A DNA stretch of 64,000 nt from Chytridium lagenaria. Its lineage: Eukaryota > Chytridiomycota > Chytridiomycetes > Chytridiales > Chytridiaceae. The notes under the pieces were generated by a model. That model saw only the letters and a list, made by a program, of their open reading frames with translations, made no database searches and was not told where the DNA came from. A program made the translations under genes and the position numbers. How positions within the stretch are numbered: position 1 is the stretch's first letter; every line of letters begins with the position of its first letter. Location of the stretch: positions 1 through 64,000 of the forward strand of contig JAHLKC010000044.1 of the NCBI GenBank assembly GCA_025449115.1, written 5' to 3'. Shown in pieces: positions 1-64,000 of this stretch.

Positions 1-85
1 ACCGACCTCCTATGGGCGGAGCTGAAATGAAGAGGATGTACAACGTCGTTAGTCAACATACTTGTGCAGCATGTTCGACTGATGC

Positions 86-250
86 ATGGCCAAAGTCATT
101 ATCAACGGGAGAACAAGTTACGCCTACTGGTTTGATAGGGGGCTCATCCAAGGATGTGTTCTCAGCCCTATCTTGTATACCTTCTTCATTGACTCCATGA
201 CAAGAGAATTCGTCATAGTTTTTAAAGCACTGATAGTGATTTACGTGGCA
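86..250 (+). pseudogene. LINE-type reverse transcriptase fragment
   Basis: The frame reads INGRTS followed by GLIQGCVLSPILYTFFIDSM. This matches the conserved non-LTR retrotransposon RT block (ing..s, then G..QGC.LSP.LF...id). Only this block survives; the palm motif with the catalytic aspartates is not seen downstream. It is a short relic that codes for nothing functional. Family placement within LINEs cannot be made from 50 residues. Confidence 0.55.
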
Positions 251-329
251 CAACATTGCTATACTAGACAAATCCGCAGAAAGTCTAGCCGCAATGTTAG
301 AATTCTTATCCAATATCAACACTAAGTTA

Positions 330-1570
330 CATTTTAGATTCGCACTGTAGAAAACATAAGTCCTCTAACCAGAAGAAGCCACAAATAACGAAAAAACATT
401 ACTCACACTTTACAGGCAACCAGTTACATTTTGTGAAGTTCTCTGTGTGGCCCCCTCTGCTAAGCCCCGGCATACAGAGGTAGAGAACCACATAATAGGT
501 GACGAGACTAGAGTCTAGGAAGTACTCCTAGATCAAGAGTCAAGCCCTGTTCTGCCTTTAGTGATAGCGGGGATTTAAGTTGCTGTGGTTTTCGTTCTAA
601 TTGTTAATAATAAAGGGAAAAAAGGAAGAGAAATGCCTAGAGACTAGATCTAAAGTGACTAGGGGAAAGGGGTCTTCGAGAAGGGATTCCATCCCGCTCC
701 AAGGAGTGTACCAGGCCTCATATATGCCGCAATTCCTATATCAATCTCATCAACCTATGGCCCTGCTCATGCCGCTTTCCCACTCACAGGCAACTAGATA
801 GCCTGTCATAGCCATCAAGAATAGAACAGAGGTAGTTATACTGACCAAACCTTCAAAGAAATCATGCCCTTGAGGCGTATTCCCACACCTCATACCTTCT
901 TAGACAATGTCTTGAACCAGAGCACCCGCTAGTACAACTCAACACACCATAGTGAATAAAAGGGGAAAAATGATAGCACAGCCCACCAGCGGCTGGCCTG
1001 AATGTGCAGAGGGCTTCATCCAGGACTAAAGAGGTGTACGTAAATCTATTCAACTTTCTACAAATAATAAAACTATTCATAAAGGGGAATCAAATAACAA
1101 CAACAGGCATCTTAACAAACGTGCTAGCATGTCATAAGTTGGCACACCACATCAACCGCCCTTTCTTTTATAAAAACCTCTCTCCTATCTATGGGGAAAA
1201 ACTATGAAAAACCCTGAGAGGGAAAAGAATGGAACAGGAGCAAGGAAATAAGGATAAGGGTACGACGTCTATACAAGCGACGCATTCATGCCTCTTGGTG
1301 AGGTTATCTTATAATCTCACAGTCGGACCTCCAACACGCGGATCGGTTCCAAGAATTGTTGTCGGGCCCGAGAGCACTTGAGTACCCGGACGTCGCCCAA
1401 CCAGAGGTGGTGACAGATTTCAACAATAAAACCGCTTGGAAGTTCCGTCTTGGACTTGGCACTCAAGATACTCACGGTGGTCTTCAAAACAAAAGGCATC
1501 ATTGACGATTCCAAAGGATGCGGGCTATCTTATAAAGCAGGCTTAAGAACGACGGTTGAGCAAGGACCTA
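330..1570. other. Non-coding or fully decayed stretch
   Basis: No reading frame here resembles a known family and the short frames have no coding character. I see no tRNA-like fold, terminal repeats or other structure that I can support. Confidence 0.5.
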
Positions 1571-1847
1571 ATGGCGGACATTGATAGGGGCAAGCAAAGA
1601 GCGCTTCAGGCGAAGTCGGAAACGAAAGCGCCAGAGAGGATTGTCAGGAACCGACGAATGAAGGAGGGGTTGTGGAGAAAACCTGTGGAAGGTACAAACC
1701 TTTACGTAGGAGGATTGGAATGGTGAGTTGATGACAATGCATTGGTGGATGCGTTCTCAAGGTTTGGGAAAGTAGTGGAAGGGTTTATCATGACGGAAAA
1801 GGGGAGCAAGAAGTCCGACGGATTTGGCTTTGTCACGTACAAAAGCA
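1571..1847 (+). pseudogene. RRM-domain RNA-binding protein, 5' part (split by copia insertion)
   Basis: The frame opens at the ATG at 1571 with a basic N-terminus (MADIDRGKQRALQAK). It then enters an RNA recognition motif with RNP2 as NLYVGGLEW and RNP1 as SDGFGFVTY, the residues that stack on RNA bases. One in-frame TGA (about 1722-1724) sits just after RNP2 and could be a real mutation or a sequencing error. The frame is cut at 1847 by the copia LTR. Its continuation at 8197 is in the same phase, so both halves belong to one gene. Which RRM protein this is cannot be told; a small nucleolar or splicing factor is possible. The gene is presumably dead in this haplotype. Confidence 0.7.
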
Positions 1848-2386
1848 TGTTAAATGTAAGGTGCTGGAGCGAAAGGGGTACAAGTAGAGTGGAAGTCAAG
1901 TTGGAATTGAACCAAACAGGCCACATTAATATACTTTTATACTATTTTCGTTTTTGTTAATCTGAAACTGGAAGTCTATTGAAGGGTGGAATTTTCTTTC
2001 CTTCTTTAGTATAAACGTTTCTTTGATATGTGGTATTCCTTCATGGATGAAGGAAACGCGTCTCCTTCATCAGATGAAGGGGACTTGGCCGATTTCGCGT
2101 TAAATCTTAGTTTAGTGTAACCTAGATTTTGTCTAAGTGTTTCTTTTCGAGTACCTTTTTCAACTTCATACTTTTATGTACCCGTTTCAACACCTACAAT
2201 AATATAACCCTTAGTTCGATAGTAAACAACGGACGAGTATATTATTTCAGTGTATTCTGAAATGGTTAAGTATTTATATTGAAGGAACATTGTACGATAG
2301 AAATCAATAACGCGAATAAAGAGAGAATATGGTTTAATTGTAAAAGTGTATTTATTAAATTGGATGCTATAAACAAGATTATAACA
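1848..2386 (-). repeat. 3' LTR of the copia element
   Basis: 539 bp with TGTTA/TAACA ends. It matches 7655-8191 almost base for base. The left edge abuts the AAGCA duplication. Confidence 0.93.
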
Positions 2387-2394
2387 CTCCCCGC
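2387..2394 (-). promoter_or_regulatory. Polypurine tract of the copia element
   Basis: On the minus strand GCGGGGAG directly precedes the 3' LTR (TGTTATAAT). This is the expected position for the primer of plus-strand DNA synthesis. Confidence 0.7.
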
Positions 2395-2414
2395 AATTTG
2401 ATAAATGCGGATAT

Positions 2415-5400
2415 TTAATTAAGTTCAGACTGACTGATCAATCCGAGGCTCTTACAATGTTTTGCATGATTGTTTGCATCAAGCGGTTTCGTGAGAATGT
2501 CCGCTACCATATTTTCGGACCAGCAGTACCATAGTTCGATACGTTTTTCATTGATCTGTTGATTTATATACCGTTGTTTTACATTAATATGTTTTACTCG
2601 GTGGTGGTGTAAAGGATTTTTCGCTATGTCGATTGTAGCATCATTATCTTGATAAATGACCGATACACCTGGATGTGTAATTCGGGATTCGTTCATAAGA
2701 TTTTGATACCACATCATTTCGCGAGTTGCTTCGTTTAGCGAAATAAGTTCTGCCTCACTAGATGATTGAGCTACTACAGATTGCTTTTTAGATTGCCATG
2801 AAATGGCAGCACCGCCGAATAAGACAACGTAACCGGTACGTGACTTAAAGTCATCTTCGCATGCATAACTTGCATCTGCATAACAGATCGGGACTTCAGT
2901 AAGACTGGTGATTGCGTGTTCACCGTTGTCTAATTTAGAAATAGTATTATATTGACCCTTTTTATAAAAAAGGCCAATGTCGTGTGTACCAATCAAATAG
3001 CGAAGGACTCGTATAACTGCTGCGAAAGCATGTTCCGTTGGTTTAGCTTGATATTGTCCGAGTCAACTTATCGCATAAGCTAGATCTGGTCTAGTTTTCT
3101 GTGAAAGGTAAGCGATCTTTTGTAGTAAAGATCGGTATTGTGTTGGACCGTCACCGGTAAGCTGTTTTGATTCGGGATCGTGTTTCCAGCTTACCGCCAT
3201 TGGTGTGGGTTTTGAGGTAACTCCTGTTTTCCATAATCCACACGATTCTAATAAATGTTTCGTGTAAATGATTGACACATAAAGGTTCCGTTGTCTTTAT
3301 GGATAACTTGGATTTTGGTAATCCAATCAACCGGACCGGATGAACCTACTTTAAACTTTTCGTCTGCTTGACGAATAAGATCTTTGATAGCTGGTTCATT
3401 TTCGGCTAATATGATGATATCATCAACGTATTGAATTGTATGAATGATACTGTTGAATATTTTATCATATTTAAGGAAGTGGCACACATCGCTAGATTCA
3501 TGGAGAATCCTAGATCAGTGTACCATTGTTTAAGAGTGTTGTACCACTCTCTTCCTGATTGATGTAATCCATAAAGGGCTTTCAGAAGTTTGCAAACAAA
3601 AGGTATTCCATCTTCAGTAAAGCCGTTCGAACCGTTTGGCATAATTAAGTAATTAATTTCATTAATGGTTCCATTTAGGTATGCACCCGTTATGTCTATT
3701 TGATAGACTAATAGGTTGATGATAACACTCCACGCTATGAAGAATCGAATTGTATTTGTGTGAGCGACAGGTGAGTAAGTTTCAGTATACTCGACGTCTG
3801 GAATTTGACTGAAACCTCGAGCAACCCAGCGGGCTTTGAATCTTATCAGATATCCCTCTTGGTCAAATTTGTGGTCAAAGACCCATCGTCCATCAATAAG
3901 ATGGGCGTTCTCCGGTAAGACTACTTCTTCCCATGTTCCTCTGTTTTTCAGTTCGTTGTATTCTCTAAGCATAGCTGCATACCAGTACTTGGCCTCATCA
4001 GGCCGTTTCCATCGCCTCTTCCACAGTTTGTGGTAAAGGTTTGATGGTGGACATTGGTATACGCTCAGGAGGAACTGGACTAATTTGCTGGAGTTGGGAA
4101 CATGATCGTTGTTTAGAGTTTTCTTTGCGAGATCGATTCGCTTCCTCTTCAAACACTTGCTGAAGTTTCGAGACCATTCAGGAGCCGGAGCTCTAGATTC
4201 TGGTGCGTCTGAAGACACCTGAATCTTCATCATCTGATGATTCAGATGATTCAGGAGTCGATTCTGGAAGAATCGTGTTAGGGGCTGGATGGTGGTTCGA
4301 GCCCTGCATCCATGTCAGTTGATTCATCATTACTGTTTTCCGATGATGACGACGATGATGAACCTGAAGACGAGGATGATATTATCGGTAGGAGGATGTA
4401 CCGGCAATTGAAGAACGACAGGAGAACTAAGACGCTAACAGTAATAGGTTCGTCTTCTTCAGGTTCCTCTATTTCATCAATATCCATTTCATTGTTGATG
4501 CAGACGGAGTATTAACGATTTTGTCGGGTTGTCTTTCTTGTTCTGGTACAGTCAACACATTGACGGGATACGTAAACAGAGCTTGTTCAAGTATCTGTCG
4601 GCTTGGATTAAAACCGAGAAAAACGTTTCGTGGAAGTAACGTGGTAATAACTTTGAACCTTGCGGGTTCTATAGTTGTAGACTTTAACAATCTTTAAGGA
4701 CTGTCCTTCATAGCCAAGAAATATTCCTAATTCGGTTTTCGCGTTAGTTCCAATAGAACGTCGTTGTTCCTTAAATAGGAATAAGCTAACGAGGATCCCG
4801 AAGGTATGGATTTTATTTATTTCCGGTTTGCGGTTGATAAACCGTTGGTATGGTATGTCTTTAATGGTGTTATGCCATAGGAAGTTCTTCAGCAATGCAC
4901 CATACTCTAGTGCATGTGAGTATAGCATATCTGGTAATTTTGCTTGGGATAGCATTGAAGCTGTTTATTGCTTTGATTGATCGAATGGTTGTTCGGCTAA
5001 TCCATTAAACTCTTTAGAATATGGCGGAGATGGGACAACAGATATCGGTGGAATCTTATGAGTATAAGTTTCCTGCAGATTCTTAGTCAGGATCTCACCT
5101 GAGTCGGTTCGTAATTCTGCAACATACAGACCTGACTCATTTTCCAGTTTAGAGATAATGGACATAGTGGATAGGGATGCCTCCGATTTATCATGTAAAA
5201 ACTGTATGTGAATAAACCGTGTATATTCGTCAATTACAAGAATCCAATACTTTTCGTGCTTCATACTCTGTACAGGTAGAGGCACTGTATCGGCGTGAAT
5301 TCTATAGAGTTTACGTGATGCCGCATGCGTCGTAGAATGAATAGGTTTTTGGACGGCTTTGTTTTTGTGCACATATCAAACAATTCTCGAGAATAGAAGA

Positions 5401-6499
5401 ATAATAAAGTCAAGTGTTTGTGCGTTAACTTTTACTTTATTTTGATGAGCATCTACATGTGTCAAAGTTCGAACTATAGTTCGAGGATGAGCGTGTCCAA
5501 ACCGTCTATGCAGGTTGACGATTTCCTTTATGGACGATTCGCCTGTACTTCTATTCAAAAGTCCAGCTGTAGATGTACGAATAGTCAGAGCGAAACTAAT
5601 CGGTTTGAAGGTACTTACCGATAAATCGAGAGAATCCTCTTCAGAGAGAATTGTACCGGCTGCATTACCCGGAGGTATATCGGTACTCTGAACTTCCATG
5701 TCTAAGGTCTTGCAAAACCTAACCCATTCATCATACGAATCTTCAACAGGGTCCGTACAATGTTGGTCGATGGGGACAGACGATGCTGCGTCTGAGGAAA
5801 AAGCTGCTCCGTGTTCTTCTTCCTTCGTATCCATCGGCTCTGGTGAAACCGACGAGTATGATGTGATGAGGTGATAAAGGTCACCAATTCGGCGGCCGAT
5901 CGTAATACTTCTGCCTTCTCTCTGAAGATGTAAGAATACTTCGTCGGCTGAGAAGACGATAAGGTCCCTGGAACCTTCAATCATCCCAAGAACCGAACAC
6001 AAAGGTTCAGCGAGTTCTGGGACATAAAGAACATTCTTGATGACTCGCTGGTGGTCACCAAAAGTATAAGTAATATCTCCATACCCTTTTACAGGTATAG
6101 TTCGATCATCGGCAAGGTAAACCTTACCTTCACTCCCTTCGGAAAGGTAATGAATAGAATCAAACAGGGATTTGTCAGGCGTCATCCATGCGGAAGCACC
6201 AGAGTCGACAAGAGCCCCAAGTTTGACAGTCACAGCTTTTGCAGCCTTCAAGTCGGAAACAATCAAGTTGTTGACCTCGCTGGATAAGATATTGGGACAC
6301 ACATCTTTTCGAGCAACGCGGTTTGCTTTGAAGTGCTTCTTAACGATAGCTGAGATCTCGTCTTGGCTGAGAGGCACTTCAACGTGATTCGCGGTCTTGG
6401 CCGAGCTCTTCTTGACTGCTGCTGCTGGTGTGTCGACATCCATCTGATTCGAGGTTGTCATTGACTTAACGTTTTTAGCCTCAGCGATGATGGTCTTGA
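2415..6499 (-). pseudogene. pol: Copia Pol: protease, integrase, RT, RNase H
   Basis: Read right to left. Protease with ALVDSGASAWM near 6.2 kb. GAG-pre-integrase motif LHRRFGHAH near 5.45 kb. Integrase core at 4965-5372 with its acidic residues in VIDEYTRF, RTDSGE and NGLAE. Integrase C-terminal part at 4608-4955. RT at 3248-4233 with VYQIDITGAYLNG, ALYGLHQSGREWY and the catalytic YVDDII. RNase H at 2415-2996 with CYADASYA, QSSSEAEL and VADILTKPL. The frame changes at roughly 5375, 4960, 4650, 4470, 3470, 3270 and 3050. The domains are otherwise well preserved, which fits recent decay or sequencing indels. The protein would process Gag-Pol, copy the RNA and integrate the DNA. Confidence 0.9.
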
Positions 6500-7627
6500 G
6501 CAATGGACAGTCTTCCGGCTTATGCTCCTTTTTACAGATACCGCAGGTAGACTTCGACGTTGGCGTATTATGCGTTTTCCTCTTCGTGACTTTTCCTTTG
6601 GAATTCTGTTTTAGAACCCTTCTGGGCACGACAATCACTATCGTCGTGAAAACAGTCACCATGGATAGAGCAATGCTTAACCTCTCGAATGGACGACTTT
6701 GGGCTCTTCTTTCCTTTACTATCAGCTCTAGCTTTCTTGGCTCGGGCGTTAATGACGTGATTCTGAGACAACGATACATTAGCTTGAAGTTGTTTCAAGG
6801 CCGTTTGTATCTTTTGTACGAAAAGCATTAACGCCTTGACTGTAATAGTTGACTGGAGGAACTGCGCCGACATCGAGAGTGGGGAGGAAAGAAGAAGAGC
6901 CGCCATCATTCACTTTGACTGAGAGACCAGTAAAACTCGGGCACCGCGGGAGTGTTGTGTGTAAACTTCGCGACTAAGAGATCGAGCATCTGCCGTTTAT
7001 CGGAGTCCTTCGTATAGATACGCTCATGCGCCTCAATCAAGTCTACGACTGTTTCAAGGTAGATGAGAATATCCGGTAGAGTCGCGGTTTCTTGGAGCTG
7101 CAGCTTGGACCATCGAACGTTCCATTGCTGTCCTGCCTGGCCATCCAAATTACCAACAGTATAGAGGTTCCTGAGGGCCGCGACTTGCTCAGACGCGTTG
7201 ACAAGAGTCTCCACACGCTTTCGATCGCTTGATTGAAAACATTCATCAAGAAAAGCTTTAGCAATCTCATTTGACTGTATCGCTTTTTCTCGACGAGTGA
7301 GATCACGATCATAGGAAGTGCGTTCTTGTTGGTAAGCCGGTGGAGCGTGCCGACCAGTTGGTCATGAGGAGACGGTATTCCTCAAACTCAGCAGGATCGA
7401 TAGGGACGACAGGGGGATCCCCAGGAGCCGCGAGCACAGGTAGAGTGGGAGCAGGAGGAATGACAGTCTCTGCATCATAGAAGTGGGCGACACCTTTAGA
7501 TTGCGCATAAATACGAACCTTCCTCATATGTTCGTCAAATTCAACGACAGTGGTGCCTTTGAACTTGGACTGGCCTCAGGAGAGAGGAGCCAGTGGAGGA
7601 TGTGGAGGTGGTACCATTCGTAGACAT
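6500..7627 (-). pseudogene. gag: Copia Gag with zinc knuckle
   Basis: Translation probably starts at the ATG at 7627, a few tens of bases inside the 5' LTR. The frame breaks near 7570, 7310 and 6905. Capsid-like sequence (AALRNLYTVGN, then ILIYLETVVDLIEAHERIY) is followed by a knuckle CGICKKEHKPEDC, spaced CX2CX3HX4C, one residue shorter than the usual CX2CX4HX4C. Gag packages the element RNA into particles. The gene runs into Pol without a separate start, as is normal for copia. Confidence 0.8.
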
Positions 7628-7654
7628 TGTTGTATCAAAAGTGGGTTATTATTG

Positions 7655-8191
7655 TGTTAAATGTAAGGTGCTGGAGCGAAAGGGGTACAAGTAGAGTGGA
7701 AGTCAAGTTGGAATTGAACCAAACAGGCCACGTTAATATACATTTATACTATTTTCGTTTTTGTTAATCTGAAACTGGAAGTCTATTGAAGGGTGGAATT
7801 TTCTTTCCTTCTTTAGTATAAACGTTTCTTTGATATGTGGTATTCCTTCATGGATGAAGGAAACGCGTCTCCTTCATCAGATGAAGGGGACTTGGCCGAT
7901 TTCGCGTTAAATCTTAGTTTAGTGTAACCTAGATTTTGTCTAAGTGTTTCTTTTCGAGTACCTTTTCAACTTCATACTTTTATGTACCCGTTTCAACACC
8001 TACAATAATATAACCCTTAGTTCGATAGTAAACAACGACGAGTATATTATTTCAGTGTATTCTGAAATGGTTAAGTATTTATATTGAAGGAACATTGTAC
8101 GATAGAAATCAATAACGCGAATAAAGAGAGAATATGGTTTAATTGTAAAAGTGTATTTATTAAATTGGATGCTATAAACAAGATTATAACA
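7655..8191 (-). repeat. 5' LTR of the copia element
   Basis: 537 bp, paired with 1848-2386. Its right edge is followed by the AAGCA duplication and then by the second half of the interrupted RRM frame. No tRNA-complementary primer site was recognised on its internal side. Confidence 0.93.
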
Positions 8192-8196
8192 AAGCA

Positions 8197-8615
8197 AGGT
8201 GGACGCGGCCAAAGCCATTGCAGGACCTCACGATCCGCGTTTGGCGGGACTAAAAGGTCTTGTTGTGAATGTAGCAAAGAACTGTAGCAAGAAAGGCAAC
8301 GATAAAACCGGGGTTTTAAAGTCAAACTCTGGAGGGAACGCGAGAAAAGCGGCGGAGAAAGATACTGATGATAAGGAATTCGAGGATTTTTCCATTGGGT
8401 TCGCGCAGTGGGTGCGCCGTCTGCCTGAAGATGAGAGTACTGCTGTTGACAATGAAGATTTAGACAAAGAGATTATTACTTTCCACCGTTATCAATCTTG
8501 TTTTTCCGGTGCTTTTGCAATGATGTCCAGTCCTACGAAAACGCTCCAGACTATTCAGACGTGGATACCTCCACGTTTTGGGGTTACGTACATTCTGGTT
8601 GCTGGTCCCATATGA
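8197..8615 (+). pseudogene. RRM-domain protein, 3' part after copia insertion
   Basis: Directly after the 5-bp target duplication the frame reads KVDAAKAIAGPHDPRLAGL, the last helix and strand of the RRM fold begun at 1571-1847. A charged tail follows (KNCSKKGNDK, then an acidic stretch with KDTDDKEFEDF). The last 40 residues lose coding character, so the true stop may lie earlier or be lost in rearranged sequence. If the element is left out, the codon spanning the junction is AAG and the phase is kept. Confidence 0.65.
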
Positions 8616-8650
8616 CACTGTACAAAAACCACCTGTATGCGATTGTCAAG

Positions 8651-8960
8651 TCAAAGGAATCCTTCCAAACGAAGTTTATCGCTGACGCACTCATACTTGA
8701 TTCTCAAATCACGCGTCTTCCTCAGGTAACCCAACAAATCTCGAGCACATTCCCAGTGCTCTTCACTAGGCCCCGCTTGATAGCGTGCCATCATTCCAAC
8801 TGAGAACGCAATGTCTGGTTGCGAGTTCACCATCGCGTACATGAGTGATCCAATCACCGTTTGGTATGCCAAGCCGTCAACGGTTTCCAAAGGTGACGTG
8901 TCATCATCAATCCTGCCGAGACACGTACCGGGTTGTATAGGGAGTTTCTTCACGTGGTTT
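8651..8960 (-). pseudogene. Copia RT/RNase H connection fragment (second family)
   Basis: The minus-strand frame contains IGSLMYAMVNSQPDIAFSVG, then HWECARDLLGYLRKTRDLRI. This is the conserved segment between copia RT and RNase H. It is only about 100 residues and has no partner domains beside it. The adjoining LTR at 8970-9184 points the other way, so the two pieces were joined by rearrangement. Confidence 0.75.
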
Positions 8961-8969
8961 TTGGGGGAC

Positions 8970-9184
8970 TGTTGGACATAAAAACTCGGGCGATCTGGCT
9001 CCATGGTTGAATTATATCATATCTCATTATTAGCTGAATACCACACCGCACATAGTGAAAGATACACCTAGACTGGGGAAGCCCAAACACAGGCTAGGGA
9101 CGCGACTATGTGTGCTGAGTTGACGACGGGCTTGCATTTGTTATGTTGTGTTTGTGTTTATATAACATAACCCATGATTGTATT
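8970..9184 (+). repeat. LTR of a second copia family, with polypurine tract
   Basis: It begins TGTTGGACAT directly after the purine run TTTTTGGGGGAC (8958-8969). It matches 52186-52399 in reverse complement over about 214 bp. At the second site the LTR is preceded by a recognisable copia RNase H end, which identifies this as a copia LTR. The 3' edge does not finish in CA, so the true end is not resolved. Confidence 0.65.
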
Positions 9185-10947
9185 TTATCAACTAGAAATT
9201 AAGCAAAAACTTCAATAGATTTACGACACCCATAAAGACCTCGTTCTTAGGCCAGCTTTGCTCTGTGCTCTCCCTACCCTATTATTACATGCTGTGTTTG
9301 AGTATTCTGTGAGGCTTTCAAGTATCGGACATCGCCAAGGGGTGCTGGAACCCTAGGTCAAGGTAACTGAGTCTAAGTAAAGGTAAACCAGAGTTATTAC
9401 GCCTTTATGGCAAAACCCCATACAAGGACCTGCTCAGATAAACCACTTTATTATTACTTTCTTTCCAATGATCTGGGCTGTCTACTTGTCCTTGACAGGG
9501 CATGCGACCAGAGAGGAGCCGCAGACAGACAATGGAGGAAGTAGGAACGAGTTCAAAGGTCATACAGATGATTGTGAAGGTCCAGGATACTCCATGGAGT
9601 AGGATAGACTCCCTCCTTGTAGCCCTTTCTACTTAGGTAAGTGTGATCCCCGCCTAGGTTCTTTCTTCTCTTTGTTATTCGTTACTTCCCCTCCTTTTCT
9701 GGATAAAACCTCGCGAGAAACAGCAGAGCTGTACAGCGCAACAAATCCTTGCCTCAGCAAAAGACAAGCTGCAACCGCGATTCCAACTTATAGCACATAC
9801 AAGATGGATGGTGGTATGGCGCAGTGAACTCTCTCTCTACTATGGTCAAGGCTTGGATAGTAGAGGGCTAAGGGGAGAAATTCACAATGTGTTTGTGAAA
9901 GATAAATACCAGTCCCCTTTCAAATCAAATCACAATCCTATGGCACAAATCCCAATTGTCTGCGTCCAGTATATTCTAGGTGGCACTGACAGCGTCAACT
10001 GCGCAACCCCTCTTGTATTCCCTGTGGCATTGGCATTAGTGTTAAAATACTGGACGCCACCTCCAACTGGCTGGGGCAGAGATCACGTTACCACGGAAGA
10101 TCTTCTTCCAGCTTTATTGCATGAATCCACTTGTTCCACAAGCAGAAGGAGAACACTTCATACCAAAGAGAGAGTGGGGTATGTGTGGGGATGTTGTTAA
10201 TGCATATCATCAATATGCAATACATTGTTCCGCCTCAGAAACAACAACAACAGACAAAGACAAAAACAATCCAACTAGCCTGAAGCCCACACTAAAGACG
10301 TATCATTGTCCTCCTTACCAACGCGTTTTGACGATCAGAAACCAAAACATGGTAACTTACAGCGCAGATCACTGGAATCTCCCCAAGAAACGTCCGAATT
10401 GTTCCCGTCTCTGTCAGAACTCTTTCCCGGTTCTGTCAGAACTTCAGCCACCATCTCAATTACCATCAAAACATGGTTTATCCGGTTCACATTATAGAGG
10501 GTTCTCTCCAACGGCTGCCTGAGTAATGATATCTTTTTATAACAAAATGAGCTGTGACTCCCTCCTAATGCCAGTAAGTCAAAGATGAACAACATTTTTC
10601 CTTGCTTCACTTTGAACGGCTAGATCCCCTCCACCTTATGAACAGCGTTAAAGGCCCTGAGAAAGTTCTTCAATATCCAGCAGTGGTTCATGAGCGCTCC
10701 TGCGTTATCTTCCCCATTGTTTGTCTCCCGTGATTACTATATTCCTGAATATCAAATTTCAAGACTACTGGGTCATCAAGGTGATCAGGTACTATATATT
10801 ATAGACTACACATGCTAAGTAATGTGCTGGGGAGCAACAGCAGCATCCAGTATATTATTGGCAGCATTGAAGCTGCGTGACTCGCGGTTGCGCGAAGCAG
10901 TGGGAAAACATTGCGGATACCAGGTCATGGTATGCTACCCGAGGCAA
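9185..10947. other. Unassigned sequence
   Basis: Two overlapping open frames (9808-10200 and 10121-10522) show no motif that I recognise and have uneven composition. Nothing else here can be supported. Confidence 0.45.
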
Positions 10948-10952
10948 CATTT

Positions 10953-11430
10953 TGTGACAGAACGAGCCTAGCTTGGGCGAAAGTTCGTCAAAGGGGAAAT
11001 ATTGTAAAGATATTTGAAAAGAGAAAATTGGAGTTTTGAGGGATTTTATTGAAGAAGAAGGGAAGTTGTTAAGAAGAGAAATGTTGTTGAAGAAGTAGAA
11101 AATGTTTAGAAGTGAGTTGGAGTCAAAGAAAGGGTTAGCCTTTTATAGGCGAAAAACGCGTAAAATAAAGTTGAAATTGAAAGAAGGTTTAAGAAGGTTT
11201 TAGAACAAATATAGAAGAAATTCGAAAAATAGAAACATTCCGAATGAAAAGGAAAGTTCGAGTTTTAACTAAGAAAGGTAACGAAAATAAAAGAACTTCA
11301 AATAAAGTTGGCAAAGTTGGGGCTAAGCGTGGCATCTTGCGGAAAAATGAACGAAGTGGAAAATTTCAATAAAGAAGGTAATACAAGAATAATTGAAGTA
11401 ATACAAGAGATATCGGGAAATTCCGTCACA
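10953..11430 (-). repeat. 3' LTR of gypsy element A
   Basis: 478 bp, pairs with 31959-32432. The minus-strand TATAAAA (11141-11147) is a likely promoter box. The purine tract TAGGGGGG (11431-11438) abuts it on the internal side. Confidence 0.92.
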
Positions 11431-11438
11431 CCCCCCTA
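11431..11438 (-). promoter_or_regulatory. Polypurine tract of element A
   Basis: Minus-strand TAGGGGGG immediately precedes the 3' LTR start TGTGAC. The same tract stands next to the 3' LTR of element B (44969-44976). Confidence 0.7.
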
Positions 11439-11538
11439 CAAGAGCCTAAGCGAAGTGAAGGCGATGATGCAAGGAATTTCCAAAGAAGAAAGAAAAAGAA
11501 GTTAAAGAAATACATGTGTAGAAGAAGAAATAAAAGTG

Positions 11539-13327
11539 TTAAAGATCTTCAAAGTTTGCAGGGATAACAACGTCTTTTTCCAAGAATTCTCGATCAGCTT
11601 TGACGCGTGCACGAAGTTCAGCATCAAAGGGAAGCCAAGTATTGTAGATCGGTGAGTGATTGAGCCATTTGACGAGGGCTTGACGCTGACCTTTGAGTGT
11701 GCGAAGGGCAAGTAGTTTTTCGACGCGTCGTTCAGACTGTGGCAAGGAGGACAGAGGATGAGGGCCGTCGAAATCCCAGTAGTATGGTCGGAGCTTTTCT
11801 GGGTGGAAGACTGGGTGAACGCGCCATGATTCAGGGATGGCAAGGCGGTAGGAAGTTCCAAGTTTTTCTTCTATGACGTAGGGACCAGTGTATACAGGGC
11901 CGAGTTTGGCAGAAGGGCGTCCTTGGGCGTTTGGTGGTAAGACGTCTTTTGCTGAGAGGAGGACTAGATCACCGACTTTGAAGGGGTCTTCAAGGCGTTT
12001 CTTGTTGGCTGTAGTGGCTTGGCGATCTTGGGCTTGCTGGATGGCGAGTTTGGCGGTCTTGTACAAGGCTTGAAGGTCACGAATGCTCAGTTGATCTTGA
12101 ACATTGAGTGAAAGGTCCAGGAGTGAGGTAGGATTGCGACCAGTGTCCAGCATGAAAGGTGTGTAGCCTGTTGATGAGTTGACGGTGTCGTGGATGGCGT
12201 GCTCGACGATGTGAAGGTACTTGTCCCAGTCGTTTTGGTAGAAGTGAACGTATTCCCGAAGGGCGGCAATGATCCACTGATTCTTGTTCTCTGTCTGGCC
12301 GTCGGTCTGAGGGTGGTAGGATGAAGAGATGATTTGCTTGACGCGTAGAGACTTCATGAGGGCTTTCCAGAAGAAGCTGATAAAGCGTGAGTCGCGGTCG
12401 CTGATGATTGTCTTGGGAAGGCCGTGGTATCTCCAGATGATTTCTCAAAGATGTCGGCGATGTCTCCGGCGGTGGCGGTGTTGAGTGTTGGCTGAATGTG
12501 AACTCTTTTGTTTGCTGAATCCACAATGACCATGATGGTGTCAAAACCAGTGTTGAGCGTTGTCGGTAGGGGACCCATGAAATCCATTGAGATGGTTTCC
12601 CAGCGGTTCTCAGGGACTTGGTGAGGCTCGAGAAGACCGTATGGAAGGCGACGAGCAATCTTGTTGCGTTGACAAGAGTCACAGCGGCGTACATGCTTGG
12701 CGACGTCTTTGTGGATATTTGGCCAGTGGTAATGTCGAGTAAGTTTTTTCTGCTGTGCGTTCCCAGTTGCCGTGAATACTTGGTCCGTCGTCATGGGCGA
12801 GATTGAGGAGTCTTTGGCGAATGGCGGCAGGGACAAAGAGGCGGTACTGGTTGGCGGCTTTGTAGTACAGTAGTCCTCCACTGAGAAGGTAACGGTTGAT
12901 CTGAGTGCGACGTTCCTTGGGTACCGGCGGAGGATTGAAGTTTTCTTTTGGGGTGATGGTGTCGTCCAAGTACTGTTCAAGTTCCTTGAATTCGGGATCT
13001 TCTGGTAAGGCTTCTTTGATGGCGTCCAGGATGTCGTTGGTGATGGTGGTGATGGCGTTGAGGCTGATGTGAGGGTCTGTTGCTGCATCTTTGGAGTGAG
13101 GGCGTCGCGAAAGAGCGTCGGCGATAGTGTTCCAGTTGCCTGGAGTCCACTCAATGACGAAATCTTGGGCGAGGAGATCTGCGAGCCAGCGGTGGTGCAC
13201 AGGGCGGAGCTTGGGCTGGTCCAGGATGTACTGAAGAGACCTGTGGTCCGTGAAGACTTTGACTTGTCTGCCGATTAGGTAATGCCGATGCGTGCGGAAG
13301 GCTTCCACGAGGGCAAGGATTTCACCG
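11539..13327 (-). pseudogene. pol: Element A Pol, second part: RNase H end, integrase, chromodomain
   Basis: It begins inside RNase H at GEILALVEAFRTH, right after the point where element C entered. It continues through RNase H (FTDHRSLQYIL, IADALSRRP), the integrase zinc finger (HYHWPN, then CDSCQRNK), the integrase core (MSMDFMGPL; the middle acidic block is disrupted by frame changes; HPQTDGQTE) and a C-terminal chromodomain-like module (LKGQRQALVKWLNHSP, YNTWLPFDAELR). Frame changes fall near 12745 and 12440. Chromodomains steer integration to particular chromatin. The stop at 11539 lies about 100 bp from the LTR. Confidence 0.88.
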
Positions 13328-14374
13328 TGTGAGATTTTGCACCTCTTGGTGCATCTCACTAAGTTCACGTTACTTATGTAAAGTGAATACCTAGACGCGT
13401 TTACGCGTTTACCCCTCGTAAGTTCTCTTCTTTTCCCTTTTAGTGGTTTTCTACTTTTTCCCACGCGTTGTTTATAAGGGTTTTTGTCGAAGAGGGAAGG
13501 CACTCGTGCCTTGGTGCGTTTTGTTCTTGTTGTTTGTTATTTATTTTTGTCTCCAGTATAAAATGGAGACATTTTGTGTTTTGAATAAATTTGATAATTC
13601 TTTCCTCTTGATTTTGGCCCAGTTCCTAGCCTTTCTCCAGTTGGAGCCAACTCCCTGTCCTTGGGGTTGGCTCGGATTATCCCCATCTCTTATCATTGAC
13701 GATCTGCCCTAGCCTCTGTAGTGACCGCCGGACTGAGCCTCTCGCAGCCCCACTTACGGGTCGGAGACCCAGGACGCGACGCCTTGGGAGCCGGATCTAC
13801 CCCACTATTGCAGTCTGGGTCCCGGGAACGCCCTCCCCCTTGGTAAGTCAACTCCGAGCCCCGATTATCACGTCGCTGGCCACAGTGTGGGCGGGCCAGT
13901 CGTCACTCCCTTTCCCAACTCCCTATGATTCCGACTTTTGCTGAGGTAGCGAGGGCGAGAGGCCTCCCGTCGGATGAGGCTTAGTAGGATCGGTGCACAC
14001 GCCAACGGTGAAAAGGTCGCGTACGCAGGGCCGGACTATTGTGATCGTCACCGACGTCTCTCGCCTGGAGCGTCGTGGATGCAGGACATTAGGTAAGTGT
14101 TGTGATTGTTTATTGACGTTAGTCTATTCAAAATACAGGTTATTCCCCTCTTTATTACGATGGTGCGAAGGAAAAACGATACGCTCCGGTTGGTCCGTTC
14201 TAACTGCCGTCTGGTGCCAAGAGTACCTCTTGAGCCAGGTAGCGAGCAGAGGACTTCAATGAACACTGATTAAAGAATGTAAGTTAGTATTTGAACTCCT
14301 TAAGACCTCCCTCGGGTCTACTATCATTCGAAGATGGTAGGTGAACCCTTAGACAAGAGGGAGAGAAAGTCACA
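13328..14374 (+). repeat. 5' LTR of element C
   Basis: 1047 bp, with TGTGAG at the start and GTCACA at the end. It pairs with 27741-28795. A TATAAAA box lies at 13557-13563, followed by an AATAAA at about 13584. Confidence 0.93.
13557..13563 (+). promoter_or_regulatory. TATA box in the 5' LTR of element C
   Basis: TATAAAA in the context CCAGTATAAAATGGAG, repeated at the same place in the 3' LTR (27976-27982). Confidence 0.55.
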
Positions 14375-15463
14375 GTGGGGGCCCAACCAAAGCGGGAACC
14401 ACCGGAGGTCAGTGAGTCGTTTTTCCCCGTTTACCTCGGGTCTTTTATTTTCACCTCCCTTCCCCTTTGTTTCCTACAACCTAGGTCTTCTCTTTCAGAC
14501 CTCACATCATCACGAGTGCAACGGCGTTCTCTGTCACGCCGTCACTCACATTGATCAGGCTCCGACCCTTTCAATCAGGGTCGTTGAGTCAATAAAGACC
14601 TTTCCCAGCTTCTCTTCAGCTGGTGCTGGTCCTCCTTGAACCTACCTAGCGCTGCTGCGCTCCCCATGTGGCCCTTGCCTACGCTTGCTGCTGGACTACT
14701 TACCCCTTCCCTTGTTGACGGCTTTCCGTCCTCAACTCTGGGGCCGTCCATGGCATGCCTGGATCCCTTCCCATCCATCCTGGGTCCGTTTCCCTTCGAA
14801 TCGAACTATAAACCTACCTGTTGTGATGCTCCTCCAAGGTTTTCCTGATGCTATCGTCGGCATCCTCGGTGCCGACTTTTTACATCCCAGCTTCCCTGGC
14901 CTCCTGTCCATGACGGTCTCCTCCGAGTCCGTCTTTCCACCCCTAAAAATCCTCCTGATCGGCGTCAAGGTAGTACAGTATCACCATGTACCACGTTACC
15001 TCGACGCCGACGTCACTCGCTCTCCTGTCTGTGAAGTTAGAAAATGGACGACTCTTACCGTATACTTTTCTTCAACCCCTTTCTTCACTCTGAAACGGTG
15101 ATATCTATGAAGGTAGTTGAAAATGAAATTAGTCTCGTCGCACCATATTTTGCCTGAGAAAAATTTATAAGCCTTCAATCAACACTAGTACAGGGTCTAA
15201 TTGATGCCTACCGCAACAAACGAATCATGGTTTGAAACTTCATTTATTTATGGTGTTTCGATTACAACTCCATGCTACTTCACAACACCTCACCAGTCAA
15301 CATAGAGGAGTTCAAGTCTCCTCTGTTGAAGTTCCAAAGCCGCCACGTTTCCAATCTCCTCGAGGGGTTTGGAAACGAGACCTTTCCCAGAAGATAAAAT
15401 AACAAAGGTACGGACATCTCTACACCCTTCCCTCTGCCCTATCCAACCGCATCAGCTCATCTT
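14375..15463. other. Long untranslated leader of element C
   Basis: 1.1 kb between the LTR and the first good ORF. No convincing domain was found. It may hold packaging or splice signals. Confidence 0.5.
14376..14393 (+). promoter_or_regulatory. Putative tRNA primer-binding site of element C
   Basis: One base after the LTR the sequence is TGGGGGCCCAACC. The complement of the 3' end of the tRNA-Lys in this window (with CCA added) would be TGGCGCCCAAC. The two agree at nearly all positions apart from one small gap or mismatch. Lys-tRNA priming is therefore likely but not certain. Confidence 0.4.
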
Positions 15464-16884
15464 TTGCTAACGACTTACCTCGCCGCACCACTCTCATTCG
15501 ATCATCAGTTCAATCAAGTGAGTGTTCCTTTTGGTTCTTCCTGCTCTCCAGTGGTCTTCTCCTTCAGACCCTTCATCACGCGCTGGGTTCTCCTTCCACC
15601 CTCGCTCCCTAGCCACGTTCTTATCGAGGCTAACCACTCGCCTCCTTCTCTAGTGCATTCAGCACGCTCAGGAAGCCCTACCTCTGACCACGGTTCTGTC
15701 CTCCATAAGAAGACCGGCGGTAAACGCGATAAACGTCGCTCCCTTCGCCGTCCTAACGGTCTCCCTACTACTTTTAACCCCAACGTTGTGGGTCAGAAGC
15801 AGTTCAACGCCTCCCTCGCCAGCTCTCACTCGGTGTCTGGTCGGCTCTACGCTTTCTTCCAACACTCCAGTTTCCCTTACTGTGACCACAACGTCGGTGA
15901 GTTCCTCAAGACTGAGTCCAATCCCACCTACTCTGGGCGTTACCTCACCACCGAGGACTGTCAGCGCCGCAAAATCACCCTCCTCGACATTGGAAAACTC
16001 GAGGCCAAAGCTTCTCCTTCCAAACAGCCTACCCCTCCGGCTACCTCGTCTGAAGACACCTACACCGACGCATCTGAGCCATCGGAAGTATCACTGTTGA
16101 CGATAACGACTCTGACAACGAGGAAGCCAACGCTCTTCAAGTTGACGACCTCAACCACGGTCCCTCCTTCTCTGACGGTTCCGTCTTCCGCAAAGCCTTG
16201 GTCCAAACCGAAAACCCAACTCGGTTTCCTCCCAGGTCGCCACAATGAAGTTTGGCTCCAGGCTCTCTCCCTCCTTGATCCAGACTCTCCTAAGCCCAAC
16301 ATCCCTAGGACCATCGAATTCAGAAAAAGAAAGACGTCCGCTTAGCCGTCATCGTCGAACTGAAACAGCGCCATCTTGCGGTCCGTAAGCGCATCTACCA
16401 GCAGCTCAAGGAGCTTCTGGCCTCTTGCCCTCCCGGTTCTTTTGTCTCGCCTCTTGAACCTCTTCACCTCATCACCGATCGACGTCTCCTCGCTCTTGTT
16501 GAACTCGTTCGATCCCTTGACACGCCATTTGCTCGTGCTAAACGAGAATCAGTTCAACGCCTTGAGGGTCTTCCCTCTAATACTCACCGGGCTCCACCGC
16601 CTCCTCCCCCTCCAGTGGTCTCTGCTCCGGCTCCACCTGAGCAGTCTCCTGCCGCCGCTGTCGACGCTGTCGTCGTTGCCACACCTTTGAACTCCGTTCC
16701 AGCTCCCTCAGCTTCCACGGTCCTTGTCGCCTCGTCTGTTCCTCCTGTTGCTTCCTCTTCCTCTTCGAAGACTCGTAACAAAAAGTACCCCGTTAAATTG
16801 AAGCCTCCTCCCATCAAGGTTGCTTCTGAGTCCTCTTCCTCTAGCACCCCTATGGATGTTGACCTTCCCGTCGAAAAGAAATAA
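15464..16884 (+). pseudogene. Element C ORF1, unknown protein with Pro/Ala/Ser-rich tail
   Basis: Coding character runs from the ATG at 15464 to the TAA at 16884 with frame changes near 16085, 16240 and 16345, about 470 residues in all. The N-terminal half is basic (KTGGKRDKRRSLRR) and then compact (SGRLYAFFQHSSFPYCDHN). The middle is acidic (VDDNDSDNEEANAL). The next part looks helical (VELKQRHLAVRKRIYQQLKE), followed by a proline- and alanine-rich tail ending TPMDVDLPVEKK. I recognise no family. It precedes Gag, so it is an extra protein not found in ordinary gypsy elements, or an extended N-terminal Gag module. Confidence 0.5.
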
Positions 16885-16938
16885 ACATCCGTTAACCAGT
16901 TATCTTTGTTTTTTATTAATTTTTAATAAATACAAATA

Positions 16939-19435
16939 ATGCCTACAACCGTAGACGTTTTCTATGCCAGGATGATGATCCTCTTCTACGATGAAGAGGT
17001 TTACAAACCTTACTGGTTTCAGATAACTCGTGAAACTAATCCAGGTGGGATTTCCTTACGTCCTTACGTCCACCTCTCCATCTCAGTCGTTTCTTACGTC
17101 TATAATAACCACATCACCTGTTTTACGCAGAAGTATAGCCCTTCCGACTTCAACGTCGGTACCTCCTTCCTAGACGCACCGCCGCCGTTGCCTTCATGTC
17201 TCACCTTGAGTCCATCCCTGATGTACTTCTCACTGGCAATGATTTAATAAAGGCTTACTCACCCGACGGCGACTCTTTCTCTTTCCCTGAGCCACCGATC
17301 CCTACCTTTGAAGGCTCTTTCGTCTCCTTTGATAACGTACTGGACCCTACTCCTCAGTATGAATTAGTGGATGATGCATTCCAGTTGATCACCGACATGT
17401 TTCACCAACCTGAAACTCCGCAGATCCTAGAGCGAGAATCACCAATAGTCTCTGACGATCCCGATTCCTTATCCTCTTTGGCTCGTCCTAGAACACCCCC
17501 TTACGCCTCGCGCCACCCTACTCCTCTCCAAATCCCTCCTCGGGACGTTGACGAGCCATTGGTCGATCCTTTTGAGACGCAACCCCTGGAAGAAGTAAGC
17601 CGCGATGATGATGTTAGCGATAACGATGAAACCTCTAGCCTAACCAGTGAGTTTAATAACGATCTCTCTTTGGATTCTGCTCACCTTGTTTCGGATATGT
17701 CCTTGGACACCCCCGCCGCATCAACACCCCTAGCGAACCCAGCACCAATGACATCTTTGTTGATGCCGTTGACGACGGTGCCCCACGCTCCATCCCTGTA
17801 CCTCTTGCCGATGCTCCTATTTCTGATACTTCAACACCAATTTTTGTAGTTCAACTCACTCATCCCACCATGTCTGGACCTTACAATGCCGCATCTCCCG
17901 CCGGTTCCAACATCTCCATGTCGACTCCCAAGATCCTTGACGGCATGAATGCCAAGAGAGCTCAGGATCGCGTTTCAACCTTGCGCTTCCGAGGGAAAGA
18001 TGCCGATGAAGCCACAGACTTCCTGGACGAACTGGAGGATATACTGACCCAGCACGTCACTGATCCCCTCAAACCACATGAGCTCCGTCCCTTCGCTTCC
18101 ATGGACGCCGCCCTTAAATCAACTTGGAACCCTTCCACCATTCTGCAGGATAAGGCCGCCATCCTTCGACGACAGTCTCGCAACTGTACATGGAAAGAGT
18201 TTAGAGCTCTCATTCTCGGTCATTTCGCTTCAACTCACAGCGACAAAATCCTTCGCTCTCGCGTCCGTGCTTTTCAATGGGATCCTTCTGTCACCATCCC
18301 CAGTCAAGCTCTGCTGAGCTCGCCAACCTTAACGCCCGCGTTCCCCTCGCCTCTCGCATCACTGCGACGCCATAAAGGACCTCTTCATCACCGGCTGCAA
18401 GGACGACAGCTGGATTACGGCTGCCTACGCTGAACTTACAACAAACACAGCTGGGACCACGCCACCGTTACCGCCCTGGACATCGCCAATCATATGCATG
18501 CTCTCCACCCTCGCAACTCTGTCGCCTTTGGTTCCAATGGATCTTTGGCTGCCCTGGAAGCTCGACATGAAGCCCAGGAAACCATGCTCAAGGAGATTTC
18601 CCGCAGCCTCAAAAACCTTCAACGTCAAAACGGTACTGGAAAGCCTGCCCCTCGCACCAATCTCCTCTCCTTCTTGACCGAGGAACTTAAAATCGCCCCT
18701 CCCTCTGAAGGTATGAGTGAGTCATTAATGCATAATATGATCACTCTTACCGCCGACAGCGCTATCGCCGCTTCCCATGAGACTGGTGATGAACCCCCCT
18801 CTGAGGCCGACATTCTGAATTTTGCCGCTGAGATGGACAATATTCGACTTGGCCGTCAACCTGCTCCCTACAAACCAGGCTACCCTCGCCCTGGTGGACC
18901 TTCCCATACCTCGGCTATTCCCAAGCCTCCTTACCAGCCTCGTAGCCCTCCTCAATGGTGCCCTTTCCATCAGGAGAACCACTGGACTGCTTGTCCCTAC
19001 AACCAACTAACCACGGCGGATCTGGACGCGCTTCTCGATCGAAAAGGTGAGTCTTCTGCTCTTAACCTACGCGAATCCTTACCTGCTTTTCTTAGTCAAA
19101 CAAGCGACGACTCAGCTGTGATCCCGCCTCACTTGGTTTTTGCCATATCTCAACACTTTTTTCCTGACCAACAACATGTACCCTATTGTTTTGTTAGCAG
19201 TAAAAATAAAACCTTTCGTTATTCTGATGGCATACCTTCCATTCCACTTTCATCTTTATATGAAAATAGTGTCGATCCATCTATTGAACTTAATAAAACC
19301 GTCTTCATCCCTTCAAACGATGATGAATTAAATTCATTTCTTATCCACATGCACGCTTCTGGTAGCTCTGGCATTGTTTTGACGACACCAACGGCAAATC
19401 TCTTCTTGTACTCTATTGAAACAAACTTCATGTAA
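16939..19435 (+). pseudogene. gag: Element C Gag, long, with CHHC zinc motif
   Basis: It starts at ATG 16939 (MPTTVDVFYARMM) and ends with TAA at 19433-19435. Frame changes lie near 17190, 17750 and 18310-18490. An acidic, low-complexity N-terminal region (PLEEVSRDDDVSDNDETSS) leads to a capsid-like segment from about 17.9 kb (RFRGKDADEATDFLDELED). A coiled segment follows (LEARHEAQETMLKEISRSLK). The zinc motif at 18959-19000 is CPFHQENHWTAC, spaced CX2HX3HX3C. This order and spacing differ from the retroviral CX2CX4HX4C knuckle. At roughly 830 residues it is about twice a normal gypsy Gag. Confidence 0.7.
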
Positions 19436-22400
19436 ACAACCACTCATTGTTCGCATTCAATTCCCTTACGTTCATAAAATACAATCCGATCCCTCCACAT
19501 TCTGCACCGCGTGGTTTGTTTCTGCTCAAACTGAGGAGATTACATAACTGATGAAGACTTTTTACCTAGTCACGAATTACTTCCCGTCACCGTGAATACA
19601 AAATTCTACATAATACCGATGTCGTCCGATTTAAATCGACATCACGTATCTCCCTTCCTTAAATGCTTACCAGCACTTCAAATCGCCCACGCATTCTTCG
19701 AAAGAATGCTCCTCCCGTCGTACTCAATAAAACATTAACTGACGATGCCATATCATTGGCCTCTCTCGCCATTTCCCTACCTACCCACCCCATCTCCCTA
19801 ATGCGGAAAAGTCGCAACTGTTGCGACGTTATCTTCAAGAAACGGCCATGGTACGAAAATTCGAAAACGATATATTCGTACACGAGGTCTCTCAGGAAAC
19901 CGAGAGAAGTTTATCAAATTCTTCCTCTCGAAGAGAGGCTGGAACGAATACTCACGTCAGTAACGAGAGTGTCATCCCAGACGTTGCTAAAATATCCGAC
20001 GTGTCGCTTGTGGCTTTACCTTTGGAGACTGCTAAGGTTGAGACGAAAGAAATGGAATGCCAGACTGACTTCGATATTATTATATCGGACGTTCCCAAAC
20101 ACCTTATTGAAAAGGATGATGCATGCATTGCCCAGATTTGCTCTCGAATCCAAGGTGTCTACGTCGGTGATGTCTTGCTAGATACGGGATCCAATTGTAA
20201 CATCGTCACTAAACAGTTCCTTCGACGACTGGCTGAGGCTGGAAGAAGAGTCAAAATTATCCCTTTTCCCAAACCTCGCTACTCTCGAGGTATTGGAGGA
20301 AGACAACCCATCCTTGGGAGGTGTCTCCTAGATGTATCACCAGGTCTCGTGAGTCCGCGAATAAAGAAGCTTCAGGAATTTAATATTGTTGAACGCTGCC
20401 CACGTCCGATTATACTCGGCACCCCTGTTATCAACGCTTTTCATATGGATATTCTCGCAAGCCAGAATATGGTTCGGTTCTATTACAATAGACCTGGACT
20501 CCCCCATCTCGTGAAAATCCCCCTCCTTCACCAGCGAGTTATCAGGGCAGTTCCGACAGTGACTGGTCATCCGTCCTTTCCGAGCCTTACGTCAACTCTT
20601 GTCCAGTTCTTCACTACACCACCCCGCTTAAGCTGGTGTCCCGTGCTCATACCTATCTGAGTGCCTCTCCCTACGTACGTGTCATTGTTGCCAGGGATGT
20701 GGACCTGGACATGGACACCACTACTAAGGTCGAGTGTATTATTGATCGACTCCCCGATATACCTGATTCTACTTACACGGTACTTCCACGTACCGACTTA
20801 CCAGACCTTTTTCCCCAACGAACTATCTTCGACCATGCCGACTTATTCCCAGACGGTATGATTTCTAATCCCATCAAAAAGAAATGGAATAAGTCCAGGA
20901 AAACCAAGTATGAGGAGAATATGTCCGTCCACATGACTCCCTTCCCTTTGCTGGTAACTTACCTTGGCCCTTTCCCCACCAAACTAACGGCGGGAATGGA
21001 GATTGGTTACATGGTCGACGATCATCAACAAGACACTCGATTTGTTTTGCCTCTTAGCGACAAGATCATGGACGACGATGAATCCATGATCTCCTTACTC
21101 AGTGAGCTTATGGTCAATAATAAACTTAAATCTCTCAAAGACCTCCTCATACATTATTCAATTCTTGCTGAATCATGTGGAGACTTAGAAAGGAACGACC
21201 TTCGTCGTTACAGACGAACTAATAAAGGACATTCCACTCGAATTCCCAAACCTCCTATATCCTCAGCCCTCCGACGTCTTGACTCCTTAGCCAAGGAGCT
21301 TGATTTACCTGGTGACCCACTCCTCGACGATCATCACGACGATGAGGACATATCCTTAGTCGTCGATGATTCGTTACCTCAGCTTGACGCGTCTGAACTT
21401 GATTTGAACGAATCTGCTAAATTCTTGGAGCCGTCTAAGGCCGAAAAAGAGGCCCTTGCTCATCTCCAACCCAAAGATCCCACCAATGAGGATCGGATGG
21501 ACTACCTCAAGGAACAAACCCCTGCTTCTTTTAAAGAAATTTGGAATCGTTTCGATTTTGACCACCTGAAATCCTCTCCTGAACGCCTTAAGGCACTCCA
21601 AAGCTTCTTAGAAAAAGGACAGAACATGGACGTTTTTCGTGAATCTGTTCAAACAGGCACCAAATCTCCCGGTCAACACACCATCGAGCTTAAACCTTAT
21701 GCTCGTGCTCCAAACCTTGCTCCTTATCCTGTAGGATTGGAGCGTGCTAAAATTATTCGCGACCACATCGCTGAAATGCTTAAAACCAAGATTATTAGTG
21801 AGTCGCGATCCCCTTACGCCTCTCCTGTTTGTCTTGCAAAGAAAAAGGATAACTCTGTCCGATTCTGTACCGACTTCAGGAGATTAAATGAAGTCACAAT
21901 AAAAGATAAATATCCTCTTCCCCGCATCGACGAGACTTTTGACCGTCTTGCGGGTATGACTTTATTCACCTCGTTGGATCTTTTGTCCGGTTTCTGGCAA
22001 ATACCCGTTGCTCCGGAAGACCGACACAAAACTGCTTTCGTTACCCCCGATGGTCTTTATGAGTATTTGGTTATGCCTTTCGGCCTTACTAACAGTCCAC
22101 CTACTTTCCAACGTTGTATGGATATGGCTCTAGCTGGACTAAAATGGATAAATTGTATGGTCTACATTGACGATATAATCATCTTTTCAAAGGACGAGGA
22201 AACCCACTTCGCCAACTTACAGCTAGTATTCGACCGGCTACTGGAATATAATCTAAAACTAAAACCCAAAAAATGTCAGTTCCTTTTTGAAGTACTCCCA
22301 TTTTTAGGCCATGTTATTTCGAAAGATGGCATAAAAGCCGACCCAGAAAAACTCGGTAAGCTAGATAGCTGGCCTACTCCAAAATCCGTTCGCGACGTTC

Positions 22401-23466
22401 AACGTTTCCTAGGATTCACCAACTATTTTCGACGCTTTGTGCCTAACTTCACTGATGTCGCATATCCTCTATATAGTCTTCTCAAGAAGTCTTCTCCTTT
22501 TTCGTGGACGGATTCCTGTGAGTCGTCTTTTCAACACCTTTTGAAAACTTTGAAAGCAGAGGTCCTCCTCACTAATCCTCTTCCCGACGATAAGCTCGTT
22601 ATTTCTTGCGACGCTTCCAAAATTGGTATAGGCGCTGCTCTCTTTATCGATCGTGACGGCATTTATCACCCCGTTGCTTTTGCCTCTCGAACTCTGAATG
22701 ACGCAGAACAAAACTACTCCAACACCGATCGCGAAGGCCTCGCCGTCGCGTGGAGTGCTAGTCTTTTTGAACCCTACACTTGGGGAAAATCCTACAAAAT
22801 TGAAACAGACCATTCTGCACTCGTCCCCTTTTTTCCAAGGGTGATCTCAAAGGCAGATTTGCCCGCTGGATGTATGCCCTGCAGGAGCATAACATTGAGC
22901 TTGTCCACACTCCAGGAAAGAGCCACGAAGTTGCCGACGCTCTCTCCCGTGCCTTTAAGCCAACTGAAACCTTCACTGATGGTTCTGATGTTGTCACAAT
23001 CTGTTCTGATTCTTCACGAGTCTTTATTGGCGCCAATTCTAAGTACCAAAATAAAAAGTTGAAGCAAAAGCACTCTGATCGCTCTAAGCGCTATGACGAA
23101 GTCTTTTCCACACATGATGTTTTAATGCGTTTCAATGCGGAAACAGCTGCTTCGTTAATAAACAGCTCCACTAACTACCTGTTCTCACAACACCTGTTGC
23201 CCCAACGAGTCCGGCACGTTTGGGTACTTCAAACCAACCCAACCGCGCTCACCTACGTTTTAGCCATTGATGCCGTTTGCCTTCCTGGTGAACTTAATGA
23301 TTCCTCACCTACCAGTCAGGATTTCAATGACGGTACCTCTCAATATAAGTATGCTTACCCAATTCGGGCTAAGTATGAAATCAAAAAGCCTCTATCTGCA
23401 GATACGATCTCTTCTTTCAACGTGACACCCAGAACTCCTGGCATCACTTACCTACAAGTGTATTAA
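19436..23466 (+). pseudogene. pol: Element C protease, reverse transcriptase, RNase H
   Basis: Protease: DVLLDTGSNCNIV at about 20.18 kb with a flap-like IILGTPVINAFHMDI near 20.42 kb. RT and RNase H lie in the long frame 20636-23062: SPYASPVCLAKKKDNSVRF, then SLDLLSGFWQIPV, MPFGLTNSPPTFQ and the catalytic YIDDIIIF. RNase H has VISCDASKIGIGAALF, YSNTDREGLAVAWS and, after a single-base frame change near 22830, VADALSRAF. The frame then continues to a stop at 23464-23466 through about 160 residues of unknown sequence. Protease and RT are in different frames (change near 20600). The RT places the element in Ty3/gypsy. Confidence 0.9.
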
Positions 23467-23559
23467 ATAAATACCTCTTACAAAAATGATGTTAATCAGT
23501 ACCCACCCTCCCTCCCATACTCTTTTGACACCCCCCCGGATCTTGACGATATAAGTCTT

Positions 23560-24126
23560 GTGAATGGGATCATCGACGCCTCTAACTTAGAAATCGATCC
23601 TCCCCCTCAAAAGATTGAAGACACTCCATCCGACATCTTTGTCAGAATGAGCGCTCCACGCGTCCAGGATCTCCTTTCAGGACGACGCGAGCATGAGTAC
23701 CTCCCACTGAAACTTGACGGCCTCACCTCTCTTTGGATATGCCAATGGGAAGAGACTTTCCCTAATGACAAGGGTCGCCGACCAAAACCACCGCCAGGGT
23801 GCGTAAGCCACGTTGCCGTTGTTGGCGACGCAATTCCCCCAACTAGTCCAGACTTTCCGAAGCCTGTGATTTACGGTTTGGGAGGGGATCTTGAAACTTA
23901 TTATGCCTACCGCATACTCCAGGTTTTCGAAATCCCTGATATTCTTATGGAACGGAAATTAAATAAAGATGAGCCTCCTTCTCTGCGTGAGCTCTATGAT
24001 GTTCATACCACGCGAGGAAACCCCACCGTTCCTTTGCGGATGGTGATTGACTATAACTTGCTAAAGCTTAAAAAGGTTTATCCCCTCCCTGCTAAAGTGT
24101 CCCCTTTTGAGGACTTCACCCTTAAA
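23560..24126 (+). other. Unknown coding segment joining RNase H to the exonuclease III domain
   Basis: An open frame of about 190 residues beginning MNGIIDASNLEIDPPPQ runs without interruption into the exonuclease III-like domain. It contains HVAVVGDAIPPTSPDFPKPV and YAYRILQVFEIPDILMERKL. No domain is recognised. Being in frame with the nuclease, it may be its N-terminal extension. Confidence 0.45.
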
Positions 24127-24935
24127 ATGGTCACCTGGAACGTCAACAGTTTAAACGCTCTATGCAAGAAATTATACCAGCGTAAACCTGAAACAGAGGA
24201 CCTTAACCGGGCCGAATTCTTTGCGAGATACCTCGAGAAAATGGGTTACTCTATTGTTTGCCTTCAGGAGACCAAATTAGGCGAAGGAGCCAAAAAGTTA
24301 TGGCAACAACTACAGCACCTCACCAACTGGAATATCCACGCGGATGAAAAACATGATGGATCTAATGGTGTCATCACTATGGTTCGAAAGGAAGTCCCTG
24401 TGATTTCGGTTCACCTCGGGACCTCTCCTTGATCCACTAACGACGACTTTGTTGAGGAAGGTCGTTGCCTCACCATTTGTTTACCAGGTTTGAATATCGT
24501 CAATGTTACTGCCCTAATGGCACTCGGCATGAACACCGTCATCATTACAAGATGCGCTTTTTAAACAGGCTTTATGCCCTCGTAAAAGACTTACGTAAAA
24601 TAATAAAACTATATTACTTGGTGATTTCAATATCTCTCATACCTCACAAGACACCCGATACCTGCGCGTTGCTCGGGCTACTCAGGGTTCAGAGACGACG
24701 AACGAGCATTGTTTGATAGTTTCCTCCGTCTAGGTTTCCTTGACGGCTACCGCACTTGCCACCCAAATTCCCCCGGCTACACCTGGCACGACCCCCAGTC
24801 TTTCTACCAGGCTGTATGGCGAGTCGACTACGCTCTTGTCGACTATAGATTCCATGTTCTTGGAAAGTAAACCATTATTTTGCAGCAGGTCTTACTGACC
24901 ACAGTGCTGTGGAACTTGAGCTTAAAAACGACTTT
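24127..24935 (+). pseudogene. Exonuclease III / AP endonuclease-type domain within element C
   Basis: The family hallmarks occur in order: VTWNVNSLNAL (metal-site Asn), VCLQETKLGEGAKKL (metal-ligand Glu), YCPNGTRHEHRHHYKM (catalytic Tyr region), LLGDFNISHTSQD (Asp and Asn), HPNSPGYTWHDP, WRVDYALVDY and LTDHSAVELEL (terminal Asp-His pair). Frame changes lie near 24435, 24500, 24610, 24690 and 24870, but every motif is present. ExoIII/APE enzymes cut DNA at abasic sites and remove 3' blocks. LINEs use a relative to nick target DNA, but an LTR element between RNase H and integrase is not where I know it from. The YKM/PNG style is closer to the bacterial ExoIII class than to LINE endonucleases. 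Confidence 0.85.
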
Positions 24936-25277
24936 GCACTACAGTTTGAGAGTGATCAGCATGTAACCCTCGCTTCTCTTGACACCTATGCTAATGTCCC
25001 TTCTTTGACCCCTCGAAATCACGGGAAATCCCGCTCTTCACGGGTTGCATCCAATGACGCCCCATAGTCCCTGTTGAGTTCCTGGCTCCGGGAAAGGCTT
25101 CGCCTGAACTTCGAAACTTCAACTGACCGACCCTGACTTTGGGCCTATTCGTCGCTTCTTGGAAAAAGGAGAACAACCTTCCAATGATCAAGATCGCTCT
25201 GCGGTCCTCAAGAGTGCTCAGCACTCCGTCATGCGGGGTGGATTACTTACCGCGTTCTTCACGTTTCTGAATACCTT

Positions 25278-27110
25278 ATGAAGCGATCGCCAGTGCGCCC
25301 TTGCTCTTGCGTCCCTCGCGGACTGAGAGAAGTTGCGTTTGACCAAGTACATAATGATATGATGACCGGGGCTCACCTCGGCTCCCAAAAACTCCTGTCC
25401 ACTACCCTTGAACGATACTGGTGGCCTACTATTCATCGTGATCTTGTCGCCTACGTACAAGGTTGCTCCACTTGCCAGAAATGTAAGGATTCCCTTAAGA
25501 AAGTCGGCGCTATTAAGCCGGTCCCCTTTGGTAACCCAGCCTTGGGAACGCGTAGCCATTGATATCGTTGTCCTCTTAAGGAAAGCAAACATGGTAATAA
25601 ATACATTGTTGTCATCACGGATTACTTTACCCGATGGGCTGACGCTTTCAGTGTTCCTGATATTACCTCGGATACTGTTGCTCGTACTATCGTCGAGCAG
25701 TGCTTTTGTCGATTTGGCATTCCCTTGGTCCTTCACTCTGATCAAGGCCAGCCTTTCGTCAGTGAATTGTTAAAGAAGGTGAGCATCGTCCTCGGCCTCC
25801 GTCAATCCTTCTCGTCGCCTTACTGGCCTCAAGCCAACGGCCTTGTCGAGCGCACCAACAAAACCCTCTGTCAGATGATAAGGGCTTACGTCAATCAGGA
25901 TAGTCATGATGATGGGATGAGATTCTACCATACGTTCTTTTCGCCTATCGCACCACAGTGCATCCCACTACCCGCAAAACCCCGTTCCTCCTGATGTTTG
26001 GTCGAGACCCCTTGACTCCTGCTGACCTCAGGTTCGGCATTTCCTCTGACGATGTTTTTGCTGAGACTTACCCTGATCCCGTACTTGGGCGGGTCAGTTA
26101 CCAAAATCCTATGACGACGTCCACGTCGCCTTGGCGGGACGGCACTTCACACCCCTCTCGTGATCCTGATTTCCCCAGGATTGCTGTTATGACCTCTGTG
26201 GCTCGACACGTCGTGGTTCGAGGCTTTCGAAGACTGTTCACGGTCTTAAAACCGCCGCTGATAGGGACGACTACCTATTAGCTGGTGACTTTCTTATCAA
26301 ACATTGTCTGGATATATTCTACGTCCTCCACACAACCCCACTAAACAGGAGACATCCCAAGTTTCTTCTGGCGCACCCTCGGTGATAATAACCGCGTGCC
26401 AATGTATGCAATAACCTCTAAAGTTGTCCTCTCTGCCGAGCACGGTGGAGCCCACACCTTCGTCACAATTTTCCACAAGGCATCATCACCTCTGACTCCC
26501 GTTCCTCCCTTACGGTGGGCCCTCAGATGAATCTGCTATACCACAACCAGACCCTCGTCTCTCCCACTTCCCCGTGTGATCTTAACCGTGATCAAATACT
26601 TGATCCCAACGTCCCTTCAATCTATTTATTGTCTCCTCCCAATCAAGGAGTCGTGAGGAGCCCCGCGTCACCACCTGTGGTTCCAATCGCCCCTGGAAAA
26701 ACTGAAGGCAACAAAAACGCCTCTTGATACGGTCGCGTAAAGTGTTGAACTCTTCCATGACTTTTGTATGCAGGATGATCCGCCTAGTTATCGCGACTAT
26801 GTCAATCAGCTCACTTCCAGGCTTGCTCTTGCCAAGAGTATATACTCCTTCGAGAGTCTATGAAGCGGCGCGAAAGTGCCTCTGAGAAAACAAATAAGTC
26901 TCGGCATCGTTTCGAAATTGGTGACCTTGTTTGGTTATCCGTACCTCTACGCACTGAAGCGGCAACCAAAGATAAAGAATCTACCGATAAAGAAGTTTCA
27001 ATTTCGGTGGGCTGGTCCCATGCGTGTTATTGGTCATTCCCCAGATAACTTAGGTTCAACCTCGTCGAGACCCTGCCTGATGAAGGCTTCTGGCTAGAAC
27101 CGCTAACTCT
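25278..27110 (+). pseudogene. Element C integrase
   Basis: The zinc-binding module is HNDMMTGAHLGSQKL, then CSTCQKCKD (His pair and Cys pair). The catalytic core follows in shifting frames: WERVAIDIV (first Asp), VLHSDQGQPFVSE (second Asp) and ANGLVERTNKTL (Glu), so the D,D,E triad is complete. TTRKTPFLLMFGRDPL follows the core. From 26.1 to 26.85 kb coding is poor. It resumes at RHRFEIGDLVWLSVP, the SH3-like region that precedes gypsy chromodomains. Frame changes are seen near 25560, 25720 and 25960. Confidence 0.85.
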
Positions 27111-27116
27111 GCGAGG

Positions 27117-27728
27117 ATGCGTCCTTACCATCCCTCTCCCCCAATAGACTCGGCAAACACTGCCGCCAACCGTGTTCTCACAGATGACTTTGAGGCCGAG
27201 ATTGAGGCCTGGAAGAGCCTCCGCATTGTTCAACGGCGCCCCAAAACTAAGGTTGCTGTGGGCGTTAATCGTGAATTATTCCGACGCTTTGATGCTGACG
27301 TGCTTGAAGCTGACATCGACGACCCTGAGTTCTATGTCGAGAAAATTGATAACCATACTTTCCATAAAGAAAGGATGTCTTATGAGTACCATATTAAGTG
27401 GCTCGGCCAAGGTACTTCTCATAACCTCTGGCTTGAGGAGGTTGAAATCCCAGCATTATTGGTTCAAGATTATTGGAACCAGATGGCTACTAAAGACCCT
27501 CATGAGTACCGTGATCGTCTACGCTTCACATCTAAAAAGGGCATCCCTAAGCGAACTAAAACCATTCCTGGATATACTGTTGCCGCTGATAACGATGGAT
27601 ATGAAAGTGACCACGGTGAAAATCGGGTCCATGACTTACCGCCACCAGTTGTTACCACTCCGGCAGATGTTCCTCTAGCCTTGGAAGATTTCATGGACAA
27701 TGATTCCGAAAATATATCCTCCCCTTGA
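27117..27728 (+). CDS. Element C integrase C-terminal chromodomain
   Basis: An open stretch of 203 residues contains a chromodomain at about residues 63-117: FYVEKIDNHTF, SYEYHIKWLGQGTSHNLWL and EEVEIPALLVQDYW. The aromatic residues expected of the methyl-lysine cage (Y, W, W) are present. A basic patch (SKKGIPKRTKT) and an acidic tail follow. It ends 12 bp before the 3' LTR. It probably forms the C-terminus of the integrase polyprotein rather than a separate gene. Chromodomains on gypsy integrases bias insertion toward heterochromatin. Confidence 0.85.
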   Translation: MRPYHPSPPIDSANTAANRVLTDDFEAEIEAWKSLRIVQRRPKTKVAVGVNRELFRRFDADVLEADIDDPEFYVEKIDNHTFHKERMSYEYHIKWLGQGTSHNLWLEEVEIPALLVQDYWNQMATKDPHEYRDRLRFTSKKGIPKRTKTIPGYTVAADNDGYESDHGENRVHDLPPPVVTTPADVPLALEDFMDNDSENISSP

Positions 27729-27740
27729 AAAATAGGCCAA

Positions 27741-28795
27741 TGTGAGATTTTGCACTTCTTGGTGCATCTCACTAAGTTCACGTTACTTATGTAAAGTGAA
27801 TACTTAGACGCGTTTACGCGTTTACCCCTCGTAAGTCCTCTTCTTTTCCCTTTTAGTGGTTTTCTACTTTTTCCCACGCGTTGTTTATAAGGGTTTTTGT
27901 CGAAGAGGGAAGGCACTCGTGCCTTGGTTGTGTTTTGTTCTTGTTTGTTTGTTATTTATTTTGGTTTGTCTCCAGTATAAAATGGAGACATTTTGTGTTT
28001 TGAATAAATTTGATAATTCTTTCCTCTTGATTTTGGCCCAGTTCCTAGCCTTTCTCCAGTTGGAGCCAACTCCCTGTCCTTGGGGTTGGCTCGGATTATC
28101 CCCATCTCTTATCATTGACGATCTGCCCTAGCCTCTGTAGTGACCGCCGGACTGAGCCTCTCGCAGCCCCACTTACGGGTCGGAGACCCGAGGACGCGAC
28201 GCCTTGGGAGCCGGATCTACCCCACTATTGCAGTCTGGGTCCCGGGAACCCCTCCCCTTGGTAAGTCAACTCCCGAGCCCCGATTATCACGTCGCTGGCC
28301 ACAGTGTGGGCGGGCCAGTCGTCACTCCCTTTCCCAACTCCCTATGATTCCGACTTTTGCTGAGGTAGCGAGGGCGAGACGGCCTCCCGTCGGATGAGGC
28401 TTAGTAGGATCGGTGCACACGCCAACGGTGAAAAGGTCGCGTACGCAGGGCCGGACTATTGTGATCGTCACCGACGTCTCTCGCCTGGAGCGTCGTGGAT
28501 GCAGGACATTAGGTAAGTGTTGTGATTGTTTATTGACGTTAGTCTATTCAAAATACAGGTTATTCCCCTCTTTATTACGATGGTGCGAAGGAAAAACGAT
28601 ACGCTCCGGTTGGTCCGTTCTAACTGCCGTCTGGTGCCAAGAGTACCTCTTGAGCCAGGTAGCGAGCAGAGGACTTCAATGAACACTGATTAAAGAATGT
28701 AAGTTAGTATTTGAACTCCTTAAGACCTCCCTCGGGTCTACTATCATTCGAAGATGGTAGGTGAACCCTTAGACGAGAGGGAGAGAAAAGTCACA
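27741..28795 (+). repeat. 3' LTR of element C
   Basis: 1055 bp, pairs with 13328-14374. It is followed by the ACCG duplication at 28796-28799 and then by the continuation of element A Pol. No strong purine tract precedes it (AAAAATAGGCCAA). Confidence 0.93.
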
Positions 28796-28799
28796 ACCG

Positions 28800-30922
28800 A
28801 GGTAGGGGTGGTACTTGCGTTCGCTGCTGTTGCACTTTCTTGAGGCGTAGGCGATTGGTGCTTCATGATTTTTCTCGTCTGGCTGAGCGACGTAACTTCC
28901 AACGGCGGATTCTGACCAGTCTGTGTAGAGGTGAACCGGCTTGGAGGGGTCGAAAAGACTGAGTACTTGAGGTGAGACGAGGGCTTGCTTGACTTTCTCG
29001 AAGGCGGCTTGATTTTCAGGTGTCCACTTGAAAGGGGCAGGATGTTTCTTGTTGCCGGCGCCACGAAGGAGATCAGTGAGAGGCGCGAGCAGGCTTGCGT
29101 GATGGGCTATGAACCGGTGAATGGTGTTGGCGAGACCTATGAAGGAGCGGAGTTCTGTCCAAGACTTGGGCGTTTCGAAATCTTGAATGGCTTGGGTTCT
29201 TGACGGTAAAACTTCCAGGTGTCCGTTGGCGACGTGAAAACCGAGATACTCGACTTGAGAGGCGAAAAATGAACACTTGTGAAGGCGACAATGAAGCTGG
29301 TGTTCTTGAAGTCAAGCCAAAACCTTGCGGAGGTGTTCTTCATGTTCTTCGGCGGTTTCTGAGAAGATGAGAATGTCGTCCATGTATGCGATGAGAAACT
29401 CATCAACATAGTCGTGAAAGATGCTGTTGACCATGGACTGGAACGTGGCTGGGGCGTTTGCGAGACCAAAGGGCATGACGACCCATTCAAAATGGCCGTA
29501 TTTCGTTCTGAAGGCGGTTTTGTCGGTATCTTCTGGGCGAATGCGGATCTGGTGGTAACCGGATGCCAGGTCAAGCTTGGAGAAGAACTTGGCCTTGCGT
29601 AACCTATCGAGGATTTCCGTGATGTTGGGGAGAGCCGTGCGGTTCTTGACTGTGTTCTTGTTGAGGGCGCGGTAGTCGATCACGAGTCTGAGCTTGCCTG
29701 CTTGGGCGATGTAGAAGATTGGAGCGCCGTATGCTGAGACCGAAGGCTTGATGCGACCGTTTTCCAGGAGGAATTCAAGTTCTTTCTTGAGGGTCTGGAG
29801 TTCTTCTTCCGAGAGAGGGTAGATTGGCCTATGTGGTGGCTTGGCGGAAGGATCTTCAAGGTCGATGCGGTGGTCTGATGGTCTTGAAGGCGGGATTCCC
29901 TTGTACTCTGAGAATACTGCAGGGTATTGCTTGACCATGTTCTTGATGTTGTCAGGAAGCGAAGCCAGAATTCTTGCGTCTTTCTCGTTGGCGTCAGCGG
30001 TGGTCTTCAAAACCGGAGCGTGCGCAGGGACATGAGTGGGGACTTGATGGCCAGAGGAAGCTGAATTGCAGGAAGGTGCTGAGTTGCTTGAGGCTAAGCT
30101 GTCCGAGAGGATGTCCTTGAGGTGGATGAGTCCAAGTCTGATGTTGGGGAACCTTGCGAGGCGCTTGAATGTCTTTGCCGAAATGTGTTCCACAGTGACG
30201 GGAATCTGTTCTCTACAGATCCAGCGGTTGTTGCTGAAGGTGACTGTGTTGGTGGTCCAGTCTATCCTTGGGTTGACCCGTGTCAACCAATCCTTGCCGA
30301 GGATGACGTCGTACACGATTGGTGCAGAGATGAATTCTTGCTTGGTGACGTAGAGGTCAATGTTGAGTTCCAGGTCGCGAAAGAGGCGTCCTTTGACTGC
30401 TCTTGGTGTTGAAGCGGCGAGCTTGATGTCGAAAACTTCTTGGTTGGATGGTTTGCTGATGGCGAAGGCGAGAGAGTCCTTGACAAAGGAGTGAGTGGCT
30501 CCTCCATCTATGAGAACTTTGGCGTGCCGACCGTTGATGGTGCCTTGAATGACGAGAAGGTCACTCTTGGCGTCTTGTTTCTCGACGTGGTAGATCTTGA
30601 GGATGCGATCGACGTCTTGATGAGGTCTTTGAGGTTTGGGTGTGGATGGAACCGTCTTGACAGGAGCCTCCACAGAACTCTTGTCAAGTGTGGCGCGCTC
30701 GACCTCGGGATGTGGTGAAGACTCTCCCGAGGGAGCGCGCAACGCCGTGTCTTGATCAGGTTTGAGAGGCAGATTGCCTCTTACTGTTGCCAACCGTCGG
30801 TGCTGTCGTTTCCGAGACTTGCGTGTTGTTGACCTTGACTTGTTTCCGACGGATTCCTGGGGCGTTGCATTGCTCATAGCGATGTTCGTGAGAGCGGCAG
30901 TAGGTACACCAGCCATTTGCAC
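28800..30922 (-). pseudogene. pol: Element A Pol, first part: protease, RT, start of RNase H
   Basis: Protease has KVLIDGGATHSFV (Asp-Gly-Gly rather than Asp-Ser/Thr-Gly), seen identically in element B. RT has SKLDLASGYHQIRI, MPFGLANAPATFQ and catalytic YMDDILIFS. Connection and RNase H start follow (HLYTDWSESAVGSYVAQ), ending where element C is inserted. Frame changes lie near 29320 and 29070. It overlaps the end of Gag (30756-30922) in another frame, so Pol was probably made by ribosomal frameshifting. Confidence 0.9.
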
Positions 30923-31819
30923 GGTAGATGGCCTTTTCTTGATCGGTGAGCTTGGACCGGGTTGCTGTGGTGTTGTCGATTTCCATGGGAGTGGGACCGT
31001 TGTTGTGCTGTTGCTTTTCTTGCCTTTGGGAACGAAAATTGTGGTCGCGTGGTTGTGACGGTTTCATTCTGGTTGCTGCGGCGTTGGTGGTTTCCTTCTC
31101 TCCAGTGGAAGTCATCCAGGCGCTCTGCAGCACGCTGGAGTCTCTGGAGGTCGTCTTGAATGTCGAAAAGATCTTCATTGGTCCTGAGGATGGCCTTGAG
31201 TCCGCGGCGGTACTTGAAGCAGAGGATGATTCTGGGTAGACATGCCTGATCCTTCAATGGCGGCGACGAGCTCGTTGAACTGCTGAGAGTAAAGAGTGGC
31301 GGCACCCTTTTGCTCTATCTTGTCGAGGGATTCAATGGCTTGCTGAAGGTGAGTGATGAGGCGAAGGAGTCGCGAATCCACTGACAGTACTCTCTCCAGC
31401 CATGTGGTGACGGACGTCTGGGAGATTCTTCTCCACTGAGTGAGGGCGAGTCCTGAGAGGCCTGTGGAGATCCAGTCGACGTAGGTCTTGTGGTTCTTGA
31501 ACTGAGGTTCTTCATCATCTCCAAGGAAGCCGTACAGCCTGGCGTCTTCAGCGGCTTGGTGGAGGTATTCATCAATTGCTGCTTGGGCCTCGTGAGCTGG
31601 TTTCTTGCGAAGATCCCAGAGAAGGATGGTGGCTTGCGTGACGTGATCTTGAATTCAGGAAGTTCTCTGGCTTCTGGTGAGAGGCGACGAGCGGAGCGAC
31701 CAAGGCTTCTGAGGCGCTGAGGCGTTCTTGGAGCTGGGCTATCTGCTGCTGAGGCTTGCAAAGGCAGAGGCGATGTCACTGGTGGAGACTTGCTGAGGGA
31801 GTTCTGGTGTGTGTGACAT
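30756..31819 (-). pseudogene. gag: Element A Gag with CCHC zinc knuckle
   Basis: The start is the ATG at 31819 (MSHTPELPQQV, as in element B). The capsid-like part contains WREYCQWIRDSFASSLT and EVILCFKYRRGLKAILR in element B; here the same region is broken by several single-base changes. The nucleocapsid motif CTYCRSHEHRYEQC fits CX2CX4HX4C exactly. The frame ends at 30756, overlapping Pol. Gag coats and packages the element RNA. Confidence 0.8.
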
Positions 31820-31854
31820 TGTAAGGAGAAGGGAACAGTGAAGGGAGTGAAGGA

Positions 31855-31930
31855 GGGAGAGAGAGCTCAAATTGAGTGAGGGAGCGAGAGAGGGCTCGAA
31901 ATGGAGTGAGGGAGCGAGAGAGGGCTCGAG
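31855..31930. repeat. Tandem repeat in element A leader
   Basis: A unit of about 30 bp, GAGTGAGGGAGCGAGAGAGG plus GCTCGA, occurs twice in the leader. The same pair is present in element B (49943-50005). Confidence 0.6.
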
Positions 31931-31939
31931 AGAGTGAGA

Positions 31940-31956
31940 ATTTTGAAGTGCTACCA
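31940..31956 (-). promoter_or_regulatory. Putative primer-binding site of element A
   Basis: On the minus strand TGGTAGCACTTC begins two bases after the 5' LTR end. Ty1 and Ty3 use initiator Met-tRNA, whose complement begins TGGTAGC. The match suggests the same primer. Element B has lost one G of this site (50021-50029), perhaps by sequencing error. Confidence 0.5.
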
Positions 31957-31958
31957 AA

Positions 31959-32432
31959 TGTGACGGAACGAGCCTAGCTAGGGCGAAAGTTCGTCAAAGA
32001 GGAAATATTGAAAGATATTTGAAAAGAGAAAATGGAGTTTTGAAGGGATTTTATTGAAGAAGAAGGGAAGTTGTTAAGAAGAGAAATGTTGTTGAAGAAG
32101 TAGAAAATGTTTAAGAAGTGAGTTGGAGTCAAAGAAAGGGTTAGCCTTTTATAGGCGAAAAACGCGTAAAATAAAGTTGAAATTGAAAGAAGGTTTAAGA
32201 AGGTTTTAGAACAAATAGAAGAAATTCGAAAAAGAAACATTCCGAATGAAAAGGAAAGTTCGAGTTTTAACTAAGAAAGGTAACGAAAATAAAAGAACTT
32301 CAAATAAAGTTGGCAAAGTTGGGGCTAAGCGTGGCATCTTGCGGAAAAATGAACGAAGTGGAAAATTTCAATAAAGAAGGTAATACAAGAATAATTGAAG
32401 TAATACAAGAGATATCGGGAAATTCCGTCACA
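31959..32432 (-). repeat. 5' LTR of element A
   Basis: 474 bp, TGTGACGG to GTCACA, with a minus-strand TATA box (32147-32153) and the CATTT duplication on its right. Most of it (from 31981) is also part of the inverted-repeat arm. Confidence 0.92.
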
Positions 32433-32772
32433 CATTTCACATGACAAGCCGCCTTTTTTTTTTTTTTTTTTTTTGTTTATAGTTATTTATTGGAGCAAAC
32501 CCAAAATACAAAAGTCTCTCGACCCCCGCATTCTAAGAAAAACCAAGAAAATAACAAGCCTACGTGTCCCGTTCTGGGCTCAGGCACAATGACAGACCGA
32601 AGGTAAGAAGCATAAGAAAAGAGTGAGCGTGGTCCAAGGGGTAAGGGGGAGAGGTGAGGGAATCTAGGAAACCGTCCAGGGGTCTTTACGAAATCATGAT
32701 ATAGTTGAGACCCGGGGTATAGGTAATGTTTGTAGGGTACAGCATATAACAGAGGACCTTCAGGCCTGACAA

Positions 32773-32844
32773 GCCGCCTTAGCTCACCTGGGAGAGCGTA
32801 GCACTGAAGATGCTAAGGTACTCGGTTCGATCCGAGAGGCGGCA
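32773..32844 (+). tRNA. tRNA-Phe (GAA), arm 1, one-base deletion in T-loop
   Basis: Acceptor stem GCCGCCT/AGGCGGC, anticodon loop CTGAAGA. The T-loop has six bases (TTCGAT) where the arm 2 copy has the normal seven. T-run follows. No intron. Confidence 0.85.
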
Positions 32845-32853
32845 TTTTCGCCT

Positions 32854-32928
32854 GCTTCTGTGGCGCAACTGGTTAGCGCGTGACGCTGTTAACGTCAAGG
32901 TTTCGTGGTTCGAGTCCACGCAGGAGCG
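32854..32928 (+). tRNA. tRNA-Asn (GTT), arm 1, one extra base
   Basis: Acceptor GCTTCTG/CAGGAGC, anticodon loop CTGTTAA. It has an extra T before the T-stem compared with arm 2 (75 versus 74 nt). Confidence 0.88.
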
Positions 32929-32953
32929 TAGGGAAGAAATGTCCCACCTATTT

Positions 32954-33028
32954 GGTCGCGTGGTGTAGTCGGTTATCACATCTGTCTAACCACACAGAAG
33001 GTCTCCAGTTCGATCCTGGACGCAACCA
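32954..33028 (+). tRNA. tRNA-Val (AAC), arm 1, eight-base anticodon loop
   Basis: Anticodon stem TCTGT/ACAGA encloses CTAACCAC, one C more than the normal loop CTAACAC in arm 2. The acceptor stem has a C-A mismatch at pair 4-69 in both arms. Confidence 0.82.
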
Positions 33029-33046
33029 TTTTGACAAATCAACGTA

Positions 33047-33120
33047 GCTCCGCTAGCTCAGTTGGTTAGAGCGTGGTGCTAATAACGCCAAGGTCACAGG
33101 TTCGATCCCTGTGCGGAGCA
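33047..33120 (+). tRNA. tRNA-Ile (AAT), arm 1
   Basis: Acceptor GCTCCGC/GCGGAGC, anticodon loop CTAATAA, followed by TTTTT. Identical in length to the arm 2 copy. Confidence 0.93.
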
Positions 33121-33132
33121 TTTTTCACTTAG

Positions 33133-33205
33133 GCCCGGCTAGCTCAATCGGTAGAGCGTCAGACTCTTAATCTGAAGGTTGTGGGTTCGACCCCCACGTT
33201 GGGCG
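33133..33205 (+). tRNA. tRNA-Lys (CTT), arm 1
   Basis: Acceptor GCCCGGC/GTTGGGC with two G-U pairs, anticodon loop CTCTTAA, T-loop TTCGACC. Same length as arm 2. Confidence 0.93.
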
Positions 33206-33234
33206 TGACAAACAACAGTGTTGTCTCTAGTGCA

Positions 33235-33306
33235 GCCGCTCTAGTATAGTGGTTATTACTTCTCGTTGTGGCCGAGAGAACCCTGGTTCGATTCCAGGGG
33301 GCGGCA
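33235..33306 (+). tRNA. tRNA-His (GTG), arm 1
   Basis: Acceptor GCCGCTC/GGGCGGC, anticodon loop TTGTGGC, followed by a T-run terminator. No intron. Confidence 0.92.
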
Positions 33307-33689
33307 TTTTTTTGCCAGACATTCCGAGAATCAGGCAGGTAGTTGAATTTGATCTACAGATTATTTTTGACAAGTCAATTTTTTTTTTTTTTTTTTTTCT
33401 GGCTGACATTTTCACTTTGTTTGTGGATTTACTTGGGAAGGCTTTGGGAGAGGTCCGGTGGCAAATCTTGGTTGTTCGAACCTACCAATGCGCCAACACA
33501 TACACTAATACAAAAACGTTTACGATTTCATGCTGATAAGTACCTCTACCGTGTAAAGGATACGACATGAAAATTTTCTGCTCTAAATCTCTGTTGTTCC
33601 TGCACCACCTATTTGAATGAATTCAACGCGTTAGCTGCGTGATCAATTAGAAGTTTAACAATCATCGATTAATTATGCTGACACAGACA

Positions 33690-34060
33690 AAGCTGCCTGC
33701 GTCCCAGTACTCACATGCACTACTAGCCTGTGGTACATTAACAAAGAAGGTCGTATGGCATTCAACTATTAAGGATATTTCATACAGATGATTTCTCAAT
33801 TGTCAGTCAGATTCATCAAAAATCTTAGTTGTTAGCATATACTTGTTCAAGGAACAGCACCAGACGTTTAAAACAAAGGCTAAAACAGAGTTAGAATACC
33901 TTTTGGGGGTATGAAGGACAATCCAGGCAAATTGCAGCCGTCTACAATTACCTAGCCCAACGCGTCCAGAATTATCCTCACGTCTGCTTTCACAAAGACG
34001 TTTTTCTTGGTTATCAACCTAGCCAGAAGCCCTTGAACAAGCATTGTTCACCTATCCTAT
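33690..34060 (+). pseudogene. Copia integrase C-terminal remnant, arm 1
   Basis: Broken frames match the copia segment after the integrase core: SQYSHALLACGTLTKKVVWH, then GYEGQSRQIAAVYNYLAQRV. The same remnant is clearer in arm 2 (43206-43424). It is probably the upstream part of the copia element whose RT lies at 36930-37700. Confidence 0.65.
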
Positions 34061-35839
34061 GAAATCTCTCCATGTCCCAGATGCAAATGGAAGAGTCACC
34101 TGTCCAGGACTCCTACCATGATGTGGATATACGGCAAGATACTTCCATATAGATCAGCTATGGAAACAGATGATGAAGAAACTGATTGCACAATCACTTT
34201 TGATCCAGTCACGTTAATCATACAATCATGCAGTAAATACCAGCCATCACCTTAACCAAGTTTAAACGTCTGCAACTCAGGACCTTCCTACAATCCGTTA
34301 TTACTCGTTAGATGGAAGAATCAGGACGGGAGGTATTGATCTGGCAGTGGTCTGGTCTTTGTTAGGAAAAAGGTAGCCATCAACTGCACCAAGAAGGCGA
34401 ACATATATCAAAAGATGGCGGATGGGCCATAGCTGCAGGAATAGATCATCCCTCCAGAGTGCTTAGTAGACTGGTCTCCTGTCACTTTTTCCCTTTGCAC
34501 CATTTAGCTTGCATGTTTAGCAATAAAAGCACTGTGATCTTCTCTTGACCCATCCCTCCCTACCTAGCTTTGACTAGGGGGTAGGCGAGAAGAGTAAAGG
34601 AGTTGCTCCAGCAGAGCAAGTTCACAGAGCACCTAGGGACAGGATGTACTCCTGAATCTAAGTGATGTTAATGTTGTTTGGCAATGGTGTGGGTGAGTGA
34701 TTGCGAGCTTCTGCGTATTTGAGGGAGAAGGGAACAGATTTAGTATCTTCATTATCAACTTACCTTGCTTATAAACCAATATCAGCACCAGATTGTCTCC
34801 TGGCAATTGGGCATAGCTATAAGTCTCCATGCCACCCTACTATGGATGGCACCTTTTGGAACATGGGCTCTCGTTTGCCTCTCAGAGCTTTGAACAGGGT
34901 AACCTCACTCATTGCCTGCCATCAGCGCCTGCTCATCAGGTCGATGAGCGCCAGATGTGGAATGCAGCTGACCAAGCCTCAACTAAAGGACACTGTGAAT
35001 GAGGAGGGATTCCATCACAGCCTTCCGTCTCAAACGCCCAGATTGCAGCTTCACCAGGCTGTAAGGGGGCAGAGGGGTGACTGTCATCCAACTAAGAGTG
35101 AAGGGGAGATCACGTCACGAGGCCACGCACGTGGGGATATAGGATAGACAATCAACTCAATATCAACTACTGGATTCAACAGGTCAAATTAGATCAAGAG
35201 ATTTTGCATATTGAAGTAATACATAAAATACAAATGAAAAATAGACACAACATATGCACACACACATAAACCGCACATATGCGTGCCACCTCCTTCAATA
35301 TAAACCCTATAAACGTGGGGAAAAAGTGCATATACAAAACCCAAAGGAAAAGGAAGGGAGGATTCAATATGACGCGTAAATGTTCATGGATGCGGAATAT
35401 GCGGAACTCAACAGACTTAGACAAAATGTCCTTATGAGCTATAGGCCATGTGAGTATTGTAATTTTTCACATTCTCCCTATTTTAAGAACAGGCTTACAT
35501 AAGAAAAGACGAACTTAGTTGTCAGAAGTATAAGAACCATCTGTGAATATATCAGAGCTTGCATTATTGGCAAGTCTATAAGGCTAGGTATTGGCAAAGT
35601 TTAAGTAATTGTTACCACCTAACATCTCTATGGCTAGTGGTATTTAGGAATATTGTGTGCACTTCTTTTATTTGCAGAAGGCCTGGGGTTGTTTGGGGCT
35701 TTGTGTGGCGGCTCTTGATCAAGTAGGTCAAGTGCCAGCAATGAGATCACGCTACATAATCATTGTGGTGAGTATCTCTGTGCTCTAAAATCAATTCAAC
35801 CATCTCATGGTCCGTCAGTGGCGCCACAAAATGGTGTTA
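34061..35839. other. Unassigned sequence, mostly inside arm 1
   Basis: About 1.8 kb, largely shared with 41840-43200 in inverse orientation. Short frames only. The innermost 260 bp (35190-35450) are AT-rich with CACACACA runs. Nothing identifiable. Confidence 0.5.
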
Positions 35840-36204
35840 ACATTCTATTTGCAAGGAATTTGTTTATCTACAAAGGTGTAGTTGATTCACCAAACAGCTT
35901 TATAGAATTCGGTTGGATCATGCAAGTATATTTGGGCGTATGCAGATTGCTATGACGAATCTATTCTTGAAACCTAAGTTAATGAATGAGCTAAGCCAGT
36001 AGCGTTCATCATTGATGGTTCTCAAACATCAATTGCTTTATGAGCAATGTTGAAATCTCCTACAACAATTGTATATGATTGAGCCTTGAGACACTTTACA
36101 AAAGTGTGTAGGCGTTCAAGGAACTTCATTTTATAATCCTGTCTGTGATCATGCCTTGTGCCATTTGGCGCATAGGCTTCCAAATTGAAAGTCTTGACCA
36201 TCAA
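35840..36204 (-). pseudogene. Second exonuclease III-type domain fragment
   Basis: The minus-strand frame gives AYAPNGTRHDHRQDYKMKFL, then TIVVGDFNIAHKAIDV, NDERYWLSSFINLGF and HDPTEFYKAVW. Each block aligns with the domain in element C (YCPNGTRHEHRHHYKM, LLGDFNISHTSQD, HDPQSFYQAVW). The N-terminal Asn and Glu motifs are not found upstream and the C-terminal Asp-His is not found downstream. This is a decayed piece of a related gene or element. No integrase or RT of element C type sits beside it. Confidence 0.75.
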
Positions 36205-36900
36205 AAAAAACGCGTGGGCTTGCTGCTGCTGTTCTCGCGCTTGTCACCGGAGTCTTTAGCCATAACCAAAAGAAGTGCTACCAAAGTGAAGTTGAAAAAA
36301 ATTCTTGAAATTCCGACATTAAAACTCTTAAAGCGTACTTTGCCTTATTACTTTTAACAAAGTTTCGGGGCTCATAGAATTTTCATCCAATTTTATTCAA
36401 TAAAAATCTGTGCCTTTTATACGTGTTCTTACACTGAAACACTTCCCCTAGGGGCAGATGCCGCTCATCACGCTTCTGATTTGTACACGATGCGCAAACC
36501 AATAAATCCCACACGGCAAAGCGGTCAACCTGCCGCAACAATAAGTAAGCCATATGCGGCATCAACATCGCATATACAAACAGGCTTCAGGGATAAGGGG
36601 AGATAAACTGAAACAAAGATAAAGATGCAATAAACAAATCACATCAACTTAACGCGTCGGAAACAAAACATAATATTCGCGACGCGTAACAAAGGTGATT
36701 GGAGGATAATCAAGATAATGAAAACACTTAAACTAAACTTAACATCCAGGAGTGGAAAAACAATTTAAAGAAAAACTGTTTGACTAAAAGTAAGGGGACG
36801 AAACTGAATCTCCACGACGCGTTCCGACGCGTCTATACTTCACAGAAAAGTAAGTGGGGCAGCGTCAAGAAACCCATGACGCGTAAAATCCAACATTAAC
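36205..36900. other. Unassigned sequence
   Basis: No coding signal. Several ACGCGT-containing stretches and AATAAA motifs suggest LTR debris, but no matching partner was found in the window. Confidence 0.4.
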
Positions 36901-36929
36901 ATGGAAGAAGCTATGTCCTTCCCTGATGA

Positions 36930-37700
36930 AGCCAAAATAGTATGCTGCAATGCTTCAAGAGTACAATGAGCTCATTAACAGAGGAACATGGGAAGGAAGT
37001 GGCTTTACCCCAAAATACACAGCATATTGATGGTTAGGGTTAGGTGACCAAAAAGTTTAGTTGATCCTTGACAAAGCGCAATGGGTCGCGCAGGGTTGTA
37101 GCCAAATTCTGAACGTGGAATACACCACAGTCTACTCCCCAGTAGCAAACTCAAAGACCATCCCACTCTTTTTGGCATTTGGGGCTTTGATTAAAATGTT
37201 TGTCTATCCAATAGACATAATAGTTGCATACCTCAATAGAACCTTACATAAGCTAAATTAGTTTAATTATGCCTCATGGTTTTAAGTGATTCACAGAGGC
37301 CAGAACGCCTTACGTCTGCAAGCATAAACTAGCACTTTACAGCTCTTGACAGTGTACACCAATCAGGAAAAGAGTGGTACAGTGCTCTCAAACAATAGTA
37401 ATCAGAAAACGATGTTACCATCACTTGTGCTGATGTCTGCCATGTCCTTAAGTATTTTGAAGAATTTGGCTGTTTAGTCCACACTAATCAATACATTGAT
37501 TACAATATAGTACTTGCTGAACGTGAATCAGCTATAGAACAATTATACTCGCTGAAGACAAATTAGCTATAAAACAATTCATTGCACGTGCCAATGAAAG
37601 GCTTAAAAAGTTTAAAGTTGGTTCCTCCGGCGGTTGACTAAATAATAAAAATTCAAGTCATGTAAAGATAAAGGAAGTTTTTTCGCCAACAGTTCTACAC
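36930..37700 (+). pseudogene. Copia reverse transcriptase remnant
   Basis: KAQWVAQGCSQILNVEYTTV, YSPVANSKTI and VYPIDIIVAYLNRTLH match the copia RT start, and in the intact copia element the equivalent is KARWVARGFSQIPDVEYTET. Further on, IARANERLKKFKVGSSG also aligns. Heavily decayed; the YVDD motif is lost. Confidence 0.75.
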
Positions 37701-38034
37701 TTGGCACTTATTAAAATCATCCTAACCCGAACCAAAACATCTAAAACTAGACACCAATTTTTTTAAAAAAAAAACCTGGTTTTACAGATAAGCCAACCTC
37801 TATGGTTGTCAACTGGAAACACAATCCAGATGCAAATCCTCACCTAACCCTAAATCTAAGTATGATAAGCATGAGTTAGAATTATTCAGAAGCTAGCTAA
37901 ATACAAGTACCTGCTCTCCTTTTTCATGCTGTTGGAAACTGGCGCGTTGTAGACGTGAAGTGTAACATATGAAGTAATGAATGAGTTTATCTGATTATAA
38001 ACCCAAAAATAAAATAAACTACAGTTTCCTTAAT

Positions 38035-38100
38035 ATGTTCACCCACGTCTCACCCACTGCTTCACCCACTCTCACCCAGCTTCACCCAATATTCGGACTT
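38035..38100 (+). repeat. TTCACCCA-type short repeats before recombinase copy 1
   Basis: Variants of TTCACCCA or TCACCCA recur about six times in 65 bp. They are followed by CGGACTTTTAATTTT, which also stands before copy 2. The same octamer is repeated at 39770-39990. Confidence 0.65.
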
Positions 38101-38130
38101 TTAATTTTTACACTTTGACACCAAAGCATT

Positions 38131-39200
38131 ATGCCCTGGCAAAAGCAAGCGAAAAAACTCCAGAGAAGCCGGACAAAAGTTGCGGCAAGGCAAATAAAAG
38201 TTCAAAAAATGAGCAACAAGAGAAGAACGGCCATCCAGGCGCTTGCTGATGCGGGTCTGGCAGCAGCCATTCAGAGGATAGGATGCGTCATGGAGGAGAC
38301 TTCGAAGACCATGACCTCCATGAAACACGAGCCCAACACTCAACGGGCCTGCGAGAAACACTTCCATGGACTCAGGAGTTTTTTGAGCGTATTGGGGATT
38401 ATGATAGCCTCATTGTTCTGGAAGAGAAGCCTCCAAAGCATTTTTGCCCATCCATGAGGCCGGAATCCATCGACCTTTACGTCCAATGGAAGAGGAGGGA
38501 CCCGGACAAGTATCCATTGCTTTTGGACCAGGATGATAATCCTGTGAAGGATGTTTTGGGGGAGCCAATCCCAACGGACGGAAAATGGTCGGACCCGTGC
38601 AACCTTGACCAACTGTACTCGGCGATTGGAGATTTACATCTCACTCGGAAGCAGAATGGGCCCTACAAGGAGGTTTGCGAGCTATGTGCTGCAAATGCCA
38701 TTCTTCATGAGATTCCAAAAGGATGCCAATTGCATCCGCTGGTGCCACAAGTGTGGAGTGCAGGAAATCCCACTGAAAGTCGTCTTCTTAAACACACCAA
38801 AGGAGAGAACACGAAGAATGGATCATCCTACCAGGCCTCTGGAGATTCAGCCATCTTACCGCATGAACTCTTGGACGTTCGTGATCACTTAATTGGTTCT
38901 GAAGCTACAACCTTGTGGGACCTGGAACTGTGGGTTTGCACCCTCATTGCGATACGTCTTTTCCTGTGGTGTGATGAAGTCATCAATATTGAATTTGAGG
39001 ACATTCAGGACAATCTTTCATTAATAACGACAGATTTGACGCTGGAGAGCTTGGTCATCAAAATACAGGTTGGTTACGAATTATATATATTTTATATTTC
39101 TAACATGATTATTGCGTTGCAAAGGGAAAGAGCGATAAGAGCCCGGTCTATCTTACCTTATGGCGGGACGACATACAAGAAGAGGTACAGATAGGGGAGG
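38131..39200 (+). pseudogene. Tyrosine-recombinase-like (Crypton-like) protein, copy 1
   Basis: Coding starts near 38131 with a basic region, shifts frame near 38375 and continues to 39069. A 56-bp intron follows (39070-39125, GT...AG with branch site CTAAC), then GKSDKSPVYLTLWRDD. The segment IAIRLFLWCDEVINIEFEDI resembles the first catalytic box of fungal Crypton-type tyrosine recombinases, where LFLR.DEV is expected. Here the Arg codon appears as TGG (one C-to-T change from CGG). A possible zinc site CELC-x12-CQLH is conserved in copy 2. The HxxR and Tyr boxes are not found, so the gene is truncated. Other origins for this family cannot be excluded. Confidence 0.5.
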
Positions 39201-39940
39201 GAGAGGTCGCTCAGCAGTGGATGGAGGTGGAGAGACGGGTCAACGAGAAGAAGAGGAGCAAAGGGATGGGGAGGGAACAATGGAAATTGTGACTACCCGC
39301 TCATCCACACACCCATCTCCAAATCTCAAAAGATCAAGGGAGAATGATGTTGTGGTGAGTACAGGGGAGAAAAGGAGACAAAGAGGTGGGGTAAATGACT
39401 TACCTGAGAGGTTTAATTAGCGGAGCAGAAATCAGGGGAAGATAAGCTGAACTTTCTAATTATCTTTGAGGGAATCCTTGACTTCTGATGACCGTGACAC
39501 TTCAACTCTTACTGATGCAGCAAGAAACTTCTGCAACATGACCATGGCTCCCATCCTGCTTTGCTTCCGCGATCACTGCAGGGGTGACCAAGAGCTCTCC
39601 ATCCGCAAATGGGGCAACTTTGCACCATCAACGTTCTCAAGGACCTGATGCAAGGGGAAGGGTGGCCAGTGCGGAGTGGGGGTGAATTGGAGCGCCTTCT
39701 GGGGAGGTGTTCGTGGTGGTGGATGGCGGAGAAGGGCGGCGTCGTGAGGAATGATGGTCGTTGATTGACCTCCACCCAACCTTCACCCATAGGCGATTTT
39801 TCAATAACTATTTTTTTTAAAAATTTTACAAATATTTTCATTGGTTGAGGTTGCCTTCACCCAGCTTCACCCAACCGGTAATAGATGTGTATTTATATAC
39901 TACTAATAAAATGTAAAGACCTATTGTTAAAAAATTATAC
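39201..39940. other. Region after recombinase copy 1
   Basis: A basic/acidic open frame (39160-39420, rich in Arg, Glu, Gly) overlaps the exon end. A short frame (39466-39648) contains LLCFRDHCRGDQELSIRKWG, which may be a decayed C-terminal part. TTCACCCA repeats follow. Nothing firm. Confidence 0.35.
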
Positions 39941-40152
39941 GTTCACCCACCTTCAACCCTTGTTCACCCAACGTTCACCCAGCACTTCACCCATTGCTTT
40001 GTCCTATCGGACTTTTAAATTTCGGACTTTGACAGCGAAGTACACAACCATGCCTAACCTCAGGACAACAACACGCAACCAGCGAGACAGGACCCAAAAA
40101 GTGAAAAAAAGCAAAGCTGAAGCAATGAACACGGAGTGCATCAATGCCATTG

Positions 40153-40433
40153 TCTTGAGAGATTAGGGATCCGTGTGACAACTGGGAAGTTGATTTGTCG
40201 ATGCTGGGTTGCTGGGACTGCTGGGGTTGCTAGGTTGGATGATGTTGGTGCACAAAGTTAATTAAGGGGGTTAATTGGTTTTAGGATTACTTTCTTTTTT
40301 TTTCTTGTTTGTTAGTGTTTACAGTATCTGAGTTTAAACCCAGATACTGTGCTTAGTTGATGTTGAGTGCGTTATAAAATGGCGACTGTTTACGCCACAA
40401 TAAACTACTTACAAATCTTCTTAATTCTCAACA
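40153..40433 (+). repeat. Solo LTR inside recombinase copy 2
   Basis: 281 bp flanked by the 5-bp duplication CATTG (40148-40152 and 40434-40438). The ends are near-inverse (TCTTGAGA and TCTCAACA). A TATAAA box lies at 40373 and AATAAA near 40400. Joining the flanks gives a reading frame that lines up with copy 1. No internal element remains, so this is the product of LTR-LTR recombination. Confidence 0.75.
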
Positions 40434-40787
40434 CATTGTGCTTCTAGCTGAAAAAGGTCTTGCAGACGCCATCAAACGCATCGGATGAGAGATGGGTGAT
40501 GATGTAAAGAGCATGACCTCAATCCAACACCAGAAAAACATCCAAGAAGCATACAAAAAGCATTTCCACGGACTCCAAAAATTCTTTAAGCGGATGGGTT
40601 ACTATAAGAGTCTCATAGTTTTGGAGGAAAAGGACACCAAAATACTTTTGCCCTTCAATGAAGCCTGAATCTATCCACCTTTACATCCAATATAAGCGTC
40701 GCAACACAGAGGATCACAATCACAACGTTGTGCTGGATGTTCTGGGAGCACCTATTGAGACAGACGGGAATTGGACCTACCCGCTAT

Positions 40788-41330
40788 GACGTTTTTAGTT
40801 GTTCAACCTGGTCGCGATGGGAAGCGGGGAAAGGGGAGGAAGCAAATGCGGTGGGAGTTTCTTGAGGTTGACGCGTTTTGTAGCGTCAAATGTTTGTTTT
40901 ATTTACTTAGCTTACTCATTATTTATTTTATTCTCCTTTGCACCTTCCTCGACCGGTTTTGTTAGTATGTTTTTTTTTTGGATTTACAAGATAAGCGGTA
41001 TTTAGGGATTTACAGAGTTTGGGGGACAGGTTTCTCGAGGTTAGCACGTTTTTCGCGTCTTGAAAGGTTGGGAAGAAGAGGGGAAGAGGAGAGAGAGGGG
41101 TCTAGAGGGGTTGGAACTTGGGGGAAGGATTTTTTGATCTTTTTCTCGGAGGAGTTTTCTGTTGGGAGATGTGAGAAGTTGAAGTAAAAAAATATACAAC
41201 TTGAAGCAAGATGAGGAGAGTTTTTTTTTTTTTTTAAGGGAGAGTCAATAAAGGTGGAGTGGTAGTTTGTTCTATTTGATCGTGTGAGTACGTAGGAAGT
41301 GAAGCCAAGTGGCTAGTAATGGGAGTAAAA
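40788..41330. other. Insertion of unknown type in recombinase copy 2
   Basis: About 540 bp separate two parts of copy 2 that are adjacent in copy 1. It is T- and G-rich, with no ORF of note. No clear terminal repeats or duplication were found. Confidence 0.4.
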
Positions 41331-43205
41331 CAGTAGCTGAAGGCACATATTACAACGTAACAACGAGCAACTTGGATCAGCTTTCTTCCGCGATTGGAGA
41401 CTGCATCTTACTCGGAACCAATTTTGCCCATACAAGGAGGTCTGCAAGCTCTGCGTTAGAAAGTCTCTGGAGGAAGACATTGCAACTGGATGCCGGTGGC
41501 ATCCTCAGATTCCTTGGGTATGGAGTGCTAGCAATCTGACAAAAAGCCGACTTTTGAAGACAACAAAGGCCGAAAATACAAAAACAGAATCTGTATATCT
41601 AGCAGCTTGAGACAGCGCAATCCTCCCACATAAAATGATGGTTATCCGTGACCACCTAATTGGAAACAACGGTGCTACGTTCGGAGACCTTGAGCTCCGC
41701 CTCTTTCTTTGTTGCGATGAGGTCATCAATATGATGTTTGAGGACATTTAAGACTACCTATCACTCCTCACATCAGACTGGACAGTTGAAAGCCTGGTTG
41801 TAAAATTCAGGTCAGATGTGCTGTGAAGAATTACATAATTCACATGGCCTATAGCTCATAAGGACATTTTGTCTAAGTCTGTTGAGTTCCGCATATTCCG
41901 CATCATGAATACATTTACGCGTCATATTGAATCCTCCCTTCCTTTTCCTTTGGTTTTGTATATGCACTTTTTCCCCCGTTTATAGGGTTTATATTGAAGG
42001 AGGTGCACGCATATGTGCGGTTTATGTGTGTGTGCATATGTTGTGTCTATTTTCATTTGTATTTTATGTATTACTTCAATATGCAAAATCTCTTGATCTA
42101 ATTTGACCTGTTGAATCCAGTAGTTGATATTGAGTTGATTGTCTATCCTATATCCCACGTGCGTGGCCTCGCGACGTGATCTCCCCTTCACTCTTAGTTG
42201 GATGACAGTGACCCCTCTGCCCCCTTACAGCCTGGTGAAGCTGCAATCCTGGCGTTTGAGACGGAAGGCTGTGATGGAATCCCTCCTCATTCACAGTGTC
42301 CTTTAGTTGAGGCTTGGTCAGCAATTCCACATCTGGCGCTCATCGACCTGATGAGCAGGCGCTGATGGCAGGCAATGAGTGAGGTTACCCTGTTCAAAGC
42401 TCTGAGAGGCAAACAAGAGCCCATGTTCCAAAAGGTGCCATAGTAGGGTGGCATGGAGACTCTTATGCCCAATTGCCAGGAGACAATCTGGTGCTTGATA
42501 TTGGTTATTAAGCAAGGTAAGTTGATAATGAAGATACATTGTTCCCTTCTCCCTCAAATACGCAGAAGCTCGCATCACTCACCCACACCATTGCCAACAA
42601 CATTAACATCACTTAGATTCAGGAGTACATCCTGTCCCTAGGTGCTCTGTGAACTTGCTCTGCTGGAGCAACTCCTTTACTCTTCTCGCCTACCCCCTAG
42701 TCAAAGCTAGGTAGGAGGGATGGTCAAGAGAATCACAGTGCTTTTATTGCTAAACATGCAAGCTAAATGGTGCAAAGGGAAAAAGTGACAGGAGACCAGT
42801 CTACTAAGCACTCTGGAGGGATGATCTATTCCTGCAGCTATGGCCCATCCGCCATCTTTTGATATATGTTCGCCTTCTTGGTGCAGTTGATGGCTACCTT
42901 TTTCCTAACAAGACCAGACCACTGCCAGATCAATACCTCCCGTCCTGATTCTTCCATCTAACGAGTAATAACGGATTGTAGGAAGGTCCTGAGTTGCAGA
43001 CGTTTAAACTTGGTTAAGGTGATGGCTGGTATTTACTGCATGATTGTATGATTAACGTGACTGGATCAAAAGTGATTGTGCAATCAGTTTCTTCATCATC
43101 TGTTTCCATGCTGATCTATATGGAAGTATCTTGCCGTATATCCACATCATGGTAGGAGTCCTGGACAGGTGACTCTTCCATTTGCATCTGGGACATGGAG
43201 AGATT

Positions 43206-43600
43206 TCATAGGATAGGTGAACAATGCTTGTTCAAGGGCTTTCTGGCTAGTTGATAACCAAGAAAAACGTCTTTGTGAAAGCAGACGTGAGGATAATTCT
43301 GGACGCGTTGGGCTAGGTAATTGTAGACGGCTGCAATTTGCCTGGATTGTCCTTCATACCCCAAAAGGTATTCTAACTCTGTTTTAGCCTTTGTTTTAAA
43401 CGTCTGGTGCTGTTCCTTGAACAAGTATATGCTAACAACTAAGATTTTTGATGAATCTGACTGACAATTGAGAAATCATCTGTATGAATATCCTTAATAG
43501 TTGAATGCCATACGACCTTCTTTGTTAATGTACCACAGGCTAGTAGTGCATGTGAGTACTGGGACGCAGGCAGCTTTGTCTGTGTCAGCATAATTAATCG
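43206..43600 (-). pseudogene. Copia integrase C-terminal remnant, arm 2
   Basis: The minus-strand frame FKEQHQTFKTKAKTELEYLL, then GYEGQSRQIAAVYNYLAQRV and FHKDVFLGYQLARK, matches copia sequence after the integrase core (in the intact copia element: FKEQRRSIGTNAKTELGIFL). It is the mirror copy of 33690-34060. Confidence 0.75.
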
Positions 43601-43961
43601 ATGATTGTTAAACTTCTAATTGATCACGCAGCTAACGCGTTGAATTCATTCAAATAGGTGGTGCAGGAACAACAGAGATTTAGAGCAGAAATATTTTCAT
43701 GTCGTATCCTTTACACGGTAGAGGTACTTATCAGCATGAAATCGTAAACGTTTTTGTATTAGTGTATGTGTTGGCGCATTGGTAGGTTCGAACAACCAAG
43801 ATTTGCCAACCGGACCTCTCCCAAAGCCTTCCCAAGTAAATCCACAAACAAAGTGAAAATGTCAGCCAGAAAAAAAAAAAAAAAAAAAATTGACTTGTCA
43901 AAAATAATCTGTAGATCAAAATTCAACTACCTGCCTGATTCTCGGAATGTCTGGCAAAAAA

Positions 43962-44033
43962 TGCCGCCCCCTGGAATCGAACCAGGGTTCTCTCGGCCAC
44001 AACGAGAAGTAATAACCACTATACTAGAGCGGC
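43962..44033 (-). tRNA. tRNA-His (GTG), arm 2
   Basis: Mirror copy of 33235-33306, 72 nt, anticodon loop TTGTGGC. Confidence 0.92.
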
Positions 44034-44062
44034 TGCACTAGAGACAACACTGTTGTTTGTCA

Positions 44063-44135
44063 CGCCCAACGTGGGGGTCGAACCCACAACCTTCAGATTA
44101 AGAGTCTGACGCTCTACCGATTGAGCTAGCCGGGC
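44063..44135 (-). tRNA. tRNA-Lys (CTT), arm 2
   Basis: Mirror copy of 33133-33205, 73 nt, anticodon loop CTCTTAA. Confidence 0.93.
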
Positions 44136-44148
44136 CTAAGTGAAAAAA

Positions 44149-44222
44149 TGCTCCGCACAGGGATCGAACCTGTGACCTTGGCGTTATTAGCACCACGCTC
44201 TAACCAACTGAGCTAGCGGAGC
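44149..44222 (-). tRNA. tRNA-Ile (AAT), arm 2
   Basis: Mirror copy of 33047-33120, 74 nt, anticodon loop CTAATAA. Confidence 0.93.
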
Positions 44223-44240
44223 TACGTTGATTTGTCAAAA

Positions 44241-44314
44241 TGGTTGCGTCCAGGATCGAACTGGAGACCTTCTGTGTGTTAGACAGATGTGATAACCGAC
44301 TACACCACGCGACC
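44241..44314 (-). tRNA. tRNA-Val (AAC), arm 2
   Basis: 74 nt with the normal seven-base loop CTAACAC. The acceptor stem GGTCGCG/CGCAACC has the same C-A mismatch as arm 1. Confidence 0.9.
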
Positions 44315-44339
44315 AAATAGGTGGGACATTTCTTCCCTA

Positions 44340-44413
44340 CGCTCCTGCGTGGACTCGAACCACGAACCTTGACGTTAACAGCGTCACGCGCTAACCAGTT
44401 GCGCCACAGAAGC
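44340..44413 (-). tRNA. tRNA-Asn (GTT), arm 2
   Basis: 74 nt, anticodon loop CTGTTAA, without the extra T of arm 1. Confidence 0.92.
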
Positions 44414-44422
44414 AGGCGAAAA

Positions 44423-44495
44423 TGCCGCCTCTCGGGATCGAACCGAGTACCTTAGCATCTTCAGTGCTACGCTCTCCCAGGTGAGCTAAGGCGGC
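44423..44495 (-). tRNA. tRNA-Phe (GAA), arm 2
   Basis: 73 nt, anticodon loop CTGAAGA, normal T-loop TTCGATC. It lies seven bases from the left edge of element B. Confidence 0.92.
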
Positions 44496-44502
44496 TTGTC
44501 AG

Positions 44503-44968
44503 TGTGACGGAACGAGCCTAGCTAGGGCGAAGGTTCGTCAAAGGGGAAATATTGAAGGAATATTTGAAAGGAGAGATGAGAGTTTTGAAGGGTTTTTATT
44601 TAAGAAGAAGAAGCTGTTCAAAGTAGAAATGTTGATGAAGAAGTAGATGTTGAAGAAGTCAAAGAGAGAAGCTAGCCTTTTATAGGCGAAAACACGAAAA
44701 ATAGAGTTGAAAGTTAAAGAAAGTTTAAGAAGCTTTTAGAACAAATAAAGAAGAATTTCGAAGAAAAGAAACATTTAGAATGAAAAGGAAAGTTCGAGTT
44801 TTAGCTAAGAATGGTAGAGAAAATAAAAGAACTTCGAATAAAGTTGGCAAAGTTGGGGCTAAGCGCGGCAACTTGCGGAAAAAATAAACGAAGTGGAAAA
44901 ATACAATAAGGAAGGTAATACAAGAAACATTGAAGTAATACAAGAGATATTAGGGAAATTCCGTCACA
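44503..44968 (-). repeat. 3' LTR of element B
   Basis: 466 bp, TGTGACGG to GTCACA. Followed on the internal side by the purine tract (CCCCCCTA on the plus strand). Confidence 0.94.
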
Positions 44969-45074
44969 CCCCCCTACAAGAGCCTAAGCGAAGTGAAGGC
45001 GATGATGCAAGGAATTTCAAAAGAAGAAGGAAAGAGAAGTTAAAGAAATACATGTAAAAGAAGAAATAAAAGTG

Positions 45075-48000
45075 TTAAAGATCTTCAAAGTTTGCAGGGA
45101 TAACAACGTCTTTTTCCAAGAATTCTCGATCAGCTTTGACGCGTGCACGAAGTTCAGCATCAAAGGGAAGCCAGGTATTGTAGATCGGCGAGTGATTGAG
45201 CCATTTGACGAGGGCTTGACGCTGACCTTTGAGGGTGCGAAGGGCAAGTAGTTTTTCGACGCGTCGTTCAGACTGTGGCAGGGAGGACAGAGGATGAGGG
45301 CCGTCGAAGTCCCAGTAGTATGGTCGAAGTTTTTCTGGGTGGAAGACTGGGTGAACGCGCCATGATTCAGGGATGGCAAGGCGGTAGGAAGTACCAAGTT
45401 TTTCTTCTATGACGTAGGGACCAGTGTAGATAGGGCCGAGTTTGGCAGAAGGGCGTCCTTGGGCGTTTGGTGGTAAGACGTCTTTTGCTGAGAGGAGGAC
45501 CAGATCACCAACTTTGAAGGGGTCTTCAAGGCGTTTCTTGTTGGCTGTAGTGGCTTGGCGATCTTGGGCTTGCTGGATGGCGAGTTTGGCGGTTTTGTAC
45601 AAGGCTTGAAGGTCACGAATGCTCAGTTGGTCTTGAACATTGAGTGAAAGGTCCAAGAGTGAGGTAGGATTGCGACCAGTGTCCAGCATAAAAGGTGTGT
45701 AGCCTGTTGACGAGTTAACGGTGTCGTTGATGGCGTGCTCGACGATGTGAAGGTACTTGTCCCAGTTGTTTTGGTAGAAGTGAACGTATTCCCGAAGGGC
45801 GGCGATGATCCACTGATTCTTGTTCTCTGTCTGGCCGTCAGTCTGAGGGTGGTAGGATGAAGAGATGATTTGCTTGACGCGTAGAGACTTCATGAGGGCT
45901 TTCCAGAAGAAGCTGATAAAGCGTGAGTCGCGGTCGCTGATGATTGTCTTGGGAAGGCCGTGGTATCTCCAGATGACTTTCTCAAAGATGTCGGCGATGT
46001 CTCCGGCGGTGGCGGTGTTGAGGGTTGGCTGAATGTGAACTCTTTTCGTTGCCGAATCCACAATGACCATGATGGTGTCAAACCCGTGTTGAGTGTTGTC
46101 GGTAAGGGACCCATGAAATCCATTGAGATGGTTTCCCAGCGGTTCTCAGGGACTTGGTGAGGCTCGAGAAGACCGTATGGAAGGCGACGAGCAATCTTGT
46201 TGCGTTGACACGAGTCACAGCGGCGTACATGCTTGGCGACGTCTTTGTGGATATTTGGCCAGTGGTAGTGTCGAGTAAGTTTTTCTGCTGTGCGTTCCCA
46301 GTTGCCGTGAATACTTGGTCCGTCGTCATGGGCGAGATTGAGGAGTCTTTGGCGAATGGCGGCAGGGACAAAGAGGCGGTACTGGTTGGCGGCTTTGTAG
46401 TACAGTAGTCCTCCACTGAGAAGGTAACGGTTGATCTGAGTGCGACGTTCCTTGGGTACCGGCGGAGGATTGAAGTTTTCTTTTGGGGTGATGGTGTCGT
46501 CCAAGTACTGTTCAAGTTCCTTGAATTCGGGATCTTCTGGTAAGGCTTCTTTGATGGCGTCCAGGATGTCGTTGGTGATGGTGGTGATGGCGTTGAGGCT
46601 GATGTGAGGGTCTGTTGCTGCATCTTTGGAGTGAGGGCGTCGCGAAAGAGCGTCGGCGATAGTGTTCCAGTTGCCTGGAGTCCACTCAATGACGAAATCT
46701 TGGGCGAGGAGATCTGCGAGCCAGCGGTGGTGCACAGGGCGGAGCTTGGGCTGGTCCAGGATGTACTGAAGAGACCTGTGGTCCGTGAAGACTTTGACTT
46801 GTCTGCCGATTAGGTAATGCCGATGCGTGCGGAAGGCTTCCACGAGGGCAAGGATTTCACCGAGGTAGGGGTGGTACTTGCGTTCGCTGCTGTTGCACTT
46901 TCTTGAGGCGTAGGCGATTGGTGCTTCATGATTATTTTCGTCTGGCTGAGCGACGTAACTTCCAACGGCGGATTCTGACCAGTCTGTGTAGAGGTGAACC
47001 GGCTTGGAGGGGTCGAAAAGACTGAGTACTTGAGGTGAGACGAGGGCTTGCTTGACTTTCTCGAAGGCGGCTTGATTTTCAGGTGTCCACTTGAAAGGTG
47101 CAGGATGTTTCTTGTTGCCGGCGCCACGAAGGAGATCAGTGAGAGGCGCGAGCAGGCTTGCGTGATGGGCTATGAACCGGTGAATGGTGTTGGCGAGACC
47201 TATGAAGGAGCGGAGTTCTGTCCAAGACTTGGGCGTTTCGAAATCATGAATGGCTTGGGTTCTTGACGGTAAAACTTCCAGGTGTCCGTTGGCGACGTGA
47301 AAACCGAGATACTCGACTTGAGAGGCGAAAAATGAACACTTGTGAAGGCGACAATGAAGCTGGTGTTCTTGAAGTCGAGCCAAAACCTTGCGGAGGTGTT
47401 CTTCATGTTCTTCGGCGGTTTCTGAGAAGATGAGAATGTCGTCCATGTATGCGATGAGAAACTCATCAACATAGTCGTGAAAGATGCTGTTGACCATGGA
47501 CTGGAACGTGGCTGGGGCGTTTGCAAGACCGAAGGGCATGACGACCCATTCAAAATGGCCGTATTTCGTTCTGAAGGCGGTTTTGTCGGTATCTTCTGGG
47601 CGAATGCGGATCTGGTGGTAACCGGATGCCAGGTCAAGCTTGGAGAAGAACTTGGCCTTGCGTAACCTATCGAGGATTTCCGTGATGTTGGGAAGAGCCG
47701 TGCGGTTCTTGACTGTGTTCTTGTTGAGGGCGCGGTAGTCAATCACGAGTCTGAGCTTGCCTGCTTGGGCGATGTAGAAGATTGGAGCGCCGTATGCTGA
47801 GACCGAAGGCTTGATGCGACCGTTTTCCAGGAGGAATTCAAGTTCTTTCTTGAGGGTCTGGAGTTCTTCTTCCGAGAGAGGGTAGATTGGCCTATGTGGT
47901 GGCTTGGCGGAAGGATCTTCAAGGTCGATGCGGTGGTCTGATGGTCTTGAAGGCGGGATTCCTTTGTACTCTGAGAATACTGCAGGGTATTGCTTGACCA

Positions 48001-48970
48001 TGTTCTTGATGTTGTCAGGAAGCGAAGCCAGAATTCTTGCGTCTTTCTCGTTGGCGTCAGCGGTGGTCTTCAAAACCGGAGCGTGCGCAGGGACATGAGT
48101 GGGGACTTGATGGCCAGAGGAAGCTGAATTGCAGGAAGGTGCTGAGTTGCTTGAGGCTAAGCTGTCCGAGAGGATGTCCTTGAGGTGGATGAGTCCAAGT
48201 CTGATGTTGGGGAACCTTGCGAGGCGCTTGAATGTCTTTGCCGAAATGTGTTCCACAGTGACGGGAATCTGTTCTCTACAGATCCAGCGGTTGTTGCCGA
48301 AGGTGACTGTGTTGGTGGTCCAGTCTATCCTTGGGTTGACCCGTGTCAACCAATCCTTGCCGAGGATGACGTCGTACACGATTGGTGCAGAGATGAATTC
48401 TTGCTTGGTGACGTAGAGGTCAATGTTGAGTTCCAGGTCGCGAAAGAGGCGTCCTTTGACTGCTCTTGGTGTTGAAGCGGCGAGCTTGATGTCGAAAACT
48501 TCTTGGTTGGATGGTTTGCTGATGGCGAAGGCGAGAGAGTCCTTGACAAAGGAGTGAGTGGCTCCTCCATCTATGAGAACTTTGGCGTGCCGTCCGTTGA
48601 TGGTGCCTTGAATGACGAGAAGGTCACTCTTGGCGTCTTGTTTCTCGACGTGGTAGATCTTGAGGATGCGATCGACGTCTTGATGAGGCCTTTGAGGTTT
48701 GGATGTGGATGGAACCGTCTTGACAGAAGCCTCCACGGAACTCTTGTCAAGTGTAGCGCGCTCGACCTCGGGAGGTGGTGAAGACTCTCCCGAGGGAGCG
48801 CGCAACGCCGTGTCTTGATCAGGTTTGAGAGGCAGATTGCCTCTTACTGTTGCCGACCGTCGGTGCTGTCGTTTCCGAGACTTGCGTGTTGTTGACCTTG
48901 ACTTGTTTCCGACGGATTCCTGGGGCGTTGCATTGCTCATAGCGATGTTCGTGAGAGCGGCAGTAGGTAC
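45075..48970 (-). CDS. pol: Element B Pol polyprotein (one frame break near 46080)
   Basis: Protease LIDGGATHSFV (about 48.57 kb). RT with SKLDLASGYHQIRI, MPFGLANAPATFQ and YMDDILIFS (about 47.4 kb). RNase H with LYTDWSESAVGSYVAQ, GEILALVEAFRTH and TIADALSRRP. Integrase zinc finger HYHWPN...CDSCQRNK. Core with MSMDFMGP, IISDRDSRFIS and HPQTDGQTENKN (D,D,E complete). Chromodomain-like C-terminus ALVKWLNHSPIYNTWLPF. One missing base near 46080 splits the frame inside the integrase. Stop at 45075. Apart from that single break, the protein looks functional. In an error-free read this copy may be active. Confidence 0.9.
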
Positions 48971-49888
48971 ACCACCATTTGCACGGTAGATGGCCTTTTC
49001 TTGATCGGTGAGCTTGGACCGGGTTGCTGTGGTGTTGTCGATTTCCATGGGAGTGGGACCGTTGTTGTGCTGTTGCTTTTCTTGCCTTTGGGAACGAAAA
49101 TTATGGTCGCGTGGCTTTGTGACGGTTATCATTCTGGTTGCTGCGGCGTTGGTGGTTTCCTTCTCTCCAGTGGAAGTCATCCAGGCGCTCTGCAGCACGC
49201 TGGAGTCTCTGGAGGTCGTCTTGAATGTCGAAAAGATCTTCATTGGTCCTGAGGATGGCCTTGAGTCCGCGGCGGTACTTGAAGCAGAGGATGACTTCTG
49301 GGTAGACGATGCCTGATCCTTCAATGGCGGCGACGAGCTCGTTGAACTGCTGAGAGTAAAGAGTGGCGGCACCCTTTTGCTCTATCTTGTCGAGGGATTC
49401 AATGGCTTGCTGAAGGGTGAGTGATGAGGCGAAGGAGTCGCGAATCCACTGACAGTACTCTCTCCAGCCCATGTGGTGACGGACGTCTGGAGAGATTCTT
49501 CTCACTGAGTGAGGGCGAGTCCTGAGAGGCTTGGAGATCCAGTCGACGTAGGTCTTGTGGTTCTTGAACTGAGGTTCTTCATCATCTCCAAGGAAGCCGT
49601 ACGCCTGGCGTCTTCAGCGGCTTGGTGGAGGTATTCATCAATTGCTGCTTGAGCCTCGTGAGCTGGTTTCTTGCGAAGATCCCCAGAGAAGGATGGTGGC
49701 TTGCGTGACGTGATCTTGAATTCAGGAAGTTCTCTGGCTTCTGGTGAGAGGCGACGAGAGGCGGCGACCAAGGCTTCTGAGGCGTTGAGGCGTTCTTGGA
49801 GCTGGGCTATCTGCTGCTGAAGGCTTGCAAAGGCCGAGGCGATGTCACTGGTGGAGACTTGCTGAGGGAGTTCTGGTGTGTGTGACAT
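48900..49888 (-). pseudogene. gag: Element B Gag
   Basis: It starts at the ATG at 49888 (MSHTPELPQQVSTSDIASAF) with a heptad-like N-terminus (LQQQIAQLQERLNASEAL). The capsid part is KITSRKPPSFSGDLRKKPAH, then WREYCQWIRDSFASSLTLQQ. Frame changes occur near 49600, 49520 and 49115. The zinc knuckle seen in element A (CTYC, then H and C) is displaced here by a one-base deletion near 48973, which also joins the Gag frame to Pol. Confidence 0.8.
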
Positions 49889-50029
49889 TGTGAAGGAGAA
49901 GGGAGAAGTGAAGAGAGTGAAGGAGGGAGAGAGAGCTCAAGATTGAGTGAGGGAGCGAGAGAGGGCTCGAAATGGAGTGAGGGAGCGAGAGAGGGCTCGA
50001 GAGAGTGAGGAATTTTGAAGTGCTACAAA

Positions 50030-50487
50030 TGTGACGGAACGAGCCTAGCTAGGGCGAAGGTTCGTCAAAGGGGAAATATTGAAGGAATATTTGAAAGGAG
50101 AGATGAGAGTTTTGAAGGGTTTTTATTTAAGAAGAAGAAGCTGTTCAAAGTAGAAATGTTGATGAAGAAGTAGATGTTGAAGAAGTCAAAGAGAGAAGCT
50201 AGCCTTTTATAGGCGAAAACACGAAAATAGAGTTGAAAGTTAAAGAAAGTTTAGAAGCTTTAGAACAATAAAGAAGAATTCGAAGAAAAGAAACATTTAG
50301 AATGAAAAGGAAAGTTCGAGTTTTAGCTAAGAATGGTAGAGAAAATAAAAGAACTTCGAATAAAGTTGGCAAAGTTGGGGCTAAGCGCGGCAACTTGCGG
50401 AAAAATAAACGAAGTGGAAAAATACAATAAGGAAGTAATACAAGAAACATTGAATAATACAAGAGATATTAGGGAAATTCCGTCACA
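50030..50487 (-). repeat. 5' LTR of element B
   Basis: 458 bp, with a minus-strand TATA box (TATAAAAGGCTAGC, about 50198-50211). Eight bases shorter than 44503-44968 through isolated one-base gaps. Confidence 0.94.
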
Positions 50488-50818
50488 GTCAGGCCTGAAG
50501 GTCCTCTGTTATATGCTGTACCCTACAAACATTACCTATACCCCGGGTCTCAACTATATCATGATTCGTAAAGACCCCTGGACGGTTTCCTAGATTCCCT
50601 CACCTCTCCCCCTTACCCTTGGACCACGCTCACTCTTTTCTTATGCTTTTACCTTCGGTCTGTCATTGTGCCTGAGCCCAGAACGGGACACGTAGGCTTG
50701 TTATTTTCTTGGTTTTTCTTAGAATGCGGGGGTCGAGAGACTTTTGTATTTTGGGTTTGCTCCAATAAATAACTATAAACAAAAAAAAAAAAAAAAAAGG
50801 CGGCTTGTCATGTGAATG

Positions 50819-51267
50819 TGTGACGGAATTTCCCGATATCTCTTGTATTACTTCAATTATTCTTGTATTACCTTCTTTATTGAAATTTTCACTTCGTTCA
50901 TTTTTCCGCAAGATGCCACGCTTAGCCCCAACTTTGCCAACTTTATTTGAAGTTCTTTTATTTCGTTACTTTCTTAGTTAAAACTCGAACTTTCCTTTTC
51001 ATTCGAATGTTTCTATTTTTCGAATTTCTTCTATATTTGTTCTAAACCTTCTTAAACCTTCTTTCAATTTCAACTTTATTTACGCGTTTTTCGCCTATAA
51101 AAGGCTACCCTTTCTTTGACTCCAACTCACTTCTTAAACATTTTCTACTTCTTCAACAACATTTCTCTTCTTAACAACTTCCCTTCTTCTTCAATAAAAT
51201 CCCTTAAAACTCCAATTTCTCTTTTCAAATATCTTTACAATATTTCCCCTTTGACGAACTTTCGCCC
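50819..51267 (+). repeat. Truncated LTR of the element A type at the end of arm 2
   Basis: It matches element A's LTR in the opposite orientation, from TGTGACGGAATTTCC to TTTCGCCC, then breaks into unrelated sequence. It has a TATAAAAGG box. No element body is attached. Confidence 0.85.
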
Positions 51268-52185
51268 AACAAGATGCTATATGTCGGCTTTTCCTTTTAC
51301 CCCCTCCTGCTTGTACACTAACGAAGTCTTTAGGATTTGTCATGGTAAGTCTTTACTTACCTTATACGGTATTCAGGTTTTCCCACGGCATTGTATATAT
51401 GTCGCCGTCGGGTTTTCCCTGTTTACCGCCCTTTTGTATCTTGGGACTTTGTTTTATTTTGTATATATCTCTTCTTTTTCCCCTCGCTCATTTATACCCA
51501 TTGTTTATATGTTTATTTATTCTTTGTTTATGTTTATGTTGAGCGAGAGGGTCTTACAAATAAAGATAGAGAAGTTGTCCATCCCAAAACCTGTCCCCAG
51601 TCCTGTCCAGGTCAGGTCCAGGTCTTCTCGCATACACACGCGCCTACCTCTGGCACCAAGGTTAGTGTTGAGTAGTCTTACCAGAAGGTGCCTCCGTCAG
51701 GTCCTCGGACACACCGCGTATGTTTCGTGGCGTTGGGTGATTGGCTGCTGCAAAGCCCCGATCAGCAAACTCCCTTCGGCTTACGGCCGGTGAGATAGAG
51801 TATCAATGCAGCTTCCCTCGTCGTCGTCGTTTCGGGTTTAGAGATTGCCCTTAGCACCGGGAACGCTAAGGAAACGCCTTTACCGCCACGATGATTGACG
51901 GAATGGGCAAAAATGGTTGTAGGAAGACTTACTTGAAAACACCGCAGCTAAGTATCTTTTATTTCTGGTTCCGTGCTTGTATCCACCCTTTTCCCCTTTA
52001 CCTTTCTTTGATTCCCGCTGATCATCATTGAGCTCCATTCTTCATGCTCTGGACATTGTTTTCTTTGTCAAGTACACTAACTTTATTTATTTATGTGTAG
52101 ACGTTCTATGTACCATTAGAAGGTACTAGTCCTGTCGAAACTCCTACCATATCTTTGGATACGTGGTAGGAGGCCGTAGTTTCAC
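51268..52185. other. LTR-like region of unknown family
   Basis: T-rich sequence with GTATATATGTCG, an AATAAA near 51560, and GC-rich blocks that recall the composition of element C's LTR. I could not match its ends to any other place in the window. No protein domain is seen in its frames. Confidence 0.35.
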
Positions 52186-52399
52186 AATACAATCATGGGT
52201 TATGTTATATTAACACAAACACAACATAACAAATGCAAGCCCGTCGTTAACTCAGCACACATAGTAGCGTCCCTAGCCTGTGTTTGGGCTTCCCCAGTCT
52301 AGGTGTATCTTTCACTATGTGCGGTGTTGTATTCAGCTAATAATGAGATATGATATAATTCAACCATGGAGCCAGATCGCCCGAGTTTTATGTCCAACA
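52186..52399 (-). repeat. LTR of the second copia family, inverted copy
   Basis: Reverse complement of 8970-9184. On the minus strand it begins TGTTGGACAT right after the purine tract TTTTGGGGGAG (52400-52410), so it is a 3' LTR. Confidence 0.75.
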
Positions 52400-52434
52400 C
52401 TCCCCCAAAACTGGAACATGCCTGCATTCAGGGG

Positions 52435-52680
52435 GATGACTACATAATCTATTAAACTGCTTTTAGTCTACATAATCTACGTTGCTAAGATAAAGCTGAT
52501 TATCTTGTAGTGCCACAGCTTTTGTCAAGATATCTGCAACCTTGTCCTCTAATGAATAGTATTGCAGAAAATCCGTTTGCAATTCTATCATCTCATTCAC
52601 CATCCTGTTTTTCTTTGATTACACTAGCGATATATATCGATTGCTTTTGTGTAAGATTTTGGACTAGAATGTCCATAGAG
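52435..52680 (-). pseudogene. Copia RNase H C-terminal remnant
   Basis: The minus-strand frame gives MVNEMIELQTDFLQYYSLED, then KVADILTKAVALQDNQLYL. Copia RNase H ends in just this way (VADILTKPL). It leads directly to the LTR at 52186-52399. The upstream parts of Pol are missing. Confidence 0.75.
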
Positions 52681-52699
52681 GAGCAAAACCACCATGACT

Positions 52700-53000
52700 T
52701 AGGTCTGAAGTAGCCCTGTTCAAGTGTGGTCTACGCCGTTCTTACTAAAGACACGCCAAAAGGCGTGTACTTTTGGAAAATGGTGTGGGAGATTGGTATG
52801 AGTGACTCAAAATATGTAGGAGTGCAATTTCCCTAAAGTATTGCAGTTACTGCTAGTCATGCTCAAGGATTGAAACCCACTGTCTCATTGTTTCGTTCAA
52901 CATTTGACTTTTGCAAGTACAAGAAGAAAAAGAAAAACGGAACCACCCTCATAGCTATCGAATGTATATGCCAATAAAATAAATACTCAGTTATAAATCA
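52700..53000. other. Intergenic sequence
   Basis: It contains a short inverted repeat ACACGCC...GGCGTGT near 52752-52770. No gene seen. It probably includes the 3' end of the RBR gene transcript. Confidence 0.4.
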
Positions 53001-56000
53001 CTATAACTCCTCACAACACCATCGCATTTCCATTCCCATTCCCATTCCCATTCCTAGCTCCCCCATCCCTGCACCGTACTGATACGACCCGTGCTGGCCT
53101 CCACCCACAACCTGCGGCTGCACTACCACAACCTGTCCAACATAATTTGGCGGTGCGTTAAACACCACAGGGTTCTGTAGATATGCCTGCTGTTGATCCA
53201 CATTATAACAATAGCGTCCTTGGGGTTGGGCAAACGCGTGAACGTATTGGGGATATGGTTGGGGGTTGACGTTTTGCAATGGTTGGTGTTGTTGGAATTG
53301 TTGTTGATGTTGCTGTTGTTGTTGCTGTTGCTGCTGCTGTTGAAAATTCTGTTGATGCTGCTGTTGTTGTTGCTGTTGAAAATTCTGTTGGTGCTGCTGT
53401 TGTTGGTGCTGTTGAAAATTCTGTTGATGCTGCTGTTGCCCCACCAGACTCCCGGTCTATGCACAGACATCACCACCAAATCATCATCCTGATCCACCTG
53501 CATACTCCTCGTCCGCCTTCTTGCATCGCGATGTTGTGTCTGTGTCTGCTGTCTCCTTTTGTCCGTCAGCAGCTGCCACCATATGCGGTTCAAGCGGTGG
53601 TAGTCTGGCGCATCCGGTACAACGCGTTGTGGTTGAACAATTTGTCTAGGAGCAGGAGCGGGTGCAATAGGTTGATGATGGACGGAAGCGGGTTGATAGA
53701 CGACTCTTGCTGGTGGTTGTGCGGGGGGTGCGGGCGGGGGTTGATGGGAAATAGCAGCGCAACGGGTACAGGTGGTGCGATCGCGGCTTGAGCCCTGGCG
53801 TTCCGTCGCGCATCCATCACGTTTTGTTGGGCGATAACATGTTGAGCTACAGCTTCTCGTTCAACAGCTCGTCTCCTTCTTCCCTTTGGCACAGCCACCG
53901 GCCTGACCTGCGCAATAACGGGCGGCGGCGGAGGAGCCTGAGGGATGACGTTGTTTCGATTAGCATGCGCAGCGATATGTCTCGGTAAAGGTGGGATAAC
54001 GATTACAGGTGGGATGAGAGCGGGTGGACGAATTTTAGGGGCATGATGGAGTGATTGCCATGCAGCCTGAAGAAAAGCACAGAACAAATAGATAAAGGGG
54101 GGGAGAAACGAATAGTCGAAAAATGGGTAATGGTTAAAACGAAAGAAAAATTTGAGGTGATGGTCCCTTACCCGTCCTGCACCTGCCGCGGCTGCATTTA
54201 CGGCTGGCACGTTCGCAACCTGTCCTTGAGCCTACTCGACAAAAGCAACAAAAGGAAACGGTTATGGAAAGTGAAAGAGGAAGGAGCCTCATACCCTAAC
54301 TCTGGCCAACGCCGCCACATTTCTTTCATGTGCCGCCTGGAAAGAAACATCAATAACCACCATCTCGCAAATTTTATTACCCTTTGTACAGCCGCTACAT
54401 TCGCCGCCTATTGTCAAAAGAAAAATATTGGAAAATTGTAAGTCTACACCTCAATAAAAAAACTCCTTTCTCACCCTCAGCCTCGCCAAATCATCCACCC
54501 TCCTCAGATTCGCGGCATATGCCGCCGCCGCCGCCTGTCCCGCTGCAACAGCTGCTGCATGATTCGCCGCCTGATTCGGCACGGCCGCCTTCTTGGGCCT
54601 CGCTTCCAACACCTTCTTCAAATCCTTTTCAATAAGATCTTTATCTATATCCCCATCTTTAACGATATTTTTGAGCGCGGCTTGAGCGGCCAACTCAACG
54701 TCACGGTTATTGCGGGAGACGGCGTCATCCCATAAGGGGCAGCTCTTACCGGGCTGTTTGCGGCCATTGGGGTCGGTGCTGAAATGGTCGTAGCCAGCGA
54801 TTAGGCTGTCACAAAAAAGGGAGGGTGTTATAGACGGTGACAATGAAGAAAACAAATGAGAGAGGAATACGGAACTTACGCTTTACATACATAACATATC
54901 ATCGTTCTACATGTCGGGCAGGTCATCTTATTACACCCTATAAACCGGCGTTCACATCCACACACAGAATAAACACTCCGTGCTTACCTTCCTCTTTGAA
55001 AAATTTTGTCCCGCATTTCGGCTTTGGGCACTCCCTCAACAACGCCTCCGTCATCGCCTCCTCAACCGTATGCCGAGCACTCGCCGAATCCTCCTTCTTC
55101 GCTTCCTCACAAGTCAACGGTGCATGATTCTTTTTCCGACACAATCGACAGCTGATCACCCGACATGTGTCGGATTGACATGGGAACAAACGGTCAACTT
55201 CAGGCGGGTTAGGTAGAATACAGGCGAAATCGCAGAATGGGCAGGTGGAGAGGTCGGGGAGGTCGGCTTTACGGAGGGAATCTTCCTGTGGAAGATGTTA
55301 GTTGGTAACAGGGAGAAAGGGGGTTTTACTTGAAGGAGTTTTTCGTAGCCGAGAAAAACTTCGGGAGTGAGAAACCTTTGGATCTCGGCAAGAGGGAAGG
55401 GGTATTTACAGGCGCTAGAGTCCATGCAAAGTATTTCGCTTTTTCCTACAAAGGTTGAGTCAATATGGCGTGATTAAATAGGAGAGCTCACTCATTCCAA
55501 TCAATGTTTCGGCTTGACGACGTGCGCACTCCATACAGAACAAATGACCATCTTCGCATTGTGTCATCTAACAAGGTTAAACAAAAAGATGGTCAATGTA
55601 TAGCCTTACTTTACTATACGGAACATCTGTATAACAACACCCACACTCAATCTCCTCCTCATCTTCTCCATCTTTCACATTCAGAGTCTGCGCGGCTTTT
55701 CCTATATAAGTTATTATTCCACAACAACTTAAAAAATATGTACCAGCAGCATAGGCAACCACATCCCTTTCAAACTCCTCGCAAACCGCCACCGCTTTCC
55801 CCTTTTTCTTCTTCCTGCTCTTCTTTCGTGCTGCCGAGTGTCTAAATGGGAGCTGTTCGACAGGACCTGCGAGGAGCGCGTCAACGTGTCGACGGATGGA
55901 AATGTAATCGTGGTTCATGCTTTCCATTGTCGGGATGAGATAGGTGAGTGGGATCGTAGGGTATGCTTCCGAGATAGATGTGATGCTATCCCCCCAAAAA

Positions 56001-56611
56001 ACAAAATATCGTCAGAACATAAAGCCTCCGTACAGAAAATGGCTCTTACCAGTTTCCTTTATACTCTTCAGACTTGACGTCGTGTTTTTCTTTTTTGGAG
56101 GGAGTGCTGCATTGGGAGTCGTTCGTTTTGCGTTTATGCGAGGATGAACCGGCGTCCGAACGACGAGGGTAGGGCTCTTTACCGTCCATAAGGATATCAA
56201 GTAAAGCTTGAACGTTGTTTCCGAGTTCTTCGAATCGTTTTTTGAGCCATTCGGGGTCTAATTGGGGATTGACGTTGAACGACAACAACACATTTGAAGC
56301 CTTATTGAAGACGTACCTGCATCTGGAAACATCTCCATGACCATCCTCCACTCCTCAGCGCCTCCTCCCTCCTCTCTCTCCTCAATCATCACAACATCCT
56401 CATCCAGTTTCCGTTTTACCCCATTCGGAGACCCGTCGACGGATATTGGACTATGCGCAACCGAATATGCTAAACATAAATCCACGGCTAACGTTAGGGC
56501 TTCTTCATCTTTAGAAGCGCTTAGGCGGGCTCCTGCGAGACATTCTGCGAGGATGGCTTCGGATAGATGAGGGAGGATGAGGGTGAGTTGGATAAGGAGA
56601 GGGTCGGCCAT
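53001..56611 (-). CDS. RBR-type E3 ubiquitin ligase, RNF216/TRIAD3-like, with Gln-rich tail
   Basis: Spliced from many short exons. N-terminal region MADPLLIQLTLILPHLSEAI, then MVMEMFPDA (as in RNF216). RING1: ECGCCYTDVPYSK joined across an intron (starting GTAAGGC) to CEDGHLFCMECARR. After the next intron, CMDSSACKYPFPLAEI. IBR: CPFCDFACIL, CQSDTCRVISCRLCRKKNH. RING2: CPKPKCGTKFFKEEG joined to CNKMTCPTCRTMICYVCK, then GYDHF as in RNF216. The Cys in the CNKMTC block is the expected ubiquitin carrier. The last third is alanine-rich, proline-rich and then glutamine-rich, ending at 53001. One-base breaks occur near 56315, 53700 and 53450. It would transfer ubiquitin in the RING/HECT-hybrid manner. 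Human RNF216 lacks the long Q-rich tail, as far as I know. Confidence 0.85.
53286..53443 (-). repeat. CAG/CAA-type repeat coding poly-Gln
   Basis: Imperfect units of Q-runs broken by HQQNF (for example HQQNFQQQQQQQHQQNF) in the tail of the RBR ligase. Frame changes just upstream may be length errors in this repeat. Confidence 0.8.
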
Positions 56612-56885
56612 TGATTGATTTAATTGAGAGGATGATCGGACTGAAGGGTGAAGAGTCGAGTGGTGAAGGTTGACGAGGATATGAATGTGGATGGGATTGA
56701 GGAGTACGCTGTGAATGTTGATGGAGGTGAGGTGACGGCGCTGACGGCCGACATGTACTTTCTTTTTCGGACGTCGTTGATCACAATTTTTTTTATTTTT
56801 ATTTTTTGACGACGATCCACATCCACCAGAGCCTCAGCGGAGTCGGTTTGACCTACGCGGCCTTTTAATTTTTATTTCCTCGCGA

Positions 56886-58242
<1,357 letters not shown>

Positions 58243-58976
58243 GGCTTTGCGAAATAGTGCGAGTGAGATGTGGTGTGGTGTCGTGGGATGAGTGCGAGGG
58301 AAGGGACGATGGATGGGTGTGTTTGTTTACGCTAATGACAAATCTTTCAGAGGCCGTCATTTTTGTCCATTAGCGGTATCCCACAAGTCCCGACTTACCA
58401 TGAACGTTGCTGGCCACCTCAGGGGTTTTTACATCTTCTATGAGAGCATGGAGGTGTCGCTGAAGAGAGCTCAGTTGGAAAGGGTTGTGATGCTAAAGCT
58501 AGGTCGAGTTTGAATTATGATTAGATCAGATCACGGCGTAACTGACGAATGGCACAACACGACGTGACATTGGACACGAATGACGCGTCGATGAGCGTTA
58601 GTGTATTGCTTGAAATACAGCACCGTCGCCATCGTGTTCGGAGTTACAGGTTCACGTTGGGTGGTGGTGATGATCGATGGCGCAAGGATTCCCGCTCGTG
58701 GCGCCACAAGATTAGATTTTTTTCAGTTTGTTGAGAAATTAAATCTTTTGCGACTGGACTGGACTCGCTGGAGACCGTCATCGTCATTGAGGGAAGGAAC
58801 GACGACGGCCTGTTGGACGACGTCGTTTGTGGCATCAATCATCACCTACAAACCTGTTACCATTTAAACCACTGGCGATACATCCTCCCCTGAGGAACAA
58901 CAACCACATCGTCTTTCTTCATACCAACAACCACTACTACTATCCCACACGCAATTCCATCATAGCCCTCCGTCTA
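58243..58976. other. Shared upstream region of CFAP300 and ATG1
   Basis: 734 bp between divergent start codons. Open frames here (58292-58867) have no recognisable domain. Probably two promoters. No clear TATA box. Confidence 0.5.
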
Positions 58977-61900
58977 ATGTCCCAATCCAACCCCGTCATC
59001 CTTCAAACCTCTGCTGGAGACTTTGCAGTTGGCGAAGAAATTGGCAGAGGCTCATTTGCGACGGTCTACATTGCTCGTCGGACAACCCCATCAGCCACCA
59101 CACCCAATCTCTCGGCCGTCAAGACGGTGAATAGGGACAAGTTGAATCGAAAGTTGGCCGAGAATCTGGAGACTGAGATTAAGATTCTGAAGGGGATACG
59201 ACATGACCACATCGTTGGGTTGATGGATATTGTGGTGAGTATTGCGCATAAGTGCTTTGCCAAATAGTGGCACAGCTTGTGAGGACGGTTGCGTATGAGG
59301 TGGCCCGCGACCATGGCTAGCAGAAAGGAGTTGAAGTGTCTTTTGGGTGGGCAGCAATGTGAGTTTTAGAAGGATGGGAGATGGCGTGGCGTTGCGGGAG
59401 AAGCCAGGAACGGTTTTCTCAGAGGGACCTCCAGTGTGGGAAGATTGTGTGCGAGCTTATAGAGCAATAATCACTCCTACTCTCTGTTCGCCATGAGGGG
59501 CATCGAGGACGTCTCTTTCCTAAAAACCTTTTTTACAGAAAACAGAAAAACACATCCACCTCGTCATGGAATACTGCAGCATGGGAGATTTATCAGTATA
59601 CATCAAGCGGAAAGGAATGGTGATGGTGAATGACGGGTCTGGGACCATGCAACCGTCGCAGCTCCCACCGCCCATTACGGATCCGAGTTTAAACCCCATA
59701 GCGGGGTCGTGGGGAGGTTTGAATGAGTTTGTTGTGAGGCATTACTTGAAACAGCTTTGTGAGTGTTGTCATCCTTATTTAGTTTTTTATTGATGAAAAT
59801 GGGATTCTAATGGCCCTTCATTCTTTTTTCTTTTGGTAGCGTCCGCAATAGAGTTTTTAAGGTCGCAGAGTCTAATACACAGAGATCTTAAACCGCAGGT
59901 ACACTTCAATACATACTTTTATAACTAATATATGCTTTAGAATCTCCTTTTGAACCCTGCCGCACCCGATACCGCCCCCATCACTATTCCCAGCCCTTTC
60001 CGCACCGGCCGTTCCCAAACCATCTCCCCCCTCCCCACCCTCAAACTCGCCGATTTTGGTTTTGCCCGCGCACTCCCCCCACAATCCCTCGCCTCCACCC
60101 TGTGTGGTTCCCCCCTCTACATGGCCCCCGAAATTCTCCGGGGCGACCGCTACGACGCCAAAGCTGATCTCTGGTCTCTCGGCGCCATCTGCTATGAAAT
60201 GCTTACAGGTCGACCACCATTTAAAGCCCAGAACCATATCGACCTTTTACGAAAGATTGATCGTGGGGAGGGGTTTATAAAGTTTCCGGGAGAGGAGGAG
60301 GCACGTCGGAGCGTCATGGTGCAGGGGGGATTGTCGTCGTCACCGAGAACGCAGGTTACGCCGCTCCCTGTGGGATCGTTAGGGTCGAGCCCGAGATTCA
60401 CGCAGATGAATGTGAACGCTCTTCCTATCGCGGATGACCTCAAAGATCTCATCCGGAGACTTCTGAAACGGAACCCAGTGGAACGAATGAGTTTTGAGGA
60501 ATTCTTTATGCATCCTTGTGTTGCTGAAGGGTTGAGTGGAGGCAACGGTGGGATGGTTGTGGAGAAAATTGAAGGACGATCGGTCGATATGCACCCAAGG
60601 AGTATACCGAAATCGTTAAACTCGGCTATGCCAAGGACGTCGTCAGAATCGTTGAGGCAGATGCAAGAGGCTGCGGCGTTGGGGGCTTCTAGGAGGAGGA
60701 GTATGGTGGAAGTGAATGTACCTGGGAATACGATTGTTCAGGGGAATAATAATACTCATAGTGTTCCTAACTCTGGAAAGGTATCGACTATTGAGGCGCC
60801 ACGTACGCATAACACTACGACGGTTACGTATGGTGTAGTATCGCCACAACAAACGCCGAGATCAATTCCATCGCAGAACCTGGAACCGCCGTTCCCTGGA
60901 TACAATGTTGACGCGGCAGCGCTTTTTGTGGGGCTTTCGGAACCGGAACAGGTCGTGCCTCTTCTTGAAGTCGTATCGCCATCTGAACCTACCACTCGTC
61001 CGCATGCTCAATCTCGCACAGATGATGGTAAACACCTTGTCTCACCTACAGACGAGCGAGACCCTCTATCCTCCCTCTCCTCGCTAGGATCTCTCGAATT
61101 TAGCGAAGATGGGGAAGAGAACGAACGAATTGTTCATATTGTTCGACGGAATGGGAGTGGTGAAAACAGTGGAAAGACTCCTACACCGACTCGTGATGTG
61201 GAGAGACAAAAAGCGAGTTTTGAGGATTTTGTGGTGGTTGAGAAGAAGGCGGTTGAGGTGAATTGGATTGCGGAGGATGGGGCTGGCGGGTTGGCGGCGG
61301 CGCTTACGGGGGGTTTTACGGCGTCGCCTAGCACGTCTTCGGAGAGGGAACGAGAGCAGAAGGGTGTTGTGTTTGGAGGGAGTGGGGCGGGGTATGGAGC
61401 GGGGAGTGGGAGTCCGAGTGGGACACCGCCAAGTCCTAGAATGTCGAGTGGGAGGGAGACGCTTGGGAAAGGTTTGTTACTCTTCCTATTTTTTTATATG
61501 CCTGTTACGGTTTCTGCTTGTTTGATTTGTTCTATGCAATGAATCTAACATAATTACTTTTTCAAGGGCGCGTCTTTGGCTCCCTTCGCGACTCCACCCA
61601 CAACTTTCTTAATGCCGCTACCAACCCAATGCCAACCCCACCTCACACCAACCCTACTTACTTTCCTCCTTCACCTCCTACCCGTCCCTCCCTCCCACTC
61701 CACAGCACTACCCCCTCAGATCCCGACGACCCCACTCCTCTCCTCTCCGCCCTTAACCTATGCGCCCTTCGCGGCCACGCCCTCAATCTCCTCGCCGACG
61801 AACGCTACCGCGACTTTATCACCCTCACAACCGCCCCTATCGGCGGCGCCATCACCAACCATTCTATCCACCAACCCCCAACCCCCACCCCTGAAGCCCC

Positions 61901-62577
61901 AGGAACAGCCGCAGCCGAGGAATGTGTCGCGCTGTACCTCACCGCCCTCGGGTTGTACCAGATGGGGATTGAGGCTGCCAAAGCGGTTTGGGGTGGAGGA
62001 GCGGGGAAGGTCGATGTCACGAGTTTGAGTGCTGCGGTGCAGTGGATTAGAGAACGGTTTGGGGAATGCTTGGAGAGGGCGCAAGAGGTCAGAGGGTTTC
62101 TAGGGGAGGAGGGAGAGGGAGGGGAGGCTGGGAATGCGGCTGGGACTGGAGTGGGAAGGCCGGTTGAGCGGGTGGTGTATGAAAGGGCAGTCGAGATTGT
62201 AAGTTTTGACTTTTTTCTCCTTTCAGTTTACGTTTTATCAAACACTGTTTTTGTAATTCTTCATTTCTTGTGTTTTATCCTGAAGCTTTATTCACCACAA
62301 TTTCCCCTTTTAAAAAAAAAATCAGGCCCGCGTCGCTGCTCAAGCTGAACAAGGCACTGACACCTCTACCGCTGAAGCCGGATACACGCAAGCTGTTCTC
62401 CTCCTGGAAGCCATCCTATCATCAGCAGCTGCATCATCCACGTCGAATCAACCGTTTGGTGATGTGGCGACCACGGGGTTAAATGACCCTGATCGGGCGG
62501 TTGTGGAACGGTTTGTTGGGAGTTTGGGGATGAGGCTTGAGAGAGTTAGGGAGGGTAGGGAAGGGGTGGTGAGTTAA
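58977..62577 (+). CDS. ATG1: Autophagy-initiating serine/threonine kinase Atg1 (ULK)
   Basis: Six exons (58977-59234, 59539-59758, 59840-59898, 59941-61471, 61567-62198, 62326-62577) join to 2952 nt, 983 residues, with no frame break. Kinase domain from about residue 16: G23-x-G25-x4-V30, K49, HRDLKPQN at 173-180, DFG 217-219, activation-loop T232 in [13 protein letters not shown] long serine-rich middle region contains [13 protein letters not shown]609 to V612 is the Atg8-interacting motif found in yeast Atg1 as YVVV. The C-terminal part ([31 protein letters not shown]) is the tandem MIT region that binds Atg13. Atg1 phosphorylates Atg proteins at the phagophore assembly site under starvation. 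Introns have GT-AG ends. Confidence 0.96.
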
Positions 62578-63220
62578 TTTTTCTTTGTATATTGGAGGCA
62601 TGTTATATATATATTATCACCGGAGATATTTTCTTCTTTTTGTACAGACACGAGTTGGTATTGTGGGTTTTGGACTTTGGTGCTGTGGGGGGGTTATGGA
62701 GTTTTGTGGTTCTTTCACCCCTTGAATATGTTGATTGAACGTTTTTGTTGTGTGCCATGTTTTATAAATACAGAGTTTATTATTAGGCCAAATTCCCTTG
62801 AAAAAGGTACATCTGAAGGTTAAAGAAAGGCCATGAGTCGGAAAAGAGGATATCAGAAACGAGCACGGAAGCCTAATCTCCAGTAATAGGGGTAGGATTA
62901 GAGCTAGAAATAGAGCCCGCTCTACCTTGATGATGAGAACCTCATTCAAGCTACAAACCTTCCAATTCTTTACGTGCAGTTTATTAACACATCCGCCGTT
63001 AGTTTGACGCGGTATGCTTTACCAAAGACCGTTTTTCGAACATAAATATTCCAAACAATATCATGGCCAAGTACAAAGAGTCACAAACATCCGTAAAATC
63101 CATTTTTATTGAGAAGAAGAAAGAGGCGGCTGGTGAAATGCAGACGGTACCAGATAGATGGCATATTCCATGAAAGGTAGGTAAATGGGTAGGTAGGAGA
63201 TGGAGAAGAAAGGTTTGAGC
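62578..63220. other. Convergent 3' flanks of ATG1 and the SCP2 gene
   Basis: No coding signal. AT-rich, with TATATATATATTAT shortly after the ATG1 stop and AATAAA-like motifs on both strands. Likely untranslated ends and terminators. Confidence 0.5.
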
Positions 63221-63840
63221 TTAAAGCTTGGCCTTGGATTGCTGGAGGCTCTTGAAGACACCGTCGAGCTTGGTGGCGAGCATGACATTGCCCTTGACCT
63301 TGATCTTGCCCTATAATACAAAGAAAAAACAAAAAAAAAAATGTTTCAATTACTGAATACACAGAGATGCGAGAAATACAAACGAGACGAAAAAAGGTAC
63401 TCACGCCCATGAACGCCTTCTGGGGGTTCAATTTGCCACCCGCCAAATCCACGAAATCTTGATCCGCAATAGCAATCACAATATCAGGCTTGGCTGCACT
63501 CACACCCGTCACGAGATCCGGGTTTCCGCTCTTCAAGTCCAAAGACCATGATGACACGGTGCCAGCAGCATTCTTGACATCGAATTGGAAGATGGCCTTG
63601 ACCTTGTCGGCAATGGCTTTACGCTCCGCAGGGGAACCCGAGGTGACGCCGGCCTTGATTTGGGTGAAGACGGCGCTCGAGACGTAGCCAGGGACGGAGA
63701 CGCCTGCGGGAGTGGCGGCGGCGGCAGCGGCAGGGGTGGGGCGGGGGCAGCGGCAGCGGCAGCGGGTGCGGCCTTGAGGACGGTGTCGAGCTTGGTGGCG
63801 AGCATGACGTTACCCTTGACCTTGAGCTATTCACAGAATG
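63221..63840 (-). CDS. Tandem SCP2 sterol-carrier-domain protein ending in AKL (partial)
   Basis: The last exon (63221-63310) follows a 94-bp intron (63311-63404). The previous exon begins at about 63824 after an intron acceptor. Read downstream: LKVKGNVMLATKLDTVLK (end of a first SCP2 domain), an Ala/Pro linker with a one-base break near 63740, GYVSSAVFTQIKAGV, KAIADKVKAIFQFDVKNAAG, SWSLDLKSG, AKPDIVIAIADQDFVDLAGG, NPQKAFMG and GKIKVKGNVMLATKLDGVFK. The protein ends SKAKL. SCP2 domains bind lipids and acyl-CoA. The final AKL is a type 1 peroxisomal signal, so the protein should be peroxisomal. The start lies beyond the window, perhaps with more repeats. Confidence 0.85.
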
Positions 63841-64000
63841 ATGGGGGAATGACAGCAGGGATGCAGCAAGAAAAGAGGTGAGCAAAAGGCTGGCGCGTAT
63901 AAATGGCAGGGATGTATCTGGTAGGGATGTAGGGCTGAAGGTCACGGGACCAGAAATGATGCAATTCGGTGAAAAGGGACAGCAGCAAGGCGTCGTTGGG
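63841..64000 (-). other. Probable intron of the SCP2 gene running off the edge
   Basis: The minus strand before the acceptor GTGAATAG has no frame like an SCP2 domain. A donor site was not identified within the window. Confidence 0.35.

Follow-up and report, generated by a model that had tools for sequence, protein, structure and literature searches.

We found that Ty3/gypsy retrotransposons of the chytrid Chytridium lagenaria encode a nuclease domain of the ExoIII/AP-endonuclease type between RNase H and integrase, and we have hardly any doubt that this domain genuinely belongs to the elements' polyprotein and is maintained by selection. What emerges is a kind of gypsy element in which a new accessory enzyme occupies a conserved position, a combination absent from the descriptions that we searched. 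Our preferred reading, to which we assign a probability of about 50%, is that the domain is a functional part of the polyprotein that would be packaged with reverse transcriptase (RT) and integrase and would work on the element's cDNA.

An ExoIII domain inside a nested Ty3/gypsy element

The window, by which we mean the whole analysed stretch of 64,000 nucleotides, contains a Ty3/gypsy element of 15,468 bp with long terminal repeats (LTRs) of ~1.05 kb; all features of this element lie on the forward strand. The 5′ LTR (13328..14374) has TGTG...CACA ends and is 98.4% identical to the 3′ LTR (27741..28795), with 5 mismatches and 9 indels between the two. The repeats are flanked by a target-site duplication, ACCG, at 13324..13327 and 28796-28799, which was derived from the comparison of the filled site with an empty one. 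The empty target is present within the same window at 46845-46875 (ACCG at 46859-46862), in an uninterrupted copy (44503-50487) of the other gypsy element that received the insertion, and no ExoIII match was found in this host element. The LTR ends, the ACCG flanks and the empty site thus set the length of the element and its nested position, and bear out the earlier note, which had described a 15.5-kb element with matched LTRs and a target duplication. Both TG...CA ends and a short (4 bp) duplication are therefore present in this single insertion.

Inside the element, gag-like open frames (17139..19432, named from position alone, with no Pfam match over cut-off) are followed by the aspartic protease motif LLDTGS (20175..20192, with a Pfam score below cut-off), and then by RT (PF00078, 21839..22315, E 2.3e-36) and RNase H (PF17919/PF17917, 22505..22834, E 1.8e-25) in one frame. 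Downstream lie two related orphan domains, X1 (23095..23463) and X2 (23620..24126), which stand in tandem ahead of the ExoIII/AP-endonuclease-type domain (EEP fold, 24127..24935). The zinc-binding part and core of integrase follow (25305..25913; 66% identical to the integrase of a relative with an open frame of 2573 aa), and behind them lies a chromodomain (PF00385, 27336..27479) that is over cut-off in the window copy (26.0 versus 25.1 bits) and below it in the 2573-aa frame (20.7 bits). The order is thus that of gypsy elements, RT, RNase H and integrase, with the ExoIII domain intercalated between the last two, and the domain matches confirm the location that had been read from the letters alone.

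The nuclease domain of the window copy, whose ExoIII-type sequence occupies 24130-24917, was identified by its motifs and by Pfam and NCBIfam profiles, and it is split across three reading frames. All seven ExoIII motifs that had been reported occur in order from 24136 to 24917: WNVNSL (24136), LQETKL (24262), YTWHDP (24778) and WRVDYALVD (24817) in frame 0, PNGTRH (24513) and TDHSAVEL (24894) in frame 2, and GDFNIS (24620) in frame 1. The first open piece (23467-24429) exceeds the Pfam cut-off for PF03372, the profile proposed for checking it (E 7.8e-6, 26.2 bits, cut-off 24.5). TIGR00633 matches the window copy in two pieces (24121-24507, 45.7 bits; 24667-24861, 30.5 bits), each of them individually below the whole-protein cut-off of 99. 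The assembly probably contains indel errors, and since indels outnumber substitutions between its recent repeats, the breaks in the window copy may partly be sequencing error. The arms of an inverted repeat in the window differ by 35 gaps and 13 mismatches, and one tRNA of a duplicated pair has, as read, a four-base anticodon.

Further features of the window were recorded beside the element. A cluster of six tRNAs (Phe-Asn-Val-Ile-Lys-His) occurs twice, in inverted orientation, inside the long inverted repeat (32766-33306 and 43962-50487). In one arm, the gypsy element at 44503-50487, which shows no ExoIII match, ends up 7 bases upstream of tRNA-Phe, whereas the other arm lacks it; this placement resembles Ty3 targeting of tRNA genes, and a 5-base overlap at 32766-32770 looks like the target duplication of that element. 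A second ExoIII-bearing element is present as a decayed remnant at 35800-36200 on the reverse strand (TIGR00633 match at 36007-36198). By eye, the sequence after the 5′ LTR of the 15,468-bp element fits the 3′ ends of none of the six window tRNAs; self-priming was considered as well and found unsupported beyond a match of 10 bases, against 6-9 bases in 20 control pieces.

Spread of the domain through the genome

When the 42-Mb genome (356 contigs) was searched with the first open piece, 102 matches were obtained, the piece itself included, with identities from 99% down to 24%. These many matches, together with relatives in long open frames, rule out that the window holds a single odd copy. The arrangement that we looked for elsewhere, RT-RNase H-ExoIII-integrase, was found intact in the 2573-aa frame, which contains RT, RNase H, X1, X2, ExoIII, the zinc and core domains of integrase and the weak chromodomain. 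ExoIII is also joined to integrase in single frames of 1604, 1145, 717 and 613 aa, and RT-RNase H is joined to ExoIII in a frame of 1308 aa.

A genome search with TIGR00633 returned 117 matches, which were merged to 77 loci by joining same-strand matches within 1.5 kb. An integrase match lies no more than 3.5 kb downstream in at least 48 of the 77, a lower bound, as 85 of 156 integrase rows were used and other low-identity integrases and short fragments were left out; the neighbour count otherwise took all 117 TIGR00633, 111 RT and 27 PF14529 rows. With the rows used, RT upstream and integrase downstream occur together in 28 of the 77 loci, and neither occurs in 22. Viewed from RT, 29 of the 35 merged RT loci of at least 50% identity have the domain within 4 kb downstream. 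The six that lack it within this distance are C109 (domain ~6 kb farther), C115:4243 (an X fragment only), C155:72751 (an RT fragment), C273, C296 (where a match at 9747-10223 spans X2 and the start of the domain) and C346 (contig edge). Among them no clean copy without the domain was found, with C273 and C115:4243 being unreadable.

Identity of the nuclease

The element proteins were assigned to the ExoIII family at its broad level. TIGR00633 scored 131-160 bits in all six element proteins tested, against a cut-off of 99.05. In the same six, the narrower ExoIII models were not reached: TIGR00195 scored 108-149 bits (cut-off 182.55), NF008733 scored 41-67 bits (cut-off 280), and no protein attained the cut-off of NF010489. 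PF14529, the profile of LINE endonucleases, stayed at 18.3-21.3 bits in the five element proteins where it was listed, below its cut-off of 27.4. None of the 27 PF14529 loci of the genome, which were taken by profile alone and not by LINE RTs, overlaps any of the 77 ExoIII loci; because some bacterial ExoIII proteins match PF14529 too, it serves here as a LINE-enriched and not a LINE-only yardstick. The element domain also sits C-terminal to the gypsy RT-RNase H in the 2573-aa frame, unlike the placement in LINEs. Its closest PDB sequences are exodeoxyribonucleases (8igi, 5cfe) and APE1-type enzymes, and none of the 54 PDB sequence matches is a LINE endonuclease by name. Neither a placement within LINE endonucleases nor LINE flanks were found, and the trees described below contained no LINE endonuclease. 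The proposal that the domain is of the ExoIII type and not of the LINE type is supported.

Fifteen element domains were aligned with an APE1-like protein (P0130), and residues are named by their roles in APE1. The catalytic Glu is kept in all 14 domains that cover it, and Tyr, Asp-x-Asn, Asp and Asp-His are kept in 15 of 15, as is the Arg of the P-N-x-x-R motif. The first Asn is kept in 11 of the 12 domains covering it, the exception being N to D in P0124. Relative to P0130, the loop preceding W-R-x-D lacks 1 to 5 residues in every one of the 15 domains, and 3 residues in 11 of them; judged from the alignment, this shortening could change or abolish recognition of AP sites.

Selection and descent

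Purifying selection on the domain was estimated from pairwise dN/dS, an estimate that depends on few pairs because dS is saturated in most. The best pair (C324 versus C234; 251 codons, dS 0.85) gave 0.04, and other pairs gave 0.05 (C120 versus C234), 0.10 (C155 versus C76), 0.14 (C155 versus C57) and 0.01 (C76 versus C57), while one near-identical pair with very few changes gave 0.25. For RT-RNase H and for integrase, dN/dS was no lower than in the best pair of the domain, at 0.04 (C50-C95) and 0.10 (C76-C155), respectively. Two further values, 0.02 and 0.12, come with a nearly saturated dS. The domain evolves faster than its neighbours, with an identity of 46% (C198 versus C76) compared with 68% for the integrase of the same pair and 77% for RT (C198 versus the related C16).

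In a tree of 85 ExoIII-family domains, 14 of the 15 element domains form one clade with support of 100/100. Sequences were eligible for this tree if they spanned >72% of the domain model, as 184 of the 223 matches did; every sixth sequence of P0005-P0122 was retained, and P0001 was removed as a double. A reduced tree leaves out L045, the domain of a second gypsy lineage, together with seven proteins on long branches and three element rows that are nearly identical to others; in it, all 11 element domains again fall into one clade. The comparison with APE1-, APE2-type and bacterial-like proteins that the earlier note had called for yields a separate clade for the elements, set off by a long stem and placed outside both the bacterial-like and the APE1 sequences. 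Branches are long in the RT tree, where a single clade of ExoIII-bearing RTs has a p of 0.097; in the few rows that it shares with the domain tree, no strongly supported conflict was seen. The domain has been inherited together with the element, and the likeliest reading of these trees is a single old capture with vertical transmission thereafter within the clade of this first lineage.

A 323-aa frame on contig C6 was considered as the APE1 gene of the host and rejected, with an integrase match following ~340 bases on. This locus (G000 C6:511739-513446, reverse strand) consists of the 323-aa ExoIII frame and then an integrase that shares 55% identity with its first-lineage counterpart, and the frame probably belongs to a further lineage of ExoIII elements.

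Relatives in other organisms and the orphan tandem

Relatives with the same arrangement were recovered from other sources. When the domain region of the 2573-aa protein was used as query, the one protein of comparable length was P0002 (3585 aa, from a metagenome source), which contains RT, RNase H, ExoIII and integrase. A search with an alignment of ExoIII and integrase returned 59 proteins among 8000 scored candidates. In four of the 59 the domain is linked to other parts of the element: P0123 (RNase H-ExoIII-integrase), P0124 (ExoIII-integrase), P0125 from Phlyctochytrium bullatum (ExoIII and the integrase zinc domain) and P0126 (RT-RNase H-ExoIII). In a search with the domain only, two partial proteins of Dinochytrium kinnereticum, with 57-66% identity in the best local match to the element domain, rank above bacterial-like ExoIII proteins; both this species and P. 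bullatum belong to the Chytridiales. No relative turned up in viral contigs, where the ExoIII-integrase alignment produced 36 pattern matches. The earlier note had proposed that the window element captured an ExoIII gene. The capture stands, and on these sequence comparisons it appears as an event not of this element, being ancestral to an element clade that occurs in several chytrid or chytrid-like sources.

Profile comparison shows X1 and X2 to be related (hhalign probability 95, E 3e-8), and stretches akin to them occur upstream of the nuclease in the first-lineage elements of the genome. Neither X1 nor X2 has a Pfam match at E 10, and X2 has none among PDB sequences at E 10. An ASCH/PUA-type identity, which their appearance had suggested, was backed by none of these searches, and X1 and X2 are therefore left without a family name. 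In P0002, P0123 and P0126 the step from RNase H to ExoIII takes ~60-130 residues and, by eye, contains no X, so X likely arose after the nuclease or disappeared from some lineages; in P0125, a single stretch can be aligned with X.

A second gypsy lineage with the nuclease at the same junction

On contig C11, RNase H, ExoIII and the integrase zinc domain occur in one 653-aa frame (L045) preceded by an RT frame. The RTs of the two lineages share just 31% identity. No integrase core was detected at C11, where the frame after L045 gave no Pfam match. RT directly precedes the domain in six loci of the second lineage (C11, C115, C137, C63, C94 and C95); the C137 domain is identical to that of L045 and the others share 59-81% identity with it, and integrase matches of 25-26% identity lie downstream on C115, C94 and C63. 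These six loci and a degraded piece on C56 make up the 7 of 40 merged RT loci below 50% identity that have the domain downstream. The catalytic residues are retained in this lineage too.

The L045 domain falls outside the first clade. A single clade of all 15 element domains is not rejected (p 0.375), nor is a grouping of L045 with three APE2-type proteins (p 0.282), and the second lineage's nuclease, at the same junction, is perhaps a separate capture. A further reading, which we regard as unlikely, has distant gypsy lineages of these fungi acquire ExoIII in at least two separate captures at one junction; in both lineages the nuclease would have become an obligatory partner of integrase, producing or mending the 3′ ends to be joined, and integration would require two nucleases.

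Partial ExoIII matches (51 bits, model positions 100-176) were also observed at G000 C80:177830, C114:119506, C291:6019 and C319:5632. Each of the four copies precedes a weak gypsy-type RT match (29-30% identity) by ~2.9 kb instead of following it, an arrangement at odds with the order RT-ExoIII-integrase.

Proposed role of the domain and alternatives

Cellular ExoIII and APE1 open abasic sites, strip 3′ blocking groups and degrade 3′ ends. As a part of Pol, a magnesium-dependent ExoIII/AP-endonuclease in this chromodomain-bearing clade would be released and packaged beside RT and integrase in the virus-like particle. There it could open abasic sites in the element cDNA and clean or trim damaged or overhanging cDNA 3′ ends. 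Mended 3′ ends would then allow extension by RT, and integrase would receive proper 3′-OH ends. We hold this repair of cDNA to be the specific task with somewhat less than even confidence, and give lower odds to the alternatives in which the domain nicks target DNA, removes RNA or acts without catalysis.

One alternative is that the domain removes RNA while reverse transcription proceeds, as an additional nuclease of the RNase H kind that attacks the primer or RNA-DNA hybrids. E. coli ExoIII possesses RNase H activity, the domain is located behind RNase H, and, by eye, none of the six tRNA 3′ ends fits the primer-binding site of the window element; however, the elements retain an RNase H domain of their own, and we think this role improbable. 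The next in order, and a little more doubtful, is nicking of the target DNA in the manner of LINE endonucleases, by which the domain would help or redirect integration. It gains from the shared superfamily of the two enzyme types and from the position of the domain next to integrase in the polyprotein. The elements, however, retain the zinc and core domains of integrase, and the one insertion for which an empty site was compared shows intact LTR ends and a target duplication of 4 bp, of the kind that integrase produces. The TIGR00633 scores of the domain, which exceed the cut-off, and the separateness of the PF14529 loci also speak against a LINE-like task.

A domain that is inactive and serves merely as a binder of nucleic acid or as a spacer would account for its faster change relative to RT and integrase, but the retention of catalytic residues in the tested domains, those of the distant second lineage included, makes this very unlikely. 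That a single element received a piece of a LINE or a gene of the host as a secondary insertion, a reading which the broken window copy taken alone would permit, can be dismissed, as the same junction is filled in open frames at many loci and in other sources, and no LINE flank or scar was seen in the loci read.

Comparison with known systems

To our knowledge, LTR retrotransposons and retroviruses depend on the host for mending abasic sites and damaged 3′ ends, except that some bring a dUTPase. A clade with its own ExoIII/AP endonuclease in pol would let cDNA damage be tested as a limit on retrotransposition, and it would make testable whether the junction between RNase H and integrase is a site at which repair enzymes are picked up. 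Among the open-access papers listed, a scope outside of which Repbase and most subscription journals fall, none describes by its title or the start of its abstract an ExoIII or AP endonuclease in an LTR retrotransposon, in agreement with the statement of the earlier note that it knew of no gypsy family with such a layout.

With the cellular ExoIII/ExoA/APE1 family (TIGR00633, PF03372), the element domains share the catalytic motifs and a TIGR00633 score over cut-off. They differ from it by their place in a retrotransposon polyprotein, by their own clade on a long stem, by the shortened loop before W-R-x-D and by their shortfall on the narrower ExoIII models. The APE-type endonucleases of LINEs (PF14529) belong to the same superfamily as ExoIII and also adjoin an RT; they are N-terminal to it and serve target-primed reverse transcription, and in this genome they have separate loci and a separate profile.

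RT and ExoIII are likewise joined in one protein in bacterial-type, maturase-like RTs (P0136, P0141, P0142, P0146, P0148 and P0153). These carry RVT_N, RT and GIIM domains, with no integrase listed, and their ExoIII domains cluster with bacterial-like enzymes. In the two sequences that were read, P0136 and P0142, ExoIII is N-terminal. P0142 represents 200 member sequences, and no relative was found in the species genomes scanned with it.

The dUTPase fold differs from that of ExoIII. As a DNA-quality enzyme inside pol, the element ExoIII nevertheless resembles the dUTPases of retroviruses and LTR elements; dUTPase prevents the incorporation of uracil, and an AP endonuclease would come into play at a later step of that repair pathway. 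dUTPases are reported to occur in some retroviruses, in some of them between RT and integrase, and in LTR elements of basidiomycetes and rotifers (PMC5408684). The extras of LTR elements named in the literature also include chromodomains, DEDDy or DnaQ-like exonucleases, helicases and env genes (PMC6431247, PMC5408684, PMC3248453, PMC6338049). A likeness exists with Juno and Vesta, LTR elements of bdelloid rotifers, which like the chytrid elements represent a lineage that acquired a nuclease, and whose DEDDy exonuclease showed no significant departure from neutrality according to the authors of the study (PMC5408684). In Juno and Vesta the enzyme is of the DEDDy (RNase D-like) type and encoded by a separate ORF3, whereas in the chytrid elements it is of the ExoIII type, lies within pol and is strongly conserved.
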